From contig NZ_MDVX01000002.1 in the NCBI RefSeq assembly GCF_001719615.1, forward strand, positions 124,001 through 188,000: a stretch of 64,000 nt of DNA, given 5' to 3'. Below the pieces are notes generated by a model. That model was not told the DNA's origin. It did no database searches and was given only the letters and a program-made list of their open reading frames with translations. This document shows positions 1-64,000 of this stretch, one piece after another. Position 1 is the first letter of the stretch, and every line of letters begins with the position of its first letter. This DNA comes from Neptunicoccus sediminis. GTDB lineage: Bacteria; Pseudomonadota; Alphaproteobacteria; Rhodobacterales; Rhodobacteraceae. Both the position numbers and the translations under genes were made by a program.

Positions 1-48
1 CTCAACGGTTTTCAAGACCGCCGCATTCGACCACTCTGCCACCTCTCC
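1..48 (-). tRNA. tRNA-Ser (anticodon TGA), 5' part only
   Basis: On the minus strand the sequence begins GGAGAGG (acceptor strand, ending at 48), continues through a D-arm (GCAGAGTGG) and an anticodon arm whose loop reads CTTGAAA, giving anticodon TGA for serine. The rest, including the long variable arm expected of tRNA-Ser and the 3' end, lies left of the window. Identification rests on the acceptor, D and anticodon arms only. Confidence 0.9.
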
Positions 49-307
49 GCATTCGGGTGCCTGCTTGTCGCTGCTTTGGGTTTCGTAATTGCGCGCGCGC
101 CAAACTGCAAGCCTCTTTTTTGTCGGCAACAGGCTGCTGGTTTCTGGGTGTCCTTGGATTAACAGGCTTCCATAACAAAGTGCTTTATGGTTAGGGTATC
201 GTCAAAACCCGCGATACAGCGGGGCGAGGCGGAACACGATTGCGTTTTTGACTTTGGACCGGCGCCAGATCGGTAAAGCAAATGACGCAACCAAGGAGAC
301 AGGCACG

Positions 308-1222
308 ATGATCTGGACAGGCAATATGAGCAACGGTAAATTTTCTTCTTCCAAAGGCAAGCTGGTGTTCGCACTTCTCGCAGGCGTGGCGCTTGCAGGG
401 TGTGAAGACGGCGGTTTCGAGGGCATGAATCTCGGGTTTGGCAAGAAAGATGCAGAGACAGCAACGGCTGAGACCTCTGGCAAAGTCACACCGGGGTCCG
501 GCAAGCCGATCAAGCTGGTGGAACGGGATGTAGAAGCCCCCGAAGTATTCGAGAAAAACGAAAACGCCCTGTGGGACGGACGCCCGTCACTGGGCGGCGT
601 CTGGATCGCACATCCCGACAGCAAACAGCCCGAACGGGTCATCATCCGGAATGAAAGCAACGGTAAATTCGTCGTTGGCGCCCTGTTCCGCCGCGAGCGG
701 GACAACCCCGGCCCGAGCCTGCAACTCTCCTCCGAGGCCGCAGCCGCGCTTGGGGTTCAGGCAGGCTCTCCGACCAAATTGCGGGTGACAGCGCTGCGCA
801 AAGAAACCATCAACGAAAACGCCGAAATCGAAGCAGAGGTTCAGACCAACGTAACAGAGAGTGTCTCTGCCGTGGCCCTGGATGCGCCGGCAGAGGACGA
901 TCTGGCGGCCAAGGCCCGCGCCTCGGTGCAAAAGGCCGAAGCCAAGCCCAAACCTGTGGCAAAACCGGCCACGCCGCCCAAAGCGGCCAAAGGTGCGAAA
1001 TACGCGCAGATCGGCTTTTTCAGCATCGAATCCAATGCCAAAGCCAATGTCGCCCGTCTTAAAAAGAACGGCGTTCCGGCGAAAATTGTGAAATCGACGA
1101 CCAATGGCAAAGACTTCTGGCGGGTTCTTGCCGGTCCTGCAAGCTCTGCCAGTGAACAGCGCCAGCTTCTCAACATGGTAAAAGGGCAAGGGTTTGCCGA
1201 TGCCTACATGGTGTCCGGTTGA
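308..1222 (+). CDS. SPOR-domain lipoprotein
   Basis: Envelope lipoprotein of about 304 residues. The N-terminus has a short charged stretch, a hydrophobic core and a lipobox LAGC, with the cysteine near residue 32, so it should be lipid-anchored. The middle is Ala/Lys/Pro-rich linker, and the last 75 or so residues (from YAQIGFFS to DAYMVSG) look like a SPOR domain, which binds denuded peptidoglycan at division sites. I chose ATG 308 because AAGGAGA lies 8-9 bases upstream; ATG 326 is an alternative, and an in-frame TTG at 248 has no ribosome site. It is followed by a D-Ala-D-Ala carboxypeptidase gene, consistent with a cell-wall role. The family assignment of the C-terminus is by eye. Confidence 0.85.
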   Translation: MIWTGNMSNGKFSSSKGKLVFALLAGVALAGCEDGGFEGMNLGFGKKDAETATAETSGKVTPGSGKPIKLVERDVEAPEVFEKNENALWDGRPSLGGVWIAHPDSKQPERVIIRNESNGKFVVGALFRRERDNPGPSLQLSSEAAAALGVQAGSPTKLRVTALRKETINENAEIEAEVQTNVTESVSAVALDAPAEDDLAAKARASVQKAEAKPKPVAKPATPPKAAKGAKYAQIGFFSIESNAKANVARLKKNGVPAKIVKSTTNGKDFWRVLAGPASSASEQRQLLNMVKGQGFADAYMVSG

Positions 1223-1284
1223 CGCCATCCCCAATGGATGGCAGCGTTAGGCGGTAAGACAATGTAACCCCGAACAGTAGTAGT

Positions 1285-1310
1285 CCCCGCTTCCCCAACA
1301 GGGGTCGGGG
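1285..1310 (+). terminator. GC-rich hairpin, weak terminator or mRNA stem
   Basis: CCCCG and CCCC arms (1285-1296) pair with GGGG and CGGGG (1301-1310) around an AACA loop. No T-run follows, so this may be only an intercistronic stem between the SPOR lipoprotein gene and the carboxypeptidase gene. Confidence 0.35.
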
Positions 1311-1343
1311 CGTCCTATCTGTTTCGTTCCAACGGAGCGCGGC

Positions 1344-2471
1344 ATGCGACCTAAATTCCTACTCAGCGCGGCAGCAATCTGGCTGGCCACCACCCTGCCC
1401 GCCTCGGCCTTTGACACGATCGCACGTTCGGCACTGGTGCTGGATCAGGCCAGCGGCACCGTGCTTCTGGCCAAAGAAGCGGATATTCCGATCCCGCCGG
1501 CCTCTATGTCCAAACTGATGACCCTCAACATGCTGTTCGAGGCGCTTCAGGACGGGCGGGTGAACCTTGATACCGAATTCACCGTCTCGCAGAAAGCCTC
1601 GGAAAAGGGCGGCTCCAAGATGTTCGTCAAACAGGGCGACCGGATTGAAGTCGAAGACCTGATCCGCGGCATCATCGTGCAATCCGGCAATGACGCCTGC
1701 ATCGTGGTTGCGGAAAATCTGGCCGGCTCCGAGGCAGATTTCGCACGGATCATGACCGCACGGGCGCGCAAGCTCGGCATGAACGACAGTACCTTTGCCA
1801 ATGCCACCGGCTGGCCCGATCCAAACCACCGGATGAGTGCGCGTGACCTTGTCACATTGGCCAATCGCCTCATGACGCAATTTCCCGAATACTACGGCTA
1901 TTTTGCCGAGGATTCGTTCACTTGGGCCGATATTACCCAGAAAAACCGCAATCCCTTGCTGGACAAAGGCATTGGCGCGGACGGGCTGAAGACCGGCCAC
2001 ACCGAAGAGGCCGGCTACGGGTTGGTCGGCACCGCCCGTCAGGACGACCGCCGGGTGATCCTGATGATTTCAGGATTGGACACAGCGGATGCACGCGCCC
2101 GCGAAGCCGAGCGGCTGATGAACTGGGCCTTCCGGCAATTCTCACAGGAGACCCTTCTCAAAGCGGGAAAGAACGTCGCCCAGGCAGAGGTCTGGTTGGG
2201 CGCAGAGACAACTGTCGGGCTGGAAGTTGCAGATGACATTTCCGCGCTGATCCCCTATTCCTCGCGGGAGGAAATCAAGATGAGCGTCACCTATGAAGGC
2301 CCAATACAGGCGCCGGTGGCCAAGGGAACCGAATTGGGCGTGTTGAACATCGAAATTCCCGGCCTGCCATCCCAAAGCTACCCTGTGTATGCCTCAAGTG
2401 ATGTGCAATATGCCGGTCTGATGAAGCGTCTGAAGGTTTCTGCGCAAAAGCTCCAAGGGGCGTTGCGGTAA
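1344..2471 (+). CDS. D-alanyl-D-alanine carboxypeptidase (PBP5/6 type, family S11)
   Basis: Periplasmic penicillin-binding protein that trims the terminal D-Ala from peptidoglycan pentapeptides. A signal peptide spans about residues 1-22 (cleavage after ASA). The three catalytic boxes of family S11 are all present: SMSK at 54-57 with the nucleophilic serine, SGN around 115, and KTG near 218. The C-terminal 100 residues form the beta-rich domain typical of PBP5. At 375 residues it has normal length. The tmk gene starts directly at the base after its stop, so the two are co-transcribed, as are holB and the TatD gene further on. Confidence 0.95.
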   Translation: MRPKFLLSAAAIWLATTLPASAFDTIARSALVLDQASGTVLLAKEADIPIPPASMSKLMTLNMLFEALQDGRVNLDTEFTVSQKASEKGGSKMFVKQGDRIEVEDLIRGIIVQSGNDACIVVAENLAGSEADFARIMTARARKLGMNDSTFANATGWPDPNHRMSARDLVTLANRLMTQFPEYYGYFAEDSFTWADITQKNRNPLLDKGIGADGLKTGHTEEAGYGLVGTARQDDRRVILMISGLDTADARAREAERLMNWAFRQFSQETLLKAGKNVAQAEVWLGAETTVGLEVADDISALIPYSSREEIKMSVTYEGPIQAPVAKGTELGVLNIEIPGLPSQSYPVYASSDVQYAGLMKRLKVSAQKLQGALR

Positions 2472-3095
2472 GTGAGGAGCGGATTTTTTATTACATTTGA
2501 AGGCATTGACGGGTCCGGTAAAACCACCCAGTCGCGCCTTCTCGCTACTTTGCTGCGGGATTACGGCCGGGATGTGCTGCACACACGGGAACCGGGCGGT
2601 TCGCCGGGCGCGGAAGACATCCGCCGCCTGTTGGTAGAGGGTGATCCAAACCGCTGGTCGCCCGAAACCGAAATCCTGCTGTTCACCGCAGCCCGCCGCG
2701 ACCATCTTGAACGCACCATCCGCCCTTCCCTTGAGGCTGGTAAAGTGGTGATTTCCGACAGGTTTGCCGACAGCACCCGCGTTTATCAGGGTGCGGCACG
2801 GGCCGAACTGCGCACAACAGTGGACCGCCTCCACGATCTGATGATCGCACAGGAACCGGATTTGACTTTCATCGTCGATATGGACCCTGAAATCGCGCTC
2901 GGGCGCGGTTTGGCACGGGGGTCCGGCGAGGACCGTTTTGAAGATATGGGTCTGGGCTTTCAGGAAAAACTGCGTGCAGGCTTTCTGGGGCTGGCGAAAC
3001 AGTTTCCCGACCGCTGCCATGTGATTAACGGCAACCAGTCGCCGGCCTCTGTGTCCGGTGAAATTCAGACTGTGGTTGAACAATGGCTGTCATAA
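2472..3095 (+). CDS. tmk: thymidylate kinase
   Basis: Converts dTMP to dTDP with ATP in the cytoplasm. The P-loop GIDGSGKT is at residues 11-18, the DR(F) motif that handles the dTMP phosphate is near residue 96, and a LID segment with ARGSGEDR is near residue 150. The 207-residue length is standard. The start is GTG, immediately after the stop of the preceding gene; GAGGAG just inside the coding sequence is not a usable ribosome site, so translation is probably coupled. The gene overlaps holB by 13 bases, the common tmk-holB arrangement. Confidence 0.96.
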   Translation: MRSGFFITFEGIDGSGKTTQSRLLATLLRDYGRDVLHTREPGGSPGAEDIRRLLVEGDPNRWSPETEILLFTAARRDHLERTIRPSLEAGKVVISDRFADSTRVYQGAARAELRTTVDRLHDLMIAQEPDLTFIVDMDPEIALGRGLARGSGEDRFEDMGLGFQEKLRAGFLGLAKQFPDRCHVINGNQSPASVSGEIQTVVEQWLS

Positions 3096-4213
3096 CGGCC
3101 GAGGACATCCCGGAACCGGATCGCGCCGAGGGTGCCCCCCATCCCCGCGAAACCTCTGTTCTGGTTGGGCAGGCGCAGGCCGAGGCAGCTTTCCTGTCGG
3201 CCTATAACGGCGGACGGATGCACCATGCGTGGATGCTGACCGGACCGCGCGGGGTGGGCAAGGCAACGTTGGCATGGCGGATTGCGAAATTTCTGCTGGC
3301 TCAGCCGGAAGACGACGGCGGCATGTTCGGCGCACCACCTGCACCCGAAAGTCTTGATGCGGACCCGAACCATCCGGCCGTGCGCCGCGCCATGTCTCTG
3401 GGAGAGCCACGCCTGTTTTTGTGCCGTCGCCCGTGGGACGACAAGGCCAAGCCGCCGCGCCTCAAGAAAGAGATTACCGTTGATGAGGTGCGCAAGCTCA
3501 AGAGCTTCCTGGCGCTCTCTGCAGCGGATGGCGGCTGGCGCGTGGCGATTGTGGATGACATCGACCTGATGAACGTCAGCGCCGCCAATGCGCTGCTGAA
3601 AATCCTTGAGGAACCGCCCGAAAAGACAGTTCTGCTACTGGTCAGTCACCAGCCCGCCCGCCTGCTGCCCACGATCCGCTCCCGCTGTCGCGATCTGCGC
3701 TGCACCGCCCTGTCGCCGCAGGACCAATCGGACGCGCTTATGGCCGCTGGTCTGGAAATTGGTGGCGATCCGGCACTTGCCGAACTGTCCGGCGGGTCAG
3801 TTGGGGCGGCCCTGCGGCTGGCCCACGGGGAAGGCGCACAAAGGTATGCGGCGCTTGTTGCCCTGATGGAACAGGCCCCCGGACTTGATCGCGGACAGGC
3901 TACTGCCATAGCAGAGAAATGCGGCGGCGCTGCCAATGCGGAGAACTACGACATCACCGTTCTGCTGATCGACCTGCTTTTGACCCGACTGGCGCGGTTT
4001 GGCGCCCTGCAACCGGCCATCTGGACCGAAGCCGCCCCCCATGAGGCGCGGATGCTGTCCAAACTGGCCCCCAACAGCGCCGCAGCCCGCAAATGGGCCA
4101 ACCTCGCACAAGAGTTATCGGCCCGTGTCGGTCATGCCCGTGCGGTTAACCTTGACCCCTCCGGCGTGATCCTTGATATGTTGCTGAAACTTGACGAAGC
4201 GGCGCGCCTTTGA
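3083..4213 (+). CDS. holB: DNA polymerase III subunit delta prime
   Basis: Clamp-loader subunit of the replicative polymerase. A Walker A-like loop GPRGVGKA lies near residues 54-61, in the AAA+ fold. The segment ANALLKILEEPP near residue 175 matches the sensor region of gamma/delta' proteins, followed by an SRC-type motif (SRCRDLRC) that is diagnostic of clamp loaders. The 376-residue length is usual for alphaproteobacteria. The ATG lies inside the end of tmk, giving a 13-base overlap and translational coupling. Confidence 0.94.
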   Translation: MAVITAEDIPEPDRAEGAPHPRETSVLVGQAQAEAAFLSAYNGGRMHHAWMLTGPRGVGKATLAWRIAKFLLAQPEDDGGMFGAPPAPESLDADPNHPAVRRAMSLGEPRLFLCRRPWDDKAKPPRLKKEITVDEVRKLKSFLALSAADGGWRVAIVDDIDLMNVSAANALLKILEEPPEKTVLLLVSHQPARLLPTIRSRCRDLRCTALSPQDQSDALMAAGLEIGGDPALAELSGGSVGAALRLAHGEGAQRYAALVALMEQAPGLDRGQATAIAEKCGGAANAENYDITVLLIDLLLTRLARFGALQPAIWTEAAPHEARMLSKLAPNSAAARKWANLAQELSARVGHARAVNLDPSGVILDMLLKLDEAARL

Positions 4214-4236
4214 TCGCACGCCAGTAGGCAGATCAC

Positions 4237-5037
4237 ATGACACCACAGATTGTAGACAGCCATTGCCATCTGGATTTTCCGGATTTCGACGGCGAAAGAG
4301 ACGAAATTATTAAACGCGCCCATGATGCAGGGGTGGCCCGCATGGTCACGATCTGCACCAAGCTGGAGAACGAACCAACCGTGCGCGGGATTGCGGAAAC
4401 CTATGACTCGGTGTTTTACGCCGCCGGCATCCACCCGATGAGCGCGGCAGACTATGATCTGGTCCCGACCGAGCGTCTGATCGAACTGACCCGCCACCCC
4501 AAAATGGTCGGGATCGGGGAAACCGGACTGGATTATCACTATACGGCGGATACGGCACAGATCCAGAAGGACAGCCTGCGCAACCATATCGCTGCGGCGC
4601 GGGAAACCGGATTGCCCCTGATCATCCATGCCCGTGCAGCGGATGACGATATGGCCCGTATCCTCAGCGAAGAACACCGCAATGGTGCTTATAACTGCGT
4701 GATGCACTGCTTTTCCTCGGGAATGGAACTGGCCAAAGCCGCGCTTGATCTGGGATTTTACCTGTCGATGAGCGGCATCGCCACTTTCAAGAAGAGTCAG
4801 GAATTGCGGGATATTTTTGCCACCGTGCCGCTCGACCGTGTGCTGGTGGAAACCGATGCGCCCTATCTGGCGCCAACGCCCTATCGCGGCAAGCGGAATG
4901 AACCCGCCTACACCGCCCATACCGCACAAACCGGCGCCGAAATCTTCGGGCTCGACTACGCGGAATTTGCAGCGCAAACCACCGCCAACTTTGACCGGCT
5001 CTTTACCAAGGCGGCGCGCTATAAGGCAGCAGCCTGA
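4237..5037 (+). CDS. TatD-family metal-dependent hydrolase
   Basis: Predicted magnesium- or zinc-dependent nuclease or deoxyribonuclease of the TatD/YcfH amidohydrolase superfamily. HCH at residues 9-11 gives two metal ligands, GIGETGLDYHY near 92 holds the bridging glutamate, and ETDAPYLAP near 206 carries the C-terminal metal aspartate. At 266 residues it has normal length. It sits downstream of holB, as ycfH often does in other proteobacteria, and its stop overlaps the next start (TGATG). The exact substrate cannot be read from the sequence. Confidence 0.93.
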   Translation: MTPQIVDSHCHLDFPDFDGERDEIIKRAHDAGVARMVTICTKLENEPTVRGIAETYDSVFYAAGIHPMSAADYDLVPTERLIELTRHPKMVGIGETGLDYHYTADTAQIQKDSLRNHIAAARETGLPLIIHARAADDDMARILSEEHRNGAYNCVMHCFSSGMELAKAALDLGFYLSMSGIATFKKSQELRDIFATVPLDRVLVETDAPYLAPTPYRGKRNEPAYTAHTAQTGAEIFGLDYAEFAAQTTANFDRLFTKAARYKAAA

Positions 5038-5837
5038 TGGCGGAGTATATCTTTACCATTCTGGGATGCGGCTCTTCGGGCGGTGTGCCGCGGATCGGCG
5101 GTCATTGGGGCGCCTGTGACCCGAGCAATCCAAAAAACGCCCGCCAGCGCTGTTCCATGCTGGTAGAACGGATCACGGAATCGGGTAAGACAACGGTTCT
5201 GATTGATACCTCTCCGGATTTGCGCCGCCAGCTTCTGGATGCCGAGGTCAGTGCGCTGGATGCGGTGATCTATACCCATGACCACGCCGATCACACCCAC
5301 GGGATCGACGATCTGCGGATGGTGGTGTTCAACATGCGCAAGCGTTTGCCGATCTGGGCCGATGCCACGACGCAAACCACCCTGCGCCAGCGCTTTGGCT
5401 ACACCTTTGAACAGGTGCCCGGCACGCTTTACAAACCGATCCTCGAAATGAACGACATGACCGGCCCCGTCACCATAGACGGCGAAGGCGGTGCGATCAC
5501 TTTTACGCCGTTTCTTGTGGATCACGGTCCGATTCAGGCGAACGGCTTTCGCATTGATGACCTGCTGGCCTATCTGCCGGATGTGTCGGCCATGAACGAT
5601 ACCGCGTGGCAGGCTGTGGCGGATCTGGAGTGCTGGGTGGTGGATGCCCTGCGCCGCGACCCCCATCCGACCCATTCCCACCTGTCCCAAACGCTCGACT
5701 GGATCAAGCGGGCGGCCCCCAAACAGGCTGTGCTGACCAATATGCATGTGGATCTGGACTATGACACCCTGTGCGGGGAAATTCCGGATCATGTAACACC
5801 GGCGTTTGACGGTATGAAAATCAGGCTCTCTGCCTGA
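5037..5837 (+). CDS. MBL-fold metallo-hydrolase, PhnP-like
   Basis: Metallo-beta-lactamase-fold hydrolase of the PhnP type (cyclic phosphodiesterase family). The start resembles PhnP (ILGCGSSGGVPRIGG), two cysteines (around 28 and 39) may bind structural zinc, and the metal-binding HDHADH is at residues 81-86. A C-terminal histidine-rich segment (HPTHSHLS, then NMHVDLDYD) supplies later ligands. There is no phn cluster here, so a phosphonate role is unlikely; it travels with the TatD gene, with which it overlaps by one base. The true substrate is unknown. Confidence 0.88.
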   Translation: MAEYIFTILGCGSSGGVPRIGGHWGACDPSNPKNARQRCSMLVERITESGKTTVLIDTSPDLRRQLLDAEVSALDAVIYTHDHADHTHGIDDLRMVVFNMRKRLPIWADATTQTTLRQRFGYTFEQVPGTLYKPILEMNDMTGPVTIDGEGGAITFTPFLVDHGPIQANGFRIDDLLAYLPDVSAMNDTAWQAVADLECWVVDALRRDPHPTHSHLSQTLDWIKRAAPKQAVLTNMHVDLDYDTLCGEIPDHVTPAFDGMKIRLSA

Positions 5838-5850
5838 AGAAGAAGATTAA

Positions 5851-6789
5851 ATGTTAGAAGTTTTTACGGTCGTCCTGCCGGTGTTTCTGGTTGTCGGCGC
5901 GGGCTATGGTGCTGTGTATTTCAAGCTGTTCCGCGACGACCACGCCGATGCCCTGATGAAATTCACCCAGAATTTCGCCATTCCCTGCCTGCTATTCGGC
6001 GCGATTGCCAAACTTGACCTGTCGTCCGTCTTTCAGTTCCGACTGCTCGGCAGTTTCTATGCAGGGTCCATCAGCTGCTTCACCTTGGGCTGCCTTGGCG
6101 CGGTGTTCTTTTTCAAACGCCGTCCCGGTGAGGCCGTTGTACTGGGGTTTTGTGCGCTTTTTGCCAATTCGGTTCTTTTGGGTTTTCCCATCGTGGAACG
6201 GGCCTTCGGAGCCGAGGCTTTGGGGCCGATCACAGCCATTGTCGCCATCCACGCGCCGTTTTGCTATCTGCTCGGGATCACCACCATCGAACTGGTACGC
6301 GCGGACGGGCGCAGCCTGCCGACCACCGCTAAGATTGTGGTGAAAGCGATGTTCAAGAACGCGCTGATGATCGGGCTTGCGCTTGGCTTTACGGTGAACC
6401 TGACAGGCATGTGGTTGCCCGAGGGCCTTTGGGCTGCGACAGAGATGATGGCCCGCGCCGCCCTGCCCGCCGCGCTGTTTGGTCTTGGGGCGGTTCTGGT
6501 GCGTTACGGCCTGTCCGCCAACATCAAAGAGACCGCCTTTGTTGTGACCTTGCGTCTTGTGGTGCATCCGCTGATCGCGCTGTTTATGGCCACACAGGTC
6601 TTTCATCTTGAACCGGATGTCACCCGCGTGGTGGTTCTGACTGCGGCGATGGCCCCCGGCGTAAACGCCTATGTCTTCGCAAATATGTACGATCGCGCCA
6701 AAGGCAGCGCCGCCGGTGCGATCCTGCTTGGCACGGCTGGTGCAGTGTTCAGCGTTTCGATCTGGCTGGTCATCCTGCGCGCCTTGTAA
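5851..6789 (+). CDS. AEC-family transporter
   Basis: Inner-membrane permease of the auxin efflux carrier family, 312 residues with about ten hydrophobic segments spread over the whole length. The N-terminus (LPVFLVVGAGYGAVY) and the C-terminal AAMAPGVNAYVFANMY segment match this family in proteobacteria. Substrates in bacteria are usually small carboxylates, but none can be assigned here. It follows the metallo-hydrolase by 13 bases and ends the left operon, facing a terminator and a convergent ABC operon. Confidence 0.88.
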   Translation: MLEVFTVVLPVFLVVGAGYGAVYFKLFRDDHADALMKFTQNFAIPCLLFGAIAKLDLSSVFQFRLLGSFYAGSISCFTLGCLGAVFFFKRRPGEAVVLGFCALFANSVLLGFPIVERAFGAEALGPITAIVAIHAPFCYLLGITTIELVRADGRSLPTTAKIVVKAMFKNALMIGLALGFTVNLTGMWLPEGLWAATEMMARAALPAALFGLGAVLVRYGLSANIKETAFVVTLRLVVHPLIALFMATQVFHLEPDVTRVVVLTAAMAPGVNAYVFANMYDRAKGSAAGAILLGTAGAVFSVSIWLVILRAL

Positions 6790-6799
6790 CCTTGCCACG

Positions 6800-6824
6800 A
6801 AAAACGGGGCCTAAAGCGGCCCCG
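6800..6824 (-). terminator. rho-independent terminator of the ABC operon
   Basis: CGGGGCC (6805-6811) pairs with GGCCCCG (6818-6824). Read on the minus strand, the stem is followed by TTTTT, fitting termination of the leftward ABC transporter operon. On the plus strand the stem lacks a T-run but may also slow transcription from the AEC gene. Confidence 0.7.
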
Positions 6825-6852
6825 TCCTAAATTCCTAACTGTCCGGTCCGGT

Positions 6853-7704
6853 TTAACCCGGTGACATGCCCCGCAGCCGTTCAGAGCGGCGGCGCAGCAG
6901 TTCTACCACTGTCAGCAAGGCAATGGAAATCGCGATCAGGATCGTCGCCACCGCAAGGATGGTCGGGCTGATCTGTTCACGCAGTCCGGTGAACATCTGC
7001 CACGGCAGGGTTTTCTGACCAGCAGAGCCGACGAAGAGCACGACCACCACCTCATCAAACGATGTGATAAAGGCGAACAGACCGCCAGAGATCACACCGG
7101 GCAGGATCAACGGCATCTGGATACGGAAGAAGGTGCGCACCGGCCCTGCCCCCATATTTGCTGCCGCCCGTGTCAGAGAGTTGTCAAAACCCACCAAAGT
7201 CGCCGTCACGGTGATGATCACAAACGGAATGCCAAGCGCAGCGTGAGCCATGACAACGCCCCAGTATGTGCCTTGCAGACCGATACGGGAGTAGAAGAAA
7301 TACATACCCGCAGCCGAGATGATCAGCGGCACAATCATAGGAGAAATCAGGATCGCCATGATTGCGCGGCGGAAAGGAACATGCGGCTGGCTCAGGCCGA
7401 TCGCCGCCAGTGTGCCAAAGGACACCGACAGGAAAGTCGCCATCGGCGCAATCCGCAGGGAATTCACAACCGCATTCTGCCAATCGGAGTTGGAGAAGAA
7501 ATCGCGGTAGTGTTTCAGCGAATACCCTTCAGGATCAAACCGCAGCATCTCCGGCGTGAAGGTAAAGAAATCCTCTGCATTAAAGCTGAGCGGCAGGATC
7601 ACAAGGATCGGCACGATCAGGAACAGAAAGATCAGCGTGCAGATGGTGCGAAAGCCATAGTACCAGGCCCGTTGCAGCGGTGATGCGTAGATTGGAAGAG
7701 CCAT
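6853..7704 (-). CDS. ABC transporter permease, PotC-like
   Basis: Inner-membrane permease of a polyamine-type ABC importer, 283 residues with six hydrophobic spans. The EAA-type loop that contacts the ATPase is visible around RAAANMGAGPVRTFFRIQMPLILPG. The order on the minus strand is ATPase, binding protein, permease 1, permease 2; this is the last gene. A possible ribosome site AAGGTAAT precedes the ATG, and the gap to the upstream permease is six bases. The substrate is probably a polyamine or related cation, inferred from family resemblance only. Confidence 0.9.
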   Translation of the reverse strand: MALPIYASPLQRAWYYGFRTICTLIFLFLIVPILVILPLSFNAEDFFTFTPEMLRFDPEGYSLKHYRDFFSNSDWQNAVVNSLRIAPMATFLSVSFGTLAAIGLSQPHVPFRRAIMAILISPMIVPLIISAAGMYFFYSRIGLQGTYWGVVMAHAALGIPFVIITVTATLVGFDNSLTRAAANMGAGPVRTFFRIQMPLILPGVISGGLFAFITSFDEVVVVLFVGSAGQKTLPWQMFTGLREQISPTILAVATILIAISIALLTVVELLRRRSERLRGMSPG

Positions 7705-7710
7705 ATTACC

Positions 7711-9033
7711 TTACCCCAGTTTCACGTTATCAATGCCCACGAACTTGTCGTAGAGCCAGTAGAGCCCAAGCACCACCACCAGCAGCAATGTCCCAAGCGC
7801 CGCAGCAAGGCCCCAGTTCAGGCTGGACGAAATATGGTAGGCAATCCGGTTGGAAATGAAGACACCTTTTGTGCCGCCCACGATTTCCGGCGTGATGTAA
7901 TAGCCGATGGACAGGATGAAACACAGGATGGAACCCGCCCCGATGCCCGGTACGGACTGTGGGAAGTAGACCCGCCAGAAGGCCGTCCAGTCGTTTGCGC
8001 CCAGTGATTTCGCTGCCCGCACATAGGAGGGCGGAATGGTTTTCATCACGGAAAACAGCGGCAGGATCATAAACGGCAGCAGAATATGCGTCATCGCAAT
8101 GATCGTGCCGGTCTGGTTGTTGATCAGTTCCAGCCGCGCGTTATCCGCTACCAGTCCAAGCCAGACCAGCGTGTCATTGATCACCCCTTGTTGTTGCAGC
8201 AAAACCTTCCACGCCGAGGTGCGCACCAGAAGCGAGGTCCAGAACGGCAACAGCACAAGGATCAGCAGCAGGTTAGAGGTGCGCAGCGGCAATGTCGCCA
8301 GCAGAAAGGCAATCGGATAGCCAAGCAAAATACAGCTGAAGGTGATGATCAGCGACATTTTCAGCGTGCGCAGCAACAGAGTATAGTAAATCTGTTCGTT
8401 CTCGGGCACCCGCTCAATACCCTCCGGCCCTTTGGTCAGATCCGCCGCAGCTAGGAAATAACCGTCGGTGAACCGTCCGGAAAAGGCTTTGATGGTCTGC
8501 CAGTTTTCAACATCCATCCATTTCTTGTTCATATCCTCAAATGCGGCGACGAAATCCGTCGTTTCTTCCACATCCAGACGCTTCACTTTGCGACCTGTTT
8601 GGCGGAACAGGCTGGAAATACCGGATTGTTCATAGTTCAGACGGGACCCAAGCCGCGTGTGACTTTTGTCCTCGACCGCCTCTTTCAAGTCCAGTGCCAT
8701 TGCCTTGAACGTGGCGTTATCGGGCAATTCTCCGGTGGTTTCGTCCCAGTCTTTCAGGGCCACCACGGTACGGGGCAACACATCCCCGACGATGTTGTTT
8801 TCGACCGAGCGGAACAGCATATCCGCAATCGGCGCAATAAAGGTGAGAAGAACAAAGATCAGCAGCGGCGCAATCAACCCGAGCGCGCGCAATTTCTGAC
8901 GGCGCAGACTTCGCGCAAGGCTGGCCTTCAAGGGCCGTCCGTCATTGCCCAGCACCGGACCTGTGACCGGCGCGGAATGGGCTATATCCTGGGAGCTGTC
9001 TGCTGTGTTTACCATGATCTTAGTACTGTCCAC
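7711..9033 (-). CDS. ABC transporter permease, PotB-like, with long periplasmic insert
   Basis: First permease of the polyamine-type importer. It is 440 residues, well above the roughly 280-310 of PotB, because about 160 residues lie between the first hydrophobic span (LGLIAPLLIFVLLTFIA) and the second. The C-terminal part has the usual spans and an EAA loop (VRAAKSLGANDWTAFWRVYFPQ). Extended permeases of this kind are common in Rhodobacterales, so the insert is not unusual. The start may be GTG 9033 or the in-frame ATG at 9015; neither has a strong ribosome site. Confidence 0.9.
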   Translation of the reverse strand: MDSTKIMVNTADSSQDIAHSAPVTGPVLGNDGRPLKASLARSLRRQKLRALGLIAPLLIFVLLTFIAPIADMLFRSVENNIVGDVLPRTVVALKDWDETTGELPDNATFKAMALDLKEAVEDKSHTRLGSRLNYEQSGISSLFRQTGRKVKRLDVEETTDFVAAFEDMNKKWMDVENWQTIKAFSGRFTDGYFLAAADLTKGPEGIERVPENEQIYYTLLLRTLKMSLIITFSCILLGYPIAFLLATLPLRTSNLLLILVLLPFWTSLLVRTSAWKVLLQQQGVINDTLVWLGLVADNARLELINNQTGTIIAMTHILLPFMILPLFSVMKTIPPSYVRAAKSLGANDWTAFWRVYFPQSVPGIGAGSILCFILSIGYYITPEIVGGTKGVFISNRIAYHISSSLNWGLAAALGTLLLVVVLGLYWLYDKFVGIDNVKLG

Positions 9034-9060
9034 CTGTTGAAACCATCGGGTTCAGGGCAT

Positions 9061-9084
9061 CAGGGCGGCCCGAGAGCCGCCCTG
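9061..9084 (-). promoter_or_regulatory. intercistronic stem-loop after the binding-protein gene
   Basis: A perfect 9-bp inverted repeat, CAGGGCGGC / GCCGCCCTG, with a six-base loop lies just after the stop of the substrate-binding protein gene. There is no T-run on the minus strand, so it fits an mRNA-stabilising or partial termination structure that raises binding-protein output over the permeases. Confidence 0.55.
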
Positions 9085-9093
9085 TGTTAATGA

Positions 9094-10194
9094 TTATTGC
9101 GCAAGCCAGGCTTGGAATTTCGCGTCGATGTCGTCGCGGTAGTCAGCCCAGAACTCGTAGTTGTAGAGGAACGTGTTCTTTGCGTTCTCTGGGTCTGTTG
9201 GCATGTGTGGCGCCATGTCGATCCCCAGTTCGGCGTGCTTGCCAACCAGTGGTGCAGAAGACGCACGGGCCGGACCGTAGGAGATGTATTTCGCCTGATC
9301 GGCCAGACGCTGTGTGTCTGTCGCGAACATGATGTAATCCAGTGCGGCTTGCTTGCGCTCTTCGCTCAGGTTTGCAGGGATGATCCAACCGTCAAGGTCA
9401 AACACCTGTGCGTCCCACATCATTTTAACCGGCTGCTTTTGCTCTTCGATCAAAGAGAACAGGCGACCGTTATAGGTGGACCCCATCACAACTTCGCCGT
9501 CAGCCAGCAATTGTGGCGTATCCGCGCCGGCAGACCACCAGATCACTTCGTCCTTGATGGTGTCCAGCTTGGCCAAAGCCTGTTGCTGCCCCTCTTCGGT
9601 GCCCAGAACGTCATAGACTTCGTCCTTGGCTACGCCGTCACACAGCAGTGCCCATTCCATGTTGTTGATCGGACGCTTCTCAAGGCTACGCTTGCCCGGG
9701 AAGGCTTCCAGATCGAACACGTCACAGATGTTGCTTGGCTCTTTGCCGCCCCATGCGTCCACATCGGTGCGATACGCGAATGTTGTGGAATACACGATTT
9801 GCGGGATGAAGCATTCGGACACCAGCAGATCACCGAAATCCTCGGATGCTTTTGTGCCGTCGGGCGCATCTGCCAACATGGTGTCCGCGTCGATTTCCAT
9901 CGCCAGACCTTCGTCACACAGGCGGATCGCATCAGAAGCAACAACATCCACCACGTCCCAAGTGGTGTTACCGGCTTCTGCCATCGCCCGCAGCTTGGCA
10001 ACCGCTTCGGCAGAGCTTTCGTCGTTGATGATGTTCACATCTGGGTTCGCCTTCATGTAAGGCTGGTGGTAGGCTGCATCCTGAGAGGCCGAGTATGCAC
10101 CGCCCCAGGATACAATGGTCATGTCCTTCGCACCAGCTGCAGATGCGGCGACGACGCCGGCTGCTGTGCTCAGAATAATAGACTTCATATTCAT
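9094..10194 (-). CDS. ABC transporter substrate-binding protein, polyamine-type
   Basis: Periplasmic binding protein of 366 residues with a signal peptide (about residues 1-22, cleavage after AGA). The start of the mature part (MTIVSWGGAYSASQ) and the NTTWDVVDV segment match the PotD/PotF-like family. AAGGAGA lies seven bases upstream of ATG 10194, supporting this start. About 100 bases separate it from the ATPase gene, containing an imperfect hairpin (GTTCC at 10235 pairing with GGAAC at 10256), so it may also be expressed separately. The ligand is not known from sequence; polyamines, opines or choline-like compounds are possible. Confidence 0.9.
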   Translation of the reverse strand: MNMKSIILSTAAGVVAASAAGAKDMTIVSWGGAYSASQDAAYHQPYMKANPDVNIINDESSAEAVAKLRAMAEAGNTTWDVVDVVASDAIRLCDEGLAMEIDADTMLADAPDGTKASEDFGDLLVSECFIPQIVYSTTFAYRTDVDAWGGKEPSNICDVFDLEAFPGKRSLEKRPINNMEWALLCDGVAKDEVYDVLGTEEGQQQALAKLDTIKDEVIWWSAGADTPQLLADGEVVMGSTYNGRLFSLIEEQKQPVKMMWDAQVFDLDGWIIPANLSEERKQAALDYIMFATDTQRLADQAKYISYGPARASSAPLVGKHAELGIDMAPHMPTDPENAKNTFLYNYEFWADYRDDIDAKFQAWLAQ

Positions 10195-10293
10195 AGAAAC
10201 TTCTCCTTGTTTACAGTTTACCCGTTCTATCGTTGTTCCATCCGTCCACGGGTGCGGAACGGTCGGTGTCTCTTAGGATTTCGTCCCCCTTGC

Positions 10294-11385
10294 TCAGGCG
10301 TCGAGCGCCCTGCAATCCGCAGTTTCCCAGCTGATCAAGGTCTTTTCACCCACTTGCAGGTGTTTGTGACCGGCAGCATTGGGTACTTTCACCACAAATT
10401 CGTCGTTGCCATGCACATGCATGCGGCAGCGGATGTGATCGCCAAGATAGATCAATTCCTTGACCTCGGCTTCTGTGGTGACAAGCCCTTCCTCGCCGCC
10501 GACATACACCCGCTCGGGGCGCAGCGACATCGTGGTCCGGCTGCCAGGACCGCCGCAATTTACGGCCAGTCCGCGCACTTTTGCCCCGTCATCCAGAGTG
10601 ATCGCAGCCACTCCGTCCGTCACGGATTCCACAGTCCCCATCAATGTATTGTTTTCACCGATGAACTGCGCGCAGAAAGAGTTTTCAGGCCGCTCGTACA
10701 GGTCTTCGGGCGGAGCCAGTTGCTGGATCACACCGTCGTTAAAAACTGCAATCCGGTCTGACATCGTCAGCGCCTCGGATTGGTCGTGCGTCACGTAAAC
10801 GACTGTAATGCCCAGATTTTCATGAATGTGTTTGATTTCAAACTGCATGTGTTCGCGCAATTGTTTGTCCAGCGCGCCAAGCGGTTCATCCATCAGAACC
10901 AGTTCCGCATCAAATACCAAAGCCCGCGCCAGAGCGATCCGCTGTTGCTGCCCCCCCGAGAGCTGTGCCGGACGCCGGCCCGCGAACTCTCCCATTTGGA
11001 CCATATCAAGGGCCCGCTTGACCTTGGCTTCCCGCTCGGACTTGCCCATCTTGCGCACTTCCAGCGGAAAGGCGAGGTTCTCGCCAACCGTCATATGGGG
11101 AAACAGGGCGTAGTTTTGAAAGACCATGCCAATCCCGCGCTTGTGCGGCGGGATGTTGTTGATCGGATTGCCGCCCAACAGAATGTCCCCGCTTGTGGCC
11201 GTTTCAAACCCCGCAAGCATCATAAGACAGGTCGTCTTGCCGGACCCTGACGGGCCTAGCATTGTCAGAAACTCACCTTTAGCGATTTGTAGATTGAGAT
11301 CTTTTACAACAAGTATCTCGCCGTCATAGCTTTTTTGAACGCGATCAAATACGACAAATGCGTCGTCGTGCGAAGTTGCAGTCAA
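10294..11385 (-). CDS. ABC transporter ATP-binding protein, PotA-like
   Basis: ATPase of the importer, 363 residues. Walker A GPSGSGKT is at 44-51, the signature LSGGQQQR is near 143, Walker B LVLMDEP near 164 and the switch histidine (YVTHDQSEA) near 200. The C-terminal 120 residues form a TOBE-type domain, usual for PotA-class ATPases. The start is TTG 11385, with GGGAGA five bases upstream. It is the first gene of the operon, so the operon promoter should lie in the 426-bp gap to its right. Confidence 0.93.
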   Translation of the reverse strand: MTATSHDDAFVVFDRVQKSYDGEILVVKDLNLQIAKGEFLTMLGPSGSGKTTCLMMLAGFETATSGDILLGGNPINNIPPHKRGIGMVFQNYALFPHMTVGENLAFPLEVRKMGKSEREAKVKRALDMVQMGEFAGRRPAQLSGGQQQRIALARALVFDAELVLMDEPLGALDKQLREHMQFEIKHIHENLGITVVYVTHDQSEALTMSDRIAVFNDGVIQQLAPPEDLYERPENSFCAQFIGENNTLMGTVESVTDGVAAITLDDGAKVRGLAVNCGGPGSRTTMSLRPERVYVGGEEGLVTTEAEVKELIYLGDHIRCRMHVHGNDEFVVKVPNAAGHKHLQVGEKTLISWETADCRALDA

Positions 11386-11811
11386 AACTATCTCCCAGTT
11401 GACTTTTCAGGCCTGAAGACCCGTTTTTGTAATTTGTGCGATCTGTGCGACCGGATTTTTATCAGGCTGTTTTCAACCCGTTTTTTTGTGTTCAGGCCAT
11501 TTGACCCTGTTGGTATGTGGTCAGACTAAGCGAACAATCTAGGAAATAGCAACCGCCAAAAACGGCCTTGAAATACTAAATTGCGACACAGTGTCAGACA
11601 TTTGGCACCTCTTGGGGGTGTCGCGCCCCCGCGCCGGATTCCGGCTGAGGCCGCTCTTGATGGGGTTTGCGGTGAAGAGAAAACCAAGTTTGGGCAAATT
11701 GCTGCCCCATTTGCGCCTCAATTAAGCTCCATCAATTTTTTTGAGCGCCAGCTTCAAGAAATTCATAGTGTTTTAACTTTCGGCGCATAAATTAGTGAGC
11801 GAGTATCGGAT
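11386..11811. promoter_or_regulatory. divergent intergenic region between ABC operon and Hint gene
   Basis: A 426-bp gene-free spacer, AT-richer than its flanks, must hold the promoters of both the leftward ABC operon and the rightward Hint gene. A 12-bp perfect palindrome TTCAGGCCTGAA lies at 11406-11417, close to the ATPase start, and a half-copy (TTCAGGCCA) lies near 11490, so an operator is possible. A second palindrome GACACAGTGTC is at 11585-11595. I see no clear riboswitch. Confidence 0.4.
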
Positions 11812-12729
11812 ATGACAGCAAATCTTCACACCTATACAATTGCCGCCAATACAACGCCGTTTGCCGTGACCAAAGGTGGCTTTGCCAGTTTCCGCGCTGG
11901 TACATGTGTGAAAAACAGCAGGATCAAAAACCTGAAAAGCACACCGAAGCCCAACGCGAATACCAATGCCGCCGATACGCAAATCGTATGGGTGTTGCGG
12001 GACCGTTTCACGGATGAGGTTTTTACCGCCCGTCAGGATATTTCCAGCAATCACGCCGCGCTCTACTCTGAACTGGTCAGCGACCGTCCCCTGCTCGAAG
12101 ACCACATATACGAAACCGTTAGCGTTTCCATGCCCCATACCGGCGAAAATTCGGTGAAAGAAGCAGATTCACAGCAAAACAAGGCTGAAAACCGGCTCGG
12201 CATTGCACGGGGCACCCATGTGATGACCAACCGTGGTGAAGTGCGGGTTGAAAATCTGGTGGTCGGGGATCGTGTGATAACACGGGATCGCGGCATGCAG
12301 GACATTCGCTGGATCGGTTCCCATACAGTTGACATCACTCGGGAAAACGCCCCAATCCTGTTCCGCAAAGGCGCCATAAAAAACGCCCGCGATCTGGTCG
12401 TCAGCGCCGATCAACGTGTCGTCCTTAAAGGGGCCGAGGCGATGGCCGTGTATGGTGTCAAAGAGGTCCTGATCCCTGCGCGTATTCTTGTGGACGACGT
12501 CACTGTCATTCAGGCTGTCGGCGGCCGGATGGAGTTTTTCCAGATCGTCACCGACCAGCACGAAGTCATCTACACAGAAGCCGCCGCCTCGGAAAGCTTT
12601 ATGCCAACACCGGAAAACCTGGACCTGCTGCCCGAAAACAGTCGGGATGAGGTGCTGGAAACATTCCCTGTGCTGCGCCGCAGACCTGACGCCTATGGTC
12701 CCTGCGCCCGCGGCTTTATAGACGCCTGA
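11812..12729 (+). CDS. Hint-domain protein (Hedgehog/intein type 2)
   Basis: Protein of 305 residues whose second half is a Hint domain: GTHVMTNRGEVRVENL, then GDRVITRDRG and IRWIG, followed by the LVVSADQRVVL and EVLIPARILVDD segments usual for Rhodobacterales Hint proteins. The N-terminal 130 residues are of unknown type and have no signal peptide. In active Hint domains a cysteine four residues before the GT is the nucleophile; here that position is glycine (GIARGT), so autoproteolysis is unlikely unless another residue acts. Related proteins are often part of secreted or surface-associated proteins in this order. It stands alone, followed by a strong terminator. Confidence 0.8.
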   Translation: MTANLHTYTIAANTTPFAVTKGGFASFRAGTCVKNSRIKNLKSTPKPNANTNAADTQIVWVLRDRFTDEVFTARQDISSNHAALYSELVSDRPLLEDHIYETVSVSMPHTGENSVKEADSQQNKAENRLGIARGTHVMTNRGEVRVENLVVGDRVITRDRGMQDIRWIGSHTVDITRENAPILFRKGAIKNARDLVVSADQRVVLKGAEAMAVYGVKEVLIPARILVDDVTVIQAVGGRMEFFQIVTDQHEVIYTEAAASESFMPTPENLDLLPENSRDEVLETFPVLRRRPDAYGPCARGFIDA

Positions 12730-12748
12730 TATTTACCCGCTGAATTGC

Positions 12749-12783
12749 AAAAAACACCGCTGGTGTCCATGCGGTGTTTTTTT
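12749..12783 (+). terminator. rho-independent terminator after the Hint gene
   Basis: AAAACACCGC pairs with GCGGTGTTTT around a TGGTGTCCAT loop and is followed by a T-run to 12783. Because the A-run is on the left arm it can act in both directions. Confidence 0.85.
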
Positions 12784-12854
12784 GTGTTCATCGGGCTTCG
12801 GGCGGTTCAAACGACAACGCGACTGTCTCGCATAAGCCGATGGTCCGTTACTGA

Positions 12855-12947
12855 TTACGCGAGAAAGGCGTAAATCAGCGTGAAACTGACAAACCCGACA
12901 AGAAACCCGATTGCGATACCTGATGCGAAGATGCTGGCAATGACCAT
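12855..12947 (-). CDS. possible 30-residue membrane peptide
   Basis: A short reading frame on the minus strand starts ATG 12947 and stops TAA 12855. The product has 30 residues, almost entirely hydrophobic (MVIASIFASG then IAIGFLVGF and so on), and would form one membrane span with no charged residue. The ribosome site is weak (GTGAGT about 10 bases upstream). It lies alone between the Hint terminator and kbl. Many small single-span proteins look like this, but so can chance AT/GC composition; there is no homolog I recognise. Confidence 0.4.
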   Translation of the reverse strand: MVIASIFASGIAIGFLVGFVSFTLIYAFLA

Positions 12948-13374
12948 TACTGATACTCACTTACACTGAACTACTGAAATTCAGACAACTGCGCCTGATA
13001 CGTTGATGAGGTCGTTATAGCGCCAAAGTTTTGACAAATTTGTTTCTAATTTTTCACAAGTTTGTCCACGGATTCTGAACGTCACTTTAGGTTTGGTCTT
13101 TAAATTACTGAAGTTTAATGATTATACTAAACGGATCGCAAAACCAATATCCGCGCACCCCGCACCAACAAGGCCGCTCACCTCCGATAATCCCGCCACA
13201 TTGCGGTCGCAATCTCCTTCTTAAACGCCCCCTGATCCAACAAATTCTAATCTCTCGCCACCAACTGATTCCCCGCTCCGGCACAAATTAACTGTCAGAG
13301 TCACAGAGAAAGACAGGCCGTCCGCTTCGTGATACACCCGCTTTACAGAACATTCACAACAGAGGAGCATGGCG
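12948..13374 (+). promoter_or_regulatory. leader region upstream of kbl-tdh
   Basis: Over 400 bases without a convincing gene. The AT-rich stretch around 13085-13135 (including TTAATGATTATACTAAAC) is the most likely place for the kbl-tdh promoter. Nothing like a riboswitch or tRNA was seen. Confidence 0.35.
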
Positions 13375-14565
13375 ATGGGTGCCTCGGACAGATTTGACGA
13401 CACGCTCGAAAAGGCGTTAACGGAATTGAAAGATCAGGGGCTGTATAAAAGCGAACGGATCATAACCTCTCCGCAGTCTGGCGTGATACATCTGGGCGAA
13501 CGGCAGGCCATAAATCTCTGTGCCAACAACTATCTCGGATTGGCAGACAATCCCGAACTGGTTGAGCAGGCGAAAAAGGCGCTGGATCAATACGGCTATG
13601 GCATGGCATCGGTCCGCTTTATCTGCGGCACGCAAACCCCTCATAAGGCTTTGGAAAAACGCATTTCGGACTTTCTGGGAATGGAAGACGCAATCCTCTA
13701 CGCCGCCTGTTTTGACGCAAACACCGGCCTGTTCGAAACCCTGCTCGGGGCGGAAGACGCGATCATTTCGGATGCTCTGAACCATGCCTCTATCATCGAC
13801 GGCGTCCGCCTCTGCAAAGCGCAGCGTTACCGATACGCAAACTCCGACATGGCCGATCTGGAACGTCAGCTTATCGCCGCCAAAGACGCCCGCTTCCGCT
13901 TGATCGCCACTGACGGCGTCTTTTCGATGGACGGATTTGTCGCAAAACTGCCGCAGATTTGCGACCTCGCCGAAAAACACGACGCACTTGTCATGGTCGA
14001 TGACAGCCACTCCGTTGGTTTCATGGGCGAAAACGGCCGCGGCACGGCAGAACACTGCGGGGTTGAAGGGCGCGTCGACATCATTACCGGGACGCTCGGC
14101 AAGGCTTTGGGCGGCGCATCGGGAGGCTATACCGCCGCAAGCGCGCGGGTTGTGGACTGGCTGCGCCAACGATCCCGCCCCTACCTGTTCTCCAACACGC
14201 TCGCCCCTGTCATCGCCCAAAGTTCCATAGCTGTTTTTGACATGTTAGCCGATGGCGGGGAATTGCGCGCCCGATTGCGCCGGAATGCGGGCCATTTCCG
14301 CAACCGGATGGGCGCACTAGGCTTTGAACTGCTTCCGGGCGATCACCCGATCATCCCTGTCATGTTACGCGACCCGAAACTGGCCAGCGAAATGGCAGCC
14401 CGCCTTGACCAGCTTGGGGTTTATGTGGCCGCCTTCAGTTTTCCTGTTGTGCCACGGGATCAGGACCGCATTCGCACGCAGATGTCAGCGGCCCACAGTA
14501 TCGCCGACCTCGACCGTGCAATCGACGCGTTTGAGACAGCCGGACGCGAGATGGGGGTTATCTGA
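13375..14565 (+). CDS. kbl: 2-amino-3-ketobutyrate coenzyme A ligase (glycine C-acetyltransferase)
   Basis: PLP enzyme that splits 2-amino-3-oxobutanoate with CoA into glycine and acetyl-CoA, the second step of threonine catabolism. The PLP lysine lies in [10 protein letters not shown] at about residue 243, the expected position. [10 protein letters not shown] and NNYLGLA are also family hallmarks of the alpha-oxoamine synthases. I chose ATG 13375 (396 residues), because AGGAG ends seven bases before it; the ATG at 13369 is too close to that site. The stop overlaps the tdh start by one base, so the two are translated together. Confidence 0.95.
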
Positions 14566-15602
14566 TGAGCAACAAAATGCGCGCCTTGATAAAATCCCGC
14601 GCGGAACCCGGACTGTGGATGGAACACGTGCCGATTCCAGAAATCGGGCGACGCGAAGTGCTGATCAAAGTACGAAAATCGGCAATCTGTGGCACGGATG
14701 TCCACATCTGGAACTGGGACGCCTGGAGCCAGAAAGCCGTGCCTGTCCCAATGATCACCGGACATGAATTCTGCGGCGAGATCGTCGAGTTGGGCGCGGC
14801 GGTCATGAACCTGAAAATCGGACAAAGGGTCAGCGGTGAAGGCCATATTGTCTGCGGTCACTGCCGCAACTGTCGCGCCGGCCGGGGTCATTTGTGTCGC
14901 AATACCAAAGGCGTTGGCGTGAACCATCCGGGCAGCTTTGCGGAATATATCGCACTTCCCCAAGACAATGTGGTGCCGATCCCCGACGATATTCCTGATG
15001 AGATCGCCGCGATTTTTGACCCCTTTGGCAATGCGGTGCACACCGCGCTGTCGTTTGACTGCGTCGGCGAGGACGTTCTTGTCACAGGTGCCGGTCCGAT
15101 CGGCATTATGGGGGCGCTTGTGGCGCAAAAAGCCGGTGCGCGGAAAACCGTAATCACCGACATCAACCCGATCCGCCTGAAACTGGCGCAAGAGATGGGT
15201 GTCCAATATACCGTGAACGCCGCTGAGGAATCCCTGCGCGATACCATGGCACGGATCGGAATGACCGAAGGTTTTGACGTGGGTCTGGAAATGTCCGGCG
15301 CCCCGCCCGCCTTTCGCGATATGATCGACACAATGAACAATGGTGGCAAGATGGCAGTTCTTGGCATTGCGCCGGTAGGATTTGAGATCGACTGGAACAA
15401 GGTAATCTTCAAAATGCTCCACATCAAAGGCATCTATGGCCGTGAGATGTTTGAGACATGGTACAAGATGATCGCACTGGTTCAGGGCGGTCTGGATGTC
15501 TCCGGTTTGATCACCCATCGCATCGGGATCGATTCCTTTGAAGAGGGCTTCGCGGCCATGATTGACGGTTCCGCAGGTAAGGTCGTGATGGATTGGCCAT
15601 AG
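14565..15602 (+). CDS. tdh: L-threonine 3-dehydrogenase
   Basis: Zinc-dependent medium-chain dehydrogenase that oxidises L-threonine to 2-amino-3-oxobutanoate with NAD+, feeding kbl directly upstream. The catalytic zinc site shows as [11 protein letters not shown] (Cys near 38) and [12 protein letters not shown] (His-Glu). The structural zinc loop carries four cysteines ([10 protein letters not shown] then HLCRN). The nucleotide-binding [10 protein letters not shown] is near residue 171. The length of 345 residues is close to the E. coli enzyme. Together with kbl it converts threonine to glycine and acetyl-CoA. Confidence 0.96.
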
Positions 15603-15618
15603 CGGTCCCGAAAACGCC

Positions 15619-15638
15619 CTGCGGACATGCTGCCGCAG
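15619..15638 (+). terminator. weak hairpin after tdh
   Basis: CTGCGG (15619-15624) pairs with CCGCAG (15633-15638). The following bases are only mildly T-rich (CTCCATTTTC), so this is a weak terminator candidate for kbl-tdh. Confidence 0.3.
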
Positions 15639-15709
15639 AGCGTCTCCATTTTCACGGCCATCGGCGTCCCCGCCTGTACCGCGTTAAGATGATACCTACG
15701 AATTTCTTT

Positions 15710-15780
15710 CCATTTTCTTAAAATATCCTCGCCGAAGGCGAAAATTCAGCGCTCCGCGCGGGGATATTTGTTGAAAATGG
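15710..15780. repeat. 71-bp imperfect palindrome, REP-like
   Basis: A 19-base left arm (15710-15728, CCATTTTC...AATATCC) matches the inverse of the right arm (15762-15780, GGATATT...GAAAATGG) at 16 of 19 positions. The centre holds further short inverted repeats (CGCCGAAGGCG; GCGCTCCGCGC). It sits between the convergent tdh and pppA genes and may terminate transcription from both sides. The make-up, an AT outer stem with a GC-rich core, resembles dispersed intergenic palindromes of alphaproteobacteria, but no second copy is in this window. Confidence 0.55.
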
Positions 15781-15783
15781 AAC

Positions 15784-16512
15784 CTACCACGGCACTTCTA
15801 CCACGATCACTGTCACGTTATCGCGGCCGCCACCGTCCAGAGCGCCTTGCACCAGATGCCCGGCGATACCATCCATCGGATCATTGGCGAGCACGTTGAA
15901 GATGTCTGCTTCTTCCATGTAACCGCTCAACCCGTCCGAGCATAACAAAAACCTGTCGCCCGGTTCGTAGCGACCGCGCACCTTGGCGACTTCTGGCACA
16001 TCCCCCACGCCGATTGCACGGGTTATGACGTTGCCGTGGGGGTGGCGTTCTGCCTCTTCGCGGGTCAGTTTCCCTTCTTCCACCCATTCATTCACCAGCG
16101 AGTGATCCGAGGACAACTGACGAACGGCACCGTCGCGACAGTGGTACAGCCGGCTGTCCCCGACCCAGAGACAGACGAAATAATCCTGTTGCAAGATCAG
16201 TGACAGCGCGGTTGAGCCCATGGTCCCGCCGTCCCGAGCTTCGGCTTCACTCTGGATCGTGCGATGGGCGGCGTGGAACGCATCGCGCACGGCCTGCATC
16301 AACGCGGCCCCTTGCAGGTTTTCGGGAATGGCATTTATGGCGTTTACGATGGTTTGGCTGGCGAAGTCCCCTCCGGCGTGACCGCCCATGCCATCCGCCA
16401 CAGTCCAAAGCCCCAATGTCTCGCGACTGATCATACCGTCTTCGTTCAGATCCCGCACAAGGCCCACATGACTGGCCGCATCGGTCCGAAAGACCGGTCC
16501 CTGTTCAAACAT
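15784..16512 (-). CDS. pppA: T6SS serine/threonine phosphatase PppA (PP2C family)
   Basis: Cytoplasmic PP2C phosphatase of 242 residues that reverses phosphorylation by PpkA and so switches the secretion system off. PP2C motifs are in order: RDLNEDG near residue 20, VADGMGGHAGG near 40, GDSRLY near 115, LCSDGLSGY near 185 and DNVTVIV at the end; the metal-binding aspartates are present. I chose ATG 16512 (start MFEQGPVF), which overlaps tagF by eight bases; longer frames run back into tagF. It is the last gene of the leftward T6SS string. Confidence 0.92.
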   Translation of the reverse strand: MFEQGPVFRTDAASHVGLVRDLNEDGMISRETLGLWTVADGMGGHAGGDFASQTIVNAINAIPENLQGAALMQAVRDAFHAAHRTIQSEAEARDGGTMGSTALSLILQQDYFVCLWVGDSRLYHCRDGAVRQLSSDHSLVNEWVEEGKLTREEAERHPHGNVITRAIGVGDVPEVAKVRGRYEPGDRFLLCSDGLSGYMEEADIFNVLANDPMDGIAGHLVQGALDGGGRDNVTVIVVEVPW

Positions 16513-17077
16513 CCTGTAGCCCCCGATCCGGTGAAAGAAGTTCTGCAAACTGCGCCGCTTCGGGCATCCCGTCAAAGCGGCGGCTGTCCCGTCTGGGTGC
16601 GCCTGCATAAAAGGTGGAGAGCCAGTAGGACCGTCCGTTTGTGCTGCTGTTTTCTGGATCATACACAAAGGGCAAGACATCGAGCCGTCCTGACAACGCG
16701 CCCTTGTCGATCTGCGTATCCAGACAGGCGAGCGCGGCGTTTTCCAGTTCCGTCATCAAGGGTTCGTGATCCAGCAGCGCGGGCGTTGCCCCCTGTTCCA
16801 GCGGATGAAACAGGGTTAACGGAAAGCGTCGGCCAACCCGGTCCTGACTGGGCATCAAAACCCCTGTCATGGCGCGCTTCCCGCACACATTCGCATCCAG
16901 CACAAAGCGCCAGATGGGTGCGTTCTGGTAGGCCGCGTCCCAATCGCCTCTGAGGGTTTCGCGGCTTTTCGCCATGCCTTGTTGGAGAAACTGATCCCAT
17001 TCATTGATAAAGGATACATCACCGCGGGCGCGGATGAAATCGCCGTGGGCGGGGATTTTTCCATAAAACCCGAACAC
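16505..17077 (-). CDS. tagF: T6SS regulator TagF
   Basis: Post-translational repressor of type VI secretion, 190 residues. The N-terminus (GFYGKIPAHGDFI, then the WDQFLQQG segment) is the TagF signature, followed by WRFVLDANVCG and GVLMPSQDRVGRRFPL, all typical of the family. In Pseudomonas TagF binds Fha and blocks activation; the presence of Fha, PpkA and PppA here fits that. The start is GTG 17077, one base after the TssM stop. Confidence 0.93.
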   Translation of the reverse strand: MFGFYGKIPAHGDFIRARGDVSFINEWDQFLQQGMAKSRETLRGDWDAAYQNAPIWRFVLDANVCGKRAMTGVLMPSQDRVGRRFPLTLFHPLEQGATPALLDHEPLMTELENAALACLDTQIDKGALSGRLDVLPFVYDPENSSTNGRSYWLSTFYAGAPRRDSRRFDGMPEAAQFAELLSPDRGLQDV

Positions 17078-17078
17078 G

Positions 17079-20000
17079 TCAGAGCGAATTGGGGCAGCGA
17101 AACAACCGCACCGCCTTGGAGGAGAAAGGGTTAATCGCAGAACCGGCGCGCATTTGGAAGACGGCTATACGACCGCCCACATTGAACACGATACGGGTCT
17201 GGTCTGCGACATTGGTGCGGCGGATTTCCGAACTGTCGAGCAGGCGGAACCAGCTCCACGGGCCGTCCATCTGGCGCTGGTTCCGCCGCCCTTCGATCGC
17301 GGGGCTGAAGGTGACAGAGGTACTGCCCCCCTGCGGCCATTTCAAAGAGGTCGTCTGCTGGGGACCATGAGCATAGTTGAGCGGCTGGCCGTCGATCAGC
17401 AGGGTCACTTCCTGCGCGTTAGGGTCCAGCGCGATGGGTTTGAGATCAAAAGTAATGGATGGCAGGCCGGGCGCGAGAAAATAGGCGTCGCGGATCTCGG
17501 CGGCCAGTTCGAATTGTTCCAGCACACTGTCCGAAATCCCCAGGTCCTTGCCCGTGGTGCGTTTGAATTTCCACGGGCGCGAGGACACATCCACATGTTC
17601 GGCCAGATTATTGGTGAAAAACGTGTCAATCAGTCCTTGGGGCGCAAACAGCCGGGCAAAATCCTGTATGCCCACTTCGGCGCGGGATTTCCGGTTGAAC
17701 GGATAGCGGTTGTCCAGCGCCTGTTTGCAGAACGGCAGCACCTGCGCCTGCCACTGGTTGTTCAGTTTGGAGCGTTGCCCCCCCGCCGCAGCGCCCGAGG
17801 CGGCCTCTATGATCTGGGTGGACCAGCGTTTGATCGGCCCGTCCATCGGCACGATTGTTTCCTGTAACCGCTGCACCGCTTCGCCCTGCCCTGTGACAGT
17901 TCCGCTGACCGACAGGCGGTTCAGCTCCTGATAGACAGCAACATATAATTCCATAATCCGGCTGATGTCGCCCGGCGTGTTTTCATCCGGACCTTTGACA
18001 AAGGTATGCAGGCTGTTGAAACGGTCCTGCACTTGCTGGCCGGGTTTGGGCGGCGCCGCGCCATCGACGGTGGCGGCGGACTGCAGCACCGCCAAAAGCC
18101 GTTGGGTGCGCACGCCGAGCCCTTCGACCGCAAGGGCACTGCCTTCCGCGCCAAAGCCGCTGGCAACGCCTTCCACAACCTCATTCGCGCGGCGTTCGGC
18201 CAGTCGTGTCTGCTCGGCCACCTGATTCATGATCTTGAACACGGGCGAAGACGGACCGGACAAGAGGTTCAGCGTCTTGACCGTTTGGGACATGGACGAC
18301 ATCGGCGCAATGTCCACATCCCCCAGAATGGTTTCCCACGCGATGATATAATCGGAATAATAGAGGTCGAGCACATCTTTTGCGATCAGCGCCAGTGCAT
18401 TTGCATCGCTGAGGTCTTCGGCGCGGGGACCAAGCACCCAATTGTCCTTTCTGATTTGCTCTGCCACATCGAGCGCGGCCGGCAGGAAGACATTGTAGAA
18501 CCCGTCATAGGTGTAAATCCCTTCCACGCCGCTGGACAGGGGCAAACCGCTTGGGCGGACCATAACCTGATTTGTCGCCGCACCACCGGCCACAAGCAGG
18601 GTCCAGTCCGGCAGGGCCTTGGCCTCCGGTCCCTCAACAATGGTGCGATAGGCCCGCGCCGCCACAGGGGTTTCCGACAGGATGCCCTGCACCTGTTCCA
18701 CCAGCGGACCGTCCAGCGGAATAGAAATCATCGGCTGGTTAATCATATTCGTCAGATGGGTCACAAGCGCCTGTTGTGATGCGGCGTCGGGCTCTCCGGC
18801 GAATTCATTTGCCCATTCCAGCGTGAACCATTGCAGCACCAGATCGCGGTCCATCGGTCCCTGCTGACCGAGCATCATATAGACCTTAAGCGCCTCAAAC
18901 AGCAGGGTTTCATTGTTGAGATTGGTCTGGATCAACTCCTCCATCCGCAACAAAAGACGGGGCAGTAGTTTCTGGTTCAGCGCGGCGCGATAGGTTTGTG
19001 CGGCTTCCGTGCCGACTGCGTCGCCCTGATACAGACCATAGGTCAGGCTGCGCGGGGGCAGCGGATCGGTCTGTGACGGGTTGCCCGGCATGGCAAGCAG
19101 GATGTTCAGTGGCTCGACAAGCTGGCGCACATCGGTATCGGCAATCGGATTGCCCGGCACATCCGCTACCTTGCTGGAATAAAGTTCAATCTGCGTTTTT
19201 GCATCTGCGACCAACTGCCGGTTTCCCAAAAAGCTGTTGGTCCAAATCCCCACAACGCCAAGAGTCAGCAGCACGGCGGCGGCCACGGTGCCGCGCACAA
19301 TCCAGCGGTAGCGGCGTTCTACCTTGTCATCGGCTGAGACCAGTCCGGCCTCGGGGAAGATTACCTTATCGAGAAGGTTGCGCAGGAAGTAACTGCGCCC
19401 CGCGCCCTGCCCCGAACCCACCGCCTGACGCCCCAGCCCGAAGGTCCGCGCCATCCCGCCCATCAGCCGGTCAATCGGCGTGCCTTCTTGTGTGCCAGAG
19501 GAGAAATAGACCCCGCGCACCAGTTGGGTCTGGGAAAACTTGCTGTCGAGAAAAATCTCCGACAGGAAATCCCGCACCACCGGACGCAAGCTAGCCACCT
19601 GTTGGGGAAATCCGGCAATCATGGAACGGCGTTGCGGGTCGGAAACCTGCGCCAGCCGGTCCAGTGACAGATCGTTCAGATGGGCCAGCATGGTTTCAAA
19701 CTGCGCATCAAACCCGTCCAGCGGTTTGCGTTTGTCCTTGGGGCCTTCCATCGGATAGGTGAAGCCCCAGACCTGCTCACGGGCCTCCCGGCCCAAATTT
19801 TCAAAAAACTCTGTGAATCCAACGAGAAGGTCTGCCTTTGTCAAAAGGATATACACCGGAAACCGCACCCCGAGCTTTTCGCGCAGCTCTGTCAGGCGCA
19901 GGCGGATGGCGGTGGCGTACTCCTTGCGTTGCGCATCATTCTGGACCGCAATATCGGACAGGGAAATCGCCACAATCGCGCCGTTAATCGGCTGGCGCTT

Positions 20001-20657
20001 GCGGAATTTCTTCAGCATATTCAGAAAACCGTTCCACGCACGACTGTCGGCCTCTGCATCGCTGTCCTGTGTGGTGTAGCGGCCTGCGGTGTCGATCAGC
20101 ACCGCTTCATCCGTGAACCACCAGTCACAGTTGCGCGTGCCGCCAATGCCGCCAATCGCCTGCATTCCCATCTTTTCGGCCAGCGGGAATTTTAGCCCCG
20201 AGTTGACAATCGCCGTCGTTTTTCCGGCACCCGGCGGCCCGATCATCAGATACCACGGCAATTGATAGAGCTTCTGGCTGCGTCCGCGCCCGCCCAGCTT
20301 GGATTTGCGCAGGGTTTTGAGCGCATCGCGCATCCGGTTGCGCATTTCGGCCATCTCAGCCTTGACCGTTTCGTCCTGTTCATCCGCCGGATCGTCTTCC
20401 ACCTCGACGATCTCATCGGCCATTTTGCTCTCACGTCGCGCCCGCAACAGCGCGAACAGCAACATCAGGAACAGGGTAACAACGAATATGATCGCTATTG
20501 CCACCAAGCGTGCCGTGACGGTTTCCAGCGGGAAACTTCCGCCCAGACCGATTATCGGCCCGATAAACCAGACCAACGCCATCAACAATCCGGCAACGAT
20601 CGCAAGGATGCCATTGGTGTGGAAAATCCACTGGAAAATGCGCTGGAAAACCGCCAT
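17079..20657 (-). CDS. tssM: T6SS membrane-complex protein TssM (IcmF)
   Basis: Large inner-membrane component that spans the periplasm and joins TssL to the lipoprotein TssJ. Two hydrophobic spans are near residues 17-38 and 50-72. A cytoplasmic domain follows with Walker A GPPGAGKT at 140-147, and a third span near 450 leads into a periplasmic part of about 720 residues. An intact P-loop suggests NTP binding. The length of 1192 residues is normal. The ATG directly follows the tssL stop (TAGATG), so they are coupled. Confidence 0.96.
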   Translation of the reverse strand: MAVFQRIFQWIFHTNGILAIVAGLLMALVWFIGPIIGLGGSFPLETVTARLVAIAIIFVVTLFLMLLFALLRARRESKMADEIVEVEDDPADEQDETVKAEMAEMRNRMRDALKTLRKSKLGGRGRSQKLYQLPWYLMIGPPGAGKTTAIVNSGLKFPLAEKMGMQAIGGIGGTRNCDWWFTDEAVLIDTAGRYTTQDSDAEADSRAWNGFLNMLKKFRKRQPINGAIVAISLSDIAVQNDAQRKEYATAIRLRLTELREKLGVRFPVYILLTKADLLVGFTEFFENLGREAREQVWGFTYPMEGPKDKRKPLDGFDAQFETMLAHLNDLSLDRLAQVSDPQRRSMIAGFPQQVASLRPVVRDFLSEIFLDSKFSQTQLVRGVYFSSGTQEGTPIDRLMGGMARTFGLGRQAVGSGQGAGRSYFLRNLLDKVIFPEAGLVSADDKVERRYRWIVRGTVAAAVLLTLGVVGIWTNSFLGNRQLVADAKTQIELYSSKVADVPGNPIADTDVRQLVEPLNILLAMPGNPSQTDPLPPRSLTYGLYQGDAVGTEAAQTYRAALNQKLLPRLLLRMEELIQTNLNNETLLFEALKVYMMLGQQGPMDRDLVLQWFTLEWANEFAGEPDAASQQALVTHLTNMINQPMISIPLDGPLVEQVQGILSETPVAARAYRTIVEGPEAKALPDWTLLVAGGAATNQVMVRPSGLPLSSGVEGIYTYDGFYNVFLPAALDVAEQIRKDNWVLGPRAEDLSDANALALIAKDVLDLYYSDYIIAWETILGDVDIAPMSSMSQTVKTLNLLSGPSSPVFKIMNQVAEQTRLAERRANEVVEGVASGFGAEGSALAVEGLGVRTQRLLAVLQSAATVDGAAPPKPGQQVQDRFNSLHTFVKGPDENTPGDISRIMELYVAVYQELNRLSVSGTVTGQGEAVQRLQETIVPMDGPIKRWSTQIIEAASGAAAGGQRSKLNNQWQAQVLPFCKQALDNRYPFNRKSRAEVGIQDFARLFAPQGLIDTFFTNNLAEHVDVSSRPWKFKRTTGKDLGISDSVLEQFELAAEIRDAYFLAPGLPSITFDLKPIALDPNAQEVTLLIDGQPLNYAHGPQQTTSLKWPQGGSTSVTFSPAIEGRRNQRQMDGPWSWFRLLDSSEIRRTNVADQTRIVFNVGGRIAVFQMRAGSAINPFSSKAVRLFRCPNSL

Positions 20658-22019
20658 CTAGTTGTTCTCTCTCATTAAAATGACTTCGATCCGCCGGTTC
20701 TCTGCCCGACCCTCGCGGGTGCCATTATCGGCTATCGGTTCCTTGTCCGACCGTCCTTCTGCGGACATGCGGGCCGGATCCTGTAGGGTACCCGCAATGG
20801 ATTGCATCACCTTTTCCGCCCGTTTGAGCGAGAGGTGCAGATTGGATGGAAAGCGGGCGGTTTTGATCGGAATGTTATCGGAATGGCCCGCAATAATGAT
20901 CTTTCCGGGTTCCTCATTCAGTGCCTGTGCGATCCGGTTCATGATCGGCTTGAACCGGTCCACCAACGTGTCAGAGGCCGGTTGGAACATGCCTGACCCC
21001 TTGATCCGCACGGTAACGGTATTGGCATCATCAAAGACGGTAACTAGCTGTTCTTCAATCTCTTTTTCCAAAAACTTCGCCACACGTTCCTTTTGCCCGC
21101 TTTCCACCGGCGGTGGTGGTGGCGGTGGCGGGGCCTGACGTTTCAGTTCCACCTGTTCCTGCGCCCCGAGCGCGGCGAGTTGTCCTTGCAACCGTTCCGT
21201 ATCCCCCGAGAGCGCCCAGGCCAGCCCCACATAGGACAGGCCCAGGACCGCCGTCATCAGGCCGAAGATCAACCAGGCCGGCATCCATGCGCTAAGCGGT
21301 TTATGGGGCAGTTTCAGACCTTTCCACACCGGCGCGATCTCCGGTTCCAGCGGGCCGCGCTGGGCGCGGATCAGGCTGGCGAGCCCTGCACGGATTGTTG
21401 CATGTTTCTCTGCGCCCCGATCCTCGACACGCAAGCGCCCCTCAAACCCGAGCGAGAGGCACATAAAAATGAACTCTAGAAGAAGAAGGTTAACGGTCGG
21501 TTCCTTTTCCAGCCGTGCCAGCAATTCGTAAAAACGGTCGCCGCCGTGGGTTTCCTTGTGAAAGGTGCCAACCATCGACTGCTGCGCCCAGATAGAGCGC
21601 CCGCCCCAAGGGGTGTTCAGCACCACATCGTCAATGGTTGCACAGATCGCATAGCGGGCGATTTTCACCTGCTGAGCGGGCACTTGTGCCTGTAAAGCTG
21701 CGGTTTCAAAGCCTTGGATCTGTTGCACGACCGCATTGCGCAGCGCGTTCGGGTCATTGTGCTGGGCGCGGTTGCGGATACGTCCGACGAGGGAAAACAG
21801 CGGCGCGGCGGCGGCGTTCAGCGGGTTCAGACCGGATCGCGCCGCTGTAATATCCACTGGCGCCGCTGTTTGTGGTGTTGCCGCCATTGCTGGCGGGTTT
21901 GGCGCTGGCGACGGGTCTGCAGGTGTCTCAGGGGCAGCGGGGGAACGACCGCCCGGATTGAGGTTCACCACCGTTTTTTCGGTGTCCCCCGGTTCCGCAA
22001 AAGGATCGTCCTTATTCAC
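20658..22019 (-). CDS. tssL: T6SS membrane-complex protein TssL with OmpA-like C-terminus
   Basis: DotU-family protein of 453 residues. A Pro/Ala-rich N-terminal tail (1-60) precedes the cytoplasmic DotU domain. One membrane span (LIFGLMTAVLGLSYVGLAWAL) is near residue 260, followed by a run of eight or nine prolines and a C-terminal OmpA-type peptidoglycan-binding domain (AGHSDNIPIKTARFPSNLHL). This 'extended' TssL anchors the complex to the cell wall, so no separate TagL is needed. The start is GTG 22019. It is immediately followed by tssM. Confidence 0.95.
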   Translation of the reverse strand: MNKDDPFAEPGDTEKTVVNLNPGGRSPAAPETPADPSPAPNPPAMAATPQTAAPVDITAARSGLNPLNAAAAPLFSLVGRIRNRAQHNDPNALRNAVVQQIQGFETAALQAQVPAQQVKIARYAICATIDDVVLNTPWGGRSIWAQQSMVGTFHKETHGGDRFYELLARLEKEPTVNLLLLEFIFMCLSLGFEGRLRVEDRGAEKHATIRAGLASLIRAQRGPLEPEIAPVWKGLKLPHKPLSAWMPAWLIFGLMTAVLGLSYVGLAWALSGDTERLQGQLAALGAQEQVELKRQAPPPPPPPPVESGQKERVAKFLEKEIEEQLVTVFDDANTVTVRIKGSGMFQPASDTLVDRFKPIMNRIAQALNEEPGKIIIAGHSDNIPIKTARFPSNLHLSLKRAEKVMQSIAGTLQDPARMSAEGRSDKEPIADNGTREGRAENRRIEVILMRENN

Positions 22020-22043
22020 CCTAGCACCTCGTTTTCAAGCGGC

Positions 22044-23384
22044 TCATCCGTTGCGGATGGCCCATAATTCCATCTCTAGTCCCGGAAACTCTCCGGCTAC
22101 ATGCACCGCCAACCCGCCGGATGTGCGCATTTTCTTCCAATAGGCGCTGTCGGGGTCCAGCTCGAAGTAGACCACCCCCGCGTGATAGGGGATCTGGCGC
22201 GGCGCCACAGGCAGGGGGCGCAAACCGATCCCCGGCAGGGCCGAATTCACCAGTTGCCGGATGTCCTCTACCGGACCCAGCTTGGCCTGTGTCGGCATAT
22301 GGCGGCGGATGTTTTCAGCGGCGGTATCGGCTTTGCAGGCCAGCACCATTTGCGTATCGCTCAGCAGACGTTTGTCCGCGATGACACCGACCGAAACCCC
22401 GTATTTGCGCGGTTGCAGCGGGATCGCCACGGCGGTCTGCTCCAACACCGCAGAAAGATACTGGCGCAACGTGCGGATCAAGGGCTGGAAGGTCGCTGTA
22501 AGATTGTCATGCTGATAGGGCGGAAACTCCGGCGGGCGTTTTTCCGGTGCCATAAAAGTGGCCAACTCCCCCGCCAGCCCCACCAGCATCATAAAAAGAC
22601 CGCAGGGATGGGTGTTTTCCACCTGCCCGAGATGACGGATTTGCGGCAGGTAGCGGTTAACCGTGATCAACAACAGGTAATCCGACAGTTCTGCCACGCC
22701 CTTGGCCGGACCATTATCAGCCAGCCGCCCCGCAAGCGCATCGCAGCGATGGGCCAGCAGGCCTTCGATTTCGCGCAGAAATTCTGTCAAAGGACTTGCG
22801 GCCCGCTGGTCCAGAACCGTCGGGATAAAGGAACGGTCCAACAGGATTTCCCCGTCAGAGCGCACCTCGATCACCTTGGCGATCGGGATCACAAGCTGGT
22901 CTTCGAGATCATCCAGATCAAGGGCGAATTGCAAGCGCAGCTTGCCCACGCCGATGGTCGTCGCCTTGCGATCCCGCCCCACCGCATTGGTCACGTCAAC
23001 CTCTGCGGGTTGATAGCGGGATGCGGAGTTTTCGTGGAACTCCAGCTCTACCTCAACCGCGCCGTGGCGCCGTGTCGGGATCGCCAGAAACACCACCGAA
23101 TCCTTAACCGTGGTGGGAACCTCCATCGCGGGCGGCAGGTCATCCACCGCCGGAATGCGAAAGCTGGTGCCATCCGGTGTGATCCCGTCACAGGATTTGA
23201 TCGCGAATTTACCCAGCCTCAACAGTTCGTCATCTATGGTCAGTTCGCGCAGCCCCCAGATATAGGGCGCAGCCCCCCGCGATACACCCGCGATCTGGCT
23301 TTCCAGATAGCGGTCATTCTGCTGGAAGTGATGGGGCTGCAAAAACAACCCTTCGGACCAGATGACTTTACTTTCCCAAGACAC
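22044..23384 (-). CDS. tssK: T6SS baseplate protein TssK
   Basis: Baseplate component that links the membrane complex to the TssFGE wedge, 446 residues. The N-terminus (SWESKVIWSEGLFLQPHHFQQ) is the strongly conserved TssK start. I placed the start at GTG 23384, since AGGAAGGA lies eight to nine bases upstream and families start here; a longer frame would run into tssJ. It lies 14 bases after tssJ and 24 bases before tssL. Confidence 0.95.
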   Translation of the reverse strand: MSWESKVIWSEGLFLQPHHFQQNDRYLESQIAGVSRGAAPYIWGLRELTIDDELLRLGKFAIKSCDGITPDGTSFRIPAVDDLPPAMEVPTTVKDSVVFLAIPTRRHGAVEVELEFHENSASRYQPAEVDVTNAVGRDRKATTIGVGKLRLQFALDLDDLEDQLVIPIAKVIEVRSDGEILLDRSFIPTVLDQRAASPLTEFLREIEGLLAHRCDALAGRLADNGPAKGVAELSDYLLLITVNRYLPQIRHLGQVENTHPCGLFMMLVGLAGELATFMAPEKRPPEFPPYQHDNLTATFQPLIRTLRQYLSAVLEQTAVAIPLQPRKYGVSVGVIADKRLLSDTQMVLACKADTAAENIRRHMPTQAKLGPVEDIRQLVNSALPGIGLRPLPVAPRQIPYHAGVVYFELDPDSAYWKKMRTSGGLAVHVAGEFPGLEMELWAIRNG

Positions 23385-23398
23385 GTAGCGCGTCCTTC

Positions 23399-23839
23399 CT
23401 ATTTTGAGATATTCACACTGTTCGCACCGAGCGAGATGGTCAGCGTATTGACCTTCCCTGCCACGAGCGGCGTTGTTGCACGCCATTTTGCGGTGGAAAT
23501 CTCTTTGAACCCGACCGCGACACCAATCGCCGCAGGGCCTTCGCCTTCAAAGGCGGCGGACACATTCTTTGTTTGACCCGGTGACAGCAGCACGGATTCC
23601 TTGCGCACAAAATCCGCCCCGAGAACCGCCGAAGGCGTGGCCGTCAATGAGGCGTAATCCGTTCCGTTGAATTTAGCCGTGGAGTTCAGGTAATAAATCG
23701 TCGCCTTGACCGGCAACCCGCCGTTCACGCCCGCGCTGGCGGTGACGTTCATCGCCACTTGGGTCGGTGTGGGTGCGCAGGCCGTCATCACCGCCAGTGC
23801 AGCTACAGACAGGCCCGCAAGCCTCAGTTTCGCTAGCAT
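23399..23839 (-). CDS. tssJ: T6SS outer-membrane lipoprotein TssJ
   Basis: Lipoprotein of 146 residues that anchors the TssM periplasmic domain to the outer membrane. The signal peptide ends with lipobox MTAC, cysteine at residue 21. The mature part has the beta-sandwich character of SciN/TssJ, including a segment on polar molecules (VKATIYYLNSTAKF) like other members. AAAGGA lies nine bases upstream of ATG 23839. It lies between fha and tssK, usual for the system. Confidence 0.9.
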   Translation of the reverse strand: MLAKLRLAGLSVAALAVMTACAPTPTQVAMNVTASAGVNGGLPVKATIYYLNSTAKFNGTDYASLTATPSAVLGADFVRKESVLLSPGQTKNVSAAFEGEGPAAIGVAVGFKEISTAKWRATTPLVAGKVNTLTISLGANSVNISK

Positions 23840-23854
23840 AATTCCAGTCCTTTC

Positions 23855-25432
23855 CTAATCCGATTTCAGTTTTTGCAATTGGTCCTTGTAGGCTTTGGCA
23901 AATTCCTTGCCGAACAAAGTATTAAAATCTTCTTCCGCGTCTTCGGACAGTTGTTTGTAGAGTTTTTCAAATACATCCCAGTATTGCGCTTTTTTGCCTT
24001 TGAGCAAGCCTCCCAAGCGGCCGCTGTCCTCTATTCGGGTGGCGAGTTCCGCCGGATCGAACCGCGCAAGCAGGGTTTTGATCGCGCTTTCCATGCCCGA
24101 CATCATCGCTACCTCATGGGCCTTGATGTCCATCATCGCTTCGGCGGCGGCTTTATCGGCGCTTTGATACCCGGCGACTGTGGGTTTGATCATCGCCTCC
24201 ACCGCCTGCTGACCGGAAATGGAAAACTTGATCGGATTGTTACCATCCGGCGAGATTGTCGTCTGGCCCAACCGCAATTCGTCCTTGATCGAGGCCCGCG
24301 CCATCAACACCTCTCGCGCGCCTTCCACTAGGGTGCGAAACGCGATGCCGGTGCGTTCCATGATCGGGCCGAGTTCTTCGTCGCTAATCCGGCTGTGATC
24401 CACACCGGCAGCCCCCAGAAACTGCCGCGCGAGGGCATGGTCAGAGGCGGATGACGGGTGCGGTGGTGGCGCTTCGGCTTGCGCCGCAGGTTGCGGCGCG
24501 GGCGGTTCAGGCTGCGCTGCAGGCTGTGGCGCGGGGGCCGCCGCCGGTTTTGCGGGGACCGGTTCTGGCGGCGTGCCGAGCAGTTCGTCAATCGGGTCAC
24601 TGCTGTCGCTTTTTGCGGGCTGTTCCGCCCTATCCGGCTCGGGGATGCTGAACGGCTCTGACGAAAAGGTTGTTTCCGGTATCAACCCGCCCCCGGCCGG
24701 AGCCGGCTGGCTTGGAGCGGCGGCATTAGGGGGGCCGCCCATCGGTTCGGGGGTTGCGCCCTGTAGGTCATCCTCCCAGTTGTCGGGAATGGCTTGCGCG
24801 GTGCTGTTGGAGCGAAAGAAATCCTGTCCGGGTCCCGAATGGTCCGGCACGCTTGCCCCGCCCTCGCGGTCGGGGTTCGGGGCCACGTCGAGAAAATCGT
24901 CAATGGTGTTGTCAGGATCATCCGACAGGTCCGGCGTTTTCATATCCATCGCATTCGGGGGTGCCTCCCCCAGCAGATCATCGAGAAAATCCCCGCCGTC
25001 CGTGTCCAGACTGCCCACTTCCGCCAGCGTATCAAGCGTGGGGGCCGTATCCTCTACAATCGGCTCCTCCCCCAGCGGGGGTGGCAGATCACCAAACGGA
25101 TCGGCAGAGGCAGTCGCCGTGACAATCACCACCTGCATTTCATAAGACCCGATCCGCAGCACATCACCGTCATTCAGCGGCGTTGGAAAATCCCCGAGCG
25201 GTGCGCTCTCTCCGTTCAGAAACGTGCCATTGGTCGAGGTATCGACAATCACGTAATCCCCGCCCCGTTCCTGCACCACCGCATGGGAAGACGAAATCTC
25301 GCGGGTGGGATCGGGCAGAACCACGTTGTTGGTTTCGGACCGCCCGATGGTTAACGCCCCTCCCACAAGCGGAAAAGCGGTTTCACGGCCCGGCTGGGCG
25401 CCACTGGACAGGATTTGCAACGTGAGGGTCAT
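23855..25432 (-). CDS. tagH: T6SS FHA-domain protein (Fha/TagH)
   Basis: Forkhead-associated protein that recognises phosphothreonine and switches the T6SS on after phosphorylation by PpkA. The FHA domain is at about residues 25-95: LTIGRSETNNVVLPD, then SSSHAVV and TSTNGTFLNG, with the Arg, Ser, His and Asn that bind the phosphothreonine. The middle (130-340) is a long acidic and Ala/Pro-rich linker. The final 190 residues (AFRTLVEGAREVLMAR to the end) match the C-terminal TagH domain. The 525-residue length is within the family range. Confidence 0.93.
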   Translation of the reverse strand: MTLTLQILSSGAQPGRETAFPLVGGALTIGRSETNNVVLPDPTREISSSHAVVQERGGDYVIVDTSTNGTFLNGESAPLGDFPTPLNDGDVLRIGSYEMQVVIVTATASADPFGDLPPPLGEEPIVEDTAPTLDTLAEVGSLDTDGGDFLDDLLGEAPPNAMDMKTPDLSDDPDNTIDDFLDVAPNPDREGGASVPDHSGPGQDFFRSNSTAQAIPDNWEDDLQGATPEPMGGPPNAAAPSQPAPAGGGLIPETTFSSEPFSIPEPDRAEQPAKSDSSDPIDELLGTPPEPVPAKPAAAPAPQPAAQPEPPAPQPAAQAEAPPPHPSSASDHALARQFLGAAGVDHSRISDEELGPIMERTGIAFRTLVEGAREVLMARASIKDELRLGQTTISPDGNNPIKFSISGQQAVEAMIKPTVAGYQSADKAAAEAMMDIKAHEVAMMSGMESAIKTLLARFDPAELATRIEDSGRLGGLLKGKKAQYWDVFEKLYKQLSEDAEEDFNTLFGKEFAKAYKDQLQKLKSD

Positions 25433-25451
25433 GGTCTTGGTCTTGCTCCCG

Positions 25452-25745
25452 TCATGAAATCAGAACCGTCGGGCAGCCCGGACCAACGATCACCCCTCCG
25501 TGCGCGGTGGAATCCGTCAATCGTGCGGCTGGCTTGCTGCCAATCAGACAAGAGGTGGAGCCTTTTATAATAACATCCGGTGGCCCCACACAGGTGCACA
25601 TTGTCCCGAGGTTGGCTGCTGGCATATTGCCGATCAGGACATTGGGCTGACCGGGGGGAAGAATCGGACCGCCCACATGGGGAACAATGCCAGTCACCAT
25701 GGGGCAAACATGTGCGTCGGTCACGCGGGCAGCAGGCAGGCTCAT
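25452..25745 (-). CDS. PAAR-domain spike-tip protein
   Basis: Small protein of 97 residues that forms the sharp tip on VgrG. The sequence is PAAR throughout: PAARVTDAHVCP, GGPILPPG, NVLIGNMPAAN, then STSCLIGSKPAARLTD and a final GCPTVLI. Histidines and cysteines that hold the zinc at the tip are present. There is no N- or C-terminal extension, so it carries no effector domain of its own. AAGGAGC lies about eight bases before ATG 25745. It is close to vgrG, with one gene between. Confidence 0.95.
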   Translation of the reverse strand: MSLPAARVTDAHVCPMVTGIVPHVGGPILPPGQPNVLIGNMPAANLGTMCTCVGPPDVIIKGSTSCLIGSKPAARLTDSTAHGGVIVGPGCPTVLIS

Positions 25746-25814
25746 CGGGTCAGCTCCTTACTTATCACAATCACTATAAGTGATTTCATTGGTTTCTCCA
25801 TCTTTATGGCCGGT

Positions 25815-26411
25815 TCATTGCGGTTTTTCTCCGGTGCCTCCGGCGGCAATGTCCAAGGAAATTGCGACCAGTTCCTGCCAATTGGCCTCTGCCTGTTCCT
25901 GATCTTCGTCCCGAAGGGCCGCGTTCAACAGAACCGCAAAAACCAGTGTCGGCGTGGCGGAAGGGGCGCTTTTGACCTCTTCCTCCATGCCTTTGGCGAT
26001 CCCGTGAAAGGCTGCATCCGCTGCCATCACGGTCGGATCCTCGGGGTCCGCTTGCTCGATCACCTTTTGTACTGCTGCGCGGGTTTCAACATTGGGATGA
26101 TAGACCCAGGCCCGCGCCACTTGCAGCGCTTCCGTGGGTTCTGCACCCTGGGGCAACATACGCGCCGCCCCGTGACAGGCGAGCCAGACAGATTCCCGCA
26201 CCGGCAGCCCATGGGCCATGACATGGAAATAGGATGGCACTGCCCGCGCGGCATAAAGCGCAGCAAGCCCCTCGGATAGAGAAACATCCGGTGCGATGCC
26301 CAAAGCGGGATCTATCTTGATCTTGTGTTCCGCACAAAACGGTCCAAAGGGCCGGTCGGCTATCTTTTTGAGGTTGCCGAAATCCGCTGCTGTTTTCGTT
26401 GCTTCACTCAT
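25815..26411 (-). CDS. T6SS-linked protein of unknown function, between PAAR and VgrG
   Basis: Acidic cytoplasmic-looking protein of 198 residues with no signal peptide or membrane span. It is mostly alpha-helical and Ala-rich. Centrally it has WLACHGAARMLPQG and ARAWVYHP segments, and a C-terminal helix region. I recall similar short proteins next to vgrG in other alphaproteobacterial T6SS loci (the DUF6931 type), but this is memory rather than proof. Its position between vgrG and the PAAR gene suggests an adaptor or chaperone for spike assembly. AAGGG lies upstream of ATG 26411. Confidence 0.6.
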   Translation of the reverse strand: MSEATKTAADFGNLKKIADRPFGPFCAEHKIKIDPALGIAPDVSLSEGLAALYAARAVPSYFHVMAHGLPVRESVWLACHGAARMLPQGAEPTEALQVARAWVYHPNVETRAAVQKVIEQADPEDPTVMAADAAFHGIAKGMEEEVKSAPSATPTLVFAVLLNAALRDEDQEQAEANWQELVAISLDIAAGGTGEKPQ

Positions 26412-26422
26412 GCTGCCTGCCC

Positions 26423-28450
26423 TTAATTGATCTTGACCAAAGCACCGGCCATCTTGATCAGACTGCCTGATACATCGACCATGCTACCTGCGACTTTGAC
26501 CTGACTGCCTTCAACCTTGAATTGCGTCGACGTCAGCTTGATCGCACTGGATGTCAGTTCCAGCGTTGATCCCCCGCACACCAGTTTTATGGAAGAATTC
26601 GCGGTCAGGGTAATGGTCTGATTTGACGTTACATCAATTTTACCGTCCACGCTCAGCGTATCATCCGAAGCAATATCGGTCGTCCGCCCGCCGGTTTCCA
26701 CCGACAGCGTATAATCCCCGTCACTGATGGTTTTGCTGAAATCGGTCTGCACCGTTTCCGTCAGGTTCCCCTCACCGCTTTTGACACCATAATCGCGAAC
26801 GGTATTGCGCCAGACCGACTGGGTGTAATCCCCATCGTCCTTTGAACCGTCCCCGATCTTTACATCCGCATTGTTCTTGATGATCTGGAAATAGTCTTTC
26901 TCGGACTGCATCCGAATGAATTCGTTGTCCTTTTTCTCCTCCAGTACAAATTCGTGCTTGGCATTGGTGTCTTCATTCTGGTGCGTATCGCTGACCAGAC
27001 CGATCTGGGTTTTGTTCTCTGGCAGGGTAAACGGCGTGGTTTGCTGGTCGTTGTATACACTGCCAACGATAAGGGGGCGGTCCGGATCGCCTTCGAGAAA
27101 CTGCACCACGACCTCTTGTCCGATGCGCGGAATGTGGATCATCCCCCAGTTTTTTCCGGCAATCGGTGTGGCGACCCTGATGAAACAGGAAGATTTGTCG
27201 TCCAATTGCCCTTCACGGTCCCAGAAGAACTGCACCTTAACGCGGCCGTGCTCGTCGGTGTAGATTTCATCCCCGCTCGGTCCAACGACCACAGCCGTCT
27301 GGATGCCGTGGATCACCGGCCAGGGCACGGTAGAAACCGGAACATAGGCAATTTTGGCGTCTTGCGCGATCAGTTCGATCGTCTGGGATTCAATCAGTGC
27401 TTTGGGATCGTATTTGCCGCTGCGGGATTTATCGCGCCACTCTTCCGTCTGCTCGATCCGCAGCTTTTGCTTCAGGTCGAGAACCAGATACTCCTTGTTT
27501 TGGGCGCGGGCGGGATGTTCTTTCAGTGTGAATTTCCCTGCAGGTGTCATCGCTTTGACAATCCCCTGTCCCCAGACACGGTTCTTCCCCGCAATGATCG
27601 CCTCCATGCGTCGGCGCGCCCGTTTGGTGCCAATTGCGCTCTCTTTAAAACGGCCCGGATAGTCGAAAACCTCCAGCTTTTCCGCGTCATCCATGCGTGT
27701 GCCAGTCAATTTCGTTTTTGACTTTATGAAATCATAATCATCCAGCGTGACCTTGTCCGTATCGACGCGGTAGCCGTCCTTCCAGTTGTCGATATAGTCA
27801 ATTTCAGAGCGTTGACCCGCCTCCTTGTCGATCATTTCAATGTTAGGATCGCCCGCAATCGGAGAGAGCGTGGCGCTGTCGTCGCGGATGGTCAGTTGGT
27901 CCTTGCCCGAACTGTAGTCAAAATAGAAAAAACGGCCCTCCTCTTCCAGCAGACGGCGGATGAAATCCCAGTCGCTTTCGCGGTATTGTACGCAGTATTC
28001 GCGCAACGGCGGGGTTTCACTGACGCTCCAGCTGTGGTCGCTGAAACCGGCATCGCGCAGCACCACCTTAATGATCTCATCAGCGGTCAGGTCCTGAAAT
28101 ATCCGGCAGTTCGCAGTGCGCGTCAGCAGCCAGGGCCAGGCCCGCAAGCGTACCCTGTAATGGGGATAGGTGCCAAACCCCATGCCCGCAGACATCCCCA
28201 GAAAGGTGCATTCGACACAGGTGCCAAACCATTTGCGCACATCAGCTTCCAGATCCATCTCAAGTGTGAAGGATTTGGCCAGAAAGTCGCGGCTGTCCAG
28301 ATCGGGTTTCTCTGCGAGAAACTCTACAGAGAAATCGCTCAGCCGGTCGATGCCCTCGCTGATGTCAGCCGAAAGCATGTAAAGATCGCAGGGCTGGCCT
28401 TCGCATTTTACCCGTTGCGAACGGCCCTCAAGCGGCAGTGGGTCGGCCAT
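26423..28450 (-). CDS. tssI: T6SS spike protein VgrG
   Basis: Trimeric spike, 675 residues. The N-terminal part has the gp27-like fold (RESDWDFIRRLLEEEGRFFYF near residue 165), and the middle is the gp5-like OB region (DEHGRVKVQFFWDREG, then RVATPIAGKNWGMIHIPRIGQEV). The C-terminus is a needle of repeated short strands. There is no extra catalytic domain, so it is structural. A strong AGAGGAGG lies five bases before ATG 28450. It follows the giant sheath gene by 52 bases. Confidence 0.96.
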   Translation of the reverse strand: MADPLPLEGRSQRVKCEGQPCDLYMLSADISEGIDRLSDFSVEFLAEKPDLDSRDFLAKSFTLEMDLEADVRKWFGTCVECTFLGMSAGMGFGTYPHYRVRLRAWPWLLTRTANCRIFQDLTADEIIKVVLRDAGFSDHSWSVSETPPLREYCVQYRESDWDFIRRLLEEEGRFFYFDYSSGKDQLTIRDDSATLSPIAGDPNIEMIDKEAGQRSEIDYIDNWKDGYRVDTDKVTLDDYDFIKSKTKLTGTRMDDAEKLEVFDYPGRFKESAIGTKRARRRMEAIIAGKNRVWGQGIVKAMTPAGKFTLKEHPARAQNKEYLVLDLKQKLRIEQTEEWRDKSRSGKYDPKALIESQTIELIAQDAKIAYVPVSTVPWPVIHGIQTAVVVGPSGDEIYTDEHGRVKVQFFWDREGQLDDKSSCFIRVATPIAGKNWGMIHIPRIGQEVVVQFLEGDPDRPLIVGSVYNDQQTTPFTLPENKTQIGLVSDTHQNEDTNAKHEFVLEEKKDNEFIRMQSEKDYFQIIKNNADVKIGDGSKDDGDYTQSVWRNTVRDYGVKSGEGNLTETVQTDFSKTISDGDYTLSVETGGRTTDIASDDTLSVDGKIDVTSNQTITLTANSSIKLVCGGSTLELTSSAIKLTSTQFKVEGSQVKVAGSMVDVSGSLIKMAGALVKIN

Positions 28451-28502
28451 GGTTTCCTCCTCTGCGGCGTTACCGTAAACCGGCCCGCCGGTGCATCATC
28501 AC

Positions 28503-31500
28503 TCACAGATCCGCCAGCAAGGCTGCCAGATCCTCATCCATATCTTCGTCATCACCGGCGCTGTCGTCGTTATCATCGTCGTCAAAACCTGACAACAGAT
28601 CATCCAGATCACCGTCATTCCCAAGATCCAGATCAAGATCGCCGCCGTCGTCGCTGTCCTCGTCTTCCCCGTCCAGATCGAAACCGAGGTCAAAATCATC
28701 GTCGTCCCCGCCGCCAAGATCGAAATCGTCATCATCCCCGCCCAGATCAAAACCGTCATCTTCTGACGTGTCACTCTCGCCTTCTTCTTCTGCACCCACA
28801 GCCACGGGCGGCGCGGATTTTGCAGCCCCGCCCCCGAGTGCGACTCCGGTGCGGGACTGGATTTTACCCGATTGCAGCAGTTTTGCTTCCTCACCGGACC
28901 ACAGGCCCAGCAACTCGCCACCGCCCAGCCCGTTGAAAGAGCCAAGCCGCACCACGTTCTGCCCCTGAATAGAGAGCACCGGTAGATAGCCGCGCTGGAC
29001 GGTTTCGCTCGCCATGCGCACGTTGATCAGACGTTCGGTTGACGGCAAGGCTACCTGATCGCCGTATTGATCCAGCATGTAATGGAACGGCATATCGTCC
29101 AACGTCATAATAGACCCAAGCGACATCTCTGCCCCTTGCTGCGCCAGTGTTTGCGCCAGCAGGATCGCCACCAGCGTCGCCGGATTGCCCATCAGCAGGG
29201 AACGCATCCCTTCGCGGGTGTTGAATTCCTCGTAGGCGAAAGGCTCCACCGGATCGGTCTTTTTGCCGTAGGGCATCCGCAACAGGAACCGCGGCGTGGC
29301 CAGTGCGATGTATTTCGCTTCGGGTGTTTCGCGCAGGGCGGCCCATGTTTTGGCAATCAGCGGGTGCAGGTCTTCGGCCTTGGTTTGCAGATACCCTGCC
29401 CCCATCGCCGCGATAAAAGGCGCATCCATCTGTGCGCTGATCTTTGACATCCGCGCCAGCAGTTCCGCATGGGGCGGCGTTTCTTCAAAGGTATAAAGCC
29501 CCAGTACGGCGGCAAGCGGCCCCTGATCCTCGTTCAGACGGGGGCGTTCCACCAGCATATCATAGAGCGCACTCTCCCCCAGATCTTCATGGGCGGCGAG
29601 ATCGGCGGCAAATTCCTCTACCGCCACATCATAGAGCACCAGTTCCAGATGGCTGCCGGTTTCGATCCGCCGCGCCAGCATGTCCAGCGTACGCCAGTTG
29701 GCTTCCACCGCCTGAAAATCAGGGTGGTGCAGAATAGAGGACATGGCCGCGCCCAGCGCCTGATCAACTGCAGCCAAAAGGCTGTCCTGTCCGCTGTCTG
29801 GTGCGGCCACTATGAAGGGCGCCACGATGCGCTGGATCATATCTTCAATGGCAGTGGCTTCGGGTTTTGGTGCGGCCTCTGCCCCGATCAGTGCGGCAAA
29901 TTCGCTGACTTGCAGGGACGCATTCGCCGCTGCGCCGCGGGCCCGACCCTTGCGGGCCAGTTTGAAATCACCAAAGGCGCCGCCCCATTCCTGCAAAGTT
30001 GCGGTCAGATTGTCGAGATTGGTGCCCCGTTTCACCTGCGTGCGCAGGGCCGAGAGTTCGCCAAACAACTCTACATTGTCATAAAGTTCATCGGGATGCA
30101 GATCGTCGATTTCTCCCAGTTCCACCTCTATGGCAGACCCGTCGCGGCCCAGCGGCAATGTAAGGGTCGTCGCAAATCGCGCGATGACGTCTTCCACCGT
30201 GTCGATGTCGAACTTGATCGCTTTGCGGGACGCAAGATCGGCCCCGCCCTCAATCGCGCCCTTATTGGCACGGCCCGAGAAATCCCCGAGAATGGCAATC
30301 CGCATCTTGCGCCGGTCACCGGGTTTGATCTCCGGTTTCGGGGCGGTCATCTTGCCAAAGGCAGGATTATAAGGCGCTTTTGCGGCTGTCGCCTCTGCCT
30401 CCATGTCGCTCGCCTCCTCTCCCGTTTCGCTAGCATCGCTGGTTTCCGCATCGTCATCGTCAAAATCCGCAAGCATCGCGTCGAGATCATCCGCGTCACT
30501 CTCCCCGAGCAGATCTTCCAAATCGGTATCAGCCCCCTCATCCTCTGCAAGCAAGGCGTCAAGGTCGTCTTCCTCTGACGCCTCATCCAGATCGGCATCA
30601 TCCGCTAGAAGGTCATCCAACTCCGCGTCGGAGTCGTCATCCTCAGCAAGCAGGTCGTCGAGGTCTGTGTCCTCCCCATCCTCCGCAAACAGCGCGTTGA
30701 GGTCGTCGTCTTCGTCTGAAGCCTCCCCCGGATCGGCATCATCCGCCAGAAGATCATCTAACTCCGTGTCAGCGTCCTCTCCCTCTACACACAGGTCGTC
30801 GAGGTCTGTGTCCTCCCTATCCTCTGCAAGCAGCGCGTCGAGGTCGTCTTCCTCTGACGCCTCACTCGGATCAGCATCATCCGCTTGAAGAGCATCCAAC
30901 TCCGTGTCGGATTCTTCACTTTCTGCAAGCAGGTCGTCCAAATCCGTATCGTTTTCATCCTCTGCAAACAAAGCGTCGAGGTCCGTCGCCGTATCATCCT
31001 CGCCGCTCTCTTCTGCGAAATCAGTGTTCTGCGTCACATCTGACAGAAATTCGTCCAGATCCTCGTCTTCAGCCCCCTCTTTAGGCGCATCCTCGGCAAC
31101 CTCAGACAGCAACGCGTCGGTACTGTCGTCTTCCGGCTCGTCAGACGCTGCATCTGCCACGTCAGCGAGCAGGCTCTCTATGTCCTCCCCAGCTTCTTCC
31201 TCCTCTGGCAACTCCTCCGCCATATCGGACAGTAGATCGTCCACAGAGGTGTCCTCTCCGTCCTCCTCCGGTGCCTCTGCCGAAAGACTGTCCAGCAACG
31301 CGTCGGTACTGTCGTCTTCCGGCTCGTCAGACGCTGCATCTGCCACGTCAGCGAGCAGGCTCTCTATGTCCTCCCCAGCCTCTCCCTCCTCTGGCAACTC
31401 CTCCGCCATATCGGACAGTAGATCGTCCACAGAGGTATCAGCCTCTACTTCCTCCGGTTCCCCTGCCGAAAGACTGTCCAGCAGCGCGTAGGTACTGTCG

Positions 31501-32558
31501 TCTTCCGGTTCGTCAGACGCCGTATCCGCCACGTCAGCGAGCAGGCTCTCTATGTCCTCCCCAGCTTCTTCCTCCTCTGGCAATTCCTCCGCCATATCGG
31601 ACAGTAGATCGTCCACAGAGGTATCTTCTCCGTCCTCCTCCGGAGCCTCTGCCGACAGACTGTCCAGCAGCGCGTCGGTGGTACTGCCGTCTTCCGGCTC
31701 GTCAGGGGTGTTTTCTGCGACTTGGGACAGGATGCCTGTCACATCGTCGGTCTGGGCCTGCGGTTCCGGTGCGCTGGCGGCCATCTGTGCGAGCAGTTCG
31801 GCGGCGCTGTTATCCGCAGTATTCTCTGCCGGTGCAGCGGCTGCCATACCGGCGAGCACATTCGCTGTGGTGTCGGTTTCTTCTACATCCTCAGGGGCGC
31901 TGGCCGCCATAGACGCTAGCACGGCGGCAGCTGTATCTGCCTCTTCTTCCTCGGGTTGTGTCGCGGCCAGTTCCGCCAGAACCGCATCTGTACGGTCTTC
32001 TGTCGCGGCAGGCGCGGTGGCGGCAGACTTCATGGCGGAGAGAATATCATCCACCTCGGGGGCGTCGCCCTCTATCGCCTCGCCTGCCAGCAGTGCGCGA
32101 AAGGCGGTCGGGTTTTGCAACAGGGACAGGATCATATCCTCGGCCCCGGTCTTGCCGTCCATATAGGTCATCAGGTTGGACAATTGCGTGCGCGCATCGA
32201 GCAGCTTTTTCAGCGGCTCGATCTTGCTGGCAATGGCTGCGGGCGAAAAATCCTCCATCCGCTCAAACGTCAGATCAACCGGCAGATTGCCGGACCCTGT
32301 CAGCGTATTTGGCACAGAAAACACCGCGCGGGGTTTCATCGCCTTCATACGGCTGTCAAAATTATCCACGTCCACTTCAAGAAACTTGCGGTCCTCAACG
32401 CTGCCTTGCGAAACCTCTGAGGCACCGGAGAGATCCGCCATCACCCCCATCACAAAGGGCAACTGGACTTTCTTTTCGGCGCCATACACCTCTACGTCAT
32501 ATTCGATTTGGACGCGGGGGGCGCGGTTGCGGGCGATGAATTTCTGACTATCCGCCAT
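28503..32558 (-). CDS. giant sheath protein: TssB, acidic repeats, TssB/TssC-like module, acidic tail
   Basis: Protein of 1351 residues. Residues 1 to about 160 are a complete TssB; the first 45 are identical to the normal TssB of this locus. About 160-285 is an Ala/Glu/Asp linker with short repeats. About 290-485 holds three 62-residue tandem repeats, and 520-695 holds repeats of 46-47 residues (DLDDLL-type). From about 745 a second sheath module begins (RIAILGDFSGR, then DDLHPDELYDN), continuing into a TssC-like part to about 1230 (FRIPYGKKTDPVEPFAYE-like region, seen as MPYGKKTDPVEPF). The last 90 residues are extremely Asp-rich. The frame is open throughout, with good ribosome site AAGGACGG before ATG 32558, and the start overlaps the channel gene by 11 bases. 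Normal TssB and TssC are separately encoded, so this is an extra sheath-like part. Function unknown. Confidence 0.9.
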   Translation of the reverse strand: MADSQKFIARNRAPRVQIEYDVEVYGAEKKVQLPFVMGVMADLSGASEVSQGSVEDRKFLEVDVDNFDSRMKAMKPRAVFSVPNTLTGSGNLPVDLTFERMEDFSPAAIASKIEPLKKLLDARTQLSNLMTYMDGKTGAEDMILSLLQNPTAFRALLAGEAIEGDAPEVDDILSAMKSAATAPAATEDRTDAVLAELAATQPEEEEADTAAAVLASMAASAPEDVEETDTTANVLAGMAAAAPAENTADNSAAELLAQMAASAPEPQAQTDDVTGILSQVAENTPDEPEDGSTTDALLDSLSAEAPEEDGEDTSVDDLLSDMAEELPEEEEAGEDIESLLADVADTASDEPEDDSTYALLDSLSAGEPEEVEADTSVDDLLSDMAEELPEEGEAGEDIESLLADVADAASDEPEDDSTDALLDSLSAEAPEEDGEDTSVDDLLSDMAEELPEEEEAGEDIESLLADVADAASDEPEDDSTDALLSEVAEDAPKEGAEDEDLDEFLSDVTQNTDFAEESGEDDTATDLDALFAEDENDTDLDDLLAESEESDTELDALQADDADPSEASEEDDLDALLAEDREDTDLDDLCVEGEDADTELDDLLADDADPGEASDEDDDLNALFAEDGEDTDLDDLLAEDDDSDAELDDLLADDADLDEASEEDDLDALLAEDEGADTDLEDLLGESDADDLDAMLADFDDDDAETSDASETGEEASDMEAEATAAKAPYNPAFGKMTAPKPEIKPGDRRKMRIAILGDFSGRANKGAIEGGADLASRKAIKFDIDTVEDVIARFATTLTLPLGRDGSAIEVELGEIDDLHPDELYDNVELFGELSALRTQVKRGTNLDNLTATLQEWGGAFGDFKLARKGRARGAAANASLQVSEFAALIGAEAAPKPEATAIEDMIQRIVAPFIVAAPDSGQDSLLAAVDQALGAAMSSILHHPDFQAVEANWRTLDMLARRIETGSHLELVLYDVAVEEFAADLAAHEDLGESALYDMLVERPRLNEDQGPLAAVLGLYTFEETPPHAELLARMSKISAQMDAPFIAAMGAGYLQTKAEDLHPLIAKTWAALRETPEAKYIALATPRFLLRMPYGKKTDPVEPFAYEEFNTREGMRSLLMGNPATLVAILLAQTLAQQGAEMSLGSIMTLDDMPFHYMLDQYGDQVALPSTERLINVRMASETVQRGYLPVLSIQGQNVVRLGSFNGLGGGELLGLWSGEEAKLLQSGKIQSRTGVALGGGAAKSAPPVAVGAEEEGESDTSEDDGFDLGGDDDDFDLGGGDDDDFDLGFDLDGEDEDSDDGGDLDLDLGNDGDLDDLLSGFDDDDNDDSAGDDEDMDEDLAALLADL
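30480..30990 (-). repeat. 138-141-bp in-frame repeats inside the giant sheath gene
   Basis: Units begin at 30542, 30680, 30821 and 30959, spaced 138, 141 and 138 bases. Each encodes a 46-47-residue acidic block with the pattern DLDALLAED, DTDLDDLL, DTELDDLLADDAD. The copies diverge more than the 186-bp repeats, so they look older. Confidence 0.85.
31107..31690 (-). repeat. 186-bp in-frame tandem repeat inside the giant sheath gene
   Basis: The same word (CAGCARCGCGT) recurs at 31107, 31293, 31479 and 31665, exactly 186 bases apart, and long stretches between are nearly identical. Each unit encodes 62 residues with blocks DALLDSLSAEAPEE, SVDDLLSDMAEELPEE and DIESLLADVAD. This is a recent tandem expansion kept in frame. 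Confidence 0.9.
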
Positions 32559-33399
32559 TTTTACCGTCCTTTTCGGATTTCAGTGCCGCAAGTTGTTGCT
32601 GGATCTGCTCCAGTTGCTCTTGCACGCGGGCGTTGCCTTCGGACACCACCCCCATGATCCGCTCCAGTTCTGCGTCCTGCTCTTCTTCCACGGCGGCCTG
32701 CATGGTGTTGACCAGCAAACCGATAAACAGGTTCAGAACAGCAAAGGCGGTGCAGATGATGAAGGGGACGAAAAAGGCCCAGGCAAAAGGGTGTGCAGCC
32801 ATAACAGGGCGTACGATCCCCATGGACCAGCTTTCCAGCGTCATAATCTGGAACAGCGAATAAAGCGATGCGCCGACCGATCCGAACCACTGGGGGAAAG
32901 TCTCGCCATATAGCATGGTCGCCATAACCGCGAAGATGTAGAACACGATGGACAAAAGGATCACCACCGCGCCCATTCCGGGCATCGCATCCAGCAGCGC
33001 CTTGATCACATCGCGCATCTGGGGCACCGCCGAAAGCACCCGCATGGCGCGGATCACCCGCAAGCCGCGTAAGACCCGCAGACTGTCAGACGCCGGCACC
33101 AGCGAAATCGTCACAATGGCCAGATCAAAGATATTCCACGCCGACAGGAAAAAGCGCCAGCCATAGGCGTAGAGCTTCAACAGCATCTCCACCACGAAGA
33201 TCACAATCACCACATCGTCAAACAGGGCCAGCAATCCGCCTGTTGCCGCGACGATCTGCTCTGATGTGGCAAGGCCGAGGGTGATGGCATTCAGGATGAT
33301 GATCACAAGAATAAACTTGGTGACTGCGGGCTGTTCAAGCCAGACAACCAGCTTTTGGCGATGGTTGCGACTGTTCGTATCTGTTGAGGTATACAGCAT
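32548..33399 (-). CDS. voltage-gated sodium channel, NavAb/NaChBac type
   Basis: Inner-membrane ion channel of about 283 residues forming a homotetramer. Six spans are visible. S4 has five arginines each three apart (LRVLRGLRVIRAMR). The linker into S5 reads SAVPQMRDVIKALL. The pore has the selectivity filter TLESWSMG, identical to that of NavAb, and S6 is FFVPFIICTAFAVLNLFIGLLV. The C-terminus is a coiled coil (EEEQDAELERI, VQEQLEQIQQQL), as in other bacterial channels of this family. ATG 33399 is chosen; TTG 33411 in frame is possible, and neither has a clear ribosome site. Its stop overlaps the next gene's start by 11 bases, which suggests translational coupling. Roseobacters are known to have such channels; location within a T6SS operon is what is unusual. 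Confidence 0.93.
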   Translation of the reverse strand: MLYTSTDTNSRNHRQKLVVWLEQPAVTKFILVIIILNAITLGLATSEQIVAATGGLLALFDDVVIVIFVVEMLLKLYAYGWRFFLSAWNIFDLAIVTISLVPASDSLRVLRGLRVIRAMRVLSAVPQMRDVIKALLDAMPGMGAVVILLSIVFYIFAVMATMLYGETFPQWFGSVGASLYSLFQIMTLESWSMGIVRPVMAAHPFAWAFFVPFIICTAFAVLNLFIGLLVNTMQAAVEEEQDAELERIMGVVSEGNARVQEQLEQIQQQLAALKSEKDGKNGG

Positions 33400-33465
33400 G
33401 CGTCGTTTCAATCTTGTCAGTCTATTCAGCGTGGCGGCACCGCTGTGGCGCCGCCACAGGGCCGC

Positions 33466-34635
33466 TTAGCCCAGTTTCTTCAAAACACCGTTCAGCTTTT
33501 TGGTCAGGTCAAACAGCGTCTTGCCGCCGGTAACAACGGATTGCGCGAATTCCTGATGGTCGCCTGCGAATTTTAACACGCCGGTGACTTTATCGCTGGA
33601 AAATTCGCCGGTTTTATCCAACCGCAAAAGTTGCGCTTTCACTTCGGTTTTGAGCTTGGCAAAAGCCTTCAGCTTTTCGTCAAACTTTTCAGCGGTTCTT
33701 GCGGTGCGGCCTGCCATTTCCTTGGCTTTCAACGCCTCTGCTGACACCGCCTTGTTCGGATGGGACGACATCTTGTCCCAATGTTCCTTGGCCTCGGCCG
33801 CCGCCGCGATGGCTTTGAGGTTTTCCTTGCGCATCAGGATGAAGCGGGCCTCGGCAGCGTCCAGATGTTTGTTCAGGGATTTCACATGCGCCTTGGTGCC
33901 CCCCATCAGCAGCTTGACCTTCTCTTTTGGGCCAAGCTTGCGGTATTCGGCGGCTTTCTTCTTCTTGATTTCATAGTCGATGGCCTTTTCAATGGCATCG
34001 ACATCTTTCTTGATCTTGTCCAGAAAGCCCTGATAGGCGTTGTATTCCTTATAGACAATCTGGCCGCTTTTGACCAAAGCCGTCACCCCTGTGGCAATCA
34101 TACCGATCACCACCCCCGCGGTGATGCCTGCTGCCAATGGGGCGGCCAGTCCGGCGGTTGCGATGGAAATGGCAGCCGCGGCCACGACAATCAGAACCAG
34201 CACAACAATTTTCAGAACAACCTTGGCCTTCTTGCGGTTCAGCTTTTTCTTCAGCTTCTTTTCCATATACGCGTAGACGTTTTCGATACATTCTTCCGCC
34301 AGTTTGGGCACCTCTACATTACGCCAGACATCCACCCCCTGCTGGATCATCTGGTTGGCCACCTTTACAGCAGCATCCATGTCTTTGGGGGGCTTCTTCT
34401 TCCAGTCTTTTTCGGTGGCTTCCATGGCCGATTTTATGGCTTTTTCCCGCGCTGCCGCCAGTTTGGCAAAGCCTTTAGTGAACAGCTTCTTGAAAGCCTC
34501 CACAAGTAATTTTGTCTCGGTCGGTGTTTCCCCTTCGGGCAGGACGTGATTCAATTCGTATTCACATTTCGGCTTTTGAAACAAAGACCCCTTATATCCG
34601 ATTTTCAGACTGCCTTTGGATGTTAACGTTGCCAT
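33466..34635 (-). CDS. lysine-rich protein with central membrane hairpin, unknown function
   Basis: A 389-residue protein, strongly basic, with no signal peptide. Residues about 1-140 form charged helices with KKLKKKLNRKKAK at the end. A hydrophobic region of about 45 residues follows (about 140-190: LKIVVLVLIVVAAAAISIATAGL then further Gly/Ala-rich stretch), long enough for a two-span hairpin. The rest is amphipathic, Lys/Ala/Glu-rich helix. The arrangement resembles pore-forming toxins of colicin type, but I see no sequence motif proving it. It lies between clpV and the sodium channel. GGGAGAAAAG precedes ATG 34635. It could be a T6SS effector, a membrane anchor, or a partner of the acidic giant protein. 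Confidence 0.75.
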   Translation of the reverse strand: MATLTSKGSLKIGYKGSLFQKPKCEYELNHVLPEGETPTETKLLVEAFKKLFTKGFAKLAAAREKAIKSAMEATEKDWKKKPPKDMDAAVKVANQMIQQGVDVWRNVEVPKLAEECIENVYAYMEKKLKKKLNRKKAKVVLKIVVLVLIVVAAAAISIATAGLAAPLAAGITAGVVIGMIATGVTALVKSGQIVYKEYNAYQGFLDKIKKDVDAIEKAIDYEIKKKKAAEYRKLGPKEKVKLLMGGTKAHVKSLNKHLDAAEARFILMRKENLKAIAAAAEAKEHWDKMSSHPNKAVSAEALKAKEMAGRTARTAEKFDEKLKAFAKLKTEVKAQLLRLDKTGEFSSDKVTGVLKFAGDHQEFAQSVVTGGKTLFDLTKKLNGVLKKLG

Positions 34636-34678
34636 TGTCTTTTCTCCCTGTGATCAAGAAATTCAAAAAATAATCTTG

Positions 34679-37390
34679 CTACCCAAATTCGTATGTAAAC
34701 GCGTCCCCGTCTGTGCTGACGCTCACTGTTTTGACGTCTTCTCCGGCCATCATCTTGCGCAGGAATTCCCCTGACACGGCGGGAAGCAGGCTATTGGTCA
34801 AGATCGCGTCAATCATCCGTCCGCCGCTTTCCACTTCCTGACAACGCGACACGATCAGATCGACCACCTTATCGTCATAGGTAAAGGGCACACCGTGGGT
34901 GTCGCTGATCCGTTTGACCACACGGTTCAGTTGCAACTTTGTGATCGCACCGATCATGTCGGGACTAAGCGGGAAGTAGGGAATAGTGACAATCCGCCCG
35001 AGCAATGCCGCGGGAAACACCTTCAGCAACGGTTCGCGCAGCGCCTTGGCGATGCCTTCGGGTTCGGGCATCAGGTCGGGATCCTTGCACATATCCATAA
35101 TCAGATCGCTGCCCGCATTGGATGTCAGCAGGATCAGCGTGTTTTTAAAGTCGATCATCCGGCCCTCGCCGTCTTCCATCACGCCTTTGTCAAACACCTG
35201 AAAGAAAATCTCGTGCACGTCAGAGTGGGCTTTTTCCACTTCGTCCAGCAGCACCACGGAATAGGGCTTGCGCCGCACCGCTTCGGTCAGGATGCCGCCC
35301 TCGCCATAGCCCACATAACCCGGAGGCGCGCCTTTCAGCGTGCTGACCGTATGGCTCTCCTGAAATTCGGACATGTTGATGGTGATCATATTTGCCTCAC
35401 CGCCATAAAGCGTTTCGGCTATGGCAATGGCGGTTTCGGTTTTGCCGACACCGCTGGTGCCTGCCAGCATGAACACCCCGATAGGCTTGCTGGGATTGTC
35501 GAGTCCGGCCCGCGCGGTTTGCACCCGTTTGGCGATCATCTCCATCGCGTGATCCTGTCCGATCACCCGTTTCTTCAGCGCATCGGCAAGATTTAGAACG
35601 GTGTTGATCTCGTCCTTGACCATGCGACCCACCGGAATACCCGTCCAGTCCCCGACCACGCTGGCCACCGCCTGTTCGTCTACGATGGGCAGGATCAGCG
35701 GGCTTTCGCCCTGAACCTCTTTCAATTCCGCGTCCTTGGCCTTTAGATCGGCCAGCAGCACGGCGCGTTCGTCCTCGCTCATCTCGCTGCCCTCGGGCAC
35801 CTCTGCGGCCGCCTCGCCCTCTACCGCGCCGCCGTCGCCACGCAGGGTGGCCCGCAGGTAGAGGATGTCGTCCACGATCTTCTTTTCCGCCTGCCAACGC
35901 TCTGTCAGCCCGTGGAGTCTGTCGGTTTCAGCATTCAGTTTCTCTTGCGCCTCGGTCTCGCGATCCCCGATATCATATCCGGCGGATTTTTCCCGTCCGA
36001 TGATGCCCAGTTCGGTTTCAAGGGCAGCGATCCTCTTTTGGGAATCCTCCACCTCTGCCGGTGTCGCATGTTGCGAAATCCCGACACGCGCGCAGGCAGT
36101 GTCGATCAGGCTGACGGATTTATCCGGCAACTGGCGTGCCGGAATATAACGTGCCGAAAACTGTACCGCCGCCTCGATCCCTTCGTCGAGAACCTGAACG
36201 CGGTGGTGTTTTTCCAGCATCCCGACAATGCCGCGCATCATCAGGATTGCCTTTTCCACGCTGGGTTCGTCCACCTTCACCACCTGAAAGCGCCGTGTCA
36301 GGGCGGGGTCTTTTTCGATATGTTTCTTGTATTCCGCCCAAGTCGTGGCCCCGATAGTGCGCAGCTCTCCGCGCGCAAGGGCAGGTTTCAGCAGGTTCGC
36401 CGCATCCCCTGTGCCCGCCGCCCCGCCAGCGCCAACAAGGGTGTGAGTTTCGTCGATGAACATGATAATCGGCGTGGTAGAGGACTGCACTTCTTCGATC
36501 ACCTGCTTCAGACGGTTTTCAAATTCGCCTTTCATGCTGGCCCCCGCCTGCAGCGCGGCCACGTCCAGTTCCAGCAAACGCGCACCCTGCAACAGTGGCG
36601 GCACGTCTCCTTTGGCGATGCGCAGGGCGAAACCTTCGACGACGGCGGTTTTGCCTACGCCCGCCTCGCCCGTCAGGATCGGGTTGTTCTGGCGGCGGCG
36701 CATCAGGATGTCGATCAACTGGCGAATTTCCTCGTCCCGCCCGACGATCTGGTCGATCTCTCCGCTGGCGGCAAGTTCGGTCAGGTCCTTGCAATACTGC
36801 TGCAAGGCTTCCTCTTTGCCCATCGCCGCTGGCGCCATCGCCCCCGAAGACTCGCCCGGTTGCGCCCCGGCCCCCGCCCCGATTCCGGTCCCGTCCTGCG
36901 GCGCAAGCCCGTCTTCCGGCGATCCGTCGGTAACTTCGCTAAAGTTATCGAGCAGATCGTCCGGCTTTACCTTTTTGAATTCCTCGCTCATCCCGTTCAA
37001 CACACTGCGCAAGGATGAGGTTTTCACCATACCAAGGACCAGATGCCCCGTGCGCACCTGCGGGCTTTTATGCGCAAGAGACGCGTAGACCCATGCCCGC
37101 TCCACCGCGTTTTCAAGATGTTCGGAGAGATCGGAAATGGAGGATGCGCCGCGGGGCAAAGCGTCAAGCGCGGCGGTCATATCCTTTGCCACTTTAGCCG
37201 GTTCCAGATCGTAATGCTGGATAATCCGGTGCAGATCGCTGTCCTGACCCTGCAAAATCTGGTGCATCCAGTGGACCAGCTCCACATAAGGATTGCCCCG
37301 CATCTTACAGAAAACAGAGGCGCTCTCAATCGCCTGATACCCGAGCTTGTTCAACTTGCCAAAAAGGGCAACGCGGCTGATCTCTGACAT
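34679..37390 (-). CDS. clpV: T6SS sheath-recycling ATPase ClpV
   Basis: Hexameric AAA+ unfoldase (TssH) that disassembles contracted TssB/TssC sheath. The N-domain (1-160) precedes D1 with Walker A GEAGVGKT near residue 240 and the Walker B segment [13 protein letters not shown] near 310, the coiled-coil middle domain, and D2 with Walker A GTSGVGKT near 645. The [19 protein letters not shown] segment is typical of ClpV. The 903-residue length is normal. GGAAGGA lies eight bases upstream of ATG 37390. Confidence 0.96.
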
Positions 37391-37436
37391 AATCCAAATC
37401 CTTCCCTGATGCGGGTCTTGTTCGCCCGCGTATGTT

Positions 37437-38465
37437 CTATCTTCTTGAAACAGTTACATATAAATCATCTAATGGCCGATCCTGCGGCGGTGTTCCGGCC
37501 CATGTGGTCCAGCCCAGTTCGCCCTGTTGGCCCAGCTTCACCTGTGGCGCTTGTCCGGCGGCCAGCACAAGGTTCACATCCCAGTCGAGCATCTCGCCAA
37601 TGTAGTTGCGCACCACGGCTGCCAGTCGGTAAAGGCTGATCCCGCCGGGCAGCAGGCGTTTGTATTCCTCAAGGTCAAGCGGACCGATGCGAATGCGAAA
37701 CTTGGCCTGACGGGACCAGACCCGACTGCCAAGCGATGTGCCCTGCCCCAACCCGCCCGCAGGGGTTTCGATGCCCAGCTGCCATTGGTCATCCGGTTCC
37801 AGTTCCAGCCAACTGCCGACAAAGCTTTCGATTGTGACCGGCACGCGGAAAAACAGCGAGATCATCGCCAGTAGCCCTTCCTCGTTCCTTGCTCCGTTGG
37901 ACAGCCGCCCCGCAAAGCGCAGTTTGGCAAGGTCCGGCATGGCATCCCGGTCGGTAAAGGCTGCGCCCATCATCCCCGACAGCGCGGCAATGCGGTTGGC
38001 GAAGGGATCGTCTTCGGGGCGATCAAAACTCGCCGCCGGTTCCGCACTGGCCCATGCGCGGTAGAACAGGCTGATCAGGCGGTGGTGGAACATATCGGCA
38101 AAGCCGGCAAAGGTATGGTCCCGCGCATTGTGTTCCCGCTCGCGTACATATTCGGTGATATGCAGCGGCAGAGGACCGTTTGGCCCGAATACCCCGAACA
38201 GATAGCTTGACAGTTCCGCAGGCCCGCCGCCTTTGCCGGTGGTGCGGAAACTTTCCACAGTGGAGGGCGCAAAGGCCATATCCACCTTCTGTTTTAATCG
38301 CACTTTGTCCTGACGGGGGCGTTTGGAATTGCCCAGACGCGGCGCGCTGCGATAGCTGGCTTCTATCAGGCGCAGGGCCTGAAAGAAGTTGAAGGTTCTG
38401 GGATCGTCGGACAAGGCCGCAAGGCGGCTTAGATCATCCGACGCCTCCCGCTCTTGGCGCTCCAT
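37437..38465 (-). CDS. tssG: T6SS baseplate protein TssG
   Basis: Baseplate wedge component (ImpH/VasB family), 342 residues. The family shows in FFQALRLIEASY near residue 28 and in the C-terminal FRIRIGPLDLEEYKRLLPGG. It binds TssF two to one in the wedge. Its start lies within the end of tssF, with an overlap of 37 bases. A gap of 46 bases separates it from clpV. Confidence 0.95.
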   Translation of the reverse strand: MERQEREASDDLSRLAALSDDPRTFNFFQALRLIEASYRSAPRLGNSKRPRQDKVRLKQKVDMAFAPSTVESFRTTGKGGGPAELSSYLFGVFGPNGPLPLHITEYVREREHNARDHTFAGFADMFHHRLISLFYRAWASAEPAASFDRPEDDPFANRIAALSGMMGAAFTDRDAMPDLAKLRFAGRLSNGARNEEGLLAMISLFFRVPVTIESFVGSWLELEPDDQWQLGIETPAGGLGQGTSLGSRVWSRQAKFRIRIGPLDLEEYKRLLPGGISLYRLAAVVRNYIGEMLDWDVNLVLAAGQAPQVKLGQQGELGWTTWAGTPPQDRPLDDLYVTVSRR

Positions 38466-40303
38466 CGGGCGATCTCTCCTCTTTCCGTGCCGCTGATCAC
38501 CGTTTCGGTGAAACTGTTCAGGGACACATAACTTGCAAAAAACTGTTCCAGCACCGCGCCCAAAAGATAGACGCCAGTGCCTTCAAAATAACTTTCGTCA
38601 AAGGTGACTTTCACCTCCAGCCCGCGCACAGCTGTTGACAGAACTTCATCCGCCATACGCCGCACAATGGGGCGGGATTCCACGCCTGCAATCCCTTCAA
38701 GCTGTTTGGCAAGATTGCGGTCCCCTTTGGGTGTGTAAATCCCCAGAAGTTCCCGCAGACCAGCCGCAGCCGAGCCGCGATCCGCGTCATCCATCGACAG
38801 GTAGTTCAGGCTCAGGTGGCTGATCAGACGCCATGCCGCACTGCCATCCACCGCCGGTGAGGATTTGGGCGCCGAGATCGGAGATACCGCCCTGATCCCG
38901 TCCACAGGCCCCCCGTCCGTCATGTCAAAATCCGTATCCCCGCCGCCCGTCTGCAACAACATCGGCAGGTCGCGGTTTGTGCATAAAGCGCGGATCGCCA
39001 GTTGTTCCAGCTTGCCGGAATACGGCGCTTCGCTGCGGTCAACGAGGCTCAGGAACACATCCGTCCCAAGGTAAGAGGTGCGCGTGCCTTTCAGCTTCTG
39101 GCGTTCGGACCGTTGCCGGAACCGTCTGCGCATGGCGTAATAGGCTTCGTGGTTTTCCCCCGCAGCGGTGTAATCGTCTGCGCTGTAAAACGGTCTGAAA
39201 TCAATATCATCGCTTTCGTCGCTAGTGATCCCGTCCACATCCAGAATGGTGTGGATTTCAAAATCCATCGGCGCTGTGCGGTCCACAACGACAAAGTGAT
39301 CCGCATCCTTGCGCTGCACATGCACACGGTCACAGCGCAGTTCCAGCAGGTTGATCGCAGGCGTGCAATATAGCGCGAAATTCTCCGGCGTCAGCGTTTG
39401 TTGCAGCGCAGGCCGTGTGTCTTTCAGCAGAATATAGAGGTCGATCTCGTTCTCTTCGCAATGCGCCATGATCTCTGACAGACCGGCAAGACGGGAAAAG
39501 AAAAAGCGTTGGGGCAGCGAGAAATATTCCTGCAATAGACGATAGCCGTCAAAGGACTGTCCGGGAAACGGCAGCAGGGATTCTTCGCGGGTAAAGCCGA
39601 TGGGTTCGATCTTTGCCTTGCGCGGCGCAATGCTCCAGTCGTCGCGCCGGTTTACCGACCGCCCCATGATCCCGATACTGTCGCGCATCAGATGTTCATA
39701 CAGCGCCCAAGGCGTGCGATCCTGTCCGGGAAGATGCAGGTCGAGATGTTCCACCCCGAGCGTGTTCAACTTGGTGCCCGAAGGTGCCTTCAACCGCAGC
39801 CGGATCGCCCCGCGCGCGGTGTTTCCGTCACCAAATCCCGCTGCGACCACCTCTCCGCGGCTGGCAAAATACTGCACTTCGGTGATCTTCAACGGCCAGA
39901 GGTCTACGTCATGGGCGGTGCGAAACTCACAGGCGGTCTGATCGCCTTCCCGCAGCGGCGCACGCATCTTTGTGCCCCGTTTCATCGTGTATTTCTCGCT
40001 CAGCCCCGCTTCGGGCTGGAACTGCGCAATGAACATCGCAGGTACGGGCGACAGATAGTGCGGATAGATGATTTCCAAAAGGTGCTGGGTGAACTGCGGG
40101 TAGCGCATGTCCAGTTCGAGCTGGATACGGGAGGTCAGAAAGGCGAAACTTTCGATCAGACGCTCCACATAGGGATCGTTTATTTCGATCCCGTCCATTC
40201 CCAGACGCCCTGCAATTTTAGGATAGGCCTGCGCAAATTCCGCCCCCATCTCCCGCACGAAGGCCAGTTCGGTTTCATAGTGTTTGAGAAGCCGTGTATC
40301 CAT
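38429..40303 (-). CDS. tssF: T6SS baseplate protein TssF
   Basis: Largest wedge protein of the baseplate (ImpG/VasA family), 624 residues. The N-terminus (LLKHYETELAFVREMGAEFA then YPKIAGRLG) is the signature. The central part has the SLPQRFFFSRLAGL-type motif near 270. The C-terminal segment GTGVYLLGAVLEQFFASY is also typical. The gene starts four bases after the tssE stop and runs into tssG. Confidence 0.96.
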   Translation of the reverse strand: MDTRLLKHYETELAFVREMGAEFAQAYPKIAGRLGMDGIEINDPYVERLIESFAFLTSRIQLELDMRYPQFTQHLLEIIYPHYLSPVPAMFIAQFQPEAGLSEKYTMKRGTKMRAPLREGDQTACEFRTAHDVDLWPLKITEVQYFASRGEVVAAGFGDGNTARGAIRLRLKAPSGTKLNTLGVEHLDLHLPGQDRTPWALYEHLMRDSIGIMGRSVNRRDDWSIAPRKAKIEPIGFTREESLLPFPGQSFDGYRLLQEYFSLPQRFFFSRLAGLSEIMAHCEENEIDLYILLKDTRPALQQTLTPENFALYCTPAINLLELRCDRVHVQRKDADHFVVVDRTAPMDFEIHTILDVDGITSDESDDIDFRPFYSADDYTAAGENHEAYYAMRRRFRQRSERQKLKGTRTSYLGTDVFLSLVDRSEAPYSGKLEQLAIRALCTNRDLPMLLQTGGGDTDFDMTDGGPVDGIRAVSPISAPKSSPAVDGSAAWRLISHLSLNYLSMDDADRGSAAAGLRELLGIYTPKGDRNLAKQLEGIAGVESRPIVRRMADEVLSTAVRGLEVKVTFDESYFEGTGVYLLGAVLEQFFASYVSLNSFTETVISGTERGEIARWSAKSGRRRMI

Positions 40304-40307
40304 GCCG

Positions 40308-40817
40308 CTACATCACCTTGTCGATAACAAGATCACCATCCGCCACATCCAGACGGGTGCGTAGATAGAGCTCCAGCGGGACCGGCGTGGCCCAAAGCTC
40401 TCCGCGGATGTCCATCGTGATCTGGCTGTCCGCCGCATCCGGCATGGCCTTGGCCGCTGTTACCTCCAGCGTGCCCGGAATAATGCGCGGTTCCAGTGCG
40501 TAGATCGCCTCCTTGATGGAAGATTCCAGCGTTTTCGCATCGGTCTGCAACACCTTGCGTCCGGCAATATCGCTGATGCCGAAATTCAACGTAGACCGCG
40601 CCGCATGGGGATAGAGGGCGGGTTCGATAATCTCTTCGTTATTGGCGGTGTTCAGCAACCAGCCGAGATCCCGCAGGATGATGTCCCGCAAACGGCGCAC
40701 GTCGATATAGCGTTCGGCTGCAGAGTCTTTCGTGTCGGTCGGGGATTTGTCGGTCAACCTGTCCAGCAGGGAAGGTTGCAACCGTTCGCGATCGGAAAGT
40801 TCAGTCCGCGCCATCAC
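40308..40817 (-). CDS. tssE: T6SS baseplate protein TssE
   Basis: Phage gp25-like baseplate protein, 169 residues. The N-terminus reads SLLDRLTD, and the diagnostic gp25 region includes LNFGISDIAG, then SIKEAIYALEPRIIPGTLEV. The ribosome site is inside tagJ, with which it overlaps by 17 bases. It precedes tssF. Confidence 0.94.
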   Translation of the reverse strand: MMARTELSDRERLQPSLLDRLTDKSPTDTKDSAAERYIDVRRLRDIILRDLGWLLNTANNEEIIEPALYPHAARSTLNFGISDIAGRKVLQTDAKTLESSIKEAIYALEPRIIPGTLEVTAAKAMPDAADSQITMDIRGELWATPVPLELYLRTRLDVADGDLVIDKVM

Positions 40818-41616
40818 CGCCCCCCACTGCAGAAAGGGAAATACTGCGCAGGTCCATCAGCGCCAGATCCGCGTTATTGGTGGCAAACAACCGCTGCCCG
40901 ATTCCAAGATAGGTTTCATCACCCGCATCAATCCAGTCGGTTTCCCGCGCCAGCATGATCCCTGCCCGCTTTGACTGGGCAGACCCGGGATAGCGGGTCG
41001 GGATAAAGCCCACCACATCGCCGCCATTGGCCCATGTGATTTCTACAGGGGTCCAGACCTTGTCCCGCAGATCGCTCGGATCATCAAAGGTCATGCGTTT
41101 AATGTTGGAAAACGGTGCCCAGTAGTAGCGCCCGTTCATCACCAGTTCCAGCATCGGACCAAGGCGCATATCCGCGTCTGCAATCCATTCAAAAGCCGTG
41201 CCGTCGGCTTCACCGCTCTGGCTCGGGGCTGCGTCAAATGCCTCATTGCGCAATGTGGCGGCCTGCGCTGTGTCACCCTTGGCCAGCAGGCCAAGCGACT
41301 GGATCATCAGCGCCACCCACTGCGCCGGTTCGCCAAAGATCAGCGGCGCGGTTTCACCGGCAAAGACTTTCTCGCGCACCATTTCGCAGGCAATCGCCTC
41401 GCGGTAGGACTGAACCATCGGCATGGTGTCGGGTGCCATCTCGCCGCAGACTTTTAACTGGGTCAGCGCCCGATCCCATTCGCCGCGCACACAGAGCATC
41501 TGGAACAGGAACACCCGCAGTTTGCTGTCGGCTGGATCCTTGCGGATGCTGGCGGTCAGGGCGTCATAGGCTGCATCCAGATTGCCCGCCTTCAAATGGT
41601 CGATCGCGTCGCTCAT
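40801..41616 (-). CDS. tagJ: T6SS accessory protein TagJ (ImpE)
   Basis: Protein of 271 residues of the ImpE/TagJ family. The N-terminal half consists of tetratricopeptide-like helices (LKAGNLDAAYDAL, VFLFQMLCVRGEWDRALTQL). The C-terminal domain has the family segments FEWIADADMRLGPMLELVMNG and GRYYWAPF. In Pseudomonas, TagJ binds the N-terminal helix of TssB; here two proteins carry that helix, the normal TssB and the giant sheath protein. It lies downstream of hcp after a marked hairpin. Confidence 0.94.
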   Translation of the reverse strand: MSDAIDHLKAGNLDAAYDALTASIRKDPADSKLRVFLFQMLCVRGEWDRALTQLKVCGEMAPDTMPMVQSYREAIACEMVREKVFAGETAPLIFGEPAQWVALMIQSLGLLAKGDTAQAATLRNEAFDAAPSQSGEADGTAFEWIADADMRLGPMLELVMNGRYYWAPFSNIKRMTFDDPSDLRDKVWTPVEITWANGGDVVGFIPTRYPGSAQSKRAGIMLARETDWIDAGDETYLGIGQRLFATNNADLALMDLRSISLSAVGGGDGAD

Positions 41617-41669
41617 GAAAAATCCCGGTTCTAATAAATTCGAGGGATGGAAAGGCCGCTAAAGCCGCC

Positions 41670-41720
41670 CTTCCAGATACTGTTCCGGTTCGCGAAAAAT
41701 ACAGAACCGGCGGCTGGAAG
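41670..41720 (-). promoter_or_regulatory. nested inverted repeat directly after hcp
   Basis: Outer arms CTTCCAG (41670-41676) and CTGGAAG (41714-41720) and inner arms CCGGTTC (41685-41691) and GAACCGG (41704-41710) are all perfect. The structure begins one base after the hcp stop. There is no clear T-run at its end, so it probably stabilises hcp mRNA or partly attenuates downstream transcription. Confidence 0.6.
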
Positions 41721-41721
41721 A

Positions 41722-42255
41722 TTACTTGCCAGCCTTGCCCATGACGGCTTCGTTTGTGGTCTGGTTCCATTCCACAGCACCACCGGACTCCAGTTTGCCT
41801 GTCATGTCCTGCTTCATGTAGTCGATCTTGATGCCGGCAAAGGCGACGACAACATTGTCCACAAAGGCTTCGTCCCCGTCGGATCCGGACCATTTCACGC
41901 TTTCGATCACCACGTTGATCATCTGGACGTGCACGAACTCGCCACCGGAATCCGAGGCACCACCGCCACCGCCTTTACGCAGGGAAAGATGCAGTTCGGG
42001 GATATGATCGCCGGTACAGGCGGCCAGAACCATATCACAGGATGCGGTGTCCATGTTTTTTGAAAATTCAAACCGGTCCAGTTGCACACGACCGGAGCCA
42101 AGACCACCGGACGACGACCCGACATTCACCTGATTTTCGACACCAAAAGAAAAGTCGATCAGATCAAATCCATTCTTTGCCTTAACGGTTTTATCGTTGG
42201 TTTCCCCTTTGATGGCTTTTTTACCACCAACAAACCATGCATATGCGTCAATCAT
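41722..42255 (-). CDS. hcp: T6SS tube protein Hcp
   Basis: Tube protein (TssD) whose hexamers stack inside the sheath and carry effectors, 177 residues. The sequence shows WFVGGKKAIKGETND near the start, then FDLIDFSFG, and the central HVQMINVVIESVKWSG, as in alphaproteobacterial Hcp. A very strong ribosome site (AGGAGG) lies eight bases before ATG 42255, and hairpins flank the gene on both sides, consistent with high expression. Confidence 0.92.
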   Translation of the reverse strand: MIDAYAWFVGGKKAIKGETNDKTVKAKNGFDLIDFSFGVENQVNVGSSSGGLGSGRVQLDRFEFSKNMDTASCDMVLAACTGDHIPELHLSLRKGGGGGASDSGGEFVHVQMINVVIESVKWSGSDGDEAFVDNVVVAFAGIKIDYMKQDMTGKLESGGAVEWNQTTNEAVMGKAGK

Positions 42256-42302
42256 ATTGAATTCCTCCTCGGAATTAAAAGTTAGGTTTCACTAATATTC
42301 TG

Positions 42303-42366
42303 GGTGGCGGCACAGGGACTCGTGAAAGATCCCGAAAATGATCCCCGCAATGTTCCTTGTGCCACC
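42303..42366 (-). promoter_or_regulatory. imperfect long hairpin between tssC and hcp
   Basis: GGTGGC...ACAGGGAC (42303-42319) pairs, with a three-base bulge and two mismatches, with GTTCCTTGTGCCACC (42352-42366). It lies in the 120-bp tssC-hcp gap and could be a partial terminator or an RNA processing site. Confidence 0.4.
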
Positions 42367-42375
42367 GGCGCTTAA

Positions 42376-43869
42376 TCAGCCCTTCTCGGAGGGCAGTTTT
42401 GAGACCAGCCGCAAAGACACCGAAAGCCCTTCCAACTGGTAATGGGGCCGCAGGAAAAATTTGGAAGTGTAATAGCCGGGATTGCCCTCGACCTCTTCCA
42501 CCACCACCTGTGCTGCGGCCAGCGGACGCTCGGCTTTGGTTGCTTCGGATGAAATTTCCGGAGTCATATCAACGTAATTGCTGATCCATTTTTGCAGCCA
42601 GGCTTCCATATCTCCACGTTCTTTGAAGGAACCGACCTTATCGCGTACAATACATTTGAGATAATGCGCAAAGCGGCAGGTGGAGAAGAGATAGGGCAAA
42701 CGCGCACCAAGGTTTGCGTTGGCCGTTGCATCCGGATCGTCGTATTCCGCCGGTTTATGCAGGGATTGGGCGCCGATGAAGGCGGCCATGTCACTGTTTT
42801 TACGGTGGATCAGAGGCATCAGACCGTTCTTGGCCAGTTCTGATTCACGGCGGTCCGAAATCGCAATTTCTGTCGGGCATTTCATATCAACGCCACCGTC
42901 ATCGGAAGGGAAGGTATGGGTGGGCAGGTTTTCCACCGCACCGCCGGATTCAATGCCACGGATACGGGTACACCAGCCGTAATGCTTGAACGAGCGGGTG
43001 ATGTTGGTTGCCATCCCATAGGCCGCATTGACCCATGAATAATGGCCGCTGTCCGCCCCTTCCGTGTCTTCCTCAAAGGCGAATTCATCGACCGGATCGG
43101 TCTTTTCCCCGTAAGGGTGCCGGCCAAGGAAACGGGGCATGGCAAGGGCAAGATACTGGCTGTCCTCGCTTTCGCGCAGAGAGCGCCACGCAGCATATTC
43201 CGGTGTTGAGAATATCTTGGTCAGATCGCGGGGGTTGGCCAGTTCGCTCCAGCTGTCCATTTGCATCAGGGACGGTTCCGCGCCGGTGATAAAGGGCGCG
43301 TGGCTGGCCGCTGCAATCTTGGCCATTTCCGAGAGCAATTGCACATCGGGTGGGGAATGGTCAAAGTGGTAATCCCCGACCAGACAGCCGTAAGGCTCGC
43401 CGCCGAATTGTCCGTATTCCTCTTCATAGAGCTTCTTGAAGATCGGGGACTGGTCCCATGCCGCGCCTTTGAATTTCTTCAGCGTCTTGCCGAGATCCTT
43501 CTTGGATACATTCATCACACGGATTTTCAGCATCTCGTCGGTTTCGGTGTTGTTCACCAGATAGTGCAGACCGCGCCAGCTGCTCTCCAGCTTTTGAAAC
43601 TCCTCGTTGTGCAGGATTTCATTCACCTGCGCCGTGAGGGTCTTGTCCAGTTCCGCAATAATCGCCTCGATAGAGCGCAGCGCGTCGTCCGACACCAGCC
43701 CAGTATTGGCAAGCGCCTGTTCTGCCAGCGTTTTGACCGCTTCTTCAACGGCTGTCTTGGCCGTGTCCGATTTGGGGCGGAATTCCTTTTGCAGCAGGGA
43801 GGCGAATTCGTCATTGGCAAAGACCGTACTGCCGGACTGGCCTTCGACTTGTGCTTCAGCTTCAGCCAT
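42376..43869 (-). CDS. tssC: T6SS sheath large subunit TssC
   Basis: Large subunit of the contractile sheath, 497 residues. The family shows in SWRGLHYLVNNTETDEMLKI near residue 95, YGQFGGEPYGCLVGDYHFDH near 150, and GRHPYGEKTDPVDEFAFEE near 245. The C-terminus (FFLRPHYQLEGLSVSLRLVSKLP) is the conserved inserted strand. GGGGAGGAATAACA precedes ATG 43869. It follows tssB by two bases and is the standard partner of the normal TssB. Confidence 0.97.
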   Translation of the reverse strand: MAEAEAQVEGQSGSTVFANDEFASLLQKEFRPKSDTAKTAVEEAVKTLAEQALANTGLVSDDALRSIEAIIAELDKTLTAQVNEILHNEEFQKLESSWRGLHYLVNNTETDEMLKIRVMNVSKKDLGKTLKKFKGAAWDQSPIFKKLYEEEYGQFGGEPYGCLVGDYHFDHSPPDVQLLSEMAKIAAASHAPFITGAEPSLMQMDSWSELANPRDLTKIFSTPEYAAWRSLRESEDSQYLALAMPRFLGRHPYGEKTDPVDEFAFEEDTEGADSGHYSWVNAAYGMATNITRSFKHYGWCTRIRGIESGGAVENLPTHTFPSDDGGVDMKCPTEIAISDRRESELAKNGLMPLIHRKNSDMAAFIGAQSLHKPAEYDDPDATANANLGARLPYLFSTCRFAHYLKCIVRDKVGSFKERGDMEAWLQKWISNYVDMTPEISSEATKAERPLAAAQVVVEEVEGNPGYYTSKFFLRPHYQLEGLSVSLRLVSKLPSEKG

Positions 43870-43871
43870 TG

Positions 43872-44381
43872 TTATTCCTCCCCTGCATCATCTTTTTGTT
43901 TTGGTGCAGCACTCAGCGCTTTCATCAGCGCGGGGTCCTGTATGATCTTGGCCATCAGGTCTTCGGCCCCTGTTTTACCATCCATATAGGTCATCAGATT
44001 GGACAATTGGGTACGCGCATCGAGCAGCTTTTTCAGCGGCTCTACCTTGCTGGCAATCGCGGCGGGGCTGAAATCATCCATGCTTTCAAAGGTAATATCT
44101 ACCGCCATATTGCCTTCGCCGGTCAGCGTGTTGGGCACGGTAAAGGCCGCGCGGGGTTTCATGGACTTCATCCGGTCGTCGAAATTATCCACGTCCACTT
44201 CCAGAAACTTGCGATCGGCCACCGCGGGTAGCGGCACTTCCGACTTGCCGGAAAGATCGGCCATCACGCCCATCACAAACGGCAATTGCACCTTCTTTTC
44301 AGCGCCATAGACTTCGACATCATATTCGATCTGAACGCGGGGGGCCCGGTTGCGGGCGATAAATTTCTGGCTGTCAGCCAT
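43872..44381 (-). CDS. tssB: T6SS sheath small subunit TssB
   Basis: Small subunit of the contractile sheath, 169 residues. The first residues (MADSQKFIARNRAPRVQIEY) contain the TagJ-binding and sheath-interlocking N-terminus; LPFVMGVMADLSG and RKFLEVDVDNFDDRM are the conserved core, and PLKKLLDARTQLSNLM is the C-terminal helix. I chose ATG 44381, with AGAGGAGA nine bases upstream; an upstream in-frame start at 44441 has no such site. Compare the first domain of the giant sheath protein, which is a close duplicate. Confidence 0.97.
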   Translation of the reverse strand: MADSQKFIARNRAPRVQIEYDVEVYGAEKKVQLPFVMGVMADLSGKSEVPLPAVADRKFLEVDVDNFDDRMKSMKPRAAFTVPNTLTGEGNMAVDITFESMDDFSPAAIASKVEPLKKLLDARTQLSNLMTYMDGKTGAEDLMAKIIQDPALMKALSAAPKQKDDAGEE

Positions 44382-44476
44382 AAGAGCCGTCTCCTCTGCT
44401 ATTAACTTTCCGGTGCCGTTCGGTCCGGCATCTGATTTCACTTGGGGTCTTAAAAAATTTAGTCGTATTGGTATTT

Positions 44477-45520
44477 TTATTCGTATTCTTCAGAGGAGAG
44501 ACCACCGATGGTTGCCACCTCTGCTATGCCGCTTGACGCCATATCTTTCATAATCGTGATGAAATCCGCCGAAACCAGTCGCTTGGCCCGCTTTATAAAG
44601 ATCGGGACCGGGCTGGAGGGTTCGTTGCGTGCATAATAGTCCAGCATCAGGTCCATCGCGCGCAGCACATCATTGGTCGAATTGATGCCGCTGACACCGC
44701 CGCCGCCAGATGCGCCGCCCGCCTGTGGGTCCGTGGCGCCGTCGCCCTCCGCGGTCTCTCCGGTCGCAGTCAGTGGCGCGGATTCGCCCAGACATTCGGC
44801 AATCACCGCCTGTCCGCTTTTCAACAGCACCTGCAAGGGCGCGAAATCCGGTCCCTGTCCGGGCACATGTTCCGCAAGGATCGCATCAATTGCGGCTGTG
44901 TGCTCCAGTGCGGCGGAAATGCTCTCGCGGATTGCGGTCATATCCTCTTCGGGCGTGTCCTTCAGCGCCGCGCCGACCGCGGCCATATCCGGCGGGTTGT
45001 CCATATCGGCGGGCGCTACGATCTCTCCCTTGGCGACCGAAACATGGCGCAGGGAAAAACGCCCCATCATCTTGCTCTCGCTCAGCGGAGCGCGGCGCAA
45101 CTGGCGCAGCACCGTGTCGTCATCCACCAGACCGACCAGCGCATTCACACGCTCTGTCGGGTCGTTGTCATCATCTGCATCAAGCTGCGGGTGCACCGTG
45201 TCCCAATAGTCCTGCAAGGCCCGTCTGATATAATCGAGCACCTGCGCGAAATAGGGATAACCGTGACGGTTCAGACCTGCCTCTGCCAGATAGACCGCAA
45301 TCCGCAAGTCCATCGTCTTTTCCAGCAGCGCCTCACCCAGTTTGACCACCTCTGCGTAATCCGCATCCTCGGCCTCGATCACCTTGTCCCCGACCTGCTG
45401 TTCGCCCTTTGCAGTTGCTGCAATGGCGAGATCCGAGAAGGCAGCGTCATATTCCAGATCAGGACCCGAGGGTTCCTCCCCGTCAAATCCGCCCAGCACT
45501 GTGTCTAAATCCAAACTCAC
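44477..45520 (-). CDS. tssA: T6SS cap/assembly protein TssA
   Basis: Coordinator of tube-sheath assembly (ImpA family), 347 residues from the chosen GTG 45520. The ImpA N-terminal domain is at about 10-135: LGGFDGEEPSGPDLEYD, then RIAVYLAEAGLNRHGYPYFAQ. The C-terminal part has RAMDLMLDYYARNEPSSPVP, the short VasJ-like ending. AAGGG lies eight bases before the GTG; a longer start at 45553 lacks one. It is the first gene of the 22-gene leftward string. Confidence 0.9.
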   Translation of the reverse strand: MSLDLDTVLGGFDGEEPSGPDLEYDAAFSDLAIAATAKGEQQVGDKVIEAEDADYAEVVKLGEALLEKTMDLRIAVYLAEAGLNRHGYPYFAQVLDYIRRALQDYWDTVHPQLDADDDNDPTERVNALVGLVDDDTVLRQLRRAPLSESKMMGRFSLRHVSVAKGEIVAPADMDNPPDMAAVGAALKDTPEEDMTAIRESISAALEHTAAIDAILAEHVPGQGPDFAPLQVLLKSGQAVIAECLGESAPLTATGETAEGDGATDPQAGGASGGGGVSGINSTNDVLRAMDLMLDYYARNEPSSPVPIFIKRAKRLVSADFITIMKDMASSGIAEVATIGGLSSEEYE

Positions 45521-45835
45521 GTCTTCAACCCTTAATAAATTAGAGCAAGCCACGTTCAGAGAGCCGTATTAACTAGCTGATATTAAAGAGAAATTGGCTT
45601 GTAAGGTACTTATTAGATACTTAGTAAATTAAGTAAAAGCGTAGTTGCCTTTAGGGAACCGCGCAAGAATTAATCGCCAAAACAGTGATTTTCGCGACAC
45701 TTTCTTATGCTTTTCAATCACAAGACACTTTATCAACTTGACAACTTGGCAAGTAAAATCCGCCGCCCTATACATAATCAAGTTGGGTATTTTCCCGACA
45801 GAGATTAAGCCGGACCTCGGTGCTAGGATCATTAT
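45521..45835. promoter_or_regulatory. AT-rich divergent control region between the two T6SS transcription units
   Basis: This 315-bp spacer is much richer in A and T than the genes on either side and must contain the promoters of the leftward tssA string and of the rightward peptidase-ppkA unit. No sigma-54 type GG-N10-GC signal was convincing. Nothing coding is seen in it. Confidence 0.6.
45746..45774 (+). promoter_or_regulatory. candidate sigma-70 promoter for the M15 peptidase gene
   Basis: TTGGCA (45746-45751) and TATACA (45769-45774) are 17 bases apart, about 60 bases before ATG 45836. The -35 box overlaps a short inverted repeat (ACTTG...CAAGT, 45736-45754), so it could be regulated. 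Confidence 0.45.
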
Positions 45836-46666
45836 ATGAAGTGGGCGATTGTAATCACATTGCTGGTTCTTGCCGTGTTGACGGCACCTGTGGGCTGGTA
45901 TTTTGCCCAATCCCTGAGCCGCACCGATGACGCCCAGAAGATTGCCGCACTTGAAGCACAACTGGCGATTCAGGCGCAAAAGTCCAAAGACCTTACCATC
46001 GACCTGAACGCGCTGGCCTCTCGTGTGACCTTGCTGGAAGAAACCGGCGTGGCAGAGCCGGTGATCCAGTCCTTTGCCGATCCCGCAGAGGAGAGAACCG
46101 ATTCACTTGCCGATAGTTTTGCCCAAGTCGTCCTGATTGCCGACCGGCGCGAGGTGAACAAGGGTCTGTCCAACTCCGGTTCTTCCTATCTGAAGAACCT
46201 GTTCGGCCTGCCCCGACCCGACCTCAGCGAAGCCTGCCAGTCAATGACCAATCCCCTGCTCAAGGATCTGGTCAAAACCGAAAGCGTCGGCCCCATCCGT
46301 GTGACCATGATCGAACCTGCGATCCTGTCCTTGCGGCAGGTGTTTCGCAACGTGAAGATATTCGAGCCGGAACTCTACGAGCGGATCAACACGGCCGGTT
46401 CCCTGTGCGTACGCCACATCCGCGGGCGTCCGGGTTCGGTGTCGACCCATGCCTACGGGTTGTCGGTTGATCTGAATATCGACGGCAAACTCGATACGCT
46501 CGGGGATGGCAAAACCCAGCTCGGCCTGATTTTGCTGGCGGATTTCTTCAATAAGGAAGGCTGGTACTGGGGCGCGAGTTTCGGGCGCGAGGACTCCATG
46601 CACTTTCAGGTTTCCAAGGAGAAAATCAATCAATGGCTCCGTCAGGGGTTGATCCGCACCAAATAG
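45836..46666 (+). CDS. membrane-anchored M15-family peptidoglycan peptidase
   Basis: Likely zinc peptidase that cuts cell-wall peptides, 276 residues. An N-terminal span (residues 4-23) anchors it, then a short coiled coil (IAALEAQLAIQAQKSKDLTI). The catalytic domain carries STHAYGLSVDLN (His and Asp ligands) and GWYWGASFGREDSMHFQ (final His), as in the VanY/M15_4 family. It lies divergent from tssA and heads the unit that ends in ppkA, so it may open the wall for the secretion apparatus. AGGA lies seven bases before the ATG. A toxin role is less likely, because it has no secretion adaptor. Confidence 0.82.
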   Translation: MKWAIVITLLVLAVLTAPVGWYFAQSLSRTDDAQKIAALEAQLAIQAQKSKDLTIDLNALASRVTLLEETGVAEPVIQSFADPAEERTDSLADSFAQVVLIADRREVNKGLSNSGSSYLKNLFGLPRPDLSEACQSMTNPLLKDLVKTESVGPIRVTMIEPAILSLRQVFRNVKIFEPELYERINTAGSLCVRHIRGRPGSVSTHAYGLSVDLNIDGKLDTLGDGKTQLGLILLADFFNKEGWYWGASFGREDSMHFQVSKEKINQWLRQGLIRTK

Positions 46667-46773
46667 TTGTGGAAGGTTAAAGGGTTCGTCGGCAATTTCT
46701 GCCTTCAATTATTTTCGCACCCATCGTTGCTGACCGACTTTGTGGAATAAATTTATTTAGTGGAAGTTGACAG

Positions 46774-47970
46774 ATGTTTCTGTGTCGCAAGTCTTTTGCT
46801 GTAATTTGTCTGCTCGTTACCGGAGCCTCCGGTGCTGCTGCGCAAAGTGTCAACCTTGGTTCCACCAGTTTCGATACCATTGACGAAGCCATTAACGCGC
46901 TGGGCACACGGACCTATCAAACGATCAACACCGATTACACCGAAACCTCGGGGGCGACCTTTACCTTTACTGCCCCGCGCGAAACCCTGACCCTGCGGTA
47001 TCGTCAGGGCAGAACCGGCGTAGTGCTGCGGGATGACACCGGCGCGGTGATTTCACGGTTCGACGGGGAAACCCGCAGCGATAGCGATGCACAACTGGCG
47101 GCATTTCTCAGAGAGCGTTACGCCACCGATCCCGAAGCGTTAAAGCTGACGGTGGCAAATACGCCCCAAGATCCTGTCGCGGGCAACCCTGTGTCCCTGA
47201 TGGCGCGTATGGCGGATGCGAGTTTTAGCTCCGGTACGGATGTCGGTCCTTCCCCGTTGACAGGGGGCAGTCGCGCACGGGGCACGGCAAGCTACAACCA
47301 TCTGGGAATTTCGCTGCAAACGGGACGCTATACCGGACCCGGCTTTTCGGCCAATGTCACCTCCTTGCCGCTTAGCTTTGCGATGCCTCTGGATGATCCG
47401 CGCTGGGCGGTTAAAATTCACGCCCCGCTCAGCTTTTCGACGATCAACGGGCAGGATTACGTGTCCGGTTCTGTCGGGGTGGGCCTGCGGATGCCGGTCA
47501 CGGCCAACTGGACCCTGACGCCGGAACTGCGTGTCGGTGCGCTGCGCGATACCAGTCGGGGGCTGACCACACGGCTGGCCAATGCGTCGCTGGTTTCCAA
47601 TTACCGGATGGATCTGCGCAATGGATACGGTCTGGTTTTTGGCAGTGCGCTGACCTATTCGGAAACGCTCGGCTCTGGCAACGGTGGCTATGATCTGGCG
47701 AACACGATCAATAAAAACGGTGTTGAACTGTCCGGCCCCATGGAACGCAGTCTTTATGGCCTGCCCACCACTTGGCAGTTTTCCCTTGTGCACACCAAGG
47801 TCGGAGGCAGTCCGACCTATATCGACGAATGGACCGATGTGTCCCTGTCCCTTGGCACGATCGGGTCCAAGAACGGGGTCACTTGGGACAGCGTACGGGT
47901 GGGGCTGACCTATACCCATGCCAATCGGGGGGTGCGCGGGTTGAACATCAATTTCGGTTACGAGTTTTAG
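46774..47970 (+). CDS. secreted protein, probable outer-membrane beta-barrel
   Basis: A 398-residue protein with a signal peptide (about 1-23, cleavage after AAA). Residues 25-150 are a globular part with no family I recognise. From about 165 to the end are alternating hydrophobic/polar strands, and the last residue is phenylalanine after YGF-like strands (LNINFGYEF), the standard outer-membrane barrel ending. About 10 strands seem possible. It lies nine bases upstream of the caspase-like gene, so they are likely co-expressed. No function is known. Confidence 0.72.
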   Translation: MFLCRKSFAVICLLVTGASGAAAQSVNLGSTSFDTIDEAINALGTRTYQTINTDYTETSGATFTFTAPRETLTLRYRQGRTGVVLRDDTGAVISRFDGETRSDSDAQLAAFLRERYATDPEALKLTVANTPQDPVAGNPVSLMARMADASFSSGTDVGPSPLTGGSRARGTASYNHLGISLQTGRYTGPGFSANVTSLPLSFAMPLDDPRWAVKIHAPLSFSTINGQDYVSGSVGVGLRMPVTANWTLTPELRVGALRDTSRGLTTRLANASLVSNYRMDLRNGYGLVFGSALTYSETLGSGNGGYDLANTINKNGVELSGPMERSLYGLPTTWQFSLVHTKVGGSPTYIDEWTDVSLSLGTIGSKNGVTWDSVRVGLTYTHANRGVRGLNINFGYEF

Positions 47971-47979
47971 GAGATGGTA

Positions 47980-49587
47980 ATGCCAGCATGGATGGACCGG
48001 AAACAGCGCAGCGCCCTGCCCGCCGCATTCCTGATGCTGGCCTTTTTGGTTTTGGCGCAAGTCGCCAGCGCAAAGGACCGCGTGGCCCTGCTGATCGGCA
48101 ACAGCCGCTATGATAATTCCGCCCTGTCCCTGAAGAATCCGGCCAATGATGTGGCCGCAATGGGCAAGAAACTGGCCGCGCTCGGGTTTGTGGTGATCTC
48201 GGCGCAGGATGCCTCGCGCAGCGACATGGACCGCGCATTGGGCGCTTTTGAACGACAGTTGAAGGGCGCAGAGCTCGGCCTGTTCTTTTACGCCGGTCAC
48301 GGCAGTCAGGCAGGGGGCGAAAATTTCCTGCTGGCCACGGATTTTCAAGGCACCACATCGGGCGCGGTGAAGGAATATTCCCTGACGCTCGGTCGGGTCA
48401 GGGACACTTTTGCCAATGCCAAACCGGATGCGGGGATCGTTATTCTGGATGCCTGCCGCGACAATCCGCTGGCGATCACGCTGGACCAGACCGGAAAGCC
48501 CGCAGGACTGGCGCGGGCAAAATCCGCGACTGGACTGCTGGTGGCCTATGCCACCGATCCGGGCAACGTGGCTTTTGAAGGCACAAGCGACAATTCGATT
48601 TTCACGACTGCGCTGCTGAAACATATCTCAGAACCCGGCCTCGATGTGCGCCTGATGTTCGGGCGGGTGCGACAGGATGTGGTGCTGCGCACACGGGGGG
48701 CGCAGGTGCCGTGGGTTGAGGAAAGTCTGATTGGCGAGTTTTCCATGAACCCCTCCATGGCCTCGGGCGGGCGTGAGGCGATGATCGCGCGGGACATCGA
48801 AATGTGGCGCCGTGTCAGCGCAAAGACCACACCGCAGGCGTATCAGTCCTATCTTGATGCTTTCCCAAACGGGATGTTCAGGGATTTTGCCCATCAGCGG
48901 ATTTCACGGCTCAGCTATTCCGCCAATCTGCCACAGGATAAGAAACCCCGGCAAATTACCGAACTGGACGTAACCAGCGACACCGAAAAAATTGCGGCTG
49001 CTCTTGGCATTCTGGGCTTCACCCCCCAAAGCCGCAGCGCACCCGACATAGAGGAACTGGAACTGGCCGCCGCCGCATATCGCGCCTCGCTTGGCGAAGA
49101 CGCCGCCCTGACGCAAGACAATCTCTTTGCCGATGCCTCGCGCCTGCTGCTTTATCTTGGGGGCAATGTGGGCAAGCAGATTCAGGTGGATATTGCTGCC
49201 CTGTCCAGCATCGACCAGACGCTGATTGTGGCACGGGATGCCTATGCCGAACTGGAACAGGTCGCCGCCGGCGACGAGAGCGCCAAGCCCATTCTTGAAC
49301 AGGCCCGCGCCGATATTGCCGCGATAGAGCGTGCCCAGACCGAAGTGCTGGCCCAATTGGATCAGGAACGGGCCTATTACGAAGAACTGATGGAACAGGC
49401 CAATGCGAATTTCCCTGATTATATGGTGGAGCGCACCATTGGCGTCGCGGTGACACGCTCTGCCCCTGTGGATGACGAAAAACTGGCAGGCCGCGCCAAA
49501 TTGTTTCTGAAACATGTCAATCAGGCAGCCAATGCCGAAACCCGAGGATCCTATCAATGGCTTTCCGATTTCCTGCCACAAAGCTGA
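47980..49587 (+). CDS. secreted caspase-family peptidase (C14)
   Basis: A 535-residue protein with a signal peptide (1-31, cleavage after ASA) and a p20 caspase-like domain at about 33-260. The catalytic pair is present: His107 in FFYAGHGSQ and Cys159 in IVILDACRDNP, with the usual LLIGNSRYDNSALSLKNPANDV start. The C-terminal half is helical and Ala/Glu-rich, with coiled-coil stretches near 400-480. I chose ATG 47980 because AGGAG is six bases upstream; ATG 47974 is too close. Caspase-like proteins of bacteria are often linked to stress or defence, but here it is in a T6SS unit with a barrel and lipoproteins upstream of ppkA. Its 3' end overlaps the next gene by 31 bases. Confidence 0.85.
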   Translation: MPAWMDRKQRSALPAAFLMLAFLVLAQVASAKDRVALLIGNSRYDNSALSLKNPANDVAAMGKKLAALGFVVISAQDASRSDMDRALGAFERQLKGAELGLFFYAGHGSQAGGENFLLATDFQGTTSGAVKEYSLTLGRVRDTFANAKPDAGIVILDACRDNPLAITLDQTGKPAGLARAKSATGLLVAYATDPGNVAFEGTSDNSIFTTALLKHISEPGLDVRLMFGRVRQDVVLRTRGAQVPWVEESLIGEFSMNPSMASGGREAMIARDIEMWRRVSAKTTPQAYQSYLDAFPNGMFRDFAHQRISRLSYSANLPQDKKPRQITELDVTSDTEKIAAALGILGFTPQSRSAPDIEELELAAAAYRASLGEDAALTQDNLFADASRLLLYLGGNVGKQIQVDIAALSSIDQTLIVARDAYAELEQVAAGDESAKPILEQARADIAAIERAQTEVLAQLDQERAYYEELMEQANANFPDYMVERTIGVAVTRSAPVDDEKLAGRAKLFLKHVNQAANAETRGSYQWLSDFLPQS

Positions 49588-50267
49588 TCGCAGGCGCTCT
49601 GGCTCCGCTGGCGCTGCTGGGCGTGTCCGCCTGCGCAGTTGCGCCCGACAATCCGGTTGCCGGACTGCGGGCCTTTAGCTGGCAGCCCGAAACCGCCGAG
49701 GAAAAAGCCCTGCGCCACAAGGCCGAAGCGCTGCAAGCCACCGTGGGCGAAGGTGGCATGGCGGGTTTTGCGGTGGGTGCGTTGATCGGCGGTCTGACGG
49801 GCGGGATGCAAGGCGCCTTTACCGGTGCGCGTCTGGGCCGGTTTATCGGTGCGGCGTCAGGTGTTTATGTGCGTGGCCTGCAAGAAGGCTTTGCCAACCG
49901 TGAGGCACAGCTCAACCAGCTTGCCGCCGATCTGGAAGCCAACAACCGCGATTTGGAAAGCGCCATCGCCACCATGCGTGCCGTGCTGGTCCAGCAACGG
50001 GCACGGCTGGCCGCAGCGCGGGCCTCGGGCAATGGCACGGCCCTGCGGCAGGCACAAGAACAGGCATCTGGCAATCTGGCGGTGATGAACAAGGCGATTG
50101 AGGCCGCCGTGCAGCGCCAGAATGTCTTTGGCGAGGCCCGCTCCCTTCTGGCTGTGGACAGCGTCCCAAGCGCGGCCACCGCCCCGGCCGCTGCACGCTA
50201 TTCCGCGCTGGCGGATCGCATTTCGGCCATGCGCTCCATCGCAACAACGCTTGTTACGGAGATCTGA
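49557..50267 (+). CDS. lipoprotein with glycine-zipper segment
   Basis: A 236-residue predicted lipoprotein. The signal peptide ends in a VSAC lipobox (Cys near residue 26). A glycine-rich hydrophobic stretch (GGMAGFAVGALIGGLTGGMQGA, about 66-90) forms a glycine zipper that could sit in a membrane. Residues 110-190 form a coiled coil rich in Ala, Arg and Gln. It starts 31 bases inside the caspase gene and ends one base before the next gene, so the three are tightly coupled. Function unknown. Confidence 0.78.
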   Translation: MAFRFPATKLIAGALAPLALLGVSACAVAPDNPVAGLRAFSWQPETAEEKALRHKAEALQATVGEGGMAGFAVGALIGGLTGGMQGAFTGARLGRFIGAASGVYVRGLQEGFANREAQLNQLAADLEANNRDLESAIATMRAVLVQQRARLAAARASGNGTALRQAQEQASGNLAVMNKAIEAAVQRQNVFGEARSLLAVDSVPSAATAPAAARYSALADRISAMRSIATTLVTEI

Positions 50268-50268
50268 T

Positions 50269-50748
50269 ATGTCCCGATACACGCCTTTCAACCGACCAGC
50301 GGCACAGCGCAGCGCCCTTTTATGTGCCGTCCTGTTGCTAACCGCAGCCTGCGCCCAGCGGGGCAATCTGGACGATCCGGCCTATGGCGGCTTTTTCAAC
50401 GGGATCGAGAATATTTCCGACGGCACCTATGACGCACGGATCGCAACCCGCGAGGAACGGGTCGCCGCCCTGCAACACCGCCAGCAACGGCTGCTGGCCG
50501 AACGCAACTCCCTGTCCCGTCAGGTTTCGGCGCATCAGAACGCGCTGGCCCGCTTGCAGCAGGATATTATCGTGTCAAAAATCCGCATCGGAGAGCAGAA
50601 CATCCCCCAACAGACACAGGCGCGCATTTCCGCAGCCCTGAACCCGCCGCCGTCCGGCCAGACCGACGCAGAGCGGCTGGCCAACCTGCAAAAGACCATC
50701 GCGGACACCCGCAAACTGGCAGAATCTCTGGCAAAACTTGCAGGATGA
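50269..50748 (+). CDS. small coiled-coil lipoprotein
   Basis: A 159-residue lipoprotein with lipobox LTAAC (Cys near residue 28). After a short linker with YGGFFNGIENISDGTYDARI it is a continuous coiled coil (ATREERVAALQHRQQRLLAERNSL and on), ending in a charged helix. ATG 50269 is chosen because it follows the upstream stop by one base; longer frames would run into the upstream gene. It probably works with the glycine-zipper lipoprotein. No known family recognised. Confidence 0.75.
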   Translation: MSRYTPFNRPAAQRSALLCAVLLLTAACAQRGNLDDPAYGGFFNGIENISDGTYDARIATREERVAALQHRQQRLLAERNSLSRQVSAHQNALARLQQDIIVSKIRIGEQNIPQQTQARISAALNPPPSGQTDAERLANLQKTIADTRKLAESLAKLAG

Positions 50749-50820
50749 CGAAAAGCTGGGCTACTCTCTCCCTGACGGACTCGGTTTTTGCCGTGTCGCC
50801 CCCATAAAAAGGACCACCCA

Positions 50821-53166
50821 TTGAGCGATCCTTCGGAAACCGGTATCCTGTCCACAGGCGACGTGCTGAACAATACCTATGTGATTGCGGAACTGGTAGC
50901 ATCGGGGGGCACCGGAGAGGTCTACCGCGCCACAAACCGGGTCTCGGGGCGCGAAATCGCGGTGAAAATCCTCAAGGCGGAGTTTGCGCAGGACGAACAG
51001 TTCATCAATCTGATGAAGCGGGAAGCCTCGGTCCTGCACGAAGTCATCGACCCCTCGGTTGTGCGTTACTATGACCTGCTCGAAAGCGACAGCCACGGTG
51101 GTTTTCTGTTCATCGTGATGGAATTTATCGAAGGCCGGTCGCTGGCGGATGAGATGAAGGACAAGGGTCCGCTCACTGAATCCACCCTGCTGGAGGTGGC
51201 CGAACGGGTGCTTTGCGGGTTGCAGGCGGCCCATGAAAAGAACGCATTCCACCGAGATCTTTCGCCGGACAATATCCTGTTGCGCGGCGGGGATCCGAAA
51301 CAGGCCACGCTGATTGATTTCGGCATTGCAAAGGATGTGAACGAAGGGGCAAAAACCGTTGTAGGCGGTGGGTTTGCGGGAAAATACCAATATGCCTCAC
51401 CCGAACAGATGGAAGGGCGCAGCGATGCCCGTTCCGATCTCTACTCCCTCGGCATGACATTAATGGGGGCGTATCGCGGCCAGTCCCCGAATGCGGGGTC
51501 GTCGCTGATGCAGATCATCAGCGCCAAGGCGGTCAAACCGGATATATCCGATATGTCCGGCCCGCTGGCAGCATTGGTTTCGCAGCTGGTGGAACCCGAT
51601 CCGGCGGACCGACTGCAAACCGCTGCGGCGGCGCTGGCGTTTTTGCGGGCCAGCACAGGGGCGGACGACGACAAAACCGTGATCCTGCCCGCCGGAGGAC
51701 CTGCCGCACGGGCTGCACCTGCATCTGTCACACCGCAAACCACGGCCACCGGAACCCACGGCGGGCCAGCGGCAGGAGTGGAAAATCCGCCGCCTGCCAA
51801 GTCATCGCGCATGGGTCTTTATGCAGGTTCAGCCGTGGCCGTGATGCTTGCGCTGGGGGCGGCAGGCTGGTTCAGTGGACAGTTCAGCCCTGCCCCGCCC
51901 GAACCGGCTGTTACAGCCACTGCAACCGACAGCGGCACCCGTGAAACCACCGCTGCGGACTCTGTTGCGCCAGTTTCCGTGGCCAGCGAGAGCGCAGAGC
52001 CGGCCCCCGAATCCGACGCCCTTGGCCAAAGCACTCCGGAACCGGAGCCGCTGCCTCTTGCCGATCCTTTCGTGCTGACAATCGAGCGCAGTTCGCCCGA
52101 TGATCCGCTGCGCCTGATCGGGAATCTGCCCTCGGAAGATGCGGTTCCGGCGGTGACAACCCAACTGGAACAACAACTTAACGCCTTTGCGGTGATGTCG
52201 GATGTGACACCCGCACGCGGCGAGCCGTTTGCAGGGTGGAGCGAACGGATTGTCAAAGTCGCCCTGCTGTTTCAGTCCATCGAAAGCTGGACCGTCTCGG
52301 CCAATGATATGGACGTGATCCTGATCGCCAAGGCACAGAACGAACTGGAAAAAACCGCGCTTCTGAACGGGGCGCGGGCCGCGATTGAGGGCACCAAACT
52401 GGCGCTTGTGGACCGGATCGAAGTGGAAATTCCGTCGATCCAGATGGATGATCTGGATTTTGGACTGCAGGATCTGGCCAGTTGCGGGCCGCTGACCCTG
52501 ACGGGCGGGCGCGATGGTGTGATCCGCGCGGATGACACGCTGTCCGTATCGGGAAAACTGGCAATCGGTGCCGATAGAACCCGCGTACAGGCGTTTCTGT
52601 CGCAAATGGCACCCGGCCGCGAAGTTGCTGGCGATCTTGAGGTGCTGAACCCGAGCGTCTGCTCGGTCCTGCGCCTGATGCCAACTGAAACCACTGAAGC
52701 GCTGCAAATCGACTATAGCTATGGCACCAAAAACGATCCGGTGGAGGGGGACATTTTTCGCATCGGGGAAAATCCGGTGGTGGATATTGTCCTGCCCAAA
52801 GAACGGACCGGCTTTCTGAACGTAGTCTTTGTGGATCTGGCGGAACAGGTGTTCCACCTGCTGCCCCATCAGGCGCGTACAGAGAACGATTTGCAAAAGA
52901 TCGGAACTGTAGACGGGAACTCTCGCAGGATCCGCGTTGCTTTTCCGGTGGATCAGGCGTCCATCGCGCAGCTTGGCTTTAAGGTGGTGGAACCTGTGGG
53001 CGCAAATATCCTGCTGGCGGTTGTGACCGATACGCCCCTGTTTGACCAGATCCGCCCCCGCGCCGAAAGCAGTGGCGCCTTTATCGAGGCGCTGGGCGGG
53101 CGTCTGGAAGACCTGCCCGATGAGGGCGCTTTGGTAAACTACCGCTTTATGATGACACTGGAATAA
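50821..53166 (+). CDS. ppkA: T6SS serine/threonine kinase PpkA
   Basis: Membrane kinase that turns the T6SS on by phosphorylating Fha. The cytoplasmic kinase domain is at about 20-270: glycine loop ASGGTGEVYRA, catalytic lysine in IAVKIL, HRDLSPDNIL, DFGIAKD, and an activation loop ending near YASPEQMEG. One span (about residues 331-351, GLYAGSAVAVMLALGAAGWF) follows a Pro/Ala/Thr-rich linker, then a periplasmic part of about 430 residues which may sense envelope signals. The start is TTG 50821, with AAGGA seven bases upstream; the TTG at 50788 is less likely. Unlike in some loci, it lies at the far end from pppA. Confidence 0.9.
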   Translation: MSDPSETGILSTGDVLNNTYVIAELVASGGTGEVYRATNRVSGREIAVKILKAEFAQDEQFINLMKREASVLHEVIDPSVVRYYDLLESDSHGGFLFIVMEFIEGRSLADEMKDKGPLTESTLLEVAERVLCGLQAAHEKNAFHRDLSPDNILLRGGDPKQATLIDFGIAKDVNEGAKTVVGGGFAGKYQYASPEQMEGRSDARSDLYSLGMTLMGAYRGQSPNAGSSLMQIISAKAVKPDISDMSGPLAALVSQLVEPDPADRLQTAAAALAFLRASTGADDDKTVILPAGGPAARAAPASVTPQTTATGTHGGPAAGVENPPPAKSSRMGLYAGSAVAVMLALGAAGWFSGQFSPAPPEPAVTATATDSGTRETTAADSVAPVSVASESAEPAPESDALGQSTPEPEPLPLADPFVLTIERSSPDDPLRLIGNLPSEDAVPAVTTQLEQQLNAFAVMSDVTPARGEPFAGWSERIVKVALLFQSIESWTVSANDMDVILIAKAQNELEKTALLNGARAAIEGTKLALVDRIEVEIPSIQMDDLDFGLQDLASCGPLTLTGGRDGVIRADDTLSVSGKLAIGADRTRVQAFLSQMAPGREVAGDLEVLNPSVCSVLRLMPTETTEALQIDYSYGTKNDPVEGDIFRIGENPVVDIVLPKERTGFLNVVFVDLAEQVFHLLPHQARTENDLQKIGTVDGNSRRIRVAFPVDQASIAQLGFKVVEPVGANILLAVVTDTPLFDQIRPRAESSGAFIEALGGRLEDLPDEGALVNYRFMMTLE

Positions 53167-53298
53167 ACCAGCGGCCTGTCATTGTGCCAAAGAGTGATAT
53201 TTTCAACATTGTGTTTTCCCAAAAGCTGCTAGATCGGCTAAAACAGGGGAAACACCCCACAATTTCTTTTCCATTCACCCCTTTTCAGGAGCCGTGCA

Positions 53299-54051
53299 AT
53301 GACATTTCTTAGAACAACCGCCACAAGCCTTACGCTCTTTGCCCTGCTGACCCCTCCGGCGCTGGCTGAGGAGATGACAGCAGAGGATATTCTTCAAAGG
53401 TTACAGGCACAACGCAGCCGCACACTCGGCTTTGTTGATGCGTCCAAACCCGCAGGACAGGCAAGCGAGGAAACCGCACTGACAATGGCGCCCGTCGACG
53501 ATGCGGCAGGCAGCAGCGCCCCTTCGGTCAACACAACCGGACTGACCCTGCAAGCCAGCGATCAGGGCAGCGGCACGTCCGGCCTGCAACTGAGCGCGAC
53601 GCAGGACACCACCGGTACACAGGCTGCACCTTCTGTGACGGCGGGCAACGGCTCGGAAACCCTGCCCACATTGGCGACCGCTCCGGCGAGCCTGCCTGAA
53701 CAAAACGTTGAAACCGTGACCATCGACCTGACGATCTATTTCGATTTTGACAGCGCCCTGTTGCAACCCAAATCCAAAACCCAGCTCACAGCGCTCTGTG
53801 CCGCGATCAAGGCAGATACGGGGGATGGCACCTACCAGATAATCGGTCATACGGACGCCAAAGGCAAAGCCAGCTATAACAAACGCCTGTCACAAGCCCG
53901 CGCAGATGAGGTGGTCCGCTATATGACCACGAGCTGTGGCATCGAAAATTCCCGCCTGCAAGCGGTTGGCGCCGGCGAGGAACGCCTGAAAACCCCCGAA
54001 ACCCCCGGTGCACCGGAAAACCGCCGTGTTGAGGTGCAGGTTCTCAGCTAA
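53299..54051 (+). CDS. OmpA-family peptidoglycan-binding protein
   Basis: A 250-residue protein with a signal peptide (about 1-23, cleavage after ALA), a Thr/Ala/Ser-rich low-complexity middle (about 55-145) and a C-terminal OmpA domain (about 148-250). The domain shows IYFDFDSALLQPKSKTQL, GHTDAKGKASYN and LSQARADEVVRYM, with the Asp and Arg that hold diaminopimelate. It follows ppkA by 132 bases and may be in the same unit. It would tie the peptidoglycan to outer parts of the envelope, as TagL-like proteins do elsewhere, although tssL here has its own OmpA domain. Confidence 0.88.
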   Translation: MTFLRTTATSLTLFALLTPPALAEEMTAEDILQRLQAQRSRTLGFVDASKPAGQASEETALTMAPVDDAAGSSAPSVNTTGLTLQASDQGSGTSGLQLSATQDTTGTQAAPSVTAGNGSETLPTLATAPASLPEQNVETVTIDLTIYFDFDSALLQPKSKTQLTALCAAIKADTGDGTYQIIGHTDAKGKASYNKRLSQARADEVVRYMTTSCGIENSRLQAVGAGEERLKTPETPGAPENRRVEVQVLS

Positions 54052-54074
54052 CCGACCTGTGGTGAAACCACCAG

Positions 54075-54105
54075 CAGCCGCATCTTCCGCATGCGGCTGT
54101 CTTTG
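54075..54105 (+). terminator. terminator after the OmpA-family gene
   Basis: CAGCCGCAT (54075-54083) pairs perfectly with ATGCGGCTG (54091-54099) and is followed by TCTTTG. This closes the rightward T6SS-linked unit. Confidence 0.65.
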
Positions 54106-54229
54106 CATCGAAAACACACCCCGCCAATTTTCAAAGCTCCGGTCCGAACCGTGCTTTGCCTCTCTTACAAGAGCGGTTAAGACTGCGGGAGCCCCGATGC
54201 AGGGCAGATAACGAACGGACCAGATCGAA

Positions 54230-54670
54230 ATGAGCAAACTTGTCACCGTGCTAAACGGCCCGAACCTGAACCTGTTGGGGCAGCGCCAGCCGGAAATTTA
54301 CGGGTCGGACACGCTTGCTGATGTGGAAAAAGGGTGCAGCGAAGTCGCAGCGCGGTACGGTCTGCGCTCTGAACTGCTGCAATCCAACCACGAAGGCGTT
54401 TTGGTGGATATGATCCACACCTGCCGCGAGACTTCGGCAGGGATCATCATCAATCCGGCTGCTTATTCCCATACATCCGTGGCGATTCTCGACGCGCTGA
54501 ACACTTTTGACGGCCCGGTGCTGGAGGTGCATATTTCCAACATCCACCACCGCGAATCCTTCCGGCATCACTCCTACATCAGTCACAGAGCCGATTCCGC
54601 GATTATCGGGATGGGGGTTGAAGGCTATTACCTGTGCATGCACCGTATGGGGAGTTTGCTGGGGGGCTGA
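54230..54670 (+). CDS. aroQ: 3-dehydroquinate dehydratase, type II
   Basis: Third step of the shikimate pathway: 3-dehydroquinate to 3-dehydroshikimate. The protein has 146 residues, the standard length. NGPNLNLLG near the start, the catalytic tyrosine in [20 protein letters not shown], and the [17 protein letters not shown] segment with catalytic histidine are all present. It is a single gene before tRNA-Leu. Confidence 0.97.
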
Positions 54671-54762
54671 GGCCCTGCCAATACAGCTTCCGGCAGCGCA
54701 AAGCAGTCTGTGAAGACTACGCATAACGCTTTGATACAGAGAACAATATGGGGAAAACCCTT

Positions 54763-54849
54763 TGGTGCGGCCGAGAAGACTCGAACTTCCACTCCGGTTA
54801 AGGAACAGCGACCTCAACGCTGCGCGTCTACCAATTCCGCCACGGCCGC
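54763..54849 (-). tRNA. tRNA-Leu (anticodon GAG)
   Basis: On the minus strand the acceptor GCGGCCG (54849-54843) pairs with CGGCCGC (54073-type 3' arm at 54773-54767), followed by discriminator A and an encoded CCA (54763-54765). The anticodon loop TTGAGGT gives GAG; the long variable arm (GCTGTTCCTTAACC region) and the TTCGAGT loop are seen. The length of 87 fits a class II tRNA. Confidence 0.95.
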
Positions 54850-55004
54850 ACGCGAGGTAGGCAGCGTATAGCCAAGGCAATTCGTGATGTGAAGTGCAAA
54901 ATGTTCCCTGATGCAATTAATTCCGCAAAACGTCCTGACACCCCTGCGCAGTGCGACGCAATAGCGGTTTGACACCCCTGCCAAGTTCCGGCACTTCCAT
55001 AGCC

Positions 55005-55655
55005 ATGGTAGACTGGATCACAGCTCAGGGGTTTGTCCCCTACCCCGATGCCGTTGCGCAGATGGAATCCCATGTGGAGTCCATGATCCGCAATGGCGCG
55101 GAGGAGCGTATCTGGCTTCTGGAGCATCCCCCCCTTTATACGGCTGGAACCTCGGCCGATATAAACGATCTGACCGATCCTGACAGGTTTCCGGTCTATA
55201 CCTCCAAACGGGGCGGACAATATACCTATCACGGACCGGGACAGCGGGTGGCCTATGCCATGCTTGATCTGAACAAACGGGGCCGCGATGTGCGCAGGTT
55301 TGTCTGGACGCTTGAGGAATGGGTGATCCAGACGCTGGCAGAGTTCAACGTCAAGGGAGAGCGGCGCGAAGGCCGTGTCGGGGTTTGGGTGGTGCGCCAT
55401 GACAAACCACTGACCGCCCTTGGAACACCGCCCGAAGACAAAATCGCCGCTATCGGGGTGCGTTTGCGCAAATGGACCAGCTTTCACGGAATCTGCATCA
55501 ACGTAGAGCCGGACCTGTCCCATTACGACGGTATTGTGCCCTGTGGCATTGCCGAACACGGCGTGACATCTCTCGTAGATCTGGGACTGCCTGTAACAAT
55601 GGGCGATCTGGATGTGGCTTTGCAGAACAGTTTTAACCAAGTATTTTCCGATTAA
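55005..55655 (+). CDS. lipB: octanoyl-(acyl carrier protein):protein N-octanoyltransferase
   Basis: Transfers octanoate from acyl carrier protein to lipoyl domains, the first step of lipoate synthesis. [12 protein letters not shown] near residue 65 and [17 protein letters not shown] near 145 are the LipB signatures, and the catalytic cysteine lies in IVPCGI near 180. I chose ATG 55005 (216 residues), where family members begin; an upstream ATG at 54951 would add 18 residues of no conservation. There is no strong ribosome site. Confidence 0.94.
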
Positions 55656-55785
55656 TTAAATGTTTGTGCAGGAATTCCTGTCAATTTGTGGTAGAATATC
55701 GCGCAAATCGGCGGTCTGTGCAGCCCGGGCCGTCCTGCGACAGATGCTCCCGCCTGTAACCTGCGACTTTTAATCGGCTTGAGGC

Positions 55786-55846
55786 ACCCCATGTGCTGGG
55801 GTATGTAGGCGGCGGGTATCTGCGGACCCCGGAAACGGGGATTCGC
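55786..55846 (+). promoter_or_regulatory. two hairpins in the ctaD leader
   Basis: ACCCCA and TGGGGT pair around TGTGC near 55787-55803, and CCCCG (55827-55831) pairs with CGGGG (55836-55840) around a GAAA tetraloop. They lie 30-90 bases before the ctaD start and would be in its 5' leader. A role in mRNA stability is possible. Confidence 0.35.
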
Positions 55847-55877
55847 GGCAACAAAAGACGTGTCAGGAGAAACAAGC

Positions 55878-57548
55878 ATGGCAGACGCAGCCACCCATGG
55901 TCACGACGACCACGCAAGACCCGGGTTCTTTACCCGTTGGTTTATGTCAACCAACCACAAAGATATCGGTGTGCTGTACCTGTTTACAGCCGGCCTACTG
56001 GGGTTCATCTCCGTATGTTTTACCGTTTTCATGCGGTTGGAACTTATGGAACCCGGTGTTCAGCACATGTGTATGGAGGGTGCGTCCCTCATGGCTGCTG
56101 CTGTTGAAAACTGTACGCCAAACGGCCACCTCTGGAACGTGTTGATCACGGGCCACGGCATCCTGATGATGTTCTTTGTGGTTATTCCCGCCCTGTTCGG
56201 CGGTTTTGGTAACTACTTTATGCCGCTGATGATCGGTGCGCCGGATATGGCGTTCCCGCGGATGAACAACCTGTCCTACTGGATGTATGTTGCCGGTTCG
56301 TCTCTGGCGGTTCTGTCGCTGCTGTCTCCGGGCGGTAACGGCCAGCTTGGGTCCGGTGTGGGTTGGGTGCTTTACGCGCCGCTCTCCACCAAAGAGGCCG
56401 GTTATTCGATGGATTTCGCAATCTTTGCGGTTCACGTTTCCGGTGCATCCTCGATCCTTGGTGCGATCAACATGATCACCACCTTCCTGAACATGCGTGC
56501 GCCGGGCATGACCCTGCACAAAACACCGCTGTTCGCGTGGTCGATCTTTGTCACAGCCTTCCTGATCCTTCTGTCCCTGCCTGTTCTGGCCGGCGCGATC
56601 ACCATGCTGCTGACCGACCGTAACTTCGGCACGACCTTCTTTGATCCCTCCGGCGGCGGCGACCCGGTCCTGTACCAGCACCTGCTGTGGTTCTTTGGCC
56701 ACCCCGAGGTGTATATGATCATCGTTCCGGGCTTTGGTATCATCTCGCACGTTATCGCAACCTTCTCCAAGAAGCCGATCTTTGGCTACCTGCCGATGGT
56801 TTACGCGATGGTTGGTATTGGTGCGCTTGGCTTTGTTGTCTGGGCACACCACATGTACACCGTGGGTATGTCCCTGACACAGCAGTCCTACTTCATGCTG
56901 GCGACAATGGTGATCGCGGTGCCGACAGGCATCAAGATCTTCTCATGGATCGCAACCATGTGGGGCGGCTCTATCGAGATGAAAACACCGATGTACTGGG
57001 CCTTCGGCTTCCTGTTCCTCTTCACCGTTGGCGGGGTTACAGGGATCGTATTGTCTCAGGCTGGTGTGGACCGTGCCTATCACGACACATACTATGTGGT
57101 TGCGCACTTCCACTACGTTATGTCTCTGGGCGCTGTGTTCTGTATCTTTGCAGGTATCTACTACTGGATCGGCAAAATGTCCGGTCGCCAGTACCCTGAA
57201 TGGGCCGGCAAGCTGCACTTCTGGATGATGTTCATCGGTGCCAACATCACCTTCTTCCCACAGCACTTCCTGGGTCGCCAAGGTATGCCACGCCGCTACA
57301 TCGACTACCCCGAGCAGTTCTCGCTCTGGAACGAAGTCTCCACATACGGTGCCTTTCTGTCCTTTGCATCCTTCGTGTTCTTCATCGGAGTGATCTTCTA
57401 CACCCTGATGTGGGGTAAGAAAGTCACCGAGGACAACTACTGGGGTGAAGGCGCGGATACGCTGGAATGGACCATTCCGACACCTCCGCCAGAGCACACT
57501 TTTGAAACACTGCCCACACCGGATATGTGGGATCACCAGAAACACTAG
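55878..57548 (+). CDS. ctaD: cytochrome c oxidase subunit I (aa3 type)
   Basis: Catalytic subunit of the terminal oxidase in the inner membrane, 556 residues and twelve spans. The low-spin heme and binuclear site histidines are in [18 protein letters not shown] (with the cross-linked Tyr) and the HHMYTVGM pair; [13 protein letters not shown] is the heme a/a3 segment. AGGAGA lies seven bases before ATG 55878, supporting this over the upstream in-frame start 55860. Codon use is biased to preferred codons, as expected for a highly expressed gene. Other subunits are not in the window. A strong terminator follows. Confidence 0.98.
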
Positions 57549-57571
57549 GTGTTTTGAGAGACGAATAGTGA

Positions 57572-57603
57572 AAGGCCGGGGCATCTGCTCCGGCCTTTTT
57601 TAT
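57572..57603 (+). terminator. rho-independent terminator after ctaD
   Basis: AAAGGCCGG pairs with CCGGCCTTT around GGCATCTGCT, followed by a T-run to 57603. Confidence 0.92.
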
Positions 57604-57688
57604 GTGCATCCGCCCTGCGGCGGATTTTCCTGTTGGCATTCCCGCCGGTTTGCCGCACCACTGAGCCAAGCAACCATCAGGCCCCTTT

Positions 57689-58594
57689 ATGATCGTCAGA
57701 GACCCGCCCTCTTCGCTGAAACTCTTTTTCGTAATGCAAGGCTCTGTGGTGCCTGCAATCCTTGGCAAGATCACCGGCATCGCCCTGTTGTCCCTGCTGG
57801 TGCTGGTGATTGACCGGCATGTAATCACCCTGCCCCATATCAGTATCGCGGCTATGGGAATCTTCGGTGTCGCGCTCTCGCTGTTTCTGGGGTTCCGCAA
57901 CAATGCCGCCTATGACCGCTGGTGGGAGGCGCGCAAGCTTTGGGGCGGGATGATTGCGGATGTGCGCAACCTGTGCCGCCAGAGCACCCTGTTCATTCGC
58001 GACAGCAATGCGCGGACAGACATCCTGAACCATACCGTCGCCTTTGCCCATCTACACCGCGGCTTTCTGCGGGACACGATCGTAGAGGCCGAGATCGCAC
58101 CGCTGGTCGGGGCAGAACAGGCCAAACATCTGCAATCCTTCGCAAACAGTGCAGACGCGGCCCTGCGCACCATAACAGAGCGGCTCGCCACCCTGTCGGA
58201 TCAGGACCAACTGGACGGTTTTGGCCGGATGACCCTGTCCAACACGCTGTCTTCGCTTGCCCTTGCCCAAGCGGGCTGTGAACGTATCCGCTCAACCCCG
58301 CTGCCCTTTGTCTATTCCCTGCTGGTGCGGCGCACGACGTATCTGTACTGCGGGCTGCTGCCCTTTGCGCTGATCGACTCTGCCGGATGGTTCGCGCCGG
58401 TCTTTGCCGCCGTGGTTGCCTATGTGTTCTTCGGCCTTCAGGCGGTGACGAATGAACTGGAGCGTCCGTTTCACAACCTACAGAACGGATTGCCGCTGGA
58501 CGCCATGTGCCGGATTATCGAAACTTCGGTGGCGGAATCCCTTGGCCGACCCGCGCCAGAGCCTTTGCCGGTTGTAAACCACGTCCTAAGCTGA
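57689..58594 (+). CDS. bestrophin-like membrane protein (UPF0187)
   Basis: Inner-membrane protein of 301 residues in the bestrophin-like family, which form pentameric anion or cation channels. The N-terminal MIVRDPPSSLKLFF and the FRNNAAYDRWWEARKLWGGM stretch near residue 75 are the family signatures; four hydrophobic spans are seen. The C-terminal ELERPFHNLQNGLPLDAMCR is also conserved. It stands alone after the ctaD terminator. The transported ion is not known. Confidence 0.92.
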   Translation: MIVRDPPSSLKLFFVMQGSVVPAILGKITGIALLSLLVLVIDRHVITLPHISIAAMGIFGVALSLFLGFRNNAAYDRWWEARKLWGGMIADVRNLCRQSTLFIRDSNARTDILNHTVAFAHLHRGFLRDTIVEAEIAPLVGAEQAKHLQSFANSADAALRTITERLATLSDQDQLDGFGRMTLSNTLSSLALAQAGCERIRSTPLPFVYSLLVRRTTYLYCGLLPFALIDSAGWFAPVFAAVVAYVFFGLQAVTNELERPFHNLQNGLPLDAMCRIIETSVAESLGRPAPEPLPVVNHVLS

Positions 58595-58676
58595 CGGACC
58601 GCCCTTGCAACCTTGCCCCAGAAATATGCGCTGTGGCAAACTTGATCCCCGCCCCGTTCTGGGACAATTTTGAGCT

Positions 58677-59192
58677 ATGGAAAACCCCGAGACCTACGAC
58701 GCTTTTGTCACTGCCACCACCCGCGCCGATCCCCCCCTGTTCGATCGGCATCTCAAGGCGCACCGCTCGCTGAGCAATCAGGGTTTCGTGATAACCATCG
58801 CCTTCACAGCGGCTGCGCTGGCGCTGCCCCTGATGGCATTTCTCGGGACACTGGCGCTCTGGACCTTGCTGCCCTATCTGGCCGCTGCCCTGACCGCGCT
58901 GTGGTATTTCATCCGGCGCAACGATCACGACGGCACCTTGCAAGAGCATATTCGCATCTGGCCGGATCTGATTGCCGTCCATCGGCAGAACCCGCGCAGT
59001 GCGGACCAATACTGGATGGCGAACCCCTATTGGGTGACAACACGGCGGCGCAATACGAAAACGGTTGAGAACTATCTGACCCTCAAAGGACAGGGCCGCG
59101 AGATCGAACTCGGCGCCTTTCTGACCAGTGCCGAGCGGATCACCCTGGACGAAGAGATCACCGCGCAGTTGAACGCCTGCCGCCAGCCGTAA
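58677..59192 (+). CDS. DUF2244 family membrane protein
   Basis: A 171-residue protein with two hydrophobic spans (about 36-55 and 60-78), preceded by LFDRHLKAHRSLS and followed by a soluble domain with WPDLIAVHR and NPYWVTTRR. This matches the DUF2244 family, frequently found near cytochrome oxidase genes in Rhodobacterales. Function is unknown; a link to oxidase assembly is only inferred from the neighbourhood. A strong terminator follows. Confidence 0.85.
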   Translation: MENPETYDAFVTATTRADPPLFDRHLKAHRSLSNQGFVITIAFTAAALALPLMAFLGTLALWTLLPYLAAALTALWYFIRRNDHDGTLQEHIRIWPDLIAVHRQNPRSADQYWMANPYWVTTRRRNTKTVENYLTLKGQGREIELGAFLTSAERITLDEEITAQLNACRQP

Positions 59193-59210
59193 AGACGCGC
59201 CGCGCAAGAC

Positions 59211-59239
59211 AAAAGGCACGGTCGCAACCGTGCCTTTTT
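59211..59239 (+). terminator. rho-independent terminator after the DUF2244 gene
   Basis: AAAAGGCACGG pairs with CCGTGCCTTTTT around TCGCAA, and the run of T ends at 59239. It may act in both directions, including for the leftward YqeY-like gene. Confidence 0.92.
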
Positions 59240-59319
59240 AGCGAATCATTTCTAACCTGTGATTGCAAAGGCAGATGCGTCTAAATCCGCCCCTTGCACA
59301 GAGGCACAGGGCAAGACGC

Positions 59320-59784
59320 TTAGCAGCTCAGCATTTCTTTCACCGTGCCGCCTGCCTTGCCGAAATCCATCTGGCCGGTGTAGTTCGTCTTGAGAACCCC
59401 CATCACCCGCCCCATGTCGCGGATGCTCTCCGCGCCGGTTTCCGAAATCGCCTTTTTCACAGCGACCTGCAATTCCTCATCGGAAAGCTGTTTCGGCAGG
59501 AACTGCTCTATAATACTGATTTCGTTGATTTCTTTCTCAGCCAACTCCAGCCGCCCGCCTTCTTCATAGGCTTTGGCGCTTTCGCGGCGTTGCTTGATCA
59601 TGCGGGCCAATACCTTGAGGATTTCCTCATCGGACACCCCGTCATGGTTGCCTTCGGACCGCGCAGCGATGTCACGGTCCTTGATTGCAGCATTGATCAG
59701 ACGCAGGGTTCCCAGCTGTTCGCTGTCCTTATCGCGCATGGCCTGCTTGACCTTGGCATTAATTCGATCTCTCATTGCATCCAA
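59320..59784 (-). CDS. YqeY-like protein (GatB/YqeY family)
   Basis: A helical protein of 154 residues. The N-terminal RDRINAKVKQAMRDKD, then LGTLRLINAAIKDRDI, and the C-terminal DMGRVMGVLK segment are the YqeY hallmarks. This domain is the C-terminal tail of the amidotransferase subunit GatB, which binds tRNA, but the freestanding form has no firm function. The start may be ATG 59784 or ATG 59775; GGAG favours the first. It is divergent from carA, as is usual in this order. Confidence 0.93.
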   Translation of the reverse strand: MDAMRDRINAKVKQAMRDKDSEQLGTLRLINAAIKDRDIAARSEGNHDGVSDEEILKVLARMIKQRRESAKAYEEGGRLELAEKEINEISIIEQFLPKQLSDEELQVAVKKAISETGAESIRDMGRVMGVLKTNYTGQMDFGKAGGTVKEMLSC

Positions 59785-59957
59785 CTCCCGGCAGTTGCAA
59801 AATCCAAGACCCGTGTTTACCCCGAAAGCGGTTTGGAAACAACTGGGATCACATTTTTTAGACCACTGATCTTGCTGGATATTTCATTTTCGCACGGCCC
59901 TTGACCTTGCAGAACCTTGGGCGTAGTTTCGCGCAAATTTGGCCAAAGGAAGCTGTC

Positions 59958-61127
59958 ATGTCCATGCCCAAAACCGCATCAGACCAACCCGATTTTCCCA
60001 CTGCCTGCATTGTGCTTGCGGATGGAACCACGTTCTATGGAAACGGCTTCGGCGCCCCGGGCCGTATCCAGGCCGAGCTGTGTTTCAACACAGCCATGAC
60101 CGGCTATCAGGAGATCATGACCGATCCCTCCTATGCCGGACAGGCGATCACCTTTACCTTCCCTCATATCGGTAACACCGGCGTGAATCTGGAAGACGAT
60201 GAAACCGCCGATCCTGTCGCGCGGGCCATGATCGTGAAATGGGACCCGACCGAGCCGTCGAACTGGCGTTCCGAACAGACCCTGTCCCAATGGCTGTCCA
60301 AGCGCGGCCGCATCGGTGTCGGGGGGATCGACACCCGCCGCCTGACCCGTGCGATCCGTCAGCAAGGCGCGCCCCATGTGGCGATTGAATATCGTCCCGA
60401 TGGGAAATTCGACATGCCCGCCCTGCTGGAACATGCCCGTGCCTTTGAAGGGCTTGAAGGGCTGGATCTGGCCAAGGATGTGACCTGCGGCCAGTCCTAT
60501 CAGTGGGATGAGCAACGCTGGGCATGGCCGGACGGTTACAGCCGTCGCGAGGGTCCGGGAAAACGGGTTGTCGCCATTGACTACGGTGCAAAACGCAACA
60601 TCCTGCGCTGTCTGGCCTCGGCCGGCTGCGAAGTCACCGTTCTGCCGGCGAGCGCCACAGCCGAAGAGGTTCTGGCCCACAATCCACAGGGCGTGTTCCT
60701 GTCCAACGGTCCGGGCGATCCGGCGGCGACGGGCGAATACGCCGTACCGATGATTAAAACCCTGCTGGAAAAGAAAGACCTGCCGATCTTTGGTATTTGC
60801 CTTGGCCACCAGATGCTCGCGCTCGCACTGGGTGCCAAGACCATGAAGATGAGCCACGGTCATCACGGTGCCAACCATCCGGTCAAGGATTACACCACCG
60901 GCAAGGTTGAGATTACCTCGATGAACCACGGTTTCGCTGTGGACGGCCAGAGCCTGCCAAACGGGGTCGAGGAAACCCATGTTTCCCTTTTTGACGGGTC
61001 CAATTGTGGTATCCGCATCACCGACCGTCCGGTGTTTTCGGTACAGCACCACCCCGAGGCAAGCCCCGGCCCGCAGGACAGCTATTATCTGTTTGAGCGG
61101 TTTGCGGAATCGATGCCCGCTGCCTGA
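59958..61127 (+). CDS. carA: carbamoyl-phosphate synthase small subunit
   Basis: Glutamine amidotransferase subunit that supplies ammonia to CarB for arginine and pyrimidine synthesis. The class I glutaminase domain has GICLGHQMLALALG, with its Cys near residue 275, and QHHPEASPGPQDS with the His and Glu. The N-terminal half has the small-subunit fold (MTGYQEIMTDPSYAGQ). ATG 59958 (389 residues) has AAGGA seven bases upstream; the longer start at 59901 is not supported. carB is not in the window. Confidence 0.97.
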   Translation: MSMPKTASDQPDFPTACIVLADGTTFYGNGFGAPGRIQAELCFNTAMTGYQEIMTDPSYAGQAITFTFPHIGNTGVNLEDDETADPVARAMIVKWDPTEPSNWRSEQTLSQWLSKRGRIGVGGIDTRRLTRAIRQQGAPHVAIEYRPDGKFDMPALLEHARAFEGLEGLDLAKDVTCGQSYQWDEQRWAWPDGYSRREGPGKRVVAIDYGAKRNILRCLASAGCEVTVLPASATAEEVLAHNPQGVFLSNGPGDPAATGEYAVPMIKTLLEKKDLPIFGICLGHQMLALALGAKTMKMSHGHHGANHPVKDYTTGKVEITSMNHGFAVDGQSLPNGVEETHVSLFDGSNCGIRITDRPVFSVQHHPEASPGPQDSYYLFERFAESMPAA

Positions 61128-61140
61128 GACTGAAAGTCCC

Positions 61141-61177
61141 AAAAACCCGCCGCGCAGTGATGCTCCGGCGGGTTTTT
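61141..61177 (+). terminator. rho-independent terminator after carA
   Basis: AAAAACCCGCCG pairs with CGGCGGGTTTTTT around a 13-base loop, followed by T's to 61177. Confidence 0.92.
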
Positions 61178-61255
61178 TGTCAGTTAATGCATCGTTAAGA
61201 GGGTCTTAACCTTCTGCCACCATGATGAAGCCCAGCTTTATGCAAGGTCTTTGTT

Positions 61256-63187
61256 ATGTCGATTTCCCTACCAAAGAAGATGATTGACGGAATGAGTCCA
61301 CCCGTCAGTACCTCCATTGGCCGCACCGGAAAAACAAACCGGAAAAACGCCCGTTGGCACGACAATCTGGTGCGCGACGGCACGGTTACGCCGGGGGATA
61401 TGTTCAAGGCGCTGGCGCTGCAAAGTCATCAGGGCCAACCTCTTTCCGATCTGCTACAGGGGCTCAGGCTGGTGGATGAAACCACGCTGCTAAACGCGGC
61501 CGCCAAACATTCGCACCTGCCTGTCGTGGATTTACATCTCGATCCGCCCTCCCCGCTGCTGCGTGGACTGATTGATCCGGCCATCGGCGTCAAACACCGT
61601 TTCTTGCTGTGGCAGATGGCAGGGGGTACGCTGACGGTTGCTCTGACCGACCCGGACCGGATCGAAACGGTCCGGGCACTGCTTGGCGACATCGCGCCGG
61701 ACTACCGTTTTGTTCTGGCGCGGCGCAGTGCCATTCTTCACCATTACGCCAGCCACCACCGGCAAGACCTCTCCAAAGCGGCCAATCTTTGCGCGCCCGA
61801 AGCGACCAGTTGTCGGGGTTGGTCAGGTCTGCGCCCCCGCCTGATCGGGGCCTCCTTGCTGGGCATCTTTACCATCGCTGCGCTTCTGGCACCAAAGATA
61901 CTGCTGCTTATACTGGTGCTCTGGATATTTGGCGCGCTGATTGCCAACGGTCTGTTGAAAGGCGCGATGATGTTGTCGAAACAACCTGAAATTCCGCCAC
62001 CCTCTGCCCCGAGACGGCATAAACTGCCGAAAATCTCGATCCTTCTCCCGCTGTTGCGGGAAGAAGATATCGTTGACCGGCTGATAGAACGCATGTCGGC
62101 ACTCGTTTATCCCAAGCAATTGCTGGAAATCTGTCTGGTCTATGAGGAAAATGACAGCGCCACGAAAAACCATCTCGCCGCGCGGCGCTTGCCCTACTGG
62201 ATGCGCAAGGTAGAGGTACCTGACGACACGTTGCAAACCAAACCAAGGGCGATGAACTATGCGCTCGACTTTTGCAGTGGCGATGTGATCGGCATTTACG
62301 ATGCCGAAGACGCGCCGGAGCCGGACCAACTGCACAAAGTGGTCCGCATCTTTGATCAAGCCGACGAAAACGTCGCTTGCGTTCAGTGTCAGCTGGATTT
62401 TTACAACACCGCGACCAACTGGATTTCCAAGTGTTTTACCATCGAATACGCCATCCTGTTTCGGGTTATGCTGCCCGGTTTGCAGCGCTGGAACCTGCCC
62501 GTCCCCCTTGGCGGAACTTCGGTGTTTTTCAGGCGGGATATTCTTGAAAAACTCGGGCGTTGGGATGCCCATAATGTGACCGAGGATGCGGATCTGGGCA
62601 TCAGGCTCTACCGCGCGGGGTTCCGCTGTCTGTGGTCCGATGCCACCACATATGAAGAGGCGAATTTTCGCGTGCTGCCCTGGGTGCGGCAGCGGTCACG
62701 CTGGCTAAAGGGGTTCCTGCAAACCTGGATCACCCATATGCGCCAGCCACGTGTGTTGTTGCGCCAGACCGGACCAGTGGGGTTTCTGGTCTTTCAAATC
62801 CAAATGATCGGCACGTTCACCTCTTTTGTTGCCGTACCATTGGTCCTGCCCATGTGGCTTTATACGTTCGGCGTCCCGTTGCCGGTTTACGATGCGGTTC
62901 CGGCGACCCTTTTCACGTTGCTGGTGATCGCTTTCATCGCAACAGAGTTCCTACTGCTGTTCCTTGGCGCGCTGGCAGTCAGGCGCAGGCAAACGCCAAA
63001 TCTATACATCCGCTTGCCAAGTATGCTGCTCTACTGGCCTCTGGGCGCTTTTGCCGCCTACAAAGCCCTGTGGGAGCTGTTCGTCCGTCCGAACTATTGG
63101 GACAAGACCAGTCACGGCATCAATGATGTGGAATATCAGGAGGAAATTAACAGGTTAACGGCCAATGCGAACGAGACGCTACACTAG
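61256..63187 (+). CDS. membrane glycosyltransferase (GT2) with MshEN-like N-terminus
   Basis: A 643-residue protein. Residues about 30-165 resemble the N-terminal domain of type II secretion/MshE ATPases (LSDLLQGLRLVDETTLLNAAA; LPVVDL), which in MshE binds cyclic di-GMP. Two hydrophobic spans follow (about 195-235). The GT2 catalytic domain is at about 265-490: DAEDAPEPDQL (DxD type), LGGTSVFFRRDIL, TEDADLGIRL and RQRSRWLKG, all in family order. Further spans lie near 515-600. This is a processive-type exopolysaccharide synthase, probably regulated by cyclic di-GMP (inference). AAGG lies eight bases before the ATG. Confidence 0.88.
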   Translation: MSISLPKKMIDGMSPPVSTSIGRTGKTNRKNARWHDNLVRDGTVTPGDMFKALALQSHQGQPLSDLLQGLRLVDETTLLNAAAKHSHLPVVDLHLDPPSPLLRGLIDPAIGVKHRFLLWQMAGGTLTVALTDPDRIETVRALLGDIAPDYRFVLARRSAILHHYASHHRQDLSKAANLCAPEATSCRGWSGLRPRLIGASLLGIFTIAALLAPKILLLILVLWIFGALIANGLLKGAMMLSKQPEIPPPSAPRRHKLPKISILLPLLREEDIVDRLIERMSALVYPKQLLEICLVYEENDSATKNHLAARRLPYWMRKVEVPDDTLQTKPRAMNYALDFCSGDVIGIYDAEDAPEPDQLHKVVRIFDQADENVACVQCQLDFYNTATNWISKCFTIEYAILFRVMLPGLQRWNLPVPLGGTSVFFRRDILEKLGRWDAHNVTEDADLGIRLYRAGFRCLWSDATTYEEANFRVLPWVRQRSRWLKGFLQTWITHMRQPRVLLRQTGPVGFLVFQIQMIGTFTSFVAVPLVLPMWLYTFGVPLPVYDAVPATLFTLLVIAFIATEFLLLFLGALAVRRRQTPNLYIRLPSMLLYWPLGAFAAYKALWELFVRPNYWDKTSHGINDVEYQEEINRLTANANETLH

Positions 63188-63192
63188 CCATT

Positions 63193-63849
63193 TCACACAG
63201 ACTCGCCGGCTTTGACCTCACCCGCATCCGCCTTGAGCCGCGTTTCAAAAGCAAAGGACAAATGGTCCTTTAGCCGCTTCTCAGCCGAGGCCGCATCGCC
63301 TTTTTCAATCGCCTGAACGATTGCAAGATGCTCGGCCAGTGCCATCTCTCCGCGCCCGTCCGCTGCCAGCGATGTCTCTGCCAGCAAGGCCATAGATCTG
63401 TGAACCATTTCAAGCTGTTGCACCAGATACCTGTTGCGGCTGGCCAGATGGATCTGCCGATGGAACCTGCGGTTCGCGATGGACAGTTCGCGGGGCTGGT
63501 TCAAGTATTTCCGGTCCTCTTCGATCATCGCGTGCAGCACTTTTATCTCTTCCACAGAAGCATGTTTCGCCGCCAAACGCGCCGCCAGACCTTCCAGCTC
63601 GGCCCGCACCTCGTACAGTTCGGCCATCTGGTTGTGATCCAGCGAAGACACAATCAACGACCGCCCGTCCCGCGTCAGCATGGTTTGGGTTTCCAGCCGC
63701 TGCAAGGCTTCGCGCACGGGGGTGCGTGACACGCCAAAACGCTCTGCAAGTTCGCTTTCCACCAGACGGTCGCCGGGACGATAGATGCCGATGTCGATCG
63801 CGTTCAGGATCAGTTCATAGGCGTCTTTTGGTTCATTCGGGCGTGTCAT
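63193..63849 (-). CDS. GntR-family regulator, FadR subfamily
   Basis: A 218-residue transcription factor. The winged helix at about 5-75 carries LAERFGVSRTPVREALQRLE, the GntR hallmark. The FCD effector domain (about 80-205) follows with EVRAELEGLAARLAA and FHRQIHLASRNRYLVQQL, supplying metal-binding Asp/His residues. The ligand is unknown. Its ATG overlaps the stop of the upstream FkbM-type gene by two bases (ATGA), so the two are translated together. Confidence 0.93.
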   Translation of the reverse strand: MTRPNEPKDAYELILNAIDIGIYRPGDRLVESELAERFGVSRTPVREALQRLETQTMLTRDGRSLIVSSLDHNQMAELYEVRAELEGLAARLAAKHASVEEIKVLHAMIEEDRKYLNQPRELSIANRRFHRQIHLASRNRYLVQQLEMVHRSMALLAETSLAADGRGEMALAEHLAIVQAIEKGDAASAEKRLKDHLSFAFETRLKADAGEVKAGESV

Positions 63850-64000
63850 TCTACGGGTCCTGCCGCTGGTTTTCTTTTGCGAAACAGATCATCTACCCCG
63901 GCAAATTCAATTAAATCATAGCCGTGATCCCGCATCAGTTCAGGGATCAGGGAGTCCTGCGTATTATTTTCGATCGTCCAGAGGTCCACGTCGAACCCTT
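63846..64000 (-). CDS. FkbM-type methyltransferase, C-terminal end only
   Basis: The last 51 codons of a gene that enters the window from the right. The readable product contains DLWTIENNTQDSLIPELM, then HGYDLIEF and GVDDLFRKRK, like the end of FkbM-family SAM-dependent methyltransferases (WTIENN and GVDDL-type ends). The start and catalytic motifs are outside. It is probably in an operon with the GntR regulator gene. Confidence 0.65.
   Translation of the reverse strand, partial: GFDVDLWTIENNTQDSLIPELMRDHGYDLIEFAGVDDLFRKRKPAAGPVE

Follow-up and report, generated by a model that had tools for sequence, protein, structure and literature searches.

A TssCL-type accessory sheath protein with an acidic motif array in a type VI secretion locus of Neptunicoccus sediminis

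A 64,000-nucleotide stretch of Neptunicoccus sediminis DNA (contig NZ_MDVX01000002.1, positions 124,001 to 188,000; hereafter the window) carries a type VI secretion system (T6SS), an injection machine of bacteria, and all of its genes named with coordinates below, from tagH to tssB, lie on the minus strand. Among these are tagH, encoding an FHA protein with DFLDDLL and DPIDELL in its linker (23855..25432), clpV (34679..37390), with R6, F10, I85, D87 and L88 as in P. aeruginosa ClpV1, and tagJ (ImpE; 40801..41616), a HsiE1 homologue that is predicted to bind the arm at the TssB N-terminus and has HsiE1 as its top solved relative (261 bits). The canonical tssB (43872..44381) lies beside the canonical tssC (42376..43869), whose product contains VipB and VipB_2 and is the presumed partner of both TssB copies described below. 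The TssCL gene (28503..32558) is overlapped at its start by 11 bp of the end of a NavAb-type voltage-gated channel gene (32548..33411), and the same cassette encodes a 389-residue hypothetical protein (33466..34635) with BLAST relatives in only 2 of 80 loci, the best 80 of at least 517. Judged by gene order, TssCL, which frequently follows a NavAb-type channel gene, is part of a dispensable cassette located between clpV and vgrG: the gap between these two genes was empty in five syntenic T6SS operons, chosen from genomes of the family sample with a TssC match and without a strong match to the second sheath-like unit of TssCL (module 2). TssCL genes adjoin vgrG or sit close to it, and tagH and tssK follow downstream. 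A kinase (50788-53166), an FHA protein, a phosphatase and the Nav-type channel are all encoded around TssCL.

The TssCL gene is a single open frame of 1351 residues, with coordinates, strand and length exact, and its domain content identifies the product as a long accessory T6SS sheath protein of the TssCL type. The order of parts is a TssB copy, about 575 acidic residues, module 2 (a second TssB-like plus a TssC-like part) and an Asp-rich tail. The T6SS_VipA profile matches residues 9-157, with a whole-protein E-value of 7e-61 over two stretches, while VipB matches residues 925-1205 (2.6e-40). Only the N-terminal domain passes the TIGR03358 (TssB) cut-off of 97, at 195 bits; the protein falls short of canonical TssC (TIGR03355, 147.7 bits against an NCBIfam cut-off of 271.5), and PF18945 (VipB_2, gpW/gp25-like) was not found in it at E 0.1. 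Profile and composition checks bear out the sequence-only reading of one frame with a full TssB, an acidic linker (about 560 residues in that reading), a sheath-like second half and an Asp-rich tail; the second half is indeed sheath-like, and is here refined to TssB-like and TssC-like parts, the latter without its C-terminal domain.

The TssB copy covers residues 1-160 (32079..32558), with the arm at 1-45 and the TssC-binding helix at about 105-135. As the sequence-only reading had it, residues 1-45 are identical to those of the TssB at 43872-44381, and the synonymous differences are many. Identity to canonical tssB is 81% over 428 bp of DNA, and the first VipA stretch is 79% identical to the window's own TssB over 168 residues. 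Given this synonymous divergence and DNA identity, the copy is old and under purifying selection, and is neither a recent nor an assembly duplicate. Recent duplication or gene conversion was rejected on the synonymous divergence together with the TssB tree, on which the fused/canonical label changes 2 times versus about 10 in shuffles, although resolution of the tree is poor, with 1 of 27 branches starred. Conservation over residues 1-45 is 88% and 91% in 13 fused copies and 92% and 94% in 17 canonical ones; fused copies are looser over residues 46-140 (73-78% vs 84-93%) and looser still over 141-160 (46% vs 66%). Within the TssC-binding helix, I109, L116, L119, L126 and L129 are present in 13/13 fused copies; all 13 have V or I at position 113, and at position 120 there is L in 12 and F in one. 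The top solved relative of the fused TssB is HsiB1 (245 bits), and of the eight TagJ-contacting HsiB1 residues named in PMC4239648 seven are identical and one is V for L. These residue patterns indicate that the copy retains both the arm that binds TagJ and the helix that binds TssC. Since helix and arm are kept, and since TssB1-sfGFP, a C-terminal fusion judging from its name, is reported to build sheaths in E. coli (PMC3840085), entry of TssCL into the sheath with its acidic arm outside, as proposed earlier, is plausible.

The acidic linker (residues 161-735; 30354..32078) contains 21% Asp and 17% Glu, with a net charge of -218. It holds 17 short amphipathic hLxxh motifs in a register of 20-21 residues, followed by DLDxLL-type repeats, and includes a 186-bp tandem repeat with three motifs per unit (3.2 copies; 31107..31705) and a 138-bp tandem repeat (3.2 copies; 30539..30983). 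Across 52 linkers, ranging in length from 159 to 1003 residues among the relatives, we counted 1351 motif sites compared to a mean of 320 in shuffles preserving composition only, and 1002 of 1299 spacings were 19-22 residues (4% in shuffles, at most 8%). Among non-redundant units (<50% mutual identity) 278 of 389 spacings remained within 19-22 residues. By these counts the acidic amphipathic motifs of the linker form an array that keeps its register. Such a register could come from tandem duplication alone, and acidic amphipathic repeats might do no more than serve as a bristle for solubility.

The TssB-like half of module 2 (approximately residues 748-845; 30024..30317) bears GDFSGR at 758-763, and this second VipA stretch is matched at only 30.3 bits, exceeding the Pfam cut-off. 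Its alignment with solved TssB chains begins near residue 32, so it lacks the N-terminal arm. The TssC-like half (residues 925-1205; 28944..29786) lacks PF18945. Module 2 looks like an old tssB-tssC fusion minus the TssB arm and the TssC gpW/gp25-like domain, which are the lattice connectors of the sheath mesh; its predicted fold matches the canonical sheath subunits TssB/VipA/HsiB1 and TssC/VipB/HsiC1, from which TssCL differs also by its long acidic linker and tail. The tail (residues 1230-1351; 28506..28871) contains the conserved motifs LDDLLSGF (28584..28607) and, at the C-terminus, DEDMDEDLAALLADL-COOH (28506..28550), and the last 126 residues of the protein are 31% Asp. In an AlphaFold prediction of module 2 plus tail, the two tail motifs reached no more than middling confidence (10-residue means of 61 and 66-74), and they may or may not dock onto module 2. 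A loose pattern for the C-terminal motif fits 80/80 proteins (drawn from the best of at least 517 relatives; L070 and L116, with cut ends, are left out of the counts), and this motif is of the same kind as those of the array. The proteins with a fit include one from a betaproteobacterium and others on contigs that were binned to Planctomycetota or Verrucomicrobiota.

Of the 197 other genomes in the family sample, 18 contained module 2 with a score of at least 472 bits. The window protein and its relatives (best 80 of at least 517 loci) make up 81 proteins, comprising 52 fused (including L070, with its end cut, and L090 and L101, with starts cut within TssB), 17 stand-alone (including L132 and L136, with N-terminal extensions lacking TssB), ten truncated by the start of their contig, so that the N-terminus is missing, and two set aside, L079 with a diverged TssB and L112 in two frames. 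The full domain order thus recurs in 52/81 proteins; the frame is no artefact, and its recurrence goes beyond chance. In a tree of 61 of 69 rows, with eight contig-cut rows dropped and L079 and L112 entered as fused, 17 of the 61 proteins have the core without TssB, and the fused/stand-alone label changes five times, four of these forced by starred branches. The data here set apart two units: a putative detachable anchor, made of TssB and array, and a conserved core, made of module 2 and the C-terminal motif, which is also found by itself and outside the Alphaproteobacteria.

The TssCL class was named, with no function assigned, by Suria et al. 2022 (PMC9515649); the earlier remark that this design lacks a described function is corrected in so far as the class was already published. 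As in the window, the TssCL proteins of roseobacters such as Leisingera sp. ANG-M7 combine a pair of VipA stretches with a single VipB in one frame and accompany normal tssB and tssC genes; the window protein is shorter (1351 vs 1684 aa) and the same in kind. Reported values for the Leisingera type are 86% to TssB for the first VipA, 26% for the second and 31% for VipB, in a T6SS whose nearest counterpart is the H1-T6SS of P. aeruginosa (PMC9515649). The window system shows the same co-occurrence, with separate tssB and tssC, TagJ and FHA, and is H1-like in that HsiB1 and HsiE1 are the top solved relatives. Full fusions were confined to Alphaproteobacteria among the best 80 of at least 517 relatives, in agreement with the statement in PMC9515649 that TssCL was not found outside this class. 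The available portion of that paper does not mention, for TssCL, the motif array, the missing VipB_2, the C-terminal motif, stand-alone relatives or the channel gene; our sequence comparisons add the array register, module 2 without connectors, the spread of the C-terminal motif, the TagH motif and the cassette. Agrobacterium TssC40/ImpD, a second TssC that the first reportedly does not replace in Hcp secretion, nor the reverse (PMC3702570), likewise represents a second TssC-like protein in an alphaproteobacterial T6SS. TssCL was rejected as a member of this type on domain content, with the Phyllobacterium second TssC (L138:14026-15474; VipB and VipB_2, no VipA) standing in for Atu4340. The two-TssC precedent cited earlier hence concerns a different kind of protein, the rhizobial second TssC having no TssB-like part.

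An array-class motif was present in 60 of 67 TagH proteins, using a pattern set after the window TagH had been inspected, compared to 8/67 for TssK, 6/9 for TssC (DVELL), 1/65 for TssL and 1/6 for TssB; another 15 families of the window, some of them with just 1-3 members, gave none. In loci from the 30 of 47 genomes having TagH, the motif occurred in 13/17 with module 2 in the genome and in 5/10 long enough to judge without it. Strict co-evolution with module 2 is not supported by these proportions, and occurrence of the motif in T6SSs without module 2 makes the TagH-TssCL link a loose one. The channel selectivity filter TLESWSMG, present in 50 of 51 cases, is of the NavAb type. NavAb-type channels are Na+ selective. 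Calcium sensing by the acidic arm was dropped on account of this filter, and the channel as an obligate TssCL partner is not supported, as seven fused loci (L061-L063, L066, L068, L069 and L050) gave no channel match.

We tentatively favour, at somewhat less than an even chance, TssCL as an accessory sheath-borne scaffold, anchored by TssB, whose array shares a docking partner with TagH. The TssB copy would pair with canonical TssC and enter the sheath or sheath end at low stoichiometry, much like a natural TssB-GFP fusion, while the acidic arm would stay outside and display many docking motifs resembling those of TagH. A putative partner common to TagH and the array would thereby be concentrated locally on the sheath. 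Module 2, without mesh-knitting parts, may act as the functional head, working also without TssB and array, as stand-alone relatives suggest. As the T6SS seems to run without TssCL, the protein would not be a core part but would modulate how the system assembles, docks or fires. Proximity to vgrG, tagH and tssK counts against a sheath scaffold, since a baseplate role would fit it too.

An unlikely alternative makes module 2 a specialised sheath-type ring or cap, placed at the distal end or at the baseplate, where connectors are unneeded; TssB would give its arm to the last ring, while the acidic one would space or block further addition; neighbour contacts would then need other surfaces, none of which was identified, and both the variable linker (159-1003 residues) and the absence of the gene from the five syntenic operons speak against it. 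It is quite unlikely that the TssB domain instead binds TssC or TagJ so as to limit sheath growth or steer ClpV-dependent disassembly, array and module 2 merely setting its level or place. Within the fused TssB, constraint is strongest on the segment that binds TagJ, a TagJ close to HsiE1 is present and ClpV carries residues of the TagJ-associated class, but the array, module 2 and C-terminal motif are left unexplained, and the latter two persist in TssB-less proteins. That the arm only solubilises the sheath, or is a near-neutral repeat expansion, would suit an arm so acidic, so variable in length and encoded in part by tandem DNA repeats, and is improbable given that the register persists across units <50% identical.

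Two further readings concern what the array might bind. Its hLxxh motifs resemble the LLDEIM helix of VipB and could imitate the TssC N-terminal helix (LLDEII type), recruiting ClpV to the sheath; this is extremely doubtful and was rejected as a leading idea, as the window ClpV has the R6/D87 pair that blocks the groove in P. aeruginosa ClpV1, and the window TssC reads EFASLL as in HsiC1, not LLDEII. Nebulin repeats follow actin, and by analogy each 20-21 residue unit, a short helix plus extended acidic spacer, might bind a subunit of successive sheath or tube rings, with TssB as fixed end and module 2 as head, which we regard as very improbable. Should it hold, repeat number would set or sense sheath length, or alternatively an extended state would be held until a phosphorylation or membrane-potential signal.

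TssCL has been a name without a mechanism since 2022, and the description of its arm and tail makes it testable; the short motif, with its TagH counterpart, is usable to fish for a binding partner. If the array does read the sheath lattice, TssCL would bear on the control of T6SS sheath length and firing.

The long single frame claimed by the sequence-only reading is real: positions 28503-32558 (-) encode a protein of 1351 aa with Pfam matches to T6SS_VipA at residues 9-157 and to VipB at residues 925-1205, and its DFSGR part is a second VipA stretch (30.3 bits). VipB_2 is absent (Pfam, E 0.1), and the canonical TssC (42376-43869 (-)) has both VipB and VipB_2. Querying the genome that contains the window with the VipA and VipB families returned no matches beyond this gene and, in the same operon, canonical tssB and tssC. 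The protein falls into the class that Suria et al. 2022 (PMC9515649) named TssCL, for which the sections of that paper drawn on here give a make-up of two VipA and one VipB, a cluster of this kind in 20 of 28 roseobacter reference genomes, and no function; titles and abstract openings of the open-licence PMC literature yielded no treatment of its function among the matches listed, and the name TssCL appears there in a single paper. The finding is real and odd, yet concerns a member of an already named class, and the anatomy is the new part.

A match to module 2, the TssB-like and TssC-like halves following the linker, reaches ≥472 bits in 19 of the 198 family-sample genomes, counting that of the window; none is listed for a genome of the same genus (G120). 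The 80 named loci from the genome collection are the best 80 of at least 517 relatives, and the closest named relative among the matches listed is Amylibacter cionae (95%, contig-cut, L057). The domain order described from the window recurs, as the window and these best 80 of at least 517 comprise 52 full fusions of TssB, array and module 2, together with 17 stand-alone forms lacking TssB, 10 contig-cut and two special cases. Full fusions among the matches listed are all from Alphaproteobacteria, including Rhizobium sp. GN54 and Roseibium. Stand-alone forms also occur in MAG contigs named Planctomycetota, Spartobacteria and Rhodospirillales, which are short and carry a binning caveat, and on a plasmid of the betaproteobacterium Eleftheria terrae. 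The T6SS locus of the latter (L055) has its module 2 gene at 15.9-17.7 kb and, nearby at 31.2-33.3 kb, consecutive genes carrying the annotation RebB R-body protein. A tree built from 61 module 2 sequences requires five changes of the fused/stand-alone label, four of them forced by starred branches, indicating that the TssB-array part comes or goes while the core stays. The Pseudophaeobacter leonis gene (L112) appears in two frames.

Across 52 linkers the hLxxh pattern occurs 1351 times (320 expected), with 2 to 48 sites per linker (median 23). The window linker has 18, of which 17 are consecutive at 20-21 spacing, a register kept despite the first six falling outside the tandem DNA repeats (31107-31705 and 30539-30983). 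The commonest array residues are D-D-(L/T)-D-D-(L/V/A/I)-L-(A/G)-x-L, with acidic, Pro-containing spacers. In 800 of 1336 units the five residues preceding the motif include a Thr or Ser; given the kinase (50788-53166), PP2C (15784-16680) and FHA protein encoded here, phosphorylation of the array is possible. In the tail lie a motif resembling LDDLLAGF and, at the end, one approximating (M/I)D-x-(E/D)-LAALL-x-x-L; all 80 of 80 C-terminal ends match a loose pattern, and L587, L609 and A611 are invariant across 78 aligned sequences. AlphaFold predicts a disordered tail apart from two short helical segments that coincide with these motifs; its confidence in them is middling.

A pattern rich in D that closes with (D/E)LL is found in 64 of 82 module 2 proteins and in 60 of 67 TagH, the FHA protein, whose linker in the window (23855-25432 (-)) contains DFLDDLL and DPIDELL. 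It is also present in TssK (8/67), TssC (6/9, as DVELL), TssL (1/65) and TssB (1/6, the L112 frame). The remaining 15 window families, four with 1-3 members, show no occurrence. TagH carries it in 13 of 17 T6SSs with module 2 versus 5 of 10 without. The motif is not TssCL-specific, and a common partner within this T6SS clade would be the simplest reading of its sharing.

In 13 genomes with both proteins, mean identity between fused and canonical TssB is 92% over residues 1-30, 95% over 31-45, 78-81% over 46-140 and 42% over 141-160; only in residues 1-45 do fused copies nearly match canonical ones in mutual conservation. This segment includes, by alignment, the counterpart of HsiB1 residues 8-30, described as binding TagJ/HsiE1 in a crystal (PMC4239648), and TagJ is encoded in the window. 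That TssCL is a TssC/TagJ competitor is unlikely. The sheath mesh also involves the N-terminal VipA linker (PMC5813253), and the fused TssB preserves the hydrophobic face of the helix described as binding TssC (PMC3840085), so that, in principle, the copy could take the place of TssB in a protomer. Window ClpV has R6, F10, I85, D87 and L88, the state reported for P. aeruginosa ClpV1 (PMC4239648), and a ClpV-helix array is a very improbable account of TssCL.

Conservation of both the core and the end motif suggests that the main function lies outside the TssB copy itself. We tentatively favour a sheath-borne docking scaffold, in which the copy would substitute for TssB in a protomer and the remainder would hang outside. 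A sheath end piece is a rather doubtful alternative, and a bristle formed by the acidic arm (linker net charge -218) is less probable even than the competitor.

Between clpV and vgrG the window encodes a hypothetical protein with a hydrophobic stretch (33466-34635 (-)), a NavAb-type channel and TssCL. The voltage-gated sodium-type channel (32548-33411 (-); best solved relative 5hvx, 268 bits) has the filter TLESWSMG, identical in 50 of the 51 channel matches among the window and 81 loci, some contig-cut. In 36 cases its gene and the TssCL frame share 4, 8 or 11 bases, an odd pairing with a sheath gene. In the window and L036, L038, L041, L043, L044, L049, L050, L052 and L053, the stretch from clpV to the channel or TssCL gene encodes one or two fast-diverging proteins of ~300-410 aa, possibly effectors or cassette-specific partners. 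Just outside the operon, visual reading of 47974-49587 (+) points to a putative caspase-like peptidase with GHG and DACRD segments. In five syntenic T6SS operons (L169-L173) clpV is followed directly by vgrG with no TssCL cassette; the cassette is therefore accessory, and these operons are natural controls for its function.
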